Below the pieces are notes generated by a model, which made no database searches, was not told where the DNA came from, and was given only the letters and a program-made list of their open reading frames with translations. DNA of 64,000 nt from positions 28,249,094-28,313,093 of the forward strand of contig JACMZG010001911.1 of assembly GCA_018340805.1 (NCBI GenBank), in the 5' to 3' direction. Made by a program: the position numbers and the translations under genes. The DNA is from Microvelia longipes (Eukaryota; Arthropoda; Insecta; Hemiptera; Veliidae). Numbering within the stretch: the stretch's first letter is position 1; each line of letters begins with the position of its first letter. Positions 1 through 64,000 of this stretch are shown in pieces.

Positions 1-1680
1 CCCCTTAACCCCACTTATCTTCCTTCTCGTCCTCCATCCCCCCAACCCTTCCCCTCTCCCACCCCTCTCCCCACTACCCCCACCCCCCCCATCCCCTTCC
101 CCCCTCCCCCTCCCCTCTACCTCCCCATCCCACTTATCCCTACAGCCCCTCCCCACCCCCCTACCTCATCCACCCTCAATACCCATTCCTCTCCCCCCCT
201 CTCCCAACAGCCCACCCTCCTAACCCTCCCTTCATTCCCCCTCCCTAACCCTTCCTCTCCCTAAACCAACCCCCTCCCCCCCCCAGCCTCCCTTCGCCAT
301 TCTCACCCACTACCCCCCCTATGCCCCTACCAACCAACTCCCCCACCCCCCCTCCCCACCTCACTCCCATACTCTCCATTCTCCCCCCTTCCCCCCCTAA
401 ACATCTACACCTCACCTTCTCCACCTTATCCTACCCCCCATCCCCCTCCTCAACCCCCACCTCCCTACCCTCCTCCCCCCCTTCCCACGCCCTCCCTTAA
501 TCTCCCCTCACTCCATCCCCCCCCCCTCCTTCTCTCCCCTCCCCATCGCCACCGCCTCCCTCATTCCCCCACCCTCCTTCCCTCCTGCCCCCTCCCATTA
601 TTCCCTGCTTCCCTCTACCTTTCCACCCCTACCTCCCTCCCCTACCTTTTTTACCCCACCCAACACCCACACTTCCCCCCATTCACCCCCTCCCCAACCC
701 CCTCCCCATCCCCCCTATCCTCCCTACCCTCCTCCCTCCTCCTCCACACCCAATCCTTCATTATCGCTCCTCACTACCCCCCCTCCCACCCCCCCACTCC
801 TCCCCATCCCTTCCCCCTATCCCCCTCACCCTTTCCCCTCCTACCTACCCCCCTACCCCATCCCCCATCTCCCTCTCCCTTCGCCCCCTCCCCTCCATCC
901 CCCCCTCCTCCCAATCCCCCTCTCCCCCCTCCCCTCCCCCCTCCCCGCCCTAACCTCCCTCGCCCTCCTCCCCCCCTCCCATCTCTCCCCCCCGCCTCCT
1001 CTACTCCCCCCCCCACCCCATCAACCCTGCCTTACCTTCCCTCCCATCCATCCCCCTTTCTTTCCCTCCCTAATACCCTTTAAGCTTCACTACCCCCTCC
1101 TTCCCACACCCTCTTAACATCCCCCATCCCTCCCTCCCCCACCCCCCCCCTTCCCCACCTTCCATTAACCCCTCCTACCCCTCCCCCTCCCCCTCCATAC
1201 TTACCTCCCTCTAATCCTTCCTCCTCCCCCCCATAATCCACCCTTCCCACATCACCTCCACACCCAAATCCTCCCCCCCTCCCCCACCTCCCCCAATCCA
1301 CCCTCTCATCCTCCTACCCCCCTCCCCCCCACTCCCCCTCAACCTTTCTTTCTCTCCTCCCTACCACCCTCCTCTTCCTCATACTACGCTACCCTCTTCC
1401 TCCCACCCCTCCCCACTCCAAACCCCCTCCATCCCCTCGCTCAAACTCCCCACCTCCTCTCCTTTCCACACTCCTTCCATCCCACCCCCCTGCCCCTCCG
1501 CCCTACTCTCCACCCCCTCCCAGTCCCACCCCCCCCCCCCTCCCCCCCCCTCTTTCCCCCCCCCTCATCTCCTCCCAGTCTCCCCTCCCAATCCCCAACC
1601 TCCTTACCTAACCACCCCCCCCTCTCCATTCCCCCTTTCTCTCACCCCCCACCAACTCCTATACACCCTGCCCCCCCCCT
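1..1680. repeat. C-rich polypyrimidine low-complexity tract
   Basis: The plus strand is nearly all C and T with scattered A and very few G for about 1.68 kb, then changes abruptly near 1680 to ordinary AT-rich DNA. No fixed repeat period is visible; runs of 5-10 C are broken by single T or A. The complementary strand is a dense series of G runs and could in principle form G-quadruplexes. Glycine- and arginine-rich open frames on the minus strand are products of this composition and not genes. It may be a real low-complexity satellite or, since it sits at the edge of the window, a sequencing or assembly artefact. Confidence 0.9.
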
Positions 1681-2110
1681 CTTTTTTCCAAACGATAATT
1701 ACTGGATTATTCCTTTTAATTTTAAATTTTTGAGTTCATCATGTAGCGCATTTTTAAATTATTCAAAAAATTTTTAATTTTGACCATGAAAATATATTTT
1801 CTTTTTCTACTCTTTAAGAGTTTTCAAAACGGTAATGACAACACGATTTTTTCGCTCAAAATTTTTTTTTTATCCGGTCCGCCATTTTGCTGCCATTTTG
1901 AAAAATTTTTCGGAATATTACCAAAAACTATACAGCTTGACACATAATTAGTTTTACCTGTATACAAAATTTATTAAAATCGGTTAATTTTTACGGCAGT
2001 TATCGCACACGTACAAACAAACACACAAACAAACAACAAACAAACATACGCGCCGTCCCAATCTTCTGAAATGTAAGAACTCACTACGTTCGTTCAAACA
2101 AAAAAAATCG
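1681..2110. repeat. Dispersed repeat relic ending in CAAACAAAC-rich tail
   Basis: This holds the phrase 'atacaaaatttattaaaatcgg', followed by a stretch of CAAACAAAC and CACAAAC repeats (about 2013-2046) and 'actcactacgttcgttc'. That layout is typical of 3' ends of degenerate insect transposable elements, although the class cannot be fixed. No coding capacity is visible. Confidence 0.45.
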
Positions 2111-2724
2111 ACAAGAATTTTAAATCAATGTTAATGTTTATGGGCTAAATTAAATTATTTGTGGTTAGGTGAACGCTGTACCTTTTTACGAAGTAACATA
2201 TTTAATTAAATACGTAAAGTTATAAAATCGGATTGTGTAAAATATTTTTTCTTGGCTCAATTACTTCTCGGTCAAAGTTAAAGGGTTTATTTCCAATAAT
2301 CGAGACAAAGTCTTGATTGAGAAGCAGCGTCCATTAGTCATGAAAATTAGGGAGGCCACGAATTATATTTAGTTTAACCTTAGAGGGGCCCTTAACACCC
2401 CTTTTTACTCTTTTCCAATCAGGGCAAGGCCCTTCAATTATTTATATAGAAAACAAAAATCCTACTTTGTGGTTACTTTAGTAGAGTGATTGATGAAATT
2501 TTAGATCAAAGATAGGGGATTAGAATCAAATTAGAAGTTAAGGGAGAAATGTAGGTAGAGTTCCATTATATTAGTCGTATGACATGCTCTGCCTTCTTTA
2601 CTTCATTTACTTATAAGTCTATCAACCCCTCCAAATACTCCTATAACGCTAATTCAGACTGATTATCAATCCTCTCACAGTTTATTTATCTATTTTTATA
2701 TATATTAATATTATATATATAATA

Positions 2725-2759
<35 letters not shown>

Positions 2760-4983
2760 AATGTATGTATGTATGTATGTATATGTATATTGTTAGAAAA
2801 ACTACTACAACATTTTTTAAGGAGCTTTCCGTGGTATTTCTCCATTTCCTCTCCTAATGTAGCATTTGGGAGTCAGGACAGTGATTCCCACCCTTCAAAA
2901 GAACCCCCCCCCCAATTCCTCATCACGATCTCAACTTCATAAGCTCATTTTTTATTTGAAAATTACCGGTGGTAGTGGTTGAATTAAATCACCAAACCAA
3001 GAGTCCGAGATCTAGAGAGAATACTTCCATCGGCATCCCGTGTAATCACCGCTTTGCATGTTAGACCAGTTATTCTCTATAGTAAAAAATTAACCTGTTT
3101 TAACTTGTCGCCCCGTTTAGATCTAACAATTTCCATTGAAATTAAATACTACATATTAAAAAATTTTTCTTCTCTCTACAATATAGTGGCTATTATTATT
3201 TATGAAGGATTCCCGATTGCATGCTTTGAATAACTATGAAAAGTTAGTTTCCCTTCAAATGTTAACGAAATGTTTGAATGTTAATAAAAAACAACCCAGA
3301 ATGCAAAATTTTCCGTCCCTATTTTGAAAGAGTACATTTGATGCAATGCTTTTGGTCATTGATACTGTTAAGAGGTGAGAAGCCATGTCCCATTTTCCTA
3401 CGACCCTTTTCAAATTAAAATATGGCGTTCTTTCCAAATTTGTTGTTCATCGCACTTCTTCTCCCACAATAAGGGCGTGCATTGTTATTGATGCGAAAGC
3501 AGCGAACAAAATATGTTTTTGTCAGATGGGGAGTCAGTTTTGTACATGGTCTACAAGTGAAATTATATTATTTGCTTCTTTCATTAAATTGAAAATACAT
3601 TTTTAATTTTCCCCCCCACCTTCTTTCATCGCATCTTTTGTCCTCTCCCCCACTCCTCCTCATCGACCTCAGAAGAGCGATACTACTTGGGGTATACATA
3701 CAATAAAATATCACACCATCCCCGAGCTAATGCCCCATTTAACCGATGTAAATATCGATCCGACTTATGTGAGCCTGTATGCCTGTGTGCGATATGCTCC
3801 TACTCACACTCCCTAGGGAGGGAAATAGCAATTACAGTGCGAGTTAACTAGACTGCAAATATACTAAAGGAGTCTATATACTTAAGGAGTAAATAAAATG
3901 AACATTCTAATGCTACATTGAATTTCATTGGAATAATGATTATCGCTGTTTTTGTTTCTAATTTTTTACATACAATACAAGTAGGTATATTCTCCTAAAT
4001 CGTAAATAATAAAACTTACCATTAGAATTTAAAAACACGTTTATGAATAATTCAACATTGCAAAAACTTAACTTACCCTTAAAACTTTAAGTAAGGAATC
4101 AAAGAATATTTACAAAAAGTTTTCAAATTCTCACTAAATCACTTCTTTCATAAATCATTAATACTACACAAAACTTACATTTACTTTGTTGTGGTCTACT
4201 ATTGATTTTGTATTTTCATTTTAGATTCAAACTTTATAAAGTATCTTTTAGTCAATACTTAAACCAGTGAACTTAAACGAAGTAAAAAATTATTGTTATC
4301 AATTTGTTACTGGTTGAAATTTAAATTTAAGTGAAATAATCATATTTATAATATTATATGTTAAATTAGTTAATCTAAACTTTTCTTTTTAAGTTCACTA
4401 TATAAATCTATTTAATAGATTTGTACTTTTGCCATTTTTATTATAAAAATAACCAATTGCACCTAAAATAAGTGATTAAGTTAAAGTATATAGAAGTTAA
4501 AAATCAAGAACGTCTTATATGTGACGGTAGTACACAAGTATATACGAGCAAATACACCGATAATTGTAAAACGGGACGAATTAAGCGCAAACCTATTATA
4601 ACACTAAATTCTATCTAAAACTTGACGTGACTCGTAAAATATTTAATCAATGAATGTCGAGACAAAACCTAAACTTTAACGTACTTAATTTTATATCTGA
4701 TATAAAATCTAAATGGAACAATCAGTTTCCATTTAGCCTTATATCAGTTTAGCAGCTGCCTATAAGAGATTTAATATTGAAATAGAAAGTATCTTATATA
4801 TGGTACATTTTTTCGATACAAAATTACTAAATTTTTTGTTTTGATTCAGTCTATGGATGCTATCATTGTAAATTCTCTGAACATAAATGGTTTATAAATA
4901 AATAGTATTTCTTATTCTTTAGTATTTTTACTCTTGAATGTGGTACATAAATTTATTAGGTCGTCATTAGTAACAGTGCGATA
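2111..4983. other. Intergenic region upstream of the ammonium transporter
   Basis: AT-rich, with no convincing coding exon. Short open frames at 3255-3606 on both strands show no recognisable domain or splice context. A TA/TATG microsatellite lies at 2697-2792. The promoter and any 5' non-coding exon of the ammonium transporter should lie here, but no specific element can be picked out with confidence. Confidence 0.6.
2697..2792. repeat. (TA)n / (TATG)n microsatellite
   Basis: Direct reading shows alternating TA with single-base interruptions, ending in several TATG units. Confidence 0.95.
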
Positions 4984-7900
4984 ATGGTAGAGAATATATC
5001 GGTTTACAATGGAAGTGGTGCTGGGATGGAGAGAGTCCTGCCTAGTATTTATAAAGTTACCATGGAGGATGCTAACTGGATTATGACATCGGCATTCATT
5101 ATTTTTACAATGCAAACAGGTAATAACTTAAAAAGTGACTCTAATTGATAATATGACTCAAAAAAGAATACGTGACCGCTATGAAGACTCAAACTATGAG
5201 CGAAAAGCCAACAACGATCGATTACTTGGCAACAAGGAAGTTATTTTGAGATACTACTCAGGGTTACCTCGACAGAGACCTGAGGAACCTGCCAAAATGA
5301 TTCTAGCCTCCCAATTTATTAAGGCTATTTGCTCTCCAGTAATAATATCTCTGTCACATCAAGCTGTATAATAATCATTTATTACTGCTTATTGGTTCCT
5401 TATATTTGCAATACAGACTAACTCTGCAACGCAAACTGTTTTTTCTGGCTTAACATACTTTTGTTTTAGAAGAACCGTGCCAATCTCGACATACTCTTTT
5501 AACATCTACAATCTACATAATTTTTCATTCTATCATTTTAAATTTTAACATCTATTTACTGTCTTCGAGTCTTAATGGTCGCTTTGACCAAAGACCTCAG
5601 TGTTTACTGGCCATCTCTTTGTGTTCCCTCCCTCTGAAGAAAGAATGGACAAAATAATAAAATAAATTCAAAATAATTGACAAAAAAAACCTGTGATTAT
5701 AAATTATTATTTATTTATTACTTATTAATTATTTGCAAATGATCTGCACTGCAGGGAGGAGATCTACGCTTGTGATGCTAACTTACATTATTATTTTATG
5801 TGCAAAGGAAGGTTTTTTAATTTTAATTAATATTAAATAACAAAAAAGTGAATTTGAAGAAGGTTTATAAATAAATAATTAACATGGATCAGATTTGTTA
5901 TTCAATATAAATAAATAAATAAAATCTGGCTAAGAGTGTTAGAAGTGAAATTGTTTGTAATTGAAACCCTATACGTTTTTGTCTTATATAGTTTTTCGCA
6001 TTACTAATTTATTTAAGTGGGATACAGCCACGATATAAGCGAGTTTCTAAATTTATAAGTCAAAAAATCCTAATTTGTTAACAATTGGTTGTGGATGTCA
6101 ATAGATACAATCGGAACTAATACTAATAATAAAACAGTTAATAAAATGATTTTTTTAATCAAAAACCACCCATGAGGTTGCTTATAAGCTCATTTTTAAA
6201 TTTCGCTAAAATTGTTCCTACAAGATAAAGGTGTAATATTTCTGTACCAATGTTAACATGTTTTGGTCGTTTTAGTGTAAGGAGGTACTCTAAAATGTCT
6301 AAAACTACACACAAAATCACTTTTTAGTAGTCTTTAGGTTTTATGCAGTTTAAGATTAACTTTTAACTGCATACCACTATAAATTATTAGTTATCTTATG
6401 TTGGCCTATTTCGTGTTCGCTACTTTACTCAAGATAAACATTATCAGTAGATCAACGTAGATAAAAACTTAGATTAAAAATGTGTAAGTGGTCTTAATAG
6501 ATGAGCCTAAAGCCTTAACTCATAATTGATTAAATTATGAGTAATACGCTGATTAATTATATAAAGTAGATTAAAAATATATAAGTAATCATAATAGATC
6601 TGAGCCAAGAGCCTGAACTCGTAATTTACAAATTATGTATTTACTTTGCAGGTTTTGGAATGTTAGAAAGTGGATGCGTATCTCAGAAAAATGAAGTAAA
6701 TATAATGATGAAGAACGTTGCCGACGTATTTCTTGGTGGATTGTCCTACTGGGCTGTAGGTTTTGGCCTTAGCTATGGAACATACTGGACCTGCCCTTTC
6801 TTCGCTATCGGTGAATTCATTCTAGATACTGATGATAATTTTCCATCGGGACCAAAATTCACTGCATTTTTGTTTCAATTATCATTTGCTACAACCGCTA
6901 CAACGATTGTTTCTGGAGCCATGGCAGAAAGGTTATTAAAACCAAAATAATTGTTTAGTGAATCTTAAAAATAACTATGAATTATAGAAAGAACAGTAAT
7001 ATTTTTACTTTTTCCCGTTTAAACCGTAGGTTCATAGGAAAAATATTCTGTTTGCATAAAAAATCCGAAACTGTATTTTAACGGACCTTATCCGCTTTAG
7101 GAGTTTTTAAGACCTGAGTGGTTTTCATAAAGTTGTCTGTGTGTATTTATGCTAAAGTTGAAACTTTGGTACAAAAATCAATTCTTAGGCCTACTAAGTA
7201 AGAATTGATAGTAGTTGTGATATTCGGAAAATAAGTTTTTTATAACGTCATTAACCGGAATTAATGACTCAACAAAAATTTCGAAAATTCATAAAACGCG
7301 GTTAAACGTTTTGATAAATTTGAGATTTGGTACCCTTGTAGTACCAAATCAGATTAACCTAAGTTTCATCGATCAGCGTTAGTTCAATTTTTATCGAATA
7401 ACTTGTGTACGTATTTTTTTTTAAATTGCAAATAACGAGAAATAATTTAATTAAGTTGAAATTTGATACTAGAGTATCCCTAATACTACGTTTTATTTAA
7501 ATACGACAAGTATATCCTATGTTTTGTTGGGTAATAAAAAGTAAGTACAATCGAGCGACGTCAGTGTCTGGATGGGTGAGTGCTTGGAAAACGGACGACT
7601 TTACTATCAGAGGACAAGAAAGGCGAGTCCGAAGAACATGATACAGTATAAAGTTGGTTAATTTTATAGTCTGAGGACGAGCGAAGCGAGTCTGATGTAG
7701 GGAGGATGAACGTAGCGAATCTTATGTGGTGAAGAAATGTTCCGAGGTACCCCGTACTACATTTATTTATTGCTCTATTATAAGAATAAAATAATTATTA
7801 CAAGTTTTTTTACGGCATTATATCAAAGGCACAATATCAAAAGTATCGCACTCACTGGCGGTATTATAGTACGACACACGGCTAAAACAAGTTAGCAGCT

Positions 7901-10900
7901 TAAAAAAAAGTGTTGAGGAACCAATAAGGTTGGCCTGATTTAAAATTGAGGCCATGGTTTAATGTGCAGGACTAACCTCATTGGCTCCTGCACATTATTT
8001 TCCCACGCTGTCAACTGATTTTAGCCGTGTGTCGTACTATAAGCCATCATCTTGGGAGGGGTGATCTCTAGAAGAAAGTGTTATCCGGGGGATAAGGGAC
8101 AACACTTTGTATTAATGAATTCATATTAATCCTTATATGCAGTTTTCAATTTTCTTTATGCTTGCCTTTATATTAATACATATTAGTTCTCTCACATTTT
8201 GTCTTCATTTACAGCATATACAGTGTTTTAAGTGTCTTAAAAGTTGTATTATGATATTAAAGTAATATATATTGTCTTTAAAATGTTTTAATGGACTTAG
8301 GTCGTAAAATATATGTGTCCGTGTTGTTCACTCATATATTGTGTTGTATACTCCCCTCAATATTGTCCTTAATGTTTAATTTCCAAACTTGTTTCATGGA
8401 CATATTACAATGCGATTAATAAATCCAACAAATATTTCAAGCTGGTAGAATTTATGAGGTGATTTAATTAAAGGGTTATTATGAATGAAATCAAATTTTT
8501 GGACATGCTAGGTTATAGTTTGGTTTTTACGTCATGGCAGGAATAAATAGTAAATTATCAATGTTGGCCGTCTATACCGATTCCTGCAATGACGTCATAC
8601 GTCATTCATAAAAAGTCCGGTTATTACCTCCGAATGCGTTTGGTTTGTTCACGTCGAATTGAATTACCTAATAAATTTCTTACATCTTGCAAATATTTAT
8701 CAATAATTATTTATGCAAAAAAAGTTAAATGACGTTATAAGTAAAGAGAGGCATATTACAACTAATCTCGGTAAACTTCATTGGTAGGGTAGACAACAAC
8801 ATTTACATATTTTTAAGACTAATTAAAAAGTGTGGATAAAACAATTCCATATTTATTAATATAAATTAAAACATATAAGAAACTATATGTCCACAAGGTC
8901 AAAGCCAATTTTGACGAGATATTTTTGCCTTTGGTCATTCCTAATAATTAATATCTCTATTATAACGAACTTTAAACTACACATGTGGTTTATTGTACAA
9001 AAAAAGGTCATGTCATGTCCTAGCACAATTTAAAAAATATAATAATCTATTTTTACAGATGCAACTTCACAGCTTATTGTATTTTTTCATTCGTGAATAC
9101 AGTGGTATATTGTATTCCAGCTGGATGGGTTTGGGGTGATCATGGATTTCTTAAGCATATGGGTATGGTAGATATTGCTGGCAGTGGACCTGTACATCTT
9201 ATAGGAGGATCATCGGGTATATTATATTCATTTACTATGAAACATTCTATTTTGATGGATATAACATGTTTTCAAAAGAAAGACAACTGACAAGGAAATA
9301 ATGAACTGTGTAAGTCTGTATATGATATGCAAAAGAAAGGAATAGATATACAAACACAAAGAATTAAAAAAATTATAAGTCATTCCAATATTTCACGAGA
9401 GCTTCTCCAAGAACTCATACCTGACTGAACTTACTGTATCTCCTTGATTTGTTTATTGTCTATAATACAATTTTCATTTCTCAAATCATAATCAAGTTGA
9501 CGTCCATAACTTTTTATCTAAGCCTATTATTTCTTCATTTAGTATTGATTATTTCTTCATTAATAGAATACATTGTTTTTTTTTAAACTATAGCCGTTGT
9601 TTTTCCTCCATAACACATTGTTACATCGCAGCATTTATTTTTAACTTCAACAATATTTTATTTATAAAAATGTTTTTGAACTTAACTTTAGTTACTTTTT
9701 AAAAAGTAAGTTCTTATGCAAGTATTTATCCTTTTCAGCCATAGCGTCAGCCTTGATGCTAGGGCCAAGATTAGGAAGGTATACACAAGGTAAAGAAACT
9801 ATGGGAACTCCAGTCAACTGTGCTATGGGACTGTTTGTACTATGGTGGGGCTGGCTTGCATTTAATAGTGGAAGGTAACAGAAAATAAAATAAGATTACA
9901 AATAGTATTTAATTCTCTAAAAGATAACAGTTGTTGATATAATTAAAAGAGTAAGTTTCTAGTTCTATTATAGGGATTATGCAGTTTTACAGGGGATTTT
10001 CGACAAAATCGACTAATTACCAATTGAATTGATAATTTTGAAGCTCCATAATTTTTATTCAACCTCTCATTTTTCATGTGTTTTTTGCAAGTTAGTACCT
10101 TGCCATCCTATGCAGAAAGAATTCAGATCTAGAATTCAAAAACTCTTTTAACGACCTCTTATCTTTTTAAGGAATTATTATTAATTGATTAACAACATGC
10201 AGGAGTAGGAAGTTTGTTTGTACAACACAAAGGATTTTTTCTTTATATTAACTTATAAACTATATTCCAATAGAATTCTATTATCCTAACAAACTCCGAT
10301 AAAATTGTCAGCCAATTTAAACAGCTTCTGTTAACAAGCTTATAATTTCATCTAAAAATCAAAAGCTCAAAGTCAAAACTGAATAATCTTCTTTTCGCCG
10401 AGACCAGAATAATAAAATACGTCTCTGTACTGATGTACATCAGTACAGAGACTGATTCTGTTATTCTGATTATGATGAGCTTCTCTAGCACTCATACTTT
10501 GAATCCTTACTCCGAGGAGTATATTACTTTTATAGCCTTAACTACACATTATGCTCTATTTAATTCAGTACATATGGAATCCTGCACTACAAATGGGAGT
10601 ACGCTGCTCGAGCTGCAGTGATGACGATGCTGAGTTCGTTTGGAGGAGGTTCTGTCGGTCTTACTTACACTCTTATAGTAAATAAGGGTAAAACTAATAT
10701 AATGGATCTAATTAACAGTGTTCTTGGGTCCCTTGTAGCTGTAACAGGTGTGTATTAAAAAATTTACCTATATAAATTGATAGTCTATCCGTGTAATTAG
10801 AAAACAAGGAATTTCGGTTCGCTTAGAAGTTCCTTTGACTATTGTAATATTCATGAGTTATCTTACGTAGAATGATTCCTGGAAAATCCCAGAGATACAA

Positions 10901-13900
10901 GAAAAAATAGAAGAGGCTTTTAGATAGCAAGCCAGAAGGGAGTTAAGATTATTGATTTGTTTATAACCTTACCATAGTTACTGTCTACGCATGCCCATTA
11001 CTATATAGTTTAACAGTCGGTAAGGTTACAATATTCCTCCTAATTTATTTTATATGTTATTTTAACATCTAGGCATATGCAATCAATATTATGTAACCAA
11101 TAGAGAAAAACAATGAGAATTTTTTTTTACATGAAAGCTGGGGTTAAAATATTTTTTTTAACAATTATATGCGAGAAGAAAAATACTTTAAACTTTGGAG
11201 ACGCTAAATTATGTCAAACGGTTTTGATTGATATTTCTTGGGATCTGCATATATAGATAAATAATAGATTACAAAACACTTTTACGACTCAGACAATTGT
11301 TATTTTGAAATAAAAAATTAAAAATCTTAGTTTAATAATTTGGGTTATGATATAGAAGTGAGTAGATAAAATATAGCTTCGCCTCGGAAGTCAAATCGTT
11401 AATTAATTGCCTTGGTTTCGCCTCTAGAGGTATTTATAGCCTTTCCTCGCCAGGCTCGCCTTTGACTCGAATGCTTGACTTATAACTAGTCGCTGTACAA
11501 TTCCATTTTCATGCTTGGTATACAATATCTATTATTTTATCGACCAACCATTTATTTGGTTTTTGTAGCTGGGTGTTTTCTCTACTCCTCATGGGACGCC
11601 ATGATGATAGGTGCTGTAGGAGCATTCCTTACTTGCACAACTCAGCCACTTTTCGATTATATTAAAGTAGATGACCCTGTTGGAGCTGCTTCCGTCCACG
11701 GTAGGATTGATCGTTCTTGGTACTATGAATTGTTCTTATAATAATAATACCTTATAATAATAATACCTTAAGTCTAAATAAGTGGTAATATAAACTTAAA
11801 TGTTGTTTCCCGTGAATTCTTAATTTTTTTTTTCTCTCATTATGAGATTTACTAAGTATTATTAGAATTTAATTTCTTATTTTAATTTAATTTTATTTGT
11901 ATACTTTCAATTTTTTTTCTTTTTATTTCATATTCATATATTTTTTTTTTTCTCATTTATAATTGAATTTTTTTTTTTTTTTTTAATCAATTATTAAAAT
12001 TATTTTTAATTTAAATTTTCAATGTATCTATTGATAATTATTTTGTTTTAAATTTTATCAACTCTTCTCACATCTAAAATTAAAATAAATCAATAATGAG
12101 TCTGGATGATATCTGCTATTTTATAGTCTACTGCTAATTTTATCTATTTTTTTACTTAAAATCTAACAGATGACACCATTCTTTTTTTTTTTTTTTATTT
12201 AAAATATTTAGTTCTAAATTTATATTGCCTACAGTTATTTTAAAAAGTATACAACACTTTTATTATAGTGATAGTTCCTGATGTAACCTGAAAAATGTAA
12301 AACTTTATATTGTTAAAAACTTAACTTTTATATCTATAAAATATTTTTTTTTTATATAAATTTTTTATAATTATAATAATTTTAATTTATAAGCAATTGG
12401 GCTAAAAACCCGTTATATTGTAATAAATAAGACATTTTATTAGCAATTATATTTTCTTGGTCCTGACGCTTACATAAAATATTTTTAGGTATATTTTAAC
12501 TTCGATTACCAAGCTATGGGGAAGGTCATAGAAGCCCAGATAATAAACAGCTATATACTAAATTCTTGAAATTCGTAGAACTGACTGGTGATAAGGGCTA
12601 TGATAAGGCCTTCATTTTCCAAGCAATGACATAACTATGTATGGCATAGTTTGCATTACATATATTATAAATACACATCAAATCCGATGTGATGAGGAAA
12701 CGTTCCAAGTTACCCCAAACCTGTTTTCTTCTAAGACGTTTAATATTGTATAACTTTTTTATCATATAGATCGTATTTTGCTTAAATAAGTTTTTACTTT
12801 TGCACGTAACCCATCTAGGTAGCCCATCTTTCTACCCTAGTTCCCAGGGCAGACTTTTCTTTTATATTAATAACACCAAAAAATCTTTTACGCATGTAGA
12901 ATTTATTTGATAACCTTATTTTTTGTATGGCCAATATACAGGAATGTCAGGCATGTGGGGAGTACTTGCTGTTGGGTTATTCGCAAGGAGTCCTGAATAT
13001 CTCGACACGACAAATGGAAGAAATGGTTTATTTAAAGGTAAGTTTATTTTCAGTGATGTCTCACTTCCTAAATTTGTTTTTTTTATAAGCTTAACGGCTA
13101 ATGCCACGTGTCTAATATGTAGTGTATACTATTATACAGTAAGAAACATTTCAAATTCACCAACATGAAATCCTTAAAAGTAGATACAGTAAAAACATAG
13201 TTGTTGTAATTGATAAACTAGTGTCAGAGGAACATCATAGATAAGCTTGTGTCAGAGGTACATCATAGATAAGCTAGGGTCACAAAGGTACATCATTGAT
13301 AAGCTAGTGTCAGAGGTCCATCTTAGATACGCTAGTGTTAGAGGTGCATCATTGATAAGCTTGTGTCAAATCTACATCATAGATAAGCTAGTGTCAGAGG
13401 TGTATAATAACTAAGGTAGTGTCAAATGTACTTTATAGATAAGCTAGTGTCAGAGGAACATTATAGGTAAGCCACACTGGTTTATCTATAATGTTCCTCT
13501 AATGATGTACAGTATACCTTTGTGACACTCACAAAGGTACACTGTACATCATAGATAAGCTAGTGTCAGAGGAACATTATAGATAAGACACACTGGTTTA
13601 TATATAATGTTGACACTCACAGAGGTACACTGTACATCATAGATAAGCTAATGTCAGAGGTACATCATAGATAAGCAAGTGTCAAATCTACATCATGGAT
13701 AAGCTAGTGTCAGAGGTACACCATAGATAAGCTAGTGTCAGAGGAACATTGTAGATAAGACACACTGGTTTATATATAATGTTGACACTCACAGAGGTAC
13801 ACTGTACATCATAGATAAGCTAATGTCAGAGGTACATCATAGATAAGCTAGTGCCAGAGGTATATCATTACTAAGCTAGTGTCAAATGTACTTTATAGAT

Positions 13901-16900
13901 AAGCTAGTGTCAGAAAAACATCATAGATACGCTAGTGTCAAATATACATCCTACATACATACATAGATAAGCAAGTGTCACAAAGATACATTATAGATAC
14001 GATAGTGCCAGAAGTGCATTATAGATAAGCTAGTATCACAAAAGGTACATCGTAGATAAGTTAGTGTCAGAGGTACATCATAGATAAGCAAGTGTCACAA
14101 AGATACATTATAGATACGATAGTGCCAGAGGTACATCATAGAATGTCAGAGTCAGAGGTACATTATAGATACTTTTTGTTAGAAAATATAGTTTTTTGTT
14201 CATTTTAACATTATATTAAGTTAAGGAAAGGAATTAGAATGTAAGTTTATAAAGTTAAAAAGTGCTGTCGTTTTAAGTAAAGTTTATAAATGAAACAACA
14301 GCAGATGTTAACAAAGTATGATGCTATGAATACTAAATTGAAACTATTATAAAAACTTGATCTTACTAAATTTTAAGTAATACAAGAAGAAAATAAATTA
14401 TACGTTTACTAAACACGTATTCTGCTAATTTCTCGTCAATACATAGATAAAATATGTATCGTTATTGTATAAAGATATAGACTCCAAAAATATGAAGTAA
14501 ATTAAATCAAACCTCAAGAATGGTTTCAATTATTAGAGCTATAAATATAGAGATGAACTTCTAAAAAGTAAATAGTATGAAAATGACTGTCATTGAAACA
14601 GTCATTTTACAATTCACAGTTTAACAGTTTAAAAGTTTATTTATAATTTAACAGTCATCAACAAACAAACAAAAATTGTTTGCAAAAGGGTTTGAAAAAT
14701 TCTTACCATTATGGTAGTACTAATTAGAGGTCAGCTATAGAGGTTTCACCACGACTCTATTTTCGATGACTTAAGTTGTTAAGAGCAAAATAAACTCCCA
14801 CTCTTGTTTTATAGTAAATTATTATCATTTTATTTATCTTTTCCGTAATTTTCTTGGGCTGGGCTATTTTTTACTTTTCCTATATACCTACTAGGTATAT
14901 AACTAATAAGTTTGCTCTTAAAATACAAAACCAAGCGTTCACCTGAATACTTTATATTTAATATTTAAGGTAGCAGATGAACTCAGATAAGCTTTATGCT
15001 TTCTGTTTAAAACAAATCAGACCAAAGAACTTTTTGTATCAATGATTAGGTTTAATTCAAAAGCAACCCAAGTTTATTAACTTTGTGTATCAAAACTGAA
15101 TAAGAGTTATGAGATTTAAATTTCTGACTTATTTTGCAGAATTAGTTTAATTATTCATTATCTATAGAAATCAAACAAATGCAGGAGTAAATATTGTTAG
15201 AAGTACTAAGAAATAAATATACAAGACGAAGTAGACCAAGAGGCGTCATTTACTTTATTTATAAACCATCTTGATTAAAAAGTATTTAAAATGGAAAATA
15301 TAATTAAAATGAAGAGATCTTTGACGTCTGAAGCTTTTCAACTCACATTCGAATGGAATAGTCTTACGTAGATAGTATGTATGGAGTGTCTGCAGTGACG
15401 TCAGAGAAGGATCCATATTGCAAGGATGATAAGGCCTAACTTCATTAATATTAAAAGGAACAAGAAAAACCAACCCACATATAAAATACAAACTAATCCT
15501 GTTTCCTTTTGCCGAACATTTTTCCTATTTCTGTTTAAATAAAAGTATTGAAATAGGAAAAATTGTTCCTCCAATAAATAATAAAAATCCTTACATAATT
15601 TTAATGGCGCTCACCATAGAAATATATATGGAAATATAATAATATAATGTATTGGTTGCATTTAAATAATTAATAAGTAACTTGAACATTTTCGATTATT
15701 ATTTTAATATTTGGAATTTAAATTTCTTGAAGACTACAGTCCTTTATAAATATTAATTTATTTAATAAACTTTACATACATCTTTACAACGTTTCATTGA
15801 GCGAAGCTCAACATCTTCAGGTGAAAATCAAATGAAACTAAATTAAGTAATGTAAAAAATTTTTATAAAACGAAATATAAATTAATTTTGAAAATGACAG
15901 AAAATGTCAGTAAACCAAAATATTAAGGAGGCATAGACAGATTATTAAGATGACGGTGATTTGTAGACGGAGGTACTGTATTTTTAGGGGGTCTTTTTAA
16001 ATTTAAAATATTTGAATAAATGCTATTTATATGTTAGTATCCTGTTTTTTATTCATGGTGTTGGGGTCAGTTTTGATGTAAAGACTTTCCAAAATGCGTC
16101 GTTTGTTCAAATGTTTTTCGGAATGTAATACTTTAACATTGTCGTTATCAATTTTATGTTTTTTCTTGGTCATATGTTCCGCTATAGCTGTATTTGTGTC
16201 TAAATTGTCTGCATTTTTATTATGAACCCTAAGCCTGTTTAGAAATAACTTTTATTTATTTACATTCCGAAAAACATTTGAACAAACGACGCATTTTGGA
16301 AAGTCTTTACATCAAAACTGACCCCAACACCATGAATAAAAAACAGGATACTAACATATAAATAGCATTTATTCAAATATTTAAATTTAAAAAGACCCCC
16401 TAAAAATACAGTACCTCCGTCTACAAATCACCGTCATCTTAATAATCTGTCTATGCCTCCTTAATATTTTGGTTTACTGACATTTTCTGTCATTTTCAAA
16501 ATTAATTTATATTTCGTTTTATAAAAAATTTTTACATTACTTAATTTAGTTTCATTTGATTTTCACCTGAAGATGTTGAGCTTCGCTCAATGAAACGTTG
16601 TAAAGATGTATGTAAAGTTTATTAAATAAATTAATATTTATAAAGGACTGTAGTCTTCAAGAAATTTAAATTCCAAATATATATCATACCAGTCCAACAA
16701 ATTTACTCTTTTATTATTTTAATAAAATGAACTATAAACAGAACAAAATTGCGGAGACTTTTCACTGTTGTAGATAATTTTGTCCTTTCAACTCGACTGA
16801 TTAAATATAACCTTCGCTCAATCTTAGAGAAGGTATCAATGTTTTCTATGGTGCTTATGGCTATAGATAATTTTATTTACCCTTTCAACTATTTCCGTTG

Positions 16901-18868
16901 ATCAATGCCTGGCTCAGCCGTAGTAATGTAAACTTCTTAACCACTGGTTTATATTCATGTTCTTGTCTCTGGTCTTAATATGACTGGTCTCTATAAATCC
17001 TGTTTTATCAGTTCTGTTGACAAAAACTTCGAAATAAATTAAGTTTGATTAATTTCTCCAGGTGGTGGATGGTACTTATTAGGTGTTCAAGCTTTTGCAT
17101 GTGTATGCTTAGCAACTTACAGTTTTACCGTAACTTTGTTTTTATTATGGGTAAGTAAAGGTCTCAGTTTCATTTTCTTTAGTTAATGATATGCACTAAA
17201 TAAAATAGGGTATTAGATGTATTGAAAATCTACACTCTACGGGTATGACACAGTGGCGTCCATCCTATATCCTACTTGATATTCTATAAGAAGATCGTGA
17301 CTATTTTTATTGCCAGAAGGGAGTAAAAGGACAACTTTTGGTTTAAAGACATATACAGGTATTTTTATTTTTAATCTTAAAATGCGGCATTTATAGGAGC
17401 TCAGCTATCAGCTGAGCTGATAGCTAATAAATAGGTTATAATCAATCAGCTTATAGGAGTGGGACTTAAGAACTAAAGGTTGTAATTTCAAGTTCTCCGG
17501 ATTTGTGTGTTTCAAATTTTAAAATAATTACAATTATTGCCTTTCATAAACTGTGAAGCCTATTTTTGAACTTATAATAATAATAATATAATAATAATAT
17601 TTATTTATTTATAAATTACATGATTACATCATAATCATGATGTTATTTATATGAACTCTTCGTGAGATATGATATCAGAAGCAATTTTGGTAAACACTGT
17701 CGGAAAATCAAATAATTTTACAAATGCAATAATTTGCCTCAAATTAACAAGCTAACTGCAGCGTCTTGTTTAAATTTACAGGTTATCAATAAAATTACAC
17801 CGATCAGAATGTCTGTTCATGATGAACTTATCGGAGCAGACCTCTGTGAGCACATGATTAGGTAAAAGTTAAATTTAGTTTATTATTTCATTCATTGAAG
17901 ACTGAATAAGGCCAACGAATCAAAACTTTTCTTTTTATTTTTATACCCACACTGGACCTTATCAATCTATACAAATAATTAATAAATTTATTTAATTTAT
18001 TCATTATTTTTAATATTTCTGTCATAAAAGCTTCCTTAATAATTATAAATATTAGCTATAAAGCAGTGAACACTCAGCGAGCCAAAAATGTTACAGCGAT
18101 TGCCAAATGATGAAAGAATTATGAAATTAAGTCAACCTATGATTTATATTATCAAGTACTCGACATGTAATTCAATTTTCAAACGGCCAGCGTAATTCTT
18201 TTACTGTGAAGAATAGCTAAAGTATTCTGATATTTCGATGGTACAATCTTATTTTACTTTTCTTGTCTCGTCATCACAGTAGTTAACGTTATAAATATTA
18301 CAGGCACCGTGGAGTAGGAGTATCCCGAGCTCTTTCCGTCATATCTGAGGAGGATCAAGTAAAATTTGATTTTTCTGGAGCTCGAACAGTTGGCATCAAC
18401 ACAGGTTTGTCTTTATCTGCTTCTATAATTCTAATGATTATTTAGTTACAGTAAGGATACGGCAACGGTAGGACTTCTAAGGGCCGTTCTTCACTAGTGG
18501 TTACTTGTGCACGTAATAATGATAAGCTTGGTGGTCCTGAGACGTAAGGGACCGTTCGACTGGGGCTTGGCGCTTGTTTGTATACGACAGCACGAGTACC
18601 CCTAAATAACATAATTATTTTTATTTAAGGCAATGATTTTTTATCTCTTACCCTATTTATGAGTTAAATTCCTTATATGAGAAACCCATTAGTAAAATTA
18701 ATTAAATTATACTTTGATGTTACAGGGCATGAAATATTCCTAATGAGTTATTCCAATCCAGAAAAACCCAAAAAGAAACTAGAATCTACAAAGAATCAAA
18801 TCAATTTTTTGTTGAACAACAAAATCAAATTTTCCCAATCGCCTAAAAAAATGGCTTGGGTTGATTAA
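4984..18868 (+). CDS. Amt: AMT-type ammonium transporter, 11 exons, complete
   Basis: A plasma-membrane ammonium channel/transporter of the AMT/MEP family, 509 codons. CDS segments: 4984-5119, 6652-6931, 9059-9216, 9739-9874, 10569-10747, 11569-11700, 12942-13037, 17062-17150, 17782-17861, 18304-18404, 18726-18868. All have AG/GT borders and the phases join without a break (1530 nt including TAA). ATG 4984 is the first after an in-frame TAG at 4957; a later in-frame ATG lies at 5026. Visible family marks: TMQTGFGMLESG (exon 1-2 junction), KNEVN..KN.AD in exon 2, DIAGSGPVHL around residue 177 with pore His185, and DDPVGAASVHG with the second pore His340. These twin histidines, and the GFGMLESG block, fit AMT rather than Rh proteins. 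Hydrophobic segments run through about residue 405; a basic, polar cytoplasmic tail follows. An AATAAA lies at 18906, 38 nt after the stop. Drosophila Amt acts in ammonia sensing and mosquito AMTs in ammonia excretion; which role applies here is unknown. Confidence 0.94.
5120..6651. other. Ammonium transporter intron 1, with a dispersed-repeat piece
   Basis: The intron runs from GT after 5119 to AG before 6652. Around 6018-6130 lies a copy of a repeat beginning 'gccacgatataagcgag', also found near 21925-22040 and 26708-26745. No other feature is seen. Confidence 0.7.
6018..6130 (+). repeat. Dispersed repeat 'gccacgatataagcga', copy 1
   Basis: The motif 'gccacgatataagcga' is followed by '..tgtcaatagataca..cggaactaatactaataata'. 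The same order recurs at 21925-22040 ('gccacgatttaagcaa', '..tgtcaatcgataaaat..ggaactaaagataataata'). A shorter piece lies at 26708. It is probably an old transposable-element fragment of unknown class. Confidence 0.6.
7540..7745. repeat. Dispersed 'GACGAGCGAAGCGAGTC' repeat, AMT intron 2
   Basis: Three imperfect copies of a short near-palindrome, 'gacgagcgaagcgagtc', with variants near 7610-7630, 7676-7692 and 7705-7725. The family recurs at 19560-19840, 26090-26205, 49660-49700 and 54525-54550, so it is a moderately abundant dispersed element. Confidence 0.65.
7864..8042. mobile_element. MITE-like foldback element, copy 1 (179 bp)
   Basis: A perfect 23-bp terminal inverted repeat, 7864-7886 against 8020-8042, beginning 'tatagtacgacacacgg'. 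Pairing continues imperfectly inward ('ccaataaggttggcc' against 'actaacctcattggctcc'), so nearly the whole element can fold. There is no coding capacity. It lies inside ammonium transporter intron 2. A second, degenerate copy is at 56442-56552. A TA target site, as in Tc1/mariner relatives, is possible but not certain. Confidence 0.8.
10401..10475. repeat. Perfect 32-bp palindrome, AMT intron 4
   Basis: Bases 10421-10452 form a perfect spacerless palindrome; each half is 'gtctctgtactgatgt' or its complement. Imperfect pairing extends outward ('ccagaataat' against 'gttattctg'). It sits 117 bases upstream of the exon 5 acceptor. Confidence 0.85.
13209..14172. repeat. 28-bp minisatellite with internal inversion
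   Basis: About 960 bp of tandem repeats with unit near 'gataagctagtgtcagagg' plus 'tacatcata' (28 nt). Units differ by substitutions and small indels. Between about 13473 and 13625 some units run in the opposite orientation, giving internal inverted repeats ('taatgttcctct' against 'agaggaacatta'). It lies in the 4-kb intron 7 of the ammonium transporter. Confidence 0.9.
15707..16680. mobile_element. Long near-perfect inverted repeat, Penelope-like ends head to head
   Basis: The left arm (15707-16128, 422 nt) is the reverse complement of the right arm (16260-16680, 421 nt). One base of indel, in an A run near 16010, is the only difference noticed; the spacer is 131 nt. Each arm holds 'ctgaagatgttgagcttcgc' followed by 'tcaatgaaac' (plus strand 16567-16596, minus strand 15791-15820). 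This matches the layout of hammerhead ribozyme cores reported from the terminal repeats of Penelope-like retroelements: CUGANGA, a stem-loop, then GAAAC. One extra U flanks stem II, so activity is uncertain. No reverse transcriptase frame is present. The near identity of the arms suggests recent formation or gene conversion. Confidence 0.75.
17403..17425. repeat. 23-nt palindrome with one-base centre, AMT intron 8
   Basis: 'agctatcagct', a single g, then 'agctgatagct'. It is a short perfect hairpin of unknown meaning. Confidence 0.7.
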
Positions 18869-19291
18869 AATAAGAGTAGATGCAATTTTACCAACGACAT
18901 AGAAAAATAAAATTGTTTTTTGCTATTTGTAGAACATCCGATAAAAACTATTTGAAAGGCAGGTATAGATAGTAAGTGTAATAAGAACATTTCTGGAAGA
19001 TAAAAAATAAAATATACAATAAAACTTAGGCTCTAATATAGAATATAGTTGTAATATATTGATGTTGTAAATTTGATATTTACTATTACGTTAGTAAGAG
19101 TTTTAATTTATCATATTATTTTGATTGTAAGTTTATTCCTTATTATATTAATTGGTTCTGAAAAATCTGTTTCTAAGCAATTTTCTGTATTTTTAGTGAA
19201 TTTCCGAAGAAAAAATGAGTTTACGAGGTTGGTGTTATGTAGGTCATGAGGTGGGGGTGGATTCTTTGGAAGGGGGAACTCAATGGTCAAG

Positions 19292-19317
19292 AATATATAT
19301 ATATATATATTATATAT

Positions 19318-19371
<54 letters not shown>
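19292..19371. repeat. (TA)n microsatellite
   Basis: Nearly uninterrupted TA dinucleotides for about 80 nt. Open frames rich in Tyr-Ile through it are artefacts. Confidence 0.95.
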
Positions 19372-19375
<4 letters not shown>

Positions 19376-19559
19376 ATTTATAAGTATTTCCCGTATTATT
19401 TATATTTATTCCTGTATAAATGACTATCTGCTGGCATTATTTTTTATAAGCTTTTTATAATTAACTTTAATTTATAATACTCTAGACATTGGTTTCACTA
19501 ATACATCTGTGGTCAAGTTTAACTTCGATCTAAGCTTTGGGTAGGTAGCCATGATATTC

Positions 19560-19840
19560 TCTAAACGGGCGACATAAGTCCGAAGTCATGTCACCCAAGA
19601 CAGATAAATTCTTTATTTTAAGGTCAAGCGCTGCGAGACCGAACTAATGCCACATTATCCTTTGTGTAACTGCAATATTATGAGGACGAGCGAAGCAAGT
19701 CTAAAATCATAACACTCTAAAATTTGGATCAATATTTCCTTCTGAAGTCGAGCGTAGCTTGACCGAAATAAACCACATTAAGCTTCGGATAAATCGTGAT
19801 ATTGTGAGGACGAGCAAAGCAAGTCCGAAGTTGTATTAAA
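19560..19840. repeat. Dispersed 'GACGAGCGAAGC' repeats, second cluster
   Basis: At least four variants of the near-palindrome: 'gtcaagcgctgcgagacc', 'gacgagcgaagcaagtc', 'gtcgagcgtagcttgacc' and 'gacgagcaaagcaagtcc', spaced about 60 nt apart. The arrangement suggests a short tandem module with compensating changes on either side of the centre. Confidence 0.7.
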
Positions 19841-21165
19841 ATGATGTGACATTTTTAGTATTTCTTTACCAAGAATGAAGTTTTAAAAGGAAGTAAAAAG
19901 TATTAAATACAAAAATATGTTTTAAAGAGGATGAAGCTAAATTGTAATCACAATCATATATTAATCAAAATATAAAAAATACTACTACAAACAAGGCTCT
20001 GGATATAACACACCTACGTACGGAATTCTTATTACAAACTCTGGAAAAATATACACTCTTACCAATAAAATATGTATATTAAAAAAATTGCCAAGAGGAG
20101 AGAAAAATTTAATATAAAAAAGGGCAAAAAAATATGTTGTGGCAGAGCGGCGCCTGCCCGGGGAGGCTGTAGGGGGGGAGTGGGAGTTTTCTTATAAGTG
20201 CTGACACCACCCTTAAACCGTCTTTATTCAAGTCACCCCACCCTTCCGAGCATCAAGTATCTTACCACGCAGTAGACCTATTTACATCAAAACAGTAAGT
20301 AATATTAATTGTTTGATAATTGTTAAGCTTTTCCACTTTAGGATCTCGCTTTGAGATGCGCAGTAAAATATGTTAAATATTAATAAGATATTTTTGCTTT
20401 TTTAAATATGTATTTTTAGAAGTTATTTTCTTTACAAGTAAAGAAATCTTTTTTATCTCTTCATCAGTTTTAGGAATAAATGACAAAGAAATACTCTGTA
20501 GTAATTCGTGACAATGAAACAATCACAAAAAATACACTCTATATCATTGGTAGTAAATATCGGAGGATAGTAGTAACATATTGTAGAAAATAACAACATG
20601 ATGCTCCAGTTTATCTGGTCTTTTAAAACTAAATAATCCTACAATAAATTTGACTGCTAACCTAGAAATAACGTAAACTTCAATATTTAGCTGCCCCCGT
20701 TTTAATTGTTAGGACTGGTTCACAATGCCTTACAGGTTGACTTCCGATTCTGACCTAACCAGATACTTAATTTTTATGTCAAAAAATATTATGTTTCTAA
20801 TAATAATAATAAAAAAATAAGTTTATTTATAGAATGAAAAACATGCAAATTAATTTAAATTAGTATTATAGTTATTTACAATAATTTTATTATTAAAGCA
20901 ACTATCTAACTTTTTATTGGAAGAACATAAACTTTTTTTACGCCGCAAAATCTTGAGCTTGTGTGCGGGTTTAATATTATTTAATCATCAATTATTATAA
21001 ACTATATACCAAAGAATACAAATATTATGCAAATAATATAAATATATAGATCTAATACATGAATCTGAAAACTGAAAAGTGTCTACTTTACAGCCTCAAA
21101 AATGTCAGTAAAGGACGTAGTAAATGCCAAAGAATGTAGACACATTACTAAGGAATATAGGCATA

Positions 21166-21191
21166 TTGGGGATGAGCTAGCTCATCCCCAA
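21166..21191. repeat. Perfect 26-bp palindrome
   Basis: The half-site 'ttggggatgagct' is followed directly by its reverse complement. It lies in intergenic DNA. Confidence 0.9.
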
Positions 21192-21924
21192 ACAGTAAAA
21201 AGTCTGTTCTATTTTCAGTGGTCACTCATCCAAGAACTCGCACCCCCCTTGATGCTGATCAATATTAGTGATCCAACAATAACCAAAAATATATTAGCCA
21301 TCTTTTCGCGTTTTTAAACCCACTTTCAAAAATCATTATAGCCTGTTAATGACGCTATAAAAAATATTTTTTGCACAACTCTGTTTCAACAACCAAGTTT
21401 TAACTCTCTGGCATAAATATGCTGGGAACTTTTTTACATACCTTCAAAATACCTTCAAGCTTTTGTACAAAATAATATGTTAACCAAAGAAAACTAATTG
21501 AAAAAATAATAAACTTTAATGTTTTTAATTATTATTTAATTATTAAAAAAAATTAAAAAAAAAAAAAAAAAAATGTTATTTTTTTTTAAATTTTAAATGT
21601 GCATGTACTATAAAATGTATTTATTAAATATAAGGATTGTTAATTAAAAAAAAAAAAAAAAAAAAACTATAATGATAAGAGACAGAAACCCATAGCTTCA
21701 CGCACACATATTAACACGCAACTTTCAGACCACTTAAAAGGACGCAACCTAAAACCACTTAGGAGGAAATCTTGGTTTTGGATTTTTATTTGAAAATACA
21801 ATACATTTCCTATATATGACTACGGTATAGAGGAGTTTGGTACAGAAATCGATGCTTATAGGGCCGTTTTACGGGCTCATAGTTGTTGTCTTATATCTGT
21901 GTGCCAAATGACTAGTTTATTTAT

Positions 21925-22040
21925 GAAGCATACTGCCACGATTTAAGCAAATTTCCAAATGTCATAGTAAAAAGAACGTGATTTGTTTATGGTTCTATAT
22001 GTCAATCGATAAAATTGGAACTAAAGATAATAATAAAATT
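21925..22040 (+). repeat. Dispersed repeat 'gccacgatttaagca', copy 2
   Basis: Same order of motifs as 6018-6130 (see that entry), with many substitutions. Confidence 0.55.
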
Positions 22041-22689
22041 TGACTTACTATATGTGTTAATCATTCATAGCAGTATACGTGTATTCATTTTCAACTTGAT
22101 CACACAATGTGTGAGTGATTTGAGATTTCTAACAATTTTCGCTAAGTCATTATTCTGGATAAATAACAAAAACACGTCACAAACAATATGGTTCTGAACA
22201 TTGATACGGTTGGTTTTTGTACCGAGTTTCAATCGGATCCAAGAATGGGTCCGAATGTTATCGTGCATCACAGATAACATGCAACACGTCAAGGAACACA
22301 AACATCTTACAAAGGAAATGCGCTAAAACCTTTAAAGAAAAACACCAACTTGACATTAAACTAGTACAAATAATGGTGTAAACTGCCAATTTCGGAGGCA
22401 TAGTATTGTATGATCAACAGGATAATTATGCGCATTCCTTTTAAAAAATACAGAAAAAAATAAGTTACGAGTAGAGCAGTGTTTCATAATTGAGTAACTG
22501 CTCCAGTTATAAGGCATAAACCTAGTACCTTAAGCAAGAAATGGATTGTTAAGAACGGAAACACGCATTCCGGAGGAAAGTCGCCCAACATGCGGACCAC
22601 CGCACCAGAATTATTTTGTAGTTATAAACTTATATAATGTAAAAAACTATAAAAATGTATCATCCTTACCAGAATTAGAACCCAGGTAA

Positions 22690-23110
22690 CCTAGCTTTGA
22701 GTGCTCGTATCGACTCCGGGCCATTTTCATTCAACTCACATGCCCAACAGCATCGAAAACGATTACCCATTTCAAATGTGTTTTCACCGGACGTATTTTA
22801 GGTTTTAGGGCAATTTTCCATGGTCGTGTCGACTTCAAATCGGTTTTATTCAATTCAGCGCCCCAAAATACGTAGAAAACGACACCTAACTCAAAAATTA
22901 AGTTCCCTCGACCATAATTTTGGTTTCCGGTAATTTATTATGGATTTTCGATTTTTTGGTCACAGCGTAGTCATATCGACTTCGGACCGGTTTCATTCGA
23001 TTCAGCATCCCAAAAAACTAATTAGACCTTTTTCGCGGCGAAAAATGATAACCTAGAATTTTGCCGATTTTTTAAAAATTGTGCTGACTCAGCAAACTGG
23101 GTTAATGAAG
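22690..23110 (+). repeat. Three-unit tandem repeat, 'cgacttcggaccggtttc' family
   Basis: Three diverged units begin near 22706, 22828 and 22975. Each carries 'tcgactyc..cggttttattc', 'ttcagcrccccaaaa' and 'cgaaaacgayacc' in the same order, with a period near 120-150 nt. Related sequence in reverse orientation is at 63480-63790. Just upstream, 22675-22700 contains a tRNA-like B box on the minus strand ('gggttctaattctgg'), so a SINE association is possible. Confidence 0.65.
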
Positions 23111-23240
23111 TCACAACAATCTGGTTTTCAATAGGGTTCCATTCCACCCTAAGGCTTATTTTTGTACCGAGTTTGATTTAAAAATATTTATCCGTCCAGA
23201 GAGCGTGTGTACAAGATTTGTTTAGAAATACATATTTAAT

Positions 23241-23241
<1 letters not shown>

Positions 23242-23272
<31 letters not shown>
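23242..23272. repeat. (TA)n microsatellite
   Basis: Direct reading of about 15 TA units. Confidence 0.95.
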
Positions 23273-23274
<2 letters not shown>

Positions 23275-23852
23275 TCACACTACCAGTCTTCGTGCTCATT
23301 ATGCGAGCTTATTTATTAGCATTTTTTCAAAGAAAATTCGCTAAAACGTATGAATTAGAGGCTTTGTGCTTTAGGGACAAAATTTAATTATTAATGTTAC
23401 GACAAAAGCGACATTTTTATATTAACAATTCTGTAATTTAAAATTTGGTTGAAATGACGTCATTGCAAGAATTAAAATAACAATATTGAACTAAGCCTCT
23501 GTTTCCTATTATTTTGTGTTACAATCTCATACAAAGTTTAACCTTAATGCCGCTTATAAAGTTTTAATCAGATGAAGTAAGTAATTAAATTAAAACTATA
23601 AAGTAATATTACGTTACTACAGTTAGAAGGTTTTCCAATAATCAGTAGTAAAACCCGGTCTACTCGATATCATCCCAGTAATTGTCTACAAAGAAAATCC
23701 ATTAGGTTTATTCCATTAACCTATATATTTATTTCGAAATAAATTAATAACATATATTTTAAAGTACATATGGCCGACAATAAACATTTAAATTTTAGGC
23801 ACCATAATACTGTATCTACAATTAATATTTATTTGTGTAACTAGGCAGGAAA

Positions 23853-24912
23853 ATGGAATATTACTGACTAGTATCGAAGTTAGCCCCCGAGCCGAAGGCG
23901 AGGGTCCTATCTTAATTACCTGCAGAGGCAAAGCCGAGGCAGGTAATTTTCATTTTGACTGACAAGGCAAAGCCGAGGCAGGTAATTTTCATTTTGACTG
24001 ACGAGGCAAAGCCGAGGAAGGCACATATACGAGTCAGTAATGTTTCCTTTCCTGCCTTGTTCCACATAATATTTTATCTGCGAACAGTAATAAATCAAAA
24101 CTAGCATTGTTGAAAAACTTATTACGTTTGTATAATGTTTAAATTTACATTTTCTTTGACTGATATTACAGATCTTATCATCGAGAAAGTTGACCACAGA
24201 GTAGCGCTCGAGTTTGTGTTTGACAGTTCTTTTAAATACGCTAACACAATGTTTTTACTTACATTCTTTACTTTTTTCTCTGAGCACCATTCTTTGAACA
24301 CTTCATATGCTTTGGCATACCTACTTCCTGATTTGCCAGGTAGTAGGCTCTCTTTGGCATTTGTAGCTATTTCCAAAACATCCGGCGGGGGTATGTTCGA
24401 AAAGTTCGGCTATATCTTCGACGATATACATCACAAAACGCTATAGAATCGCTATAGAATAAACTAACTTTTAAACTGTATTAAATACGGGTTCGTATGA
24501 TAAAAGTAGTGAATGACTCGACAAAAAAAGATGAGACAATAAACCCAAAACAAAAAGTGTTGCCTTTAATATAATCAATAAAATGTATTTCTAATTAAAG
24601 ATTTACATTACAAATTGTTTTATTTTAATTAGTTAAATAATGTAATTATTCATTATATAAATTATTAAAAAAATTCAATAGGCTTTTTATTATTAACTAA
24701 TTATGTTTACAAAAATTATCTATTAACTTTCTTTACCAGCATAGGCTCGCAGGAGCGGCTAGGAAATGCTACATTCCTGCCTAGGCAGGTAAAGTGCAGT
24801 TATTCATGACTGCATTATTATAATTACCAGCCGATCTGGGAAATGCTACTTTCTCGCCTAAAATTAGTTCAGTAATGCTTCATTTTCCTGCCGTGGGCAG
24901 ATAAAATATATT
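23853..24912 (-). mobile_element. Tyrosine-recombinase transposon relic (Crypton-like), with hairpin module
   Basis: Minus-strand coding at 24395-24122 encodes the N-terminal DNA-binding half of a tyrosine recombinase: LLPGKSGSRY, then KAYEVFKEWC, VLAYLKELS and LWSTFSMIRS. This is a pattern I associate with Crypton-type recombinase proteins of insects. It begins after a possible AG at 24396 and stops at a TAA near 24122; no catalytic half (R..H..R..Y) is present, so the element is dead. Outer short inverted repeats 'ttttatctgc' (24072-24081) and 'gcagataaaa' (24897-24906) bracket it. Beside it lies a module (23853-24048) whose ends pair ('ggaatattactgactagtat' against 'atacgagtcagtaatg..cc') and which holds three 39-bp tandem units containing 'ggcaaagccgagg'. 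Similar modules occur at 30984 and 47351. Confidence 0.65.
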
Positions 24913-25146
24913 GAATACTAATTGTTTAAATTATTTATTTTAACCATCACATTGCTCAAAAGTCTTCTATAGATCAAAATTATGGCGTAGATCAACAATC
25001 AGGCATAAAGGTAAACATGCTGACCTTTTTAGAGTTTTAGAAGGGAAATTGAAACAAAGCGAGTCATCTAAATAAATTAATACACAATAGGGTGGGTCGA
25101 AAACTAATTAAAATATCGATAAAATTTATTTAAATTAGCGAAAAGC

Positions 25147-25440
25147 ATAGAGATATATACTGGAGGGAGCATAGACAATATCATTACATTAAGAGACCTG
25201 AAACAATCTTTTTGGGGCTCTGTGTAACCTCATTGAAATCTCCTCCAGGAGGAAGTTAAGGTTACTATAAATCATTAGTTTTCGTCTTCCCACACATTTA
25301 GATTTGTATTTTTAACGTTCTCCTATACAAGCTACGGTAACTTTGTGCAGCCTGTTTTATTGTATTAATATTCGAAGGTGGTCAGGTTACTTTTACAAAA
25401 TTTAACCTATAGGGCCTCTTTAGTAATAATATCTCTATGC
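25147..25440. mobile_element. MITE-like element, family 2 copy 1 (294 bp)
   Basis: The ends are inverted: 'catagagatatatactggag' at 25147 and '..ctttagtaataatatctctatg' ending at 25440. Inner sequence ('tttttggggctctgtgtaac') matches the reverse complement of 42382-42683 ('gttacgcagagccccaaaaa'). It is non-coding. Confidence 0.7.
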
Positions 25441-26049
25441 TTTTAACACTATTTGAGCCCAAGATGATAGACATTTATAAAATATATCAGCTTGATTTGA
25501 GCCTATGAAAAATACAACAATAACTTGAAATAGATAAAAGCTCACTGATAAGACAAGAATACAATAGAATTCCCGCCTTAACTCTAGAATCCTAGTAGCC
25601 ATCTTGCTGCCTAGCAGCTTATTTTGGAACGCGTTGATAATGTAGTTCAATAATCAAGTTTAAACATGGTATTAACTGCTTATTCTTACTAAATTTAAAT
25701 TACCGGTAAATTCTAGTAATTTTGCCAAGAACAGTGTTTAGGGAACTTTCCACCGCTGGAGATTGTGTACCAGTTTGTTCACCATACCTAGTTTAGGGAG
25801 GTAGACACTAATTGCATGGCTGTAACATTATTTTCAGACAAGTTCTGGCTATTTGAAAATTTGACATTATCTGAAATGGTGGTTCTCACAAAAGTTTATT
25901 TATGTTATTCAATAAATCTGTTATGAAAACCTTTGAAAAATCATTACTAGCTATGTTTCTCAAACCTCAGCAATCAATTGCCCATTCCATGACAATTGCT
26001 TTATTTCCCAATAAAATAGTTCCTTATAGTAAAATTTGCTAAAGGAAGG

Positions 26050-26210
26050 AAAAATCGGGTTCTGGGTACCTTGGAACTTCACCTCATCGCATCGGATTCG
26101 CTCATCCTCCCAACTTTGGACTCGCTTCACTCGTCCCCAGAATATACAGCTCGTTAAATATATACTGGAATACCACTTCGGACACACTTCGCACGTCCTC
26201 AGATAGTAAA
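26050..26210 (-). repeat. Dispersed 'GGACTCGCTTCACTCGTCC' repeat, third cluster
   Basis: Contains 'cgctcatcctcccaac', 'ggactcgcttcactcgtcc' and 'cgtcctcagatagtaaatac' in the same order as 49660-49710, showing a shared dispersed element. The reverse-complement relatives are at 7540-7745 and 19560-19840. Confidence 0.65.
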
Positions 26211-26664
26211 TACATATGTGGAAGAGATTGATGATTGCATATACTTAAGTATTCTCAATTTTCAACCTAATTCTAGGTCTTTTAAGACCCCTATTCTTTA
26301 TGCCTTGACCTTTAAAGGTCCCATACGGATGACTAGGACCACAAGGGAACCTTAACTTACTGGATCAGAGCTCTGATGCAGAAAAAAAGAGTCATAAAGA
26401 TTTAAAATAAAATTGTTCAATTTAATAATGCACTCAAATAAATAAACTTAACGAATCTCAAAAAACAATCTAACTTAATGGAAATTTGGTACAAATGTAT
26501 ACTTTTATGTAATAAATAAGTATACTAAGTTTCATTTTAAAAATAATTTATCTATGGATTTTGTTAGATCACTAATGTTAATCAGCATTAAGCAAAGTCA
26601 TTGCCTGGATGTGCGACCGCTAGGAATGATATATTTACCTTGTTAATGTCCCGAACATATGTGT

Positions 26665-26825
26665 CGGCGCTGGTGGCCGCTTCGCGGTCATATTGCTAGT
26701 TTATATTAGTGGCATACTGCCACGATATAAGCGAATTTTGAGATAACCAGAAATATGACGCATTGATAAAAGACAACAATGTGACCACAAAGCGGCCAAT
26801 GGAAGCGCCAGTGGCCGCTTAAAGT
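26665..26825. repeat. Inverted GC-rich blocks with dispersed-repeat copy 3
   Basis: 'cgctggtggccgcttcgcgg' at 26670-26690 and 'aagcggccaatggaagcgcc' at 26792-26812 are partly inverted. Between them lies 'gccacgatataagcgaattt' (26718-26737), a piece of the repeat also found at 6018 and 21925. Confidence 0.45.
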
Positions 26826-27002
26826 GTATCCTTATTAATCTGATATTTTAACTGATTTGTTCCCCCCCCCCCACCACTCATAAGATAAAATGGAAGATGT
26901 TCACCACCTGAATAAAGTTACACACTGTTTGTTTTAATATTATAGATTGAATATTTCCTACTTAGTTGTGAGAAGACTAGATAGTTCTTTGTTTTGTTTC
27001 AG

Positions 27003-27135
27003 AATGTCTGAGAAGGATTACTATTTGTTCCTGGTGCTGTGCTGTTCAGCAGTAGTCTGTAATTCTAAAACTCTCCTCAAACCTTCTTATTATCAGCCAC
27101 AGTACACCGACTATAATAATAACTATGATATTCAG
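27003..27135 (+). CDS. Signal-peptide exon of the DH44-like gene
   Basis: The acceptor 'ttttgtttcag' ends at 27002 and the start ATG is at 27004, so an upstream non-coding exon is implied. The exon encodes 44 residues: MSEKDYY, a hydrophobic stretch LFLVLCCSAVVC typical of a signal peptide, then a polar Tyr/Asn/Gln-rich propeptide ending YDIQ. The donor CAG|GTAAAA at 27136 is good and leaves phase 0, exactly what exons A, B and C need. Assignment to the same gene rests on strand, phase, order and signal-peptide character. Confidence 0.75.
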
Positions 27136-30100
27136 GTAAAATATAGTTTGCATGTAAGCTCATATACTATTTGAGACTATAATTAACCATGTTGCAAATT
27201 TTGGCCAAAATGGCGGATAAGAAAATTTGTTTTCCGGCAAATCAGAACTAACTTTTTGCGAACTAAAGATTAAACATTTATGAATTTTGAAAAACATCAT
27301 TTTCTTGGTCTTTTTCTTTAAATAAAATTCAGTAAACAGCATTAGAGTCTTAAAAGTTATAATATAACTTTTTTAATGGTTTTAAAAAATAGCATAATTT
27401 TGCTTTTTTCTAAATTTTTAACAAAACCATGAGGTAATTGATAAGATTAGAAATTTTCGAAATTCGAATTTAAGGAGATTTTAAAAATTTAATATAATTA
27501 GAAGTTTATATTGTAAAAGTAAAAATACGTATAATTGCGTATTACATATAAAAAGTAAATTACGAAGACTTTTCATAGGCTTGCTCTCAATAACAGCCTA
27601 CACGTTTCTTCGCGAAATGTTTTGATTGGTATGAGATAAAACAAGCCAGTAATACACTTTCCCTCTATTAAGAGAAACAGCAACGAAAACTCAGACTTTT
27701 CCCTTGCCTCAAAATAATTTAAAATTGTCAAGTACTTTAACTGTAAATGAATCATTATTTCAAATTAAAATGTCATCTAGTCTTAAGAGCGTTAAAAACT
27801 TTTGTTTCATTTACTGTGAATGTGTAAATGACTAAACCGATCTTCAAAAAGTTCTAATGACTTTAAATTTTCGTTCAATAGTATCTAAATGATTTTATAG
27901 TATTATAGATCTAACTCGTCAGTACTATTAATGGTAAAAATCAGTTCAAGAAAAAACTTGAAATATACATTATAACAATAGTATAATATTAAAACTAAAG
28001 AGCTTATAAGGCTGGAAACTTTTGTCATTTTGACCAAAATAATTTTTGGCTACACTATTTATAAGTAAAACTAATAATGTAAAATACATTATTTAGTTCA
28101 AATAATAAAAATAAAATAAAATTGTATTGATGATGAAATTATCGACAAAAGAGTTTAGAAATCTTAAACTGTCGTGAAGAAAGTTGAAAAAATATTTCAA
28201 AATAAAAAAGCCCAATTAAGTTTTAAAATTAAAAGAAAATCTCTGTTTTATACACTTGTATTTTTAATAGACATTTCATATTTTTATTACAAAACTGGGT
28301 CAATGTACTTTATAAATTAGGTTGAAAACGAAGGATGAAAAGTACCAACCCTGTAAACAAGAGAAGTGTAATGAGATCATTAACGTTTTTAATTATTTTT
28401 TTTATTTGATTGTTTAGAAATAAGTGCTACAGGTTGCTAAACTAATCTAGTTGCTTGATTAAAGCCAATATTATTTTTTTGCTTAAAAACGCATTTTTTC
28501 ATTTTTTTATCTCCGCACACTTTCTAAATAGGGAAAGGCGCTATTAAGGTACAAAAAGTTAATAGCAAAGGTAGTTACTGCTAGTTTAATCAGCAGAAGT
28601 AAAATTATAGCCTCAGCTAAATTGAATTCCTGTATCAAAGGCTTAATATTCACATTGATTATACACCCTAAAAGAAACTTATATATTTTTTTATATGAAA
28701 TTTTTAATTACTTCTAATATTCTTTACCTTGTGACTGATCAGACAAGGAATCTTATAATCTTTTATCTTGCGCATGTTAGAACTGCTTTCTTAATATTGC
28801 TGTTATTTTGTTGTGCTGCTAGCTTTCATCCAATCAAATATCATCTATTAAGGATTTATTCAAAATTTTACCGAAAGAATGGAGATCTAAGAAATCATCG
28901 TTTTCAGTCGTCAATCCTATCGAATTGTTAAGAACTGGAGTCAAAGCAATATCTGATCAGCATGATCATGAAAAACAAATACAACGAGCTAGCAATAATA
29001 GACAACTTTTGTATGACCTAGGAAAACGACGTTGCGACAGGTCCATTAAAAATTTATTTTAAATTGAGGAGATATTTGGAGTAGGTGTTTAAGTCGAAAA
29101 TTTTACATTTTTAAGCCTATTAATTCTATAGTTTTATTTGAGCAAAAAATACGTTTTATTACAATACATGTTGTTTTAGTAAGTTCGTTATTAATACTGG
29201 TGAGATAAAATAATAAACTATGGACTTAATAAATTGAGTTCTTTAATTGTCATACATATGGTTCAGTATTTATAGTATCTGCACTACACACCAAAGATTT
29301 TTTGGTTAACACTACAGTTGAGCCTAAATAAAACTAATATTGATGCTAAATATGTTATGATCATTTGGATTAAATTTGCATTGTTAAAATAAGTTATCCA
29401 TTATAAGGACTAATAATAGAATTCCCGGCTTCCAAATCACTCCTCAATTCATAAAAAGACAAGCTCAGTCATTGCTCTATACAAAGGTATATTAAATTAT
29501 ATAGTAACGTGAAAAATAATACGGCAAAAGAATAAATCCCTGACACAAGTTGCTTTGAAAATTAGTTGCTTCATGCTTAACTTAAAAAGCCATTCAAATT
29601 AATTTTCTTTAGCACACCCAAATTCAGTCAAAATATTGAATTGTCAATAAATTGTCTTTGAAATGACAATTTTGTTGCGCTCACACATAAACTATGTCTA
29701 GATCTGTATACAAAATATTTTCGCTATAGTTTCATATAAGCACAAGCAAAATATTAAAATGACGCCGCATTTATTTATTTTTTTTGCTAGCTTAATAAGA
29801 GGGGTTAAGAATTTGCAGTAATCATTTTGATTTAATTTGCTGTATTTTTGGCTGATATGGCTATTTTCAAGAAGCATACATTTTAAACGATTTTAATGCT
29901 ATTTTTAAAGGATTTGAATGACAAAGACAGGTGGAAAGTAAAAAGAACATCGCTATCAGTTGTCAATCCAATTGATGTATTGAGAACTCGAATGCTGGTC
30001 AATTCCGATAAATATATGCATCATGAGAAACAAAAGCTACAGGCTGATAACAATAGAAACTTATTATCAGGCATTGGGAAACGGCATTGTGACAGGTTTT

Positions 30101-33100
30101 ATCACGATTTTTATTCAAGATCAAATGACAAACTCAGACATTTGCTCGCCTGATCATTTGTTTCAAAATTGTTCCTTAAAAAATCTACTTAAATGACTAA
30201 ACGATTATATCTATCGATCATTAAGTGCTTATATAAGCAACATAAAAATAACTGGGATCATGTTCCGTTAAGGGGAGGGTAAAAGTACTGAGGTCTTTCC
30301 TGGTGCAATGTGTGAATAAACTCTAGGAGTTAACAGCAGAGAGTCATTCGGAAGAGTAGAAACAGATACTATTTATTTAGTAATTTGGGGTAGAAACGCT
30401 AAACTGGTTTAATCAATGGATTCAATAAAAAAAATTGGTTTTATAAGTACTAAATTATTTTTAGTTTGTATTAGCACCAATTTTTTTCAAACTTAGTGAG
30501 TGCTAAAATTGATCTAAAAAAAGTATTCCTATATAATAATTCCTATATAATAATTAAAAGTCCTTATTCATATCTGGAGCACGGCAGTGCCCCCGCCAAG
30601 TTTAGTGGTCACTGGTGTACCATCCTTTACAAGCCATTCCTATTCCTAAAAAAACCTTTTTTCGGCACTGCAGTAACTGATGGATTAAACGAGAACATTC
30701 AGCCCTACCAAAAAATGTCCCTTTGAAATGTATAGTAACTTTCACAAAATAAATACGTACCTAATCATATATTTTAATGTTTACTTTTTGTGAAGAACTT
30801 ACTATTTCCATTCTAGTAGACCATTAATAAAGAAATAATAAATTATCAACTTTTGACTTCTAAGAAGAATATTATCACAGAAAAAAAAGTAGTGGACAAA
30901 AACAGTTTAGCCAATTTGACCTTTCAAAGAACTCACTGCAAGGAACTCCTTACCATATAATAGTTATTTATGCACCTAGTGATAAGTCCATTATAACCCT
31001 GGTCACTGTAATGATTCCTAAGGCTGAAAGCCGAAGGAATCGTGATTTATAAATCCCGAGGCTTTAGCCGAGGGAATTATTTATATTAATCCCGAGGCTT
31101 TAGCCGAGGGATTAATAACAATTAGCTCCCGAGGTTTGCCGAGGGAGATAATTTGACGAGGGTTATAATAGGGCATTATTCACATGGTGCATACAAAATT
31201 TTATCTCCAGAAGGAAAAACAATATATATGAAACAAAAAAAACTGTATTTGTTTATATATAGAATCAGTGAAACATAATTATACTATTTTATGCAAAATT
31301 AACAAAAATACATTGTATAATATATTATACATACAACATAACCACATACATACATAACAAACAAATATGATAATAAACAAAAATATATAAATACCTAAAT
31401 GGTCTATTTTAACCGTATTTGCTTCGTCATCTATACAAGACGGTTGAGGATTATCGGGGATATCGGGAAACAATTCATTTGTGTCGTTTACTATCATTTC
31501 ATTATCACTTTCTATCGTAAACAACCGCACTAAATCCTTTTATAATAAATATAACAGGAATATTACTTGAAAGATAAGAAAAAACTTAGTAAAAAAGTAG
31601 GTATTCATCGTTAAAACAGATTTGATAAAGCAATTATTTGTTTACAGACAGCTGGGATTTAAACAAATGAATCAGTGCTGCCAACATAACTTTGTTTACT
31701 CAAAATTCTTTACGTAGATTTTTGAGTCTGTAATTTTAACTACTCAATAATTAAGTTGGCTAAGCTGGATTATAACCCGGCGGGAAATAATAAATTATTA
31801 TTTATTACTAATTTATTATTATTAGTATATTAATATTTATTACTATTTATTAATAATTATAATGACGGTCATTATTACATAAAAACAAGCCCCGAAATAT
31901 TTTGATTATTACCCTTCTGGAGATAAAAAACTTTTCAATAGTCTAGGAGAGCCAGGTCTTAAAAACTTACAATGTGTGCAGTTTTAAACCAAATTTATAA
32001 AAATATTCACCAAATGATTACAATAAAGAAACAGTCTTCCAATCCAAAGGAACTTCACATAATAGCACAAACTCAAAATTTTGGAAAATCAATTTTTTTA
32101 ATTAGTTTTTCTTTTAAATAAGTGGTTCCCTTTTGATCATGACTAAGCACAACTAGATGAGGATTTTTTTCGTAGCTCACCAAATTAATAGACTAGTGAT
32201 TTTTCTTCAAAACCATGTAACGAAAACCAAAACTTATGTTTGCTAAAAAATGTATATCAATGATTTTTCAAAGAAATTTAATAATCTTACAAAAAATTAA
32301 GAATTTTTTTCACTTATATGAACTTAACAAATTAACAAAAAACATTTATAAAATACAAAAAAATCATTAAATTTTGGATTTAAAACAGTCCATATTAGGA
32401 ATCTCAGCACAGTTAAAACTGTAATGTCACAAAACATCTCTGTTCACAGCTAATAATCATCAGCTATTTATTTTTCAACTTAGTAACTATTATTGCCTTT
32501 AATTTAGTTTTCTATTTATTCTCTCAAAGCTAGAGCCTCTCTTTTAATGTAGAATTAAATTATTTTTTAGAATTAACTATTATAATGTTTGTTCCAGAAA
32601 TATATATAGTTTAAAAGTTACACAATAACTAATTACTTTTAATAATTTCTTATCACTTAAAAGGACTTCTCACTTTTCCTTTAATTTTCTTATCACATCT
32701 CCTTATTTCTTATTAGGACTTATCACTTCTCCTTATCACTTAAAGATAACTTTCTTATGAAAGAGACTAATACTCTTTGAGAGTATTAGCGTATTAGTCT
32801 CTTTGTTCCTTATCCTAAAGAACATCATAAACAATATTTTATTATATTAATTTACAATAATTAATTCTTAAACTTTTTGTCTTGTTTATTTTCTTGGTAC
32901 TTATTGTTCGTGTGCACTGTGTTTTATAATTGTAGAAAATTTATGTTCTATAACACTTTCTTTCTCTGTAGCTTTAAGTAGACTATTAAAACACTTTTCT
33001 ATAGATTTAAACTAATAAATACGTCTTCTTCTAATAAAGTAATAAGTTTAGAAACTTTAAGTTAAAACTTTAACTGAACAACATATAGTATGAACAACAT

Positions 33101-33603
33101 ATGTTCATACTTTCATAGAATGGTATTATTATTATTTTTGTAGATTAATCTAGATATTGAGACTTTTCTAAAGTTTTATAAATTATTGATTGATTGTTTA
33201 TGTTAAGGACACTAATGATATTTACAATTGGAAAGTTAAGAAAACATCATTATCAATTGTGAATCCGATCGAAGTTTTAAGTGCTAGGATGAATGTCAAC
33301 AAAGATAAACACAGTCTACATGGGAAAATGGCCCAGCGAGCCAATACTAACAGACAGCTGTTACATGATATCGGCAAGAGACACTGTGACAGGTTATTAC
33401 ACTGTACTACACCACTCCCAGACAAACTCAGTTATTCATTGAAGTTTTTAAAATATATGATCACACAAACATTGAATTTTACAAATATTAACCAAGAAAA
33501 ACAATTTAAATTAATCAAGAAAAACACTTTAAAAAACAGCAGTCTGATTTTAAAATTATTCTCAAATCATTTGATAAAAATACATCAATGTCATAAAACA
33601 TAA
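27003..33603 (+). CDS. DH44/CRF-like diuretic hormone gene with three tandem peptide exons
   Basis: A secreted neuropeptide precursor acting through insect CRF-like (DH44) G-protein-coupled receptors; known members regulate tubule fluid secretion. One signal-peptide exon (27003-27135) precedes three homologous exons: A 28853-29040, B 29911-30095, C 33208-33392. Each begins at an AG in phase 0, matching the phase-0 end of the signal exon. Each carries a dibasic site (SKK, VKR, VKK), the family block SxSxVNPI, a C-terminal Gly-Lys-Arg amidation and cleavage signal, and CDR at a common GACAG|GT border in phase 2. Serial inclusion would shift the frame, so one peptide exon per mRNA is inferred. 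No shared 3' exon was found. The alternative is that A, B and C are terminal exons reading to their own stops (A near 29060, B 30153, C 33603). Alternative DH44-family isoforms are, as I recall, known in Bombyx and Tribolium. The peptide-family call is strong; the splicing model is inference. Confidence 0.85.
28853..29040 (+). CDS. Peptide exon A: 42-residue DH44-like peptide
   Basis: 188 nt, phase 0 to phase 2, after acceptor 'tctattaag'. It encodes a 14-residue spacer ending WRSKK, then a peptide starting SSFSVVNPIELLRTG, with internal DQHDHEKQIQRASNN and ending RQLLYDL before Gly-Lys-Arg-Arg. The predicted amide is on Leu. It is the most diverged of the three: Phe replaces Leu at position 3 and it has two extra spacer residues. 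The GACAG|GTCCAT donor is weak. Unspliced, the frame stops within six codons. Confidence 0.8.
29041..29910. other. Spacer between peptide exons A and B
   Basis: AT-rich, with no coding signal recognised. AATAAA-type sites occur, e.g. near 29210, which would be usable if exon A is terminal. Confidence 0.5.
29911..30095 (+). CDS. Peptide exon B: 43-residue DH44-like peptide
   Basis: 185 nt, phase 0 to phase 2, after acceptor 'atttttaaag'. It has a 12-residue spacer DLNDKDRWKVKR, then a peptide starting TSLSVVNPIDVLRTRM, with internal DKYMHHEKQKLQADNN and ending RNLLSGI before Gly-Lys-Arg. It is closest to classical insect DH44 peptides (SLSIVNPxDVLRQR). The usual LLEIARRR centre is missing. 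After CDR the open frame could run 14 further residues to a TGA at 30151. Confidence 0.87.
30096..33207. other. Spacer between peptide exons B and C, with transposon relic
   Basis: Holds the hairpin-module element 30984-31928 and a small hairpin at 32760-32804 built from 'aaagagactaatac' and its complement, the same terminus as the MITE at 42689-43146. The remainder is AT-rich without recognised features. Confidence 0.6.
30984..31928 (-). mobile_element. Hairpin-module transposon relic, copy 2
   Basis: Terminal inverted repeats are perfect over 16 bp: 'ttttatctccagaagg' (31199-31214) against its complement (31913-31928). Beside the left end, 30984-31175 forms a module whose ends pair ('attataaccct' against 'agggttataat') and which holds tandem 'cccgaggctttagccgaggg' units. 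Inside, the minus strand has an exon-like stretch (about 31529-31395) with an acidic product (FTIESDNEMIVNDTNELFPD...) bounded by 'ggatttag' and a GTATTT donor. Layout parallels 23853-24912 and 47351-47945. Confidence 0.65.
33208..33392 (+). CDS. Peptide exon C: 43-residue DH44-like peptide
   Basis: 185 nt, phase 0 to phase 2, after acceptor 'gtttatgttaag'. It has a 12-residue spacer DTNDIYNWKVKK, then a peptide starting TSLSIVNPIEVLSARM, with internal DKHSLHGKMAQRANTN and ending RQLLHDI before Gly-Lys-Arg. The same length as exon B shows common origin by duplication. The frame stays open beyond CDR to a stop at 33601. DNA similarity to exon B's 3' flank continues about 50 nt ('gacaaactcag' at 30127 and 33421, offset differing by 3 nt), which could mean the coding frame continues. 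Confidence 0.85.
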
Positions 33604-36600
33604 AAAATTAATAGTATGTGAGTACCTAACTTTAGTACAACACAATAATAAAACACCACGATAATATTTACAACTGTAAAAATTAACTAGAAATAAATAA
33701 TCTAGGACTCTTAAATTAAAACGCCCCCACACTCAGGCTTTGCCTTGTGGGTTACATGTATACAGTAGTGTAAATTTGTTTTTGAATTCTTTTTTTTCTG
33801 TGTATACTTGTAAATAAAGAAATTGTTTTAAAAAAAGAACAGTTATAAGAAGAAAGAAAAGACCAATTAGAATTATTGGTAATTATAGAAGACGAAGATT
33901 CCCATGCATTGGTTGACAAACTATTGTTAAATTTAATATGACTGCAAAGGGATATCTTAGTGATTCCTTTAACAAAAAGGCTAGTTGTCAAAGGATATCA
34001 ATTGACAACTTTACCATTGGGTGCATAAATTTGTATTATTCTACTGATGTCATTATTGAAGAAAAATAAATCCTTTGTCGATTACACATATTTTTTCAAA
34101 CATTAAAGGGATCATTATTTTTTTCATTTAAGGGGATTATTTTAAATATAAAAGGATATATAAAAAAAATTTAACTCCCATTCTCAAATTTTACAAATAT
34201 TTAAAATAAATAAATTTAAAATAGGTATGTGTTTTTGTCCATCTCTAGGACTGGGAACTTACGGGCAATGTCTCATCTATTAATAATTAAAGCTAAGACT
34301 AAGAACAATAAACAAGGCAAAAATTAGTTACAACCTCCCCAAAATAAATGATTTTATTACTTTATCTTAATGGACCAGAAATACATTACCACAAGTCAGT
34401 TGTAAATCAAAACAGGCCAAACAAATAAATCTTGTTCTCTTCTATCAGAGAGTTTAACTTACTTTTTACTGTTTTTTTTTAGTATTATCAAAAGGACTGA
34501 TATGTCGTAGAGTTTAGTTTATGAGCAATAACTGAGTTTGTCATGTCTGGTATATATTGGTTAAATTAATTTTAAAATTATTTTAAGTTTCAGATCAATG
34601 AGTTGAGAAATTCTAAAGGATTCAAACAGAGAGAGGTTAAAGATCGGGCGGCATAGTCATTATGTATTTATTGTGTATATTTATATATGATTTTAAATTA
34701 TTAAGTATGTTTTCAGTATTTCTTGTTTCAGCTATCATCAATAAAAAGTTTGGTTCCATTTAAAAATTAATAACAATTGATTGAATACAATATATATACA
34801 GCACCTAAAAGTAATTTCCGGAATTGTTTTATTATTATATGCAAATAATAAAAATGGAATAAAAGTTACTTAACAATAATCTTTACACCAAACAACATAT
34901 TTTCATTAATTCTTTAAAGAAGAACCTCCTTTCAGCAATAATGCCAGACAGTGCCGCACTGAGATGTTGAGTCTTTCAATTCCTGAAATCTTACTTCTTT
35001 TTTTTTTAAAGTTTAATTAAATAATTAATCTTTATTACATTAATTTTCCTAAATAAATATATTTTTATATATATTCTTTCATTAATTATTCCTCTTCCAT
35101 CCTTATTTGTAGTAATTTAATTCACATTTAAAGCAAGAAGCAGACCAAAAAATAAAAAAAATATAAGTACCTAGAGTAAGATTGTGCATCAGGCTCGTAT
35201 CCAGCCAAGACAGGGGGAACCAATCCTTGAGAGGGCAATGTATCACTTTAAGGGAGACTTAAAGATCAGAGAGGACAGAGGACTCTTGTCAGAGAGAACA
35301 GATTTTTTCCACGGGGGCGACACCCTGGTCCCACCCTAGGCTTGTTGTTCATTCAGTTTTAAACTAAATGGAAACCTGATTAGTCAGTTTATTTTAACCT
35401 TAACTGACACCAAAGACAGGATATATCAGTCAAAACAAAAATAAATAAATTATATTTATTAGTCTTTCCTTTGACTAATTGAATAATAATAATCTTTGAC
35501 ATTCATATTTCTAAGAATACCAATTATTCATCCATATAATAGATTGTTGATATTTTACATATTTTATCATCAATAACTTTCTTGTCATCCTCTGATGGCA
35601 GACTGATCAAAGAAAAGAGATCAACTTGAATGGTGAACTCTCAATTCTAATAGAGTGCATGATTGAATTACTACTGTCATAATCACTTGTTTTATAATTA
35701 TTTTAAAAACAACACTAAACAACCTTACATAAAGGAATAAAAAGTCTCTTCACTTAATCCTTTTAGTTAGAACACCTAAAGAGCGTCCTAGGCCTCTGAA
35801 GGACTATATAGCTCGGCACTCACTTAGCATGACTGAAGATGACAAAAGTTGGCTCATGTTTTTTTAATTATATCAGATTTAGTGAATAGACTTGTTATTA
35901 TTTCATTCCTACACTAAATAAATTGCAGCCATCTATACTTATTTTAGCAACCTTACATTTTATCCATATAATATAGAAATGTATCTTAATACATAAAAAG
36001 ATAAGCTAAAGTCAAGAGAATGAACAAGCAATTAATAATACCGACTTCTAATAGGTTAAACAAACTCGTGAAGGTTATAGAGAAAAATTAAACAAAACAG
36101 CATAATAAAGCTAAAGACATTTTTTTTAAAGGGAACTCCTCTTGCCACTTAAAACCATATCACAAAAATATGAAATCATAAAATAAAGCTGAATAAGGTT
36201 TTACTCAAAGACAAAAAAATTAAAATAATTGTAAAATATGCAATATTTTCATTATCCATTATAATAGTTGTTTAAATTCTAAATAGACACAAGGTCCTCA
36301 AGCACATTATCTTATCTTGTTCTTAATGTTTACCTATCGACTTTGTGACATCAAAAAGAATAGGATAATTTGACAACACATCCTTTTTTATTGTATCACA
36401 TCCTTATCTTTGTAAAATTCAATTTTATCCCCCAAACTAAGGCCACAATTTCATCAGTATTTGGTACAAACCATACTGAAACCTACAGAAAACATCTAGC
36501 TTTGTTAGATTTTATTGGAGAGCGAAAAGTGAGTTCCTAAGTATAATAATATCAAAAATCAGAAGACGCTAGAATCACCAGCATAATTTGCTAAGCATAA

Positions 36601-37910
36601 GTCCAAATGTTCAAGACCTACAGCAAACAGCAATTTATAAAATAAAAAAAGGTACAGAAGGCAAACCAATATTTTTAGTGCATTAAATGTTTATTATCTG
36701 TTCTCAATAGAACAGAATTTTTTCCCATCAGTCTCAAAGCTGTGTTTATTTCTTGTCTTTAAATAAATTTATGTCACTTTAAAAAAATGTATTTACATCC
36801 ATCTTAAAATTTTATATCAAATTCGACAACAAATTTTAGAAACATTTATTAAAGAGAGAACCAAGATTATAAACAAAAGGAAAACAGTTAAAAATATATT
36901 AAAAGAGTCTGGGTATTGGTACTGAAACTAAAAAAGACAGAGTGGCAAAAGATTTTTATTAAATGATGTGTTTCATTAATTTTATCCATAAAAATACATT
37001 TGAACTATGTAAATTTGCCTTATGCAGGATGTATCCACTTATGCACCAATCCACTAATGGATACATTAGTGGTTGGTGAATTAAAAAAAAAATTCAATCA
37101 AATATAAGGTAAAGTAAAAATCAAATAAAGCCATGATGAAACTTCATTAATTCACTTTTAGTTTAAGTACGTAAGTGGTGAAATTTTAATACTATTTATT
37201 TGTATTGTTTAAATTAATTTGTTAATTTAATGATTTTAAATCAAATTAATTATTATTATATAATTAATTTGTTATTTGTATTCTATACATGTATAAACCT
37301 TTATAAAATACAAATAACCTATTCCGTTATGTGATTAGAGTGATACTGTTAATTTAGAATAAAATAGAAATCTGTTATTTCTGCACAACCTTTAACCGGT
37401 AATAAGTTCTAATCACATCTTATAACAAACCTATCAGAGACAAGAAATTAATTAGAATCATTGAATAAAACATTCTGACTGTAGCTTACATTATCCAAAT
37501 AGTTAGTAGATAAAATAAAAACAAAATATTTCCAAATAATTATTACTGACTACAAATGTTGGTCCTTTAACAATAATTTAAAACATTGTATAAATCTAAT
37601 AAACTAGATAAAAGAAAATTGTTAAAAACAAATTTTAGGCACTCATTTCTTGTATAATTCTTTAACCGAGGAATTAAAGGGGATAAAGAAATTGAAGTGC
37701 ATATTTTATATACCAATAGTGTAATCAATTCATAGCGCTGTCTTATTCATAGTACTTATTCATAGTGTAATCAAACCTCAAAAGAAAAAATGAGAGAAAG
37801 GACTAATATAAAAAAACAAAAAATGATTGGATACCTAACTGTATAAAGAATTTTTGTACTGTACAAAATATTTAAGTACATAAAAACAAAATTATTAACA
37901 AAGACATTGT

Positions 37911-38013
37911 AGCGCTGAGGTCTGCATGCTGGGCGAATTTCCTTTGGAATGTTTGCTTTACTTGCACACTCATCTAGTTCTTCCTCATAGTCTAATCCTA
38001 ATGAACTTGTCAA
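37911..38013 (-). CDS. Unassigned exon-like stretch, 34 codons
   Basis: The minus strand encodes LTSSLGLDYEEELDECASK followed by ANIPKEIRPACRPQRYN, after which the frame turns into low-complexity AT-rich sequence. Third positions and amino-acid mix look coding, unlike the neighbourhood. Possible acceptors are 'gacaag' or 'ttcattag' upstream; a poor GT follows RYN. I recognise no family. Two cysteines are present. It could be one exon of a small gene, a 3' exon of an unseen gene, or a processed relic. Confidence 0.25.
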
Positions 38014-38084
38014 AGTAGTTTTCCATTTTATTGTAAATTTTGACAGTTAAGAAACTTTGTAAGAAAGTAACCTTACAAACATAT

Positions 38085-38138
38085 GCACACACACACACAC
38101 ACACACACACACAACATATATATATATATATATATATA
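38085..38138. repeat. (AC)n then (AT)n microsatellite
   Basis: Alternating AC from 38085 to 38113, then AT from 38115 to 38138. Confidence 0.95.
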
Positions 38139-38179
38139 AGTTTAACAACAATTTGTTTGTGATTAGGTATAAAGATTGA

Positions 38180-38240
38180 CTCCCCCCATGACGCCTATAC
38201 CATTAGCAAATGTTTTCCAAAGCAAATTCGATAAAAAGTA
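38180..38240 (+). repeat. SINE-tail fragment
   Basis: 'ccatgacgcctataccatta' is followed by 'ttccaaagcaaattcgataa', matching the tail of the tRNA-like repeat at 49200-49310 ('ccatgacgcctatcccatta', 'ttccaaaggaaattcgctaa'). Confidence 0.55.
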
Positions 38241-41200
38241 TCTTCAATTGAGTAATTAGTGTTTATATATTACTTTAAACCATATTATGGGTGGTTTAAA
38301 ACAAATATTTTAGGTACAAGCAATGTGAATTTTATGTCAAATACTCATTACATTTAAACAACCTAGCATTACTTATTCAGATACCGTACTGCTTTTAAGT
38401 ACAAAAAAATTACATGAGCTTGGTTTCCACATGTGCTGTGTGGAAAATTCTAAAGCCATGGCTTAAGAGTTTCGGTCAGCCTAAACTCGATAACAATAAC
38501 ATCATTTTCATATGTTACAAAGTATTTTATAACTGAAATAGATTCAACCAGATCTTAACCTCTACTCTACTGTTAAAAACAGAAATGATATTGGAGTGGA
38601 TTGAATCCATATTGAAACCTGAGCAAAACTTCTCATCCTAATGAAGTATTAAGAATACTTAGAAAATGTTAAAAAAGAAAACATAAAGCGCTCATTAAGT
38701 ATAACTTATTTTAGTACAAAGTTAATAATTAAATAAAAATTGTCAATTTACATGAGGGTCTAGGATTGTCCAGCGACTCAGTAATGTGGTTTAATCAAAT
38801 CCCTCAACAACCAAAAATATTTTTCTGATTACAAAGACCACTGAAGTGATTCAACATGAACCACTTAGTGGTTTTACTCCAGGATCTTGAATGAAAGGGA
38901 TCACGAGCTATGTAGATTTGCCATACAATAAAATAAACCCGTTAGGATAAAAAAATAGAGAATATTCCATTATAATGCATATGCCAAAAATAAACTGCAC
39001 ATGCTTGGTACTCAATACAATAATTAATACAATATGATACATACTAACTGTGGAAGTCTTAATTGTACAGGCAAACATACAAAAGGTTTCTTCTTGTAGG
39101 TTATAAAGAAATAATGACATGTTATATACTTTATTCTTCCTGCTACCACCTTATGTCTTAATGGTTTTACTAAAAATAATAAAGGATGGCAAATTAAATG
39201 TTTTATTTGGCCTGAAGTGTTAATATATGAACAAGTCATATCATTGTTATATAACCTGCATTTTGTGCTTTAAGCTATATCCATTCTAGGGAAGCTAAGT
39301 TTGCTCCAATTTCTATAACATTTATAGGTCCAGTAAAGTTCCTTTATCCAATCATTCCCTTTATTCAAGATCCTAGGCCAAACCTTTTTTTGGCAAATAA
39401 TCTCTCTTTGCCAGTGGCAAAATAAAAGCAGAGATATTTAACCTATACAGCACAAACATTAACCCCCAAAAAAGTTGATTCTTTAATTAAAAACCACTAA
39501 CTGAGAAGCTTCAACATATTAATATCTAAATAACAAAAAATATTGCTTTCACTGAAATATTTTGAACAAAATTACATTTAGGTAACATTAAGTACAATTA
39601 TTTCCTAAAAAATAAATACAACTTAAATTTTTGGTCTTTAATAAAAGGAACACAAAATTATGATATAAAAATAATAATACTGTTTTCAAATATTTACACA
39701 TGGAATTATTAACTTGGAATTATTAAAACATGCTTATAAAACTAATTTAACTTAATTATAAACAATAATTCTATACAGCTAAAAACCAACCATTCAAATA
39801 ATTCATTGATAGCACCCATATAATTTTATGTTAACTATTCTAAATAATCTTAATTTCTAAATTACAATGATGAAACATCGCTATGTTTTAATTCTTGAAA
39901 GGCAGGTACAAGAAAATTTTAAATAAAAAAAAGACAAAAACCATAAAGGTGTGTATGTTTTTTAGTTTTAAATAAATAAAAATGATTTACCCCCACAATC
40001 ATAGGTTTGCAGATTTAACATTTATCGTTATTTCTCTAAATTTGTCAATTAATGAGAAAGTAATGCTGCAAAGAAAGTTCAATTAAGATTCTATAAATTA
40101 GATACCGAAAATGCAATATTGTTTAGGGGTTTAGGGAAAGATATAATTTCTTTTTAAATGATAACAGTTAGCATTGCTAAAAAGGTATTAACTATAGATA
40201 ACTATAGAACAAGTTTTTAAAAATAAATAAGGGAATATAACTAATCCAATAGTTCAAATACCTCCTGTTAATGTACTTTTTAATATATCCATAGTTCTAA
40301 ACTCTAACACAAAGTTTAGATAGAGTTCATTTCTCCTAAACCAGCATTTTACCTTAATATTTAAGAATTAGATGGTTGCAGGTAGGATCTAAAGATGGTA
40401 AAGCACAAATGGTCTTTATTTTGCATGAATAAAAACCCAATAAATTGGCAAGAAGCATATAAATCAAGAATTAAGACATAGGGAATTCACAGTAAAATAT
40501 TTAAAATTAACCTTTACTAACAATTCTTTATAATCATTTGAATCTTATCTTCTAAACCCTAAATTATAAGTCGTACTAAATTACAAAAATTTAAAGCTCA
40601 ATTAAGGATCAAGGGAGCTTTAAAGCTTAAGAAAAACAATAAAGATAGAAGAAACCTAAATAAATCTTTTAAATTATTGCTCACAGAAAATTTTTGCTTA
40701 ATTTCCTTAATAATTTGAAATATTAATTAACAAAGTTCAAATATTTTTACTCGATGTAACATTAGTTCGAGAATTCTAACTCAATTTAACATATAACCTA
40801 TAAAATTACCTCTATTAAGCATTAATCATACATAATAGTGGCTTAAAAAATAATAAAAGAATAATTAAAAAAAAAAAACAGAAACATTTTTAATTTTATG
40901 AGTGGGTTTGATGGAGTGCAAGAAGAAATAAAATGATTATTCAAAATAATTTTAATAAATTGGACTTAGTTATACATATTATTCACCAACCTTGAAGGGC
41001 CACTATTATAAAAAAACATCCATTGTAAATCATACAATCATGCATTACTCGTAAAAGATCCAATTAAAACACAGATTGAAAATCTAAAAAACCAGTACTT
41101 CTAAGAACTGAAATGAATGCTTATAACTTCACATATTTATATTACCAATCATATTAAACGTAAATATTTTATACAATTATAAATAAAATACCATTTAAAT

Positions 41201-42381
41201 TCATAAAAAACCCTGTATCTAATGCTTTTACAGTAATTGTGTAGTGTGTTTAATTTAAATAATCTAATTTATTATTTATTTTATTTATTGTATATTTTAA
41301 ATTACATTGATCATATTTAGTAATTTATTACTTATAATCCTAACCATATATTTTTTAAGTAACGAGAATTATTGAAACATCAAGTGAAACATGTAGATTT
41401 TCTTCCTTTAGATAGCAAATTTATATGCACCTATATCATTAAAATATGAAATGTGGACCAAATCAAAGAGATTAACCTATAGAGGACGCATTTGCTTAGT
41501 TTAGCACAGTTATAATGGGTCTGGAAGTGTCCTATTTTTTCAGTGAACTATTAGAGGATTAATCTCACCATCACAACTAAACGTAGATTTTTTTTTAATT
41601 AAACAATAAACTAATTGGTTTATTCCTAACACATACCAGCTCATGTGACTGCTGAGTAAGCATGACAGTCATACATGTAACCAATTCAGCAGGAATTGGT
41701 CCCTCGTCAAGCTATGCTAAAAAAGGTTCCTTTTTTAGCCCTTCCTCTATTGGTTTAATCTTTTTTGACCGCTTTTATGAAATACAATGCATATTTCTGG
41801 ATTGATTCCATCAAAAGACTTACACAGCATTTAAAATTCCAACCCCACTCAACACTCATTCTAAAGATATGTTCATAACATTTTTTAAAACTATGATAAA
41901 GACAGTTGGTAAACAATGCTGCACTCCGCTCTACCAGAGCCCCATATGACGCCAACCTTTTTATCATAATTGCTTTACTACGTAACACAAAGTAAAATTT
42001 GTAAAAAGCAAAGCCTGTAGAAAGACCAAATTGAATGTTCGGTTACATAGTAACAGATTCTTGTTTGTTTTGACACATTAATTTTAATATAGATATTGTT
42101 GGACTTCTGACTGAGTGGCTAATTTTTTATTCTCAAGATTCTCTAGAAAGCCAACATTAGTTAGTCTAAAAATGGATAAGAACAGAATATATTTGCAATA
42201 GTTGCACTTTTCACAGTTAGTATATATAAGCCACCTAAGTATATACTGTCACAGGCAATGAAATAGATGAAATTTGTATCTGAAAATTGTGTATACAAAA
42301 CACAGTTAATATAAATTACTTTACTTATAAGATAAGTCTCAGCAATAATACTGTATGCAGTTCAAGATAAATAGAGGGGAT

Positions 42382-42683
42382 CATAGTGGTATATTACTAG
42401 AGAGGCTCTATTATTGGAATTGTGTAACATCGAAAAAGTAACCTGAACACCTTTGACTATTAAAATATTCAGTACAAAATTACAGTAACTTATGTACTAA
42501 AACATTTAAAATACAAAACAGAACACACACAATGTGTAAAACACAAAAGACAATTGATTTATTACAACCTTATCTCAATTTAAGAGGAGGTTTCAATTAG
42601 GTTACGCAGAGCCCCAAAAAGATGTTTCAAGCCTCTCAACACATTGAAATAGGATAAGCCTCCTTTAGTAATATATCTCTATG
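42382..42683. mobile_element. MITE-like element, family 2 copy 2 (302 bp)
   Basis: Ends pair imperfectly: 'catagtggtatattactaga' at 42382 and 'ctttagtaatatatctctat' ending near 42682. Inner sequence is the reverse complement of 25147-25440, including 'gcagagccccaaaaagat'. Confidence 0.7.
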
Positions 42684-42688
42684 GTGGG

Positions 42689-43146
42689 TACAAAGAGACT
42701 AAACTATTAGAGGGAGGATACAACAGTTCTTATCATTCCTTGGGTAGCTAGGTGCCGTTACGGTACATTGGTGACGTCATTTTTTTATTTTTAATAATAA
42801 TTACAATTTCACGTAAATATTACATTATTTTTCGACTGATTTGTTTTAAATTAAGTAAAATGAATTTAAAATAAGTTTTAATTATTATCTATTGCACGTA
42901 TTCTTTAATTGTCTGTGTTGAATAAAGTGGTTTAATGTGGCATCACTGAAAAATGTCTGCCGTTTGTAGAGTGCGTGCCTTAATAGGGGTTGTAGAGGGG
43001 TGGAGGAGTATCTAGTCTCTCTCTTGAGAGACTACAGTAGGGGTAAGTACAGTTACGGCACCTATGGAAACTGTCTCACTTCCAGACCCCTTATCACTGT
43101 GTTAATCGGGTTCTATACTCCCTCTAATAGTATTAGTCTCTTTGGG
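42689..43146. mobile_element. MITE-like element, family 3 (about 458 bp)
   Basis: Terminal inverted repeats 'caaagagactaaactattag' plus 'aggga' at 42693 and the complementary 'tagtattagtctctttg' ending near 43146. Inner inverted blocks 'taggtgccgttacggtac' (about 42750) and 'gtacagttacggcaccta' (about 43048) also pair. It is non-coding and begins a few bases after the preceding MITE. Confidence 0.7.
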
Positions 43147-43846
43147 GGGGTATGGTGTCACCATTAAATTGGGTCATTAATAAAATGGGAAACCTGTGAA
43201 ATTTGCTTAAATAATTTGTATGAGGGAAAACTGCCAAAAATATGAAAATAACAGGCTTATATGCTGACTTGGGGAATATTGGTAATGACCATTACACTAA
43301 CACTATTTACTTGTTGGCTTCTAGACCAAGAAGCAAACCAAAAATTGAAGAAATATGCAAAACTACACAGTTATTGCTTCTTATAGTTAGTTTTTAATTG
43401 AATGGAAAGGTATCAAGTTATGTTTTCAAAAATGCTGTTTTGACTTTAATAGAATAATCAGTCAAAACTATAAATACAATTGACTGGAAGTGATGAGGGA
43501 CTATAATGACTTATGCAGAATTATGCTATGTCGGCAGACACAAGTCAAGTCCACATTTATTGTAAGTAAACAATAGCAAAGGCAGAAACAGCAGAAATAA
43601 TAAAAAAGGGGTTTATATAATCAATCATTTAGACTCTAGAGTCTTTTGAATTCATGTTTGTTTTGTTTACAAAATATTTTTGATCCTTCCAACATATTTA
43701 CTATGCACAGTGATTTGCAGGGCTCTGGTTGTGGTCCAAAAAAAGAGAAGAAACAGAGAGACAATATATATTCTTAATTCCCACCTCTACCGCTGTCAAC
43801 TAACACTTAATGTCAAATTAACTTGAATAAGTTGACACAGATAATG

Positions 43847-43852
43847 TTTATT
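43847..43852 (-). terminator. Candidate polyadenylation signal of the Kidins220-like gene
   Basis: AATAAA on the minus strand, 48 nt past the stop codon. In such AT-rich DNA this is only a candidate. Confidence 0.3.
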
Positions 43853-43899
43853 GATTTTAGACTTTTTATATGATTAATACCTTAATATTGATATTAATG

Positions 43900-46800
43900 C
43901 TATACAGAAGTTTCAGGGTCATCCCAGCTAAGTGAATACTGTCTCCTTAAATTCCTAGGACTGGATGCATTACTATGAGGAGCTGAATCCAATCCTAAAG
44001 ACTCCAGGGAGCTGGGGGGACGAGTGAAATCCCTGGTCTCAATACCAGGAGGAGACTCGGGAGAACTGATGGAACTAACTAGGGGAGTACTTTCATCATC
44101 TGAGAGCTGGTCTACTGTAGGGGCTGTAACTCGGACAACCGGTGCTATACTACTCACATTAACAGACAAACCGCCCTGCAAAGTACACAAAAAATATCTT
44201 ATCACAAAAAAACAAAAAAAAAATCATCTCTTAAAGTAGAAGAAGAGAAATTTAGTTTCATATCTTAGTCTTATTACTCTTACTATGTACTAATTAAGTA
44301 TAAATGCCAACAAGGAATAAGTATATTTGTTCAATAACTGTTTAAAAATTTACAGTATTAAATAATAAAGTGATAACCAATAGTTTTAAATTACAGATAT
44401 GCAAGTAAGGGAATATCTTAGAGAAAACTATAAACAGTTTACACTGAAACAATATAGGTTATACCTTAATAATGACCTTACTAGCCTTCTTTAATTAAAG
44501 GACTGTATTTGACCATTTAATTCTACAAGACATAAGCACATTCAAAAATTTTTTAGCTAAATTTAAACAGGTCTTCTTCTTCAGATGAATCTTGGAAAAA
44601 AATCAAGTCCTATTGTAGATATAACGGGTTGGTTTTAAGAAAATTTAAATTGGGGTATTAAAAAAAATAAAAAAATACTTTTTTTTTTAAATTATCTTAC
44701 CAGCTCCAAGTCCACCAACACCACAACTATATCCAAGGCTAGAGTAGTTTTTTTTAGGTATTCAAGTTTAAAAAGTTGACCATTAAGCAGCAAATGGTAA
44801 CAAATAAGCTCCACATTTGACAGCTTGTTTTTAAGTAAAAAAAAATTATACCCAGTATAATAAGAAACTAAAAATAATTTCAACTAAAAAACCATTATTA
44901 GCACTGCTATTCAAATATTATACAATACAGTAACATGCCACCATTATACAATGAATAATACTTATTCATAAGTATTTTCATCTTTTAGTCAAAATAATCT
45001 TATTTGCGTTAAAACGATGTAATTTTAAATTCATTATTAATAAAAGTACAAAACCTCCAGTATTATTTAACAAATAGATATGAATAAATATTTAAACAAA
45101 CTTAAAGTAAATACTGATAGTATGAAATATTTAAATTGGAACAATGAATTTGTTAGTCAAATAAATATGCAAATCCAAGGAGTTCTTGAAGGTTTTTCTA
45201 AAATTTAAATGAGATAAACAATTTAAGATAATTAGCATGGATTATGTGTGTAAATATTACCAATGTTGAGATTCTTAACAAGAAAATACTCAGGTAGTTA
45301 GCAGTAGAAGCACAGTATACAGGTAAGTAAGTCATTTAGTATTAAATTAGTAAAGATTTGATATAAATTTGAAATATTTTTATTTTATAAGCCCATTGGT
45401 AATGAGATAAAATATTATATTAATATATGAAGGGCATATAATATTAAAAGAGTGAAAATATTAGTTTACACATTTAACTATAATTTATATTATTATAAAG
45501 TTTGATACAACTGGAAATTCTAAATTAAAATTAAATATGAAGTTAATTATTAATAATTAAAAATACTTCAGTTATTTCACCATGGATATTTTTTCATACT
45601 AAAGTAAGACTTATAAATAAGCTAAAGGATATTCACTAAAAGTTAAACTAACAATAATATTATCATTATTTGTCACTATGGTATACAATTTTTTTTTTTT
45701 AATTTTAATTGTCTAGGAAGCTGATTTTCTCAATGTTTGTAGACATGAGTATGCCTGGGGTCAGGCGAAATATAATCATTTAAAGAAGTAAGAAGTTGTT
45801 ATTCCAGTCCCATCCAGTGTCTTAAAAAAGTTTAAACTAACAATATTGATTCATCAATTGAAATAATTTTAAAACTTAATAAAACCTGACAAATTTACAG
45901 GTTTTCATGTATGTAGTTTGGTCCTCAAAAATTATTACTTCAAAAAATTAATTGAATAAGTTTTATTTTTCTTGTTGGCAAACAAAAAGGTGAGTATCAA
46001 ATAAAATACAGTACACAGGGAGCACAAAATAAAAATGGCAATAGAGAAGGGGAAGGTTATACATATACATTCCAACAGAAAGCTTCATATCGACTACAGT
46101 TCAATTATCCAGTAAGTTTTTTGCAATACCTGTTGACTTACCCAATGGAAAACTGAGAGATTTTTTTAAGTCTACCAGGTTAATTTTATTAAATAATTTA
46201 TCCATATAAATTATACAATTGGCATAAACCCAAATTTTTGAAATACAAGTTATTTTTTAAGTGAATTTGCCACCAAAGCAATCAATTGATAACCTTCGGT
46301 TGCAATATAAAACAACCCCATTAAAACCTAATTAAGATATCTACATAAATACATTAAGAGGATGATGTTTCAAGTTGAAAAACATAATAGCCACAAGTAA
46401 CACCAAAAAAGTTACATTTTAAGTAATACTCAGTGTAAAGTCAGTATACAAGAAAGTAATGTTCAAGTGCAAACTTAAAATAGTTGACAATTACTTTTTG
46501 AGATGTTTTTGAGCACATTTTGTTATAAGCTTTACAGATAAATTATTTTTTTAAAAAACTGATTAACTTAAAGCAAATTGTCTCTGCTTTCCCAGGGATT
46601 AAATTATGTTGATTCTAATAATAATTCTAGAGCCACAATTAACGATTTTAAAAGAGTAAGCATGACAGGTACTGAAAAATTATTAAAATTGACTTTGTAA
46701 GAGAACATTTGAGAATTGGACCATTGTTAAAATAAAATTTGTTGTTGAAAATGGCCTATAAACCCACTTCCTATGGTATTATCGCTTTTTTATGCTCCTT

Positions 46801-49800
46801 GTATATCGTAATATAACAAAATAATAATTCTATTGATTGTAATAATAAACAAAAAAATTGGCACTAAAATTATTTACAAATAGTGTATGTTCCTTGTCAA
46901 ACACTTAGAGAAAATGTAATTATTTTTAATAGCATTTAAAATTTTGATGCTAATTATAAAAATATAAATACTATACCATTTATTCAAGTATAAATATAAT
47001 ATAATATAAATACTATCATTAAATAATTTATTTTTACCATGAAAATTCACTAAAATAGATTGAAAGGTCTGATAAATAAAAATGCTAAAAAAGTACAATA
47101 AAATAAAGAGAAGATAAATAAAAGAATGGACTCACAGCATTGTTATGATTAGAGTGTTCATCAACAGAGTGAGACCTCGGTGCTGAAGCACTCTGTATAG
47201 ATCGAGTGACACTAGCCGGGCTGCCATCTCCTACATAGCTAAGCAGAAGAGATGTAGACGATGGTCTTGCTACTCTGCTAGTGTTGTTACTTTTAGTCTT
47301 CTCATTCAGTAACTGGACAGTAAGAAATAGTTATTTATGTGCCAAGGTAGTAAACAATGCTATAATTTCCCTGAGTAGTTAATTGGTTCCTAAGGCAAAA
47401 GCCGAGGGAATCAAAGCATTTAACTCCCTAGGGAAAGCCAAGGGATTTATGTGTTTAACTCCCGAGACAAAGCCGAGGGAGGTAATTGCAAGAGAAAAAT
47501 AGCAATTCACTCCATGGCAAACAAGATTTTATCTCCAGACGTTGACATAATTTAATTATTGTTATATTCTTATTTTCATACGTTTAGTAGTATTCTTTTT
47601 CAAAATATGTTGTGTTTTATTTTAAATTTTCTGAATAAACATTCAGAAGTACAAACTACATGATTTTATTTGGACGTGCTGCCCCTCCAAAAAACAACTT
47701 CTTTTGACCTAAAACAGATTTTGAGCCAACAATTTTTTGTTTGTTTAGGCCTCCCTCATAAATTTCTGGGGTGCTGCCCAATGTGAAAAGTATTACCAAA
47801 ATTGGATTTAGAGAATAGCACACCCAAAAATGGATTTGATTGGCTTTATAATTGGAAAAACTTTTCTCTTTTGGGAGTGAAACATGTTTCTTGACTCCAT
47901 AAAAACTAGTCAACAAACTTCATTATACACTGTCTGGAGATAAAAGTAATTTAAAGTAAGAAATGAACTTTCATTTTTATAGTAAGAAACAAAAAAAAAG
48001 TTAAAATACCAGAAGAAAATGTAAACATGTACTTTTAAATGTGAACATATAATAGCTTAAGATAGAATATTCTGTAGCCATAATTTTTAGCTTTATTACA
48101 AAATTTCAATTTATCAAATTAATTGTAAAGGATAGTGCAAAACATTTTAAACAAATAAATTCAAAAGAGTGTTTCATGGTCAAAAACATGAAAAATTTAG
48201 GAATATTATTGGAAATGCTTTGAAATAATATTTTATGATGAGAAACTAAATAAAGGAATGATTTTGTAACAAATTGTCCTGATAAACTGTGATGATGGAT
48301 TGGAAGGGGTCAGTATCATGGTGGTGACTTTATCCCCCCCCCCCCTAAAGTAAACAGACTCATAGTAACAAAAATGTTGGTAGACCTGAGTTAAGCCAAC
48401 ATTTTTTTTAATATATTTTTTTTATCTATTTCACCTTGATATTGAGGCACAAAAATTATATAAAGTTATTGACTAAAGATAGTTTTTACAAATTTATCTG
48501 AACATGAAAGGTTTGAATAGTGTCCAATGTTACGTGTTCTTAAATGCACCACTAGAAACCATATTTCCGAGGCAAAGTTGAAGAAAGCAAACAGTAAAAA
48601 TGATGATAGCTAAATATAACTTACAGAAGTAGAGGAATCATTTCTTCTTCTCGACAATACAGGTGTGTCACCAGCTCCTACAGAGCTACCAGTACTCTGA
48701 GAGTCATATGTTATAGCTGTCCACTGGTTCTGCTGCAGAGGTGAATTCTAATAAAGAACAAACAGGTAAGTTGATAATATCATTAATTTATTTTAGCAAA
48801 TTTTCATAATGAAAATAATGCTTATGATTTGTTCGGATGACGGAAGTTGAGAGGGAGATCAATTCCGTTTGGATTCCTGACACGTAACGAATAGTTACAG
48901 TAACAAATACAAGATAAATTAATAAAACACCTAAACTGTTTTGTCAGCATTTATTCTCAGAACACAATTTCAACATTTTTAGAACTTTACAAAACAGCTG
49001 TGTCTTTGAATAAAACTAAAAAAACACAAACTTATAATGATCTTATAAATAGAAATACAAAGAAGAAAGAATAGGTAAGTCACCTGGAGTATAATCATAT
49101 CTGTTTCTTCATTCACACTATTGACACTGTGAGCACTCGATTGACTGGAGGTTCTTCTTCTAAAGTTTATAACTCTTGGATCTAAACATAAAGGATTTCG
49201 TCATTAAGGACCTCTGAAACGGATTTGTGTCGTGGTCCGAGGTTCGAATTCCGCCATGACGCCTATCCCATTAGGCGAATTTCCAAAGGAAATTCGCTAA
49301 AAATCAATATATTACTGATGAGACAACAATATTTGACAGAAGATTATGGAAAAATACATCCTGATAAGGTTTACGTAAACTTCTAGGTGAACCAAAGATT
49401 ATGAAGTAAGTTTGATATACTATTTAATCTTTAAGGTACACTAAGGTTCCACTTTTCCCTTAGCACATGAGAATATAAAATACACATTATAAACACACAC
49501 CTACCCCTACTCCATACCTCATAGGCATCATTATTTTCTATTGAAATTTGCTAATATAGACAACATATAACCCAGTATACATTATGTTTTAGTAAAAAAA
49601 AAACAAGTACAGGGTATTTCGGAACTTTGCATATATCGGATTCTCTATGCTGAATGCTCATCCTCCCTACTTCGGACTCGCTTCACTTGTCCTCAGATAG
49701 TAAATACATCTGTTTCATTCCAGCAATCACCATTCCAGGCACCAAACAAGTTCAATGCTACTTAACTTTTATGAACCAACACATCATGGATGTACTTGGT

Positions 49801-52579
49801 GTGCTTATTTATTACATAAAAATATACACTTGTACCAAATTTCAATGCAATTGGGTTATTTTCCGATTTCGAACCATTTTTTAAAAACTTACACAAGTCA
49901 TCCGATAAAAATTAAACTAATGCTGATAATGAGATGAAACTTGACACATATGCTAGTCTTATACATGGCTACATGAGTGCCAAATCTCAATCTGATCACA
50001 TTTTATGATTTTTCAAAAATGTTGCTGTATTGAGGATAGCACAACTACACCTATATACTGATTTTTGTACAGTTTTTAACTTTCTAGCATAAATAACCTT
50101 GGAGCTGCGATGATAACAGACACAGACACACACATACAGAGAGACAACTTTGTAGGCATACTTTATAACCTTTAAAATAATTATGATTTATTATTTTTAA
50201 AAAAATTACAAATAGGTAAATCAACCCAAAAAGAAAATGCTGTAGAAATCTCTTAAATGAACTTTAAGGTCTTAGCAATGTAACTAGTTGGGTAGAAAAT
50301 GGAGACACTTGGAGAAATTAATTGGTGGTGGTAACTTCATACAATAAAATTTGACGGAAACAAGTTTACAACAAAGTAATCCCGAGGCATGTAATTCTAT
50401 AAACTTTGGAAGTAAAAATGAAGTTTGTTACAGTAAAGTTAAGTGGATCCCGTATGATCTCGATAAAGGGGATCTGTATGATGCAATATCAAAATGTTTT
50501 GGCATTAAAAGTTATTACAGAAATAAAGACCTGTTTTTTTTCTTTAAATCTAAACTATGAAAAAGGGAGCAATAATCAAGGGACACAAACATGAATAAAA
50601 AACATTATGCATTAGATAGAATAAAAGCTAAAAGTCTCAGAAATATAAGTTTCTACTTAAGTTGAGTTAGTAGGACACAGTCATAGGTGAAAATTATACT
50701 CAATATCAAAGATACATCACAACTAAAATCTAAAAATAAATAGAATTAAACTAAAATGTAGATTAAATAAGCTTAACTTGACAGTAAAATTTATAATAGT
50801 GACCCAAATTATATTATTGATCTAGATTTTCCGGTATCCCACTTAACTGAGCAATACACAAAAATTGATTCTGAGGAAAACAAGTCTCTCCACAAGGTAA
50901 TTTTATTTTTCTTGTACAATATGGACAGACGGCTAATTATATCTATAGCAAAGGCAGAAGGCTATTAGGCCCAGCTTACTTAATACAACAGGTGGAATAT
51001 TTCAGGGAAACCAACATTAACTAAATAATGAAAGAAAAGAAGTCTCTCCACAAAATAAAACTTTACTGGCAAAGCGCTTTCAACCTCACTAGAGGCCATC
51101 ATCAGTGCAAAACCGTTGAGATGTAAAGAAGGAGAGAAGTGAGTCTATGTTTTTCTATTAGATATAAGAGTCAGACATTAACTACTTAAAAATAGAGGGA
51201 AAACATGGTCCTACACTTCCGAAAATGGTCTCTAATCCCAGTAAATTGACCCTTGCGAGTTCAAATTTACAATTATTACTGTGATGACTATTACCCAAAT
51301 ATGGTATAGGAAAAGTTAAATTGGAGCATACAATAATATAGCTTGTGTAGAAAAATGCATTAAATCTTAAGAAATTGCATACTTATATCGCCATAATCCA
51401 GTAATTATTTTATCAAACTATTGTTAAACATATATCATAGATTTTTGATCAAAACCACAAGAATGAAATAATTTTAACAAACATCTATTATACATGTCAA
51501 TCTATGGCTTGATTACAAATTACCAAAACATGGTGATCATCAATTATCAATTTATGAATATTAAAACAAAAAAAATACTACCAGTCAGAGAAAACTCAGC
51601 CATAAGGGCTTCAAAAGCAATTATTTTTATGTTTAGGGTTCAACCAAAAAGTTATAAAACAGGAAAATGTAAACATTTGTTTTATAATTGTAATAGCAAG
51701 TAACTGCCTAGGTCAGTATAGTCTGCTGTTACAACCTATTTACATATAGCTTTGACAGATATGTTACTTGAAATATAATATCTAAACAAACATTTCAGGT
51801 GTCTATTTTATTAAAAAAAATATTTTAAGAAGCAACATCAGTACACACCTACATTTTTTTAGTTCTTGGTCAGCCAGAACTAACTGGTGCAATATAGATG
51901 TTTCATTAAACTGTTCTTAATAGTAGTGATAATTATAGTGATTAAGGAGAGGTGATGGATCACATAGCAAGTAGGCCCAATCCTTGGGCCCTTTTGCTAA
52001 CTCCTTTAGGTCGATAATAATGTTCTACATTATGAATCCTTGTACAAGATTTTTTGTCTTATCTGCAGAAGAGCAGTGACTTTTTTATAATAAGTTTTTA
52101 TTACTTTAACTCAAAAAAAGAAATAGCTATAGAATGTCAAATAGTATTAAAGAGCTTCAGACTGAAGGTGGGGGTGAACTCAGTGCTGGCATCTAGTGGT
52201 AGCTCTGAAACTAACTCTCCTTACCATAAAATTCTTCCCACTTATCAAAGTTATTATGAAATAATCTTAGAATATTATTAATCTTAATTTTTTATTACCA
52301 TTTAAATGACACCAATATCTACTTGAAATCGGTCTTTTTTATATAAAGCATAAATTTGGATTATTCAGTTTTAGGCCAGAATTAGTTTGGTGAAAATAAG
52401 ACAAGAGTGTCGCATTCTCGTAATTGGCATGACAAATCTACCAAATAACAATATCGCGCTTCTGTTAACAAGGAACGGAACTAACCTTTTTTTGCCCAAA
52501 ATAATAAATCCTAGGACTATTTCCTTAATGTAAATATTCTTTGCTTTAACTACAAAAAACAAACACACAGATATATATA

Positions 52580-52644
<65 letters not shown>

Positions 52645-53421
52645 TACAAGTTTCTATAAGAGTAAACCTAGGTCTATTTAGGGTTAGGGATATTTTACGA
52701 GTGCCTGACATCGCTCAGGCATGTAAATATGTTATGCCATTATATTGAATAATGGCCTCCAGGATTGTACCCGAACCAACTGGGCGGCTAGCACACATTT
52801 TAACCATTACACCATGCATTTGATGTTTAATATTTATTTAAATATTAAAATAAATAACCTGTTAAATGTGTCAAAACAGCAATGATCAAATTTAACCTAA
52901 AATATTCTTCTTTGAAAAAAAACTCTTTTGCTAAAAAAAAGTATGAGAAGAGATTTGACAAGTTGGTTTAAAGAGTGGAATACAAATAATAATTGAGAAA
53001 AAGAAGTTTAAGCTCAAAAAACACACAAGCAATTTATTTTGAATGATTTAGTAAACAATATAGTGAGAAAAAGATACAGGTCAAATCCTGAAAAAGACTT
53101 TAGATATTTAAGGCTATTATTACAGTTATATTAAAATTTTAGTAGCAACAATATTTGTTTTTAAAATTATTATAATTTAACAAAAATTGGTAATTTTACT
53201 TAAAATAAATAATAAGAAGTTCATACTTTCTCATTATTATATAAGCTAAAGTTATTTTTTCTTCTTTTTGGCTATGCTCAGACGCGGATCCTCGAGAAAA
53301 AAAGAAGAAGGGAAGAAAATAATAGCATTACATAAATATAAAAGAAGTCTATATAGAATATATATATGTGTATGTGTGTGTGTGTGTGTGGTATATATAT
53401 ATATATTATATATATTATATA

Positions 53422-53463
<42 letters not shown>

Positions 53464-56400
53464 TATATATTATATATATCCATTACCCTAGAGGTAGAAG
53501 CTGGACCTACCCTTGGCTATGCTTGCTACCTTTAATAGCAAAATAAGTTGATAATAAAATCTTTCGATACCGAAATTCATGTAGTAATTTCAAGGTGTTG
53601 AAATATATATGCTTTATGAATATAAATATATTTAGGAATAAATCATCAAGGAGCTAATTAACTTAAAGCTCCATTAAATAACAACAAAGAAATACCAAAA
53701 CTAATTCAAAAGTCAAATTTTATTCTTATAAAAATGTAATAAAGCTTTTTAAATTTTTCAATACTTTTATAGAATAAAATTTCTAAAAGACATGTGCCAA
53801 CCAGTCTTAATAGTCCAAGAAAAAAATAGGGGTGCACTTTCATACCATATATTAAGCACAGTATGAGCTCCTTAGTTAAGATGGTAAAATTATTTTCCAA
53901 GTCTAGGTAAACTATATTATATTTTTTACCTAATTCAATATAAACTCAGATGAAACAAATGTTACCAAAAATAGAATTGACCAATACCTTTTTATTTTTC
54001 TCTTACAGAGAGTAAACCAGAAAGGAATAGAAATGCCACAAAATAAAAATTAAAGTTTTTATTAATATACTACTAAAATATAAGGCATTATCTTGTAAAT
54101 TCACATCACAAGATAATAACTAGGTTTCAAAGGCAGAGGTGGCTGGGGTCACTTACTCAAATCATTATACCACTAACACTATCACTCTCTGAATCTGAAA
54201 ATTATCACATTAATCATAATAAGTTTTACCAGAAAATAAATCAAATGAAGCAAAACTAAAAATTAAATAAGTGAGATAATCATACCACACTCACCACGCT
54301 TTTTACTATTTTTTTAAGTATTTTATACAAAGGAGACGAAGCACTAAAAACTCCATTATTTAGTGATTCTTAGACCGAGCATAGAAGATATCTGGATAAT
54401 ATTTTATAATTTCAAAACAAGACATAAATTGGGTACAGGATCCCCTGGAATTTTTTTCTCATGGTATGGGATTCACTACACCCACCCTCAGAATGTAACT
54501 ACTTTATGTTGTAATGTACCTTGGGACTCGCTTTGCTTGCAAAGCGTGTCCTGTACTGTGACAGGAAAAAATATTAATATAACCAGAGGTCAAACATCTA
54601 CATACTGAACATGTTTGATGGTCATTAAGACAAATTAATAAAATAAATAAATAAATAAACCGTTTATTTAAATAAATTACTTAATTACAATATGATGTTA
54701 AGTAGAATACATATTAATATGATATATTTAAATCAGCAAAGCTGAGGTTTTTCCATGCAATAATATAGCATGTACATATTAATATAATTAATATAATAAA
54801 TATAATACTTACTACTCTAATTTATGATAAATAATGAGTAATGATGAATAATAAATTAATGATTCTAATTAAATTTAGTGATTTTAAACTTAAACTACAC
54901 ACTGACTCTATACACTTATACTATATACATTGACATATTATACTAACAGAGAAAAAAATTATTATTAATATTATTTTAAATAATTTCTAAACTACATATT
55001 ATTAACATGCAAAATTTTATTAAATATATTATTTATTCAATAGTAATTAACAAATGCTATTATTAAAAAGGGTTTTGATATGTATAAATATAGTTATTTT
55101 ATGTTATATAAATTAATAATATTAATAATGGTTAGAGAGTTTAGTAAGAATATTTAAATTACACTAAATTACTATAATATTTTAAAATTAAAAAGAAATA
55201 AAGTATTTTCTTAGTGAGTGCTATAGCATGCTATGTTACTCTTTAGAGAGCCAAACTTGCAAATATACCTCTTTCATCCTCCTCCATTCCATTCTATCCA
55301 TAGCTATCCTCTTCCATACTACTCCTCCACAACATTTTCTCATCTCATCATCCCACTTACTTTTAGGTCTACCTCTTTTCCTCTTATACTCTCTTGGCCA
55401 CCAGTCCATAACCTTTCTACTCCACCTGTCATCATTTGATCTTACAATGTGCCCTATCCATCTCCATTTCTTTTCAGTAATCACCTTTCCTATATCATCT
55501 AGACCTGTCCTTTCTCTAATCCACTTGTTATCCTTCTTTTCAGTCCATCTTATCCTCAACATACTTCTCATTAAGACAAATTGACCAACAAAAAAAAATA
55601 GTGGATATACCAGCCATAACAAAAAGACACTTTTTATATTTGTTTATTGGTAAGTTTCCCAGTAAAAGTTTGGTGTACTAAAAAATTGATGATTTGGGAT
55701 TAGACCAAATAAAATTAAAATAAAATACTAACAAAGCGTACAAAAAAAAAGAATCTAAGTATAATTAAATGACGTCAACATCTGGAGATAAAATCTTGTA
55801 TGCATCTGAAAGTAACTCTAATAAACGCTCAGGGAAATAATACCATTCTTTACCTCACTACCCTCAAACATATTGATACATGTTTGATGGTTTATATACC
55901 AAAAAAAAATGTAAAATAATTGGCAGATACAAAGGTCTCAATTGAAATAGGTACACAAACAAATATAAGAGAAACAAGAATGATTTAAAAATTGATTAAA
56001 ATAAATATAAATCTAAGGAAATAAAAGGAAAACATATAAGGACTCACCAGTAAGAGTAAAATTAGGAAAAGGGGATAGGAAAGTGGATAAGCAATAACAG
56101 CCTTGAGGTTCATTTTGTAGGACTTTGATTATCTTCATCAGCCTTCTCTGATGTCTCTGCAAGTCAGTTGAATTAAATTTAAAGGGGAAATCATAAATAC
56201 ATAATTTATAAAAATCATGTATTGTAGACTTAATAGGTACACTTTGTACAATCTGTGCCGGTTGCACCAAGACAATATTTTGTGAAGCTTATCTTTCATT
56301 AAAATAACATTAAAAACAGCAAGGGATAATGATGCACTACGTGGCACTACAACACTTTTAGTATCACTAAATAAATATTAGCAGGTAAGGTATCAACAAC

Positions 56401-58597
56401 ACAATGCTCTGCTAATGCTAAAGCTTGGACAAAAATGGTAATATAGTATACCACATGGTTATTATCAGTTAACAGCGTAAGAATAACCTCATTAGGTCCC
56501 TTGCATTATTTTCTCACTCTGTCAACTGATTATAAACATGTGTTATACTATAGTATATTAAGTACTGTTTGACGTTTTTAAATTAGTATATCTAAGTTTT
56601 AGTACTAAGTTTTACTACCAGGTCCAAGCTGATCATTCATTTATCTAAGCAATGAATCATTAGCAGAAGGTAGGAGAGGTATTGGATCGTTCTTATTCTC
56701 TCGCTATTAAGGTTGTTCTTACCTTCCCATATATTAATAATTTTACTCATCGAGTATTGAGTAAAATTAGAAAGCAACAAACAATAATCTCATTAAAATT
56801 AGAGATTTGGAAGAGAATGACAGTAAAAATAAACTTTAACATAATAAAATGAAGTCAACATCAATATTTTCATTACTCAACACATAAATAAAATAGACAA
56901 ATTAAAGTCAAAGTTGCCTAAAAAGACACAAATCAGAACCACAAAAAACATAATTTGAACATTATTACCATAATAAGACCAACGACAATCCCATGGATAT
57001 AAAAAATGTTATTTAAGATACATTTTGAAAATAAGTCGGACATATAATTGACAAGTTATTAATATATTTTGGTATTTAAGGCTCATTAGAGGGTCCAGAG
57101 CTAAATAAAAACACAAATGTGAATATATGAACACTGATAAAGTTTTGATGCGTACTATACAAAAATGTTAAAATATTTTAAGTTCTTAAGTTGTATCTAT
57201 TCGAAAAAACCACAGCAACACGAAAAAAAGAGGTCAAGAATAATGTAGACTACAGTCCGATATTGTTAATTTATTTATCAATTAAACATTATACAATGTT
57301 CGGAGAGCGAAGCTCAGTGTCATCCGATAATGTAAAACAAATAGTGCACTAACACTAAAGTAAGAATTAAAATCAATAGTATAATGGGTAATTATTAAAT
57401 AAATTAACAATACAGGAATGCGGTATTTGTGATTCTAGACCTTATCTTAACAGTACAAGAAATTTACTGTTTTACAAAAAGAAGAATGTCTACTTTATAG
57501 AGCTTTAAATAAATATTACTCTAGTGGTACTTAATAACAACTCAAAGGGGGAATGGAAGGGTTTGACCAGGCATTAAGACCCATTTTGTTTAAATTGATA
57601 AAGTCAAATTGTATCGGGCCTAGTTAGGACAAGGTGAGGAACCACTGGAGTGAGCTACTGTTGTAGGGTATATAGCAACAGATTCTTCAAACTAGAAAAA
57701 ATGGGCTATGAAAAAATTCATAGCTCTATGTAAATGATTCCAAATTAAGGAAATAGCATGGTTATGTATGGTCAAGTAGACAAACACCAAGAAAAAAGTC
57801 AGTAATTCTCCAAGGGGGAACTAATGTGGTTTCTACAACACTTCAAATTATTAATTTTGTGATAACTTTATTATGGTAATTCTTATAAATATATTCTCAC
57901 ATTTAAATATAAGAATTGATATTAACTTTTGTGCAAGCGATGTCACAGTCTTTCAACTAAAGTCTTTAACCATTTTAAATTAAACAATATCAAATTTGGA
58001 AAAGAGCCACTCTATTAAAGCCACTCTTTTTCTAAAAGCTGAATATATTTACATTTTAAGGATTTTAAGCTCTGGGCTAGCCATAGATAGAGCCTTAACT
58101 TATTACATTAAGTGACATCTACTGTAAAGGAGAAAAACAGGATTACATTCTGATTAGTAGAATTAACAGGGCATTTATACTCAATACTTACAAACCAAGT
58201 GTTTACCCTGATAATGCAACAGCTGATTTTTTTACACTTACCAGCTGTTTGTTTGTTTTTTTAGTTGTTTATGAACTGCAAAACAAACACAGATGATGAT
58301 CAAATAAAAACTAATTCCTCAATATCATTGTACTGAAACCACTTTTTTAAATAAATAATATTAATCAGTGTTTGAAAGATGAATCTACAGAATGTTTTAT
58401 ACAAAAATATGAAAAAAAATATTTTAAAAAAGTTAAGAATAAATGTACTCTAAGATGTTCAAGTTATTTAAGATAAGAACTGATTTCAAAAACCAAGAAA
58501 TGAGTTGATTAAAAATAATTATGGAATGAATCAATGAAGACAGTGGCCCAGAGTAATTAACATTCTAACTAGCTATATTTTATTAGATCATTAAAAA

Positions 58598-58662
<65 letters not shown>

Positions 58663-61600
58663 GTGGGTGAGTGTGCGATATGGTTTGGGTGCTATAATAA
58701 TCTACATGACAATTGATTATTGAAAATGTAAAAAATGTAAATATGATTGAATCTGTGATTTGTGACAATATTTAAAAACAAAAAATGAAACACAAAAATT
58801 TATTGTAAAACGACACCAAATATCAGGAATAATCGCATCCGTATATCTACAAATATGATACATTGAACATGTTTTTACACCTCAACCAATTTTAACATAT
58901 CTTGATTTATATACATTATAATGATTAAAAAAACATATTATTTCACACAATTTACAATACTATAAAAGCATGATTCTTATTAACCAACCTGTTTCATTAT
59001 TATTGTTAATATTAGCATCTGAGTTTCGTTTAGTTGGCTGCCCTTCTAAAACATCTTCACAAGCTTCCTCATTCAGTGTTTGCAGAGCCCCACATATCAT
59101 TTGTTCTTCCAGTGTTACCTAACACAACAACAGGCTAACTGTTAAATTTGTTAATTGGATTCTTAATACCAATTTCATGGTTATGTAAATATTTTGACTT
59201 AACAAATCCTTTTGTAATAGTAAGATTTTTGGTTCTAAAATCATTAAAAATCTTTTTTGAAAAAAGTAAGTCCTCCTCAAAATAATAAACACTCTAATGA
59301 CAGTTCCTCAAAAATTAAAGTAGATTTTTAAAAATCTACTGTTTAATAATATGAATATTTTGGTTTGCCAACGATTAGAATAATAGAGTAGCCAATAGTA
59401 GTTAAGTACGAAAATAGTAGCAAATAGAGTATACTCTAATCATTCTACTAATATGAGAATTATAAATTGGTTGAAATTTATTTGTGAATATACTTTTATT
59501 TACATCCTTATTCTAGTAACTAAAGTTTCAATGCATTGTTATAATTTCTTATATGACAAGATAAGAAAACGTCCCTGCTTTTCAATTTTTTAAACTCTCT
59601 ACTAATTTTAGCAAAATTCCTTTAGAAAACTTTATGGGCATTGGGAATCGAAAGGTTGAGTGAGTTGAGAGAGGAACCAATAAAGAAATGTCCTTCCAAA
59701 ATATGTATTATTCTTGATGATAAGATAAAATAAAAGCAAAATAAACATCTTAAAATCACATCACATTTTAGAGACAAAAATGCAGTCAAATGAAGAATAA
59801 CAATAATGATATGAATAATCTGTTCAAACAGAAATCATGCAAAACATTTATTTTCAAACTAGCAAATTTTAATAAAAGAATGATGATTTTAATTTAAATA
59901 ACAATAATAATAATAAATGGAGTAATCAAAAATAGTGATTTTATTTAAAATTATTGATGGCAACTAGGATAAATACAAAAAATACAAAAATTAAGTCCTA
60001 GATACTAACTCCTCTAATTATTTGCATGATAAATAGGGTATTCTTTACTTGTTTAAATCTCAATTCTAATTTGATAGGAATATTCTTAAGAACATAAGGA
60101 GTCATAAAAGGTTTACACATTATCTTTGATGGATTACAAAAACTAATACAAAATATTGACTTTATCATACCTATATATTTTTATGTAAAAGTCAACTAAT
60201 ATAGGACGATCAACAAGCTACCATGATGACAGACAGCATAGTAAAAACAATATTCCAGGAGCTGGACCTGACAAATGTGACTAATTTTGTACTACTTTAA
60301 ACCATTTTTTTTGAAAATATAGCTTAAATTATGAAGAAAAAACATAGTTTGCCTATCCAGAGTAGAGGCCTTTGTATGATTTGCACACGCTCAAAATTTT
60401 AGAAAATCGCAAAATATCAGTTTTCTTGGAATAAGTGGTTTCCTGTGGATGGTGTGCTATACATGAAGAGAACATTTTTCAAAGCTGATATAATTTCCAA
60501 TAAAACAAGTGTTTAATCATTAAAATCGGATAACTACAACCTGTTATTGCTTTCACAAATACACCAAAAAATGGTAAATTTATGCAAAGCCAGCAAATTT
60601 CTTAGAAAAAATATTGATTTTTTGGGTCATTTAACAAATGTCCGATTTTGATGAAAGAACACTTGTTTTAAAGGACATTTCATCAGTTTTTTAAAAAATG
60701 TTCTCTTTATGTTTTGCACACAACCCACGGGGAACCACTTGTTGCAAGAAAACTGGAATATATGCCATATTCTCCTATTTTGAATGAATATATGAAGGGT
60801 TCCATTCTGGATAAGCAGACAATGTTTTTCTTTTATAATTTAAGGAATATTTTCAGAAAAATCTGGTTTGAAGTAGTACAAAATGAATCACATCTTTTAG
60901 GTCTAGCTCTTGGACTATAAAAAGTCTTAAAACTATGTTGATAGGATGTCCTAGTATTTTTCAAATATAACAATATTACTGTATATCTATGTATGAGTAA
61001 AAAAGTAAAAAAATGAAACATAATATGCAATCTAATTTATCAAAAGGTCTTGAAACATTAAAAAACTAAATACAGATACATTTAATTTTAAATTAAATTT
61101 AATACAAAATAGGTAAAACATATAAAGAACAGCTATGACTCTATTCCGTACATTTTACCTGGTACTGTTGATTCCACAAATGATTTATAATAATACAGAA
61201 AGTTTTCATTAAAAAATATACACATAATTTGTATAACTGATTTACAAGACATTTGAAGAAAAACTTAAGTACCTTAGTTAGCTTTGAGAATTTAGAAAAT
61301 GTTTTTTATTATTTGTGATGAGTTGAAGCAAATACTTTATAATCTTGGCAAAGCCTTTTCAATAATACATTTGAAGATAGATAGATTTCGGGACACTAAA
61401 AATTCCAACATAAATACAGATTATCCAACCAACATAACCTTAGATGGACAGTTAGAAATTAAACTATTTTCATTAACTGTAGAAATTAAAAAGGCATTTG
61501 TCATGTGTTAAGTAGTCACCCAGTTCTTTTATTTTACCCAAGTAAAATAAATGTAATTTTCTTTTTAAATAACTTGTAAAATCGTTAAAATAGTAATCCT

Positions 61601-62448
61601 TAAAGTATTAAGAACAAAAAACAATTATAGTAAATTTTTAGTAAAATAAGAAGACATACCTGTTTTTCCATGGCAGATTGTTTAGACTGTCTTTCAGATT
61701 TTTCTCTGGTTGAGTTCACTTTAGAATCTCTTCTAGGCCCACCTAAAGTGAATCATATCAATTATATTAATAGTACAAACAGAAAAAATAACTCATACAA
61801 CAAACGTAAATAAACACAATGGTCACCTAATCTAAGAGGGTATATTAGATACATCATGATAGATCTACCCAAACAATATTTATCTATTACAAACTATATG
61901 GCATTGAAATAATTTGATAGGGTCAGACCAATGTGTTAAAAAAGGTAGACATTTTACAAGAGCTTTGTAATTTTATGCTATTGTAATTTTAAAAGGCACA
62001 GTCAGTTTAATGTATTGTCTTGATTGATTTATGCATAGTCATGACAATGACTAAAATACTTTTTTTGTAAATATTTTTGTCAAAAGGTATGCAAATCTAT
62101 GTGATAAATCTGGAATTAAAATAAATATTATGTAAAGAAACTTGTCAGGTTTTCATTTTTTTAAATACTCTACAAGGCCACTAATAAATTTTGCTCACTT
62201 TCTGGTCAGCTTATGGTACAAATAGCTTAAAATTCATAAATATCTGTTCAGAATATTTCTGATTGCTATTAAGGATTCTAACCTTGAGGCTGCTGTTGAA
62301 ACCTCAAAGATGATCTGTTGAAAAGAGGTAGGGGAGGAGGTTTATCAGATGAAACACTCTGATTAGACCAACTAGTGTCCACCTGATTACGCAAACCTAA
62401 GATTAACATCCTGAATAACTCCCAGTCTCCAAAACTCATATGCAGAAC
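43900..62448 (-). CDS. Kidins220/ARMS-like protein, C-terminal seven exons (5' part outside window)
   Basis: Exons in transcript order: 62448-62283, 61742-61660, 59118-58989, 49181-49084, 48747-48625, 47312-47136, 44175-43900. All have AG/GT borders and the phases join cleanly to give 350 residues and TAG. The first exon starts inside the protein (acceptor at 62449), so the N-terminal part lies beyond 64000. Visible: LHMSFGDWELFRMLI near the start, resembling the FGDWxLFR block of the Kidins220 tail; a PPPLPLF proline motif; an acidic segment LEEQMICGALQTLNEEACED; then Ser/Thr-rich disordered sequence with LSDDESTPLVSS; and a C-terminal ETSV, a class I PDZ ligand like the PDZ-binding end of vertebrate Kidins220. 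That protein is a membrane scaffold with ankyrin repeats and a KAP NTPase domain, acting in neurotrophin signalling; those domains would be upstream. The identification rests on a few short motifs. Confidence 0.7.
44176..47135. other. Last intron of the Kidins220-like gene
   Basis: AT-rich, about 3 kb. No repeat family or coding exon was recognised; short open frames here (e.g. 44692-44883, 46874-47098) look non-coding. Confidence 0.6.
47351..47945. mobile_element. Hairpin-module transposon relic, copy 3
   Basis: A perfect 14-bp inverted terminal repeat: 'ttttatctccagac' (47527-47540) against 47932-47945. Left of it, 47351-47512 has tandem units containing 'ggcaaaagccgagg', 'ggaaagccaaggg' and 'gacaaagccgaggg', flanked by imperfect inverted ends ('aatgctataatttccct' against 'gagaaaaatagcaatt'). 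An open frame at 47656-47916 (minus) inside is unrecognised and probably element-derived. It sits in a Kidins220-like intron. Confidence 0.65.
49200..49310 (+). repeat. tRNA-like SINE fragment
   Basis: Contains a near-perfect RNA polymerase III B box, 'ggttcgaattcc' (49241-49252), in a T-arm-like context ('cgaggttcgaattccgcc'). A tail follows with the imperfect palindrome 'gcgaatttccaaaggaaatt'. The tail recurs at 38180-38240. No clear A box is seen, so it is probably truncated or degenerate. It lies 19 bases beyond a coding exon's acceptor. Confidence 0.5.
49610..50160. repeat. Transposable-element relic with GGACTCGC motif
   Basis: Begins with 'cggactcgcttcacttgtcc', shared with 26090-26210, and continues with 'ccaaatttcaatgcaattgg' and a CACAGACACACACA-like tail near 50120. 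This layout fits a decayed retroelement 3' end; the class is uncertain. Confidence 0.45.
51060..51125 (-). ncRNA. Hammerhead-ribozyme-like motif, Penelope-like element relic
   Basis: On the minus strand, 51105-51077 reads CTGATGA, then T, a stem-loop (GGCCTC, loop TAGT, GAGGTT with two G-T pairs), then GAAAGCGC. CTGANGA-stem-GAAA is the conserved hammerhead core, and such cores are known from Penelope-like retroelement terminal repeats. One extra T precedes stem II. Stem III and the cleavage site were not resolved, so it may be a decayed ribozyme. Confidence 0.45.
52571..52646. repeat. (TA)n microsatellite
   Basis: TA dinucleotides with one or two interruptions. Confidence 0.95.
52741..52830 (-). 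repeat. tRNA-like SINE head
   Basis: The minus strand reads 'tggtgtaatggttaaaatg' (A-box/D-arm-like), then 'gctagccgcccagtt' and 'ggttcgggtacaatcc' (B-box/T-arm-like), the order and spacing of a tRNA-derived SINE promoter. It is not a functional tRNA: the acceptor stem and anticodon arm do not form properly. Confidence 0.5.
53358..53479. repeat. (TG)n / (TA)n compound microsatellite
   Basis: A short TATA start, TG units to about 53390, then TA units with interruptions. Confidence 0.95.
55232..55572 (-). mobile_element. RTE-like LINE, 3' end of reverse transcriptase ORF
   Basis: The minus-strand frame ends at a TAA at 55236-55238. It encodes a non-LTR retroelement tail: RIRWTEKKDNKWIRERTGL, KWRWIGHIVR, DDRWSRKVMDWWPRE, KRKRGRPKSKWDDEM and RIAMDRMEWRRMKEVYLQ. 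WxWxGHxxR, then GRPxxxWxDE, then W...AxDRxxWR, is characteristic of the region after the reverse transcriptase domain in RTE/BovB-type LINEs. The frame is intact over about 110 residues; the 5' part is missing, so this is an ordinary 5'-truncated insertion. The plus-strand Leu/Ser-rich frame over it is a shadow. Confidence 0.8.
55780..55850 (-). mobile_element. Partial terminus of the hairpin-module element, copy 4
   Basis: 'gacgtcaacatctggagat' then 'aaaatcttgtatgc' is the reverse complement of the left terminus of the 47.5-kb copy ('caagattttatctccagac', 'gttgac'). The tandem module and the other end are missing. Confidence 0.55.
56442..56552. mobile_element. MITE-like foldback element, family 1 copy 2
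   Basis: Ends 'tatagtata' and 'tatactata'. The internal block 'aacctcattaggtccc', 'gcattattttctcac' and 'ctgtcaactgatt' matches 7864-8042 closely. It is shorter than copy 1 because the left half is reduced. Confidence 0.7.
57247..57411. mobile_element. Foldback related to the 15.7-kb inverted repeat
   Basis: 'gactacagtccgatattg', 'ttaatttattta', 'tacaatgttcggagagcg' and 'aagctcagtgtcatccg' follow the same order as the outer arm at 15730-15820. The far end, 'taaataaattaacaata' (57393-57409), is inverted relative to 57262-57278. The hammerhead-like core is decayed (CGGATGA instead of CTGANGA). Confidence 0.55.
58601..58659. repeat. (TA)n microsatellite
   Basis: Uninterrupted AT dinucleotides, 59 nt. 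Confidence 0.95.
59119..61659. other. Intron of the Kidins220-like gene
   Basis: AT-rich. No repeat family or coding exon is recognised; open frames near 60714-61030 and 61299-61511 have no family features or suitable splice borders. Confidence 0.6.
61743..62282. other. Intron of the Kidins220-like gene
   Basis: 540-nt AT-rich intron; nothing else is seen. Confidence 0.75.
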
Positions 62449-64000
62449 CTAAAATAAAAATAATAAATTTCATTCAAGTTATGATGGTATAACAAAGGAA
62501 AGCCTACGCCAAATTACAATAATAGAGAAGTAAAAACAAAAACATGTAAAAAATTTTAACCATTAGAAACCTTCCATTTTGATAAATTTAGAGCTTTTGG
62601 ACTGTTATGAATTACATCAGTCCAAAAATTCAGAAGAAAGCATTCAACATTTATTATTTTTTAAACTTTGGTTTAATCCTTAAACAATTTTATGAACTGA
62701 CAAAGCTCAGGATCCCTGGGCGAAAGTTTTTCAACAATTTATTTTTAATACATTTTTTAAAGGACTGAAGTATTTATTAATAATTTAATTATTATAAGAA
62801 ACCTTGGTTACAAATGAGTTGAAAAATACACATAAGATTTATAGAGTTTAACTAATATGTACTTTTTACAAGGAGTATTTAACTAAATGAATAAACCATT
62901 TATTTGCACGTATACATAATAACACAATTAAGCATACAAAGATAAGTAAAAATTTGTGCAAAGTCGGCGCTAAGCCCGTATTTAACTAATTGACACTAAT
63001 TTATTAAGGACTAGTTGACACAACTTAGTTAATAAAATCATTACAATTATTGGTAACATTTATAGATAAAGCTAAACTACATATTCTGAGGAAAATAAGA
63101 TAGATACATTCATTTGTACTACTGGAAAGCAGAGAATTTGTTTTAAAGAAAGCTCTGGAACTAACCCCACCTTACATCGACATTCTTCCCATTTCTCTCA
63201 ATTTTTATTGTAATTTTAAGGACACAAGAATCTACTTGACATTGGTTATAACTATAAACAGAAAATATTTTGTTAAATTAGTGTTGTGCCTGGAGTAATT
63301 TGCTTAAAATAAGATGACGAGAGCGCATTCTCGTACTTGTCATGGTGAAACTACCAAAATACATACTATCACTCATTTTTATCTGGATACGAAATAATTA
63401 ATGCCAAGACCTCCTTTTAGCAAATTTTCTTTAATAAAAATCACTAATGAGATGGCTTGTGAGGTGGGGGGGGGGGGAGGCCAGGAATGTGTCAAAAATC
63501 CGTTTTAAAGATCCCTAATAGCAAAAAGTACGTATTGCAAATTTTTTCAAAACAATCATTTAAATTCAAGATTATTTTTCGCCAAAAAAATGGTTTATGT
63601 TTTTGGGGCACTAAATTGAATGAACCTGGCCCCAAGTTGAAAAAACCATGGAAAATAATAGAAAACCTAATTAAAGGTCAGTAAAAAATAATTCTCGAGA
63701 AGGGTGTCGTTTTCTATGTTTTTCGGGGTGCTGAATTCAATAAAACCAGTCTGGAATTGATAAGATTATTTAAAGCTAAGGTTCCTAGGTTCAAATCTTG
63801 GTACTGGTGCTAATTTTTAATATTTTTTTTTTACAGTATTTAAGTTTATAACTTCCAAATAATTCTGGTGCAGAGGTCAGCATGACGGATCTCCATTTAA
63901 TCTATGATGTAAATATGTGCATTTTCTTTGAAAATTTTGAAAAAATCAAATAACTAGTTGTGACCCTATTGTTCATGTTATTAAATACATACTAAAAAAT
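62449..64000. other. Intron of the Kidins220-like gene, running out of the window
   Basis: Begins at the acceptor of the exon ending at 62448. It holds a run of 12 G near 63466-63477 and a repeat at 63480-63800. No further coding exon was found before 64000. Confidence 0.6.
63480..63800 (-). repeat. Reverse-orientation copy of the 22.7-kb repeat family
   Basis: 'gtgtcgttttctatg' and 'ggggtgctgaattcaataaa' (63704-63744), and 'ttggggcactaaattgaatg' (63602-63621), are the reverse complements of blocks at 22840-22890 and 22985-23050. 63787-63815 has a tRNA-like B box ('ggttcaaatcttgg'), again beside this family, suggesting a SINE. Confidence 0.55.

Follow-up and report, generated by a model that had tools for sequence, protein, structure and literature searches.

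How many hormones does this locus encode, and how might three complete CRF-like coding segments be read behind a single start? The window, by which we mean the whole 64,000-nucleotide stretch of Microvelia longipes DNA that was analysed (GenBank assembly GCA_018340805.1, contig JACMZG010001911.1, forward-strand positions 28,249,094 to 28,313,093), holds one signal-type exon followed by three homologous CRF exons, here A, B and C, all on the plus strand. The reading that we favour, and regard as probable, is that this heteropteran bug has here a DH44 or DH44-type gene in which tandem duplication turned one peptide exon into three, and that the gene would yield one preprohormone per mRNA.

A signal-type exon and three CRF exons

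The signal-type exon lies at 27003-27135, and its 44 codons, counted from the ATG at 27004 (27004-27135; MSEKDYYLFLVLCCSAVVC...NYDIQ), run to a phase-0 donor, CAG/GTAAAA, that ranks at the 98th percentile of the window's plus-strand GTs. The hydrophobic stretch after the ATG is recognised by hydropathy alone, and the exon matches no Pfam family above the cut-off. Directly upstream, the acceptor-like sequence tttgtttcag ends at 27002, which makes a preceding 5' UTR exon likely. CRF exons A (28853-29062, 69 codons open to a TAA at 29060-29062), B (29911-30153, 80 codons open to a TGA at 30151-30153) and C (33208-33603, 131 codons open to a TAA at 33601-33603) are all entered through phase-0 acceptors, the phase of the signal-type exon donor.

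An earlier note on this DNA had claimed for each CRF exon a dibasic site, a SxSxVNPI start, 42-43 residues and a GKR amidation signal, and translation bears this out. The residues ahead of the peptide number 14 in A, 12 in B and 12 in C and end in KK, KR and KK, respectively; the predicted mature peptides are A (SSFSVVNPIELLRTGVKAISDQHDHEKQIQRASNNRQLLYDL; 28895-29020, 42 residues ending in YDL), B (TSLSVVNPIDVLRTRMLVNSDKYMHHEKQKLQADNNRNLLSGI; 29947-30075, 43 residues ending in SGI) and C (TSLSIVNPIEVLSARMNVNKDKHSLHGKMAQRANTNRQLLHDI; 33244-33372, 43 residues ending in HDI). All three keep the SxSxVNPI start together with an NRxLL end, and each is followed by GKR (29021-29029, 30076-30084 and 33373-33381), after which (R/H)CDR comes directly. 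In amidated form, their calculated monoisotopic [M+H]+ values are 4818.54 (A), 4946.62 (B) and 4848.60 (C). The claim of distinct, complete amidated-type peptides behind one signal exon likewise finds support in the sequence: a single signal-type exon is present in the stretches scanned, and all three CRF exons pass the Pfam CRF family (PF00473) cut-off of 22.1 bits, B and C with 30.0 and 30.7 bits and A narrowly, with 22.7 bits and a match in two stretches. The possibility that the window has a fourth CRF exon was rejected: when 2916 six-frame pieces were searched with a profile built from exons A, B and C themselves, whose own matches hold by construction, the next match had an E value of 5.6. 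The window contains no Rfam match.

When the three peptides were aligned to Rhodnius CRF/DH, none of 2000 shuffles reached the score of any of them, and each showed a start of the SLSxxNPxxVL type and an end of the NRxxL type. The LLLEIARRR core is absent from all three. The peptide DH37 of beetles likewise departs from this type of core, which we therefore do not treat as defining the family, and for this reason the locus is called DH44-type. The core is present in Rhodnius CRF/DH (PMC3843727), and a core of this type appears in Schistocerca and in the polyneopteran consensus without Dermaptera. Between SLS and the closing I, peptides B and C need no gap to align with the Rhodnius peptide (PMC3843727), with 11 (B) and 10 (C) identities in the N-terminal 15 residues and 4 (B) and 5 (C) in the last nine, whereas the middle 19 residues, where Rhodnius has LLLEIARRR, hold only two identities with each; peptide A needs a one-residue gap to align.

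Relatives of the precursor were sought in two protein searches, one of which returned no candidate and the other 46 candidates, none with E<=10; as the search requires shared five-residue words, the empty result marks a limit of sensitivity and not an absence. Whether DH44 in other bugs is its orthologue is thus judged from peptide similarity, and we take the locus to be a DH44 gene or a DH44-type gene, which is a looser claim than strict orthology. Peptide C, the sole query against solved structures, had no match at E 10. In a single-sequence AlphaFold2 model, CRF exon C is predicted to form one helix over residues 20-60 (mean pLDDT 74.3, pTM 0.38), which is weak evidence, since this helix also covers the processing site.

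Homology, age and selection among the copies

The three CRF exons are homologous in their DNA: local alignment of the pairs gave scores of 48, 41 and 47 against shuffle means near 10, no pair being reached by any of 300 shuffles, and from W to CDR the pairs are 64-65% identical. The 200 bases upstream of the exons are unrelated in all three pairs (alignment scores reached by 116, 243 and 135 of 300 shuffles), and a conserved sequence upstream of the CRF exons was rejected on this ground. Over the same W to CDR stretch, differences at codon positions 1, 2 and 3 numbered 14, 14 and 29 for A-B, 15, 12 and 31 for A-C, and 14, 13 and 33 for B-C. The NG86 estimates of dN were 0.32 (A-B), 0.29 (A-C) and 0.27 (B-C); dS came to 1.8 for A-B, and for A-C and B-C no value could be computed (-1 was returned), which we take as saturation. 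YN00 gave a dS of 1.9 for A-B and 2.0 for A-C, and no value for B-C. The excess of third-position differences over the whole exon indicates that the copies are old and selectively kept, so that over the exon as a whole they look like ancient duplicates held by purifying selection.

This constraint is unevenly spread along the peptide. The dN was 0.12-0.27 in the N-terminal segment and 0.11-0.23 in the C-terminal segment, and reached 0.52-0.56 in the middle segment, where dS was not computable and constraint is not clear. The N-terminal A-C pair, with a dN of 0.27 against a dS of just 0.58, goes against a simple purifying picture. Peptides B and C share 8 of the middle 19 residues, which suggests that the LLLEIARRR core was probably lost before the exon was triplicated. 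Since both CRF-type ends are kept and the divergence is greatest in between, a comparison of the three peptides could serve as a natural experiment on the role of the central helix.

Exon ends, splicing and the candidate precursors

The earlier note had placed the exon ends at 29040, 30095 and 33392. This is doubtful: the frames stay open to the stops that begin at 29060, 30151 and 33601, and the donors of A and B are poor. Scored with an assumed weight matrix, the AG/GT donors at these ends lie at the 72nd (A), 60th (B) and 94th (C) percentile of the window's plus-strand GTs. With a stop of its own in each frame and two of three donors poor, the CRF exons are more likely to be alternative last coding exons than cassettes joined to a shared 3' exon, and we prefer this arrangement, which is that of Tribolium.

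The donor of exon C is of moderate score and not poor, which leaves room for a shared 3' exon, and we regard it as possible, though rather unlikely, that A, B and C are mutually exclusive cassettes that would splice at AG/GT, in phase 2, into one exon downstream. Such cassettes would account for the CAG/GT found at the same place and in the same phase in all three exons, and the 94th-percentile rank of the exon C donor fits them; they also have parallels in the polyneopterans, where the CRF peptide sits mid-precursor (PMC7179676), and in Nezara, whose two isoforms are described as differing in the 3' region (PMC6250713). Against them, the common CAGGT can be explained by the common C-D-R codons, a purine at +3 is lacking from all three donors, and under the assumed matrix the scores of A and B are low. 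Past the donors, an 11-base match links B (offset 31) with C (offset 28), positions that differ by three. This is marginal and weak evidence, being reached by 4 of 300 shuffles when 60 bases were tested and by 64 of 300 with 120 bases, and exon A shows no post-donor similarity with either.

All seven splice combinations that were tried with the donors at 29040, 30095 and 33392 (three single-exon and four multi-exon joins) give a single CRF peptide, which comes from whichever CRF exon stands first in the mRNA. A multi-hormone precursor made by joining two or three CRF exons was accordingly rejected, as four of four joins keep no peptide but the first in frame, the second CRF exon entering out of frame or behind a stop. 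With one peptide per mRNA, the choice of exon would be the choice of hormone.

Three separate tandem DH44 genes, two of them with signal exons that we failed to recognise, are very unlikely. Tandem duplication could copy whole genes, and the 870 and 3112 bases between the exon ends (at donors of the 29040 type) and the next exon would give room for promoters. However, a search of the window with the signal-type exon found no second copy (next E value 1.1), and a scan for an ATG with a hydrophobic stretch and a phase-0 donor, at thresholds that we set ourselves, gave that exon as the sole candidate in 26900-27140, 27136-28852, 29041-29910 and 30096-33207, with none between A and B or between B and C. 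One signal-type exon in the four stretches scanned between 26900 and 33207 argues for a single gene. Still harder to credit is a single exon in use beside two decaying copies, for although the middle segment is poorly constrained and the expression of the exons is a prediction, all three are open, keep their cleavage and amidation signals and show the third-position excess over the whole exon.

In the triplicated gene with alternative last coding exons that we prefer, the signal exon would be spliced to CRF exon A, B or C, each mRNA giving one preprohormone; this would be cut by signal peptidase and then by prohormone convertases at KK/KR and GKR, and a carboxypeptidase and the amidating enzyme would leave one of three amidated peptides of 42-43 residues. 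Once released, these would be expected to act on class B, cAMP-coupled DH44 receptors. By analogy with Tribolium DH37 and DH47, the three peptides most probably differ in potency or in target cells. The two alternative peptides of Tribolium are reported to act on two splice forms of the receptor with unequal efficacy (PMC8040626), and a comparable division of labour at the receptor level may exist among the three predicted here.

Known counterparts, host lineage and surroundings

The suggestion of the earlier note that this architecture may be undescribed did not survive comparison, because it is already known from Aethina (PMC6585902) and from moths (PMC4926255). Aethina tumida is described as having four coding exons that give three mRNAs and as many CRF-like peptides (Veenstra 2019, PMC6585902), that is, as here, one signal exon and three CRF exons for three different peptides, and the trait that marks the Aethina/Tribolium type, one signal exon with duplicated CRF exons downstream that share a single entry phase, is present in Microvelia. 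The differences, as far as the published description goes, are that in the beetle the DH37 exon is duplicated beside a single DH47 exon (PMC6585902), whereas the Microvelia locus belongs to a true bug and has three exons of one coreless type. In the DH37-DH47 (Urn8) gene of Tribolium and Tenebrio, the first coding exon is likewise reported to be spliced to either CRF exon, of which there are two and not three; transcripts of the beetle design are described as confirmed (PMC6585902, PMC9552230). For Chilo suppressalis, DH41, DH34 and DH45 are tabled as CRF-DH and its splice variants (PMC4926255), so that three products are listed for one gene, in another insect order and with a likeness that lies in the listed products alone.

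Among Hemiptera, Lavore et al. (PMC6250713) describe two 3' splice variants of Nezara viridula CRF-DH that leave the predicted peptide unaltered; they mention splicing variants of CRF-DH in moths, beetles and Schistocerca, and present those of Nezara as previously unreported in hemipterans. Nezara thus resembles Microvelia in being a heteropteran with 3' splice variants, and differs in that both give the same peptide. A table in PMC10570428 scores DH44 as present for Lygus and as 'Not Found' for Rhodnius, the latter entry being in conflict with the Rhodnius peptide printed in PMC3843727. No multi-peptide CRF-DH gene of Hemiptera was found among the open papers listed, most subscription papers lying outside that scope, and what may be new here is the multi-peptide CRF-DH design in a true bug, together with the fact that none of the three peptides has the core. 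The locus would extend what has been reported on CRF-DH in hemipterans, the Nezara variants both giving the same peptide. Its triplication is probably independent of those in beetles and moths, and if it is transcribed as we infer, splice-selected diuretic hormones would occur in beetles, moths and true bugs, probably through repeated duplication of the peptide exon.

The neighbouring ammonium transporter gene (6585-13165, plus strand), which has at least six exon pieces, six of them joined by eye, places the window within Heteroptera. Four of its pieces were tested against Pfam, three passing the cut-off and one falling below it. Among the best 120 of 3859 matches (7992 candidates scored), the top scores belong to Heteroptera (Rhodnius 74%, Rhynocoris 73%, Nesidiocoris 73%, Cimex 71%, Apolygus 70%, Halyomorpha 68%), and insects other than bugs come next, for example Anabrus with 69%. 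In trees of 22 and 16 rows the window lies inside the heteropteran clade (support 100/98 and 96/93) and outside a group formed by the six rows from Cimicomorpha and Pentatomomorpha (92/89 and 93/90, below the tool's star level); its grouping with Ranatra is weak (81/59 and 75/69). AU tests rejected a grouping of the window with the two Reduviidae (p 0.014) or with the two Miridae (p 0.019); a group made of the window and all six rows from Cimicomorpha and Pentatomomorpha, with Ranatra left outside, was not rejected (p 0.18). We offer as a conjecture, unlikely when taken as a whole, that a coreless CRF-like exon was triplicated, independently of beetles and moths, in a bug lineage belonging neither to Cimicomorpha nor to Pentatomomorpha and possibly of aquatic or semi-aquatic habit. 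The resulting three hormones would diverge chiefly in the central helix and would each be adapted to a particular receptor form or target tissue, and the genome might have a further DH44 gene of canonical type; if such a canonical gene exists elsewhere in the genome, the present locus would be a second CRF-like gene.

Other features of the window are recorded here as separate observations. The region 26900-34000 contains 22 families of direct repeats and 48 inverted pairs, and short tandem arrays of 35-39-base units with a GCCGAGG motif lie at 31048-31154, between CRF exons B and C, at 23926-24021 and at 47398-47480. On the minus strand, open pieces at 43903-44223, 47088-47330, 48982-49200 and 37774-38046, some of them serine-rich and none with a Pfam match above the cut-off, may be exons of one gene. 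Also on this strand, an open frame at 24125-24409, with sub-threshold matches that include phage-integrase SAM-like domains, may be the remnant of a tyrosine-recombinase transposon, and a 135-codon frame at 55239-55643, which has no Pfam match, carries a basic GRPKSKW stretch and resembles what we take to be the end of a retrotransposon polymerase. A long C-rich stretch of low complexity with many overlapping short arrays occupies 46-1566, and just past the transporter pieces, at 13212-14171, lies an array of about 33 diverged copies of the 28-base unit GATAAGCTAGTGTCAGAGGTACATCATA.
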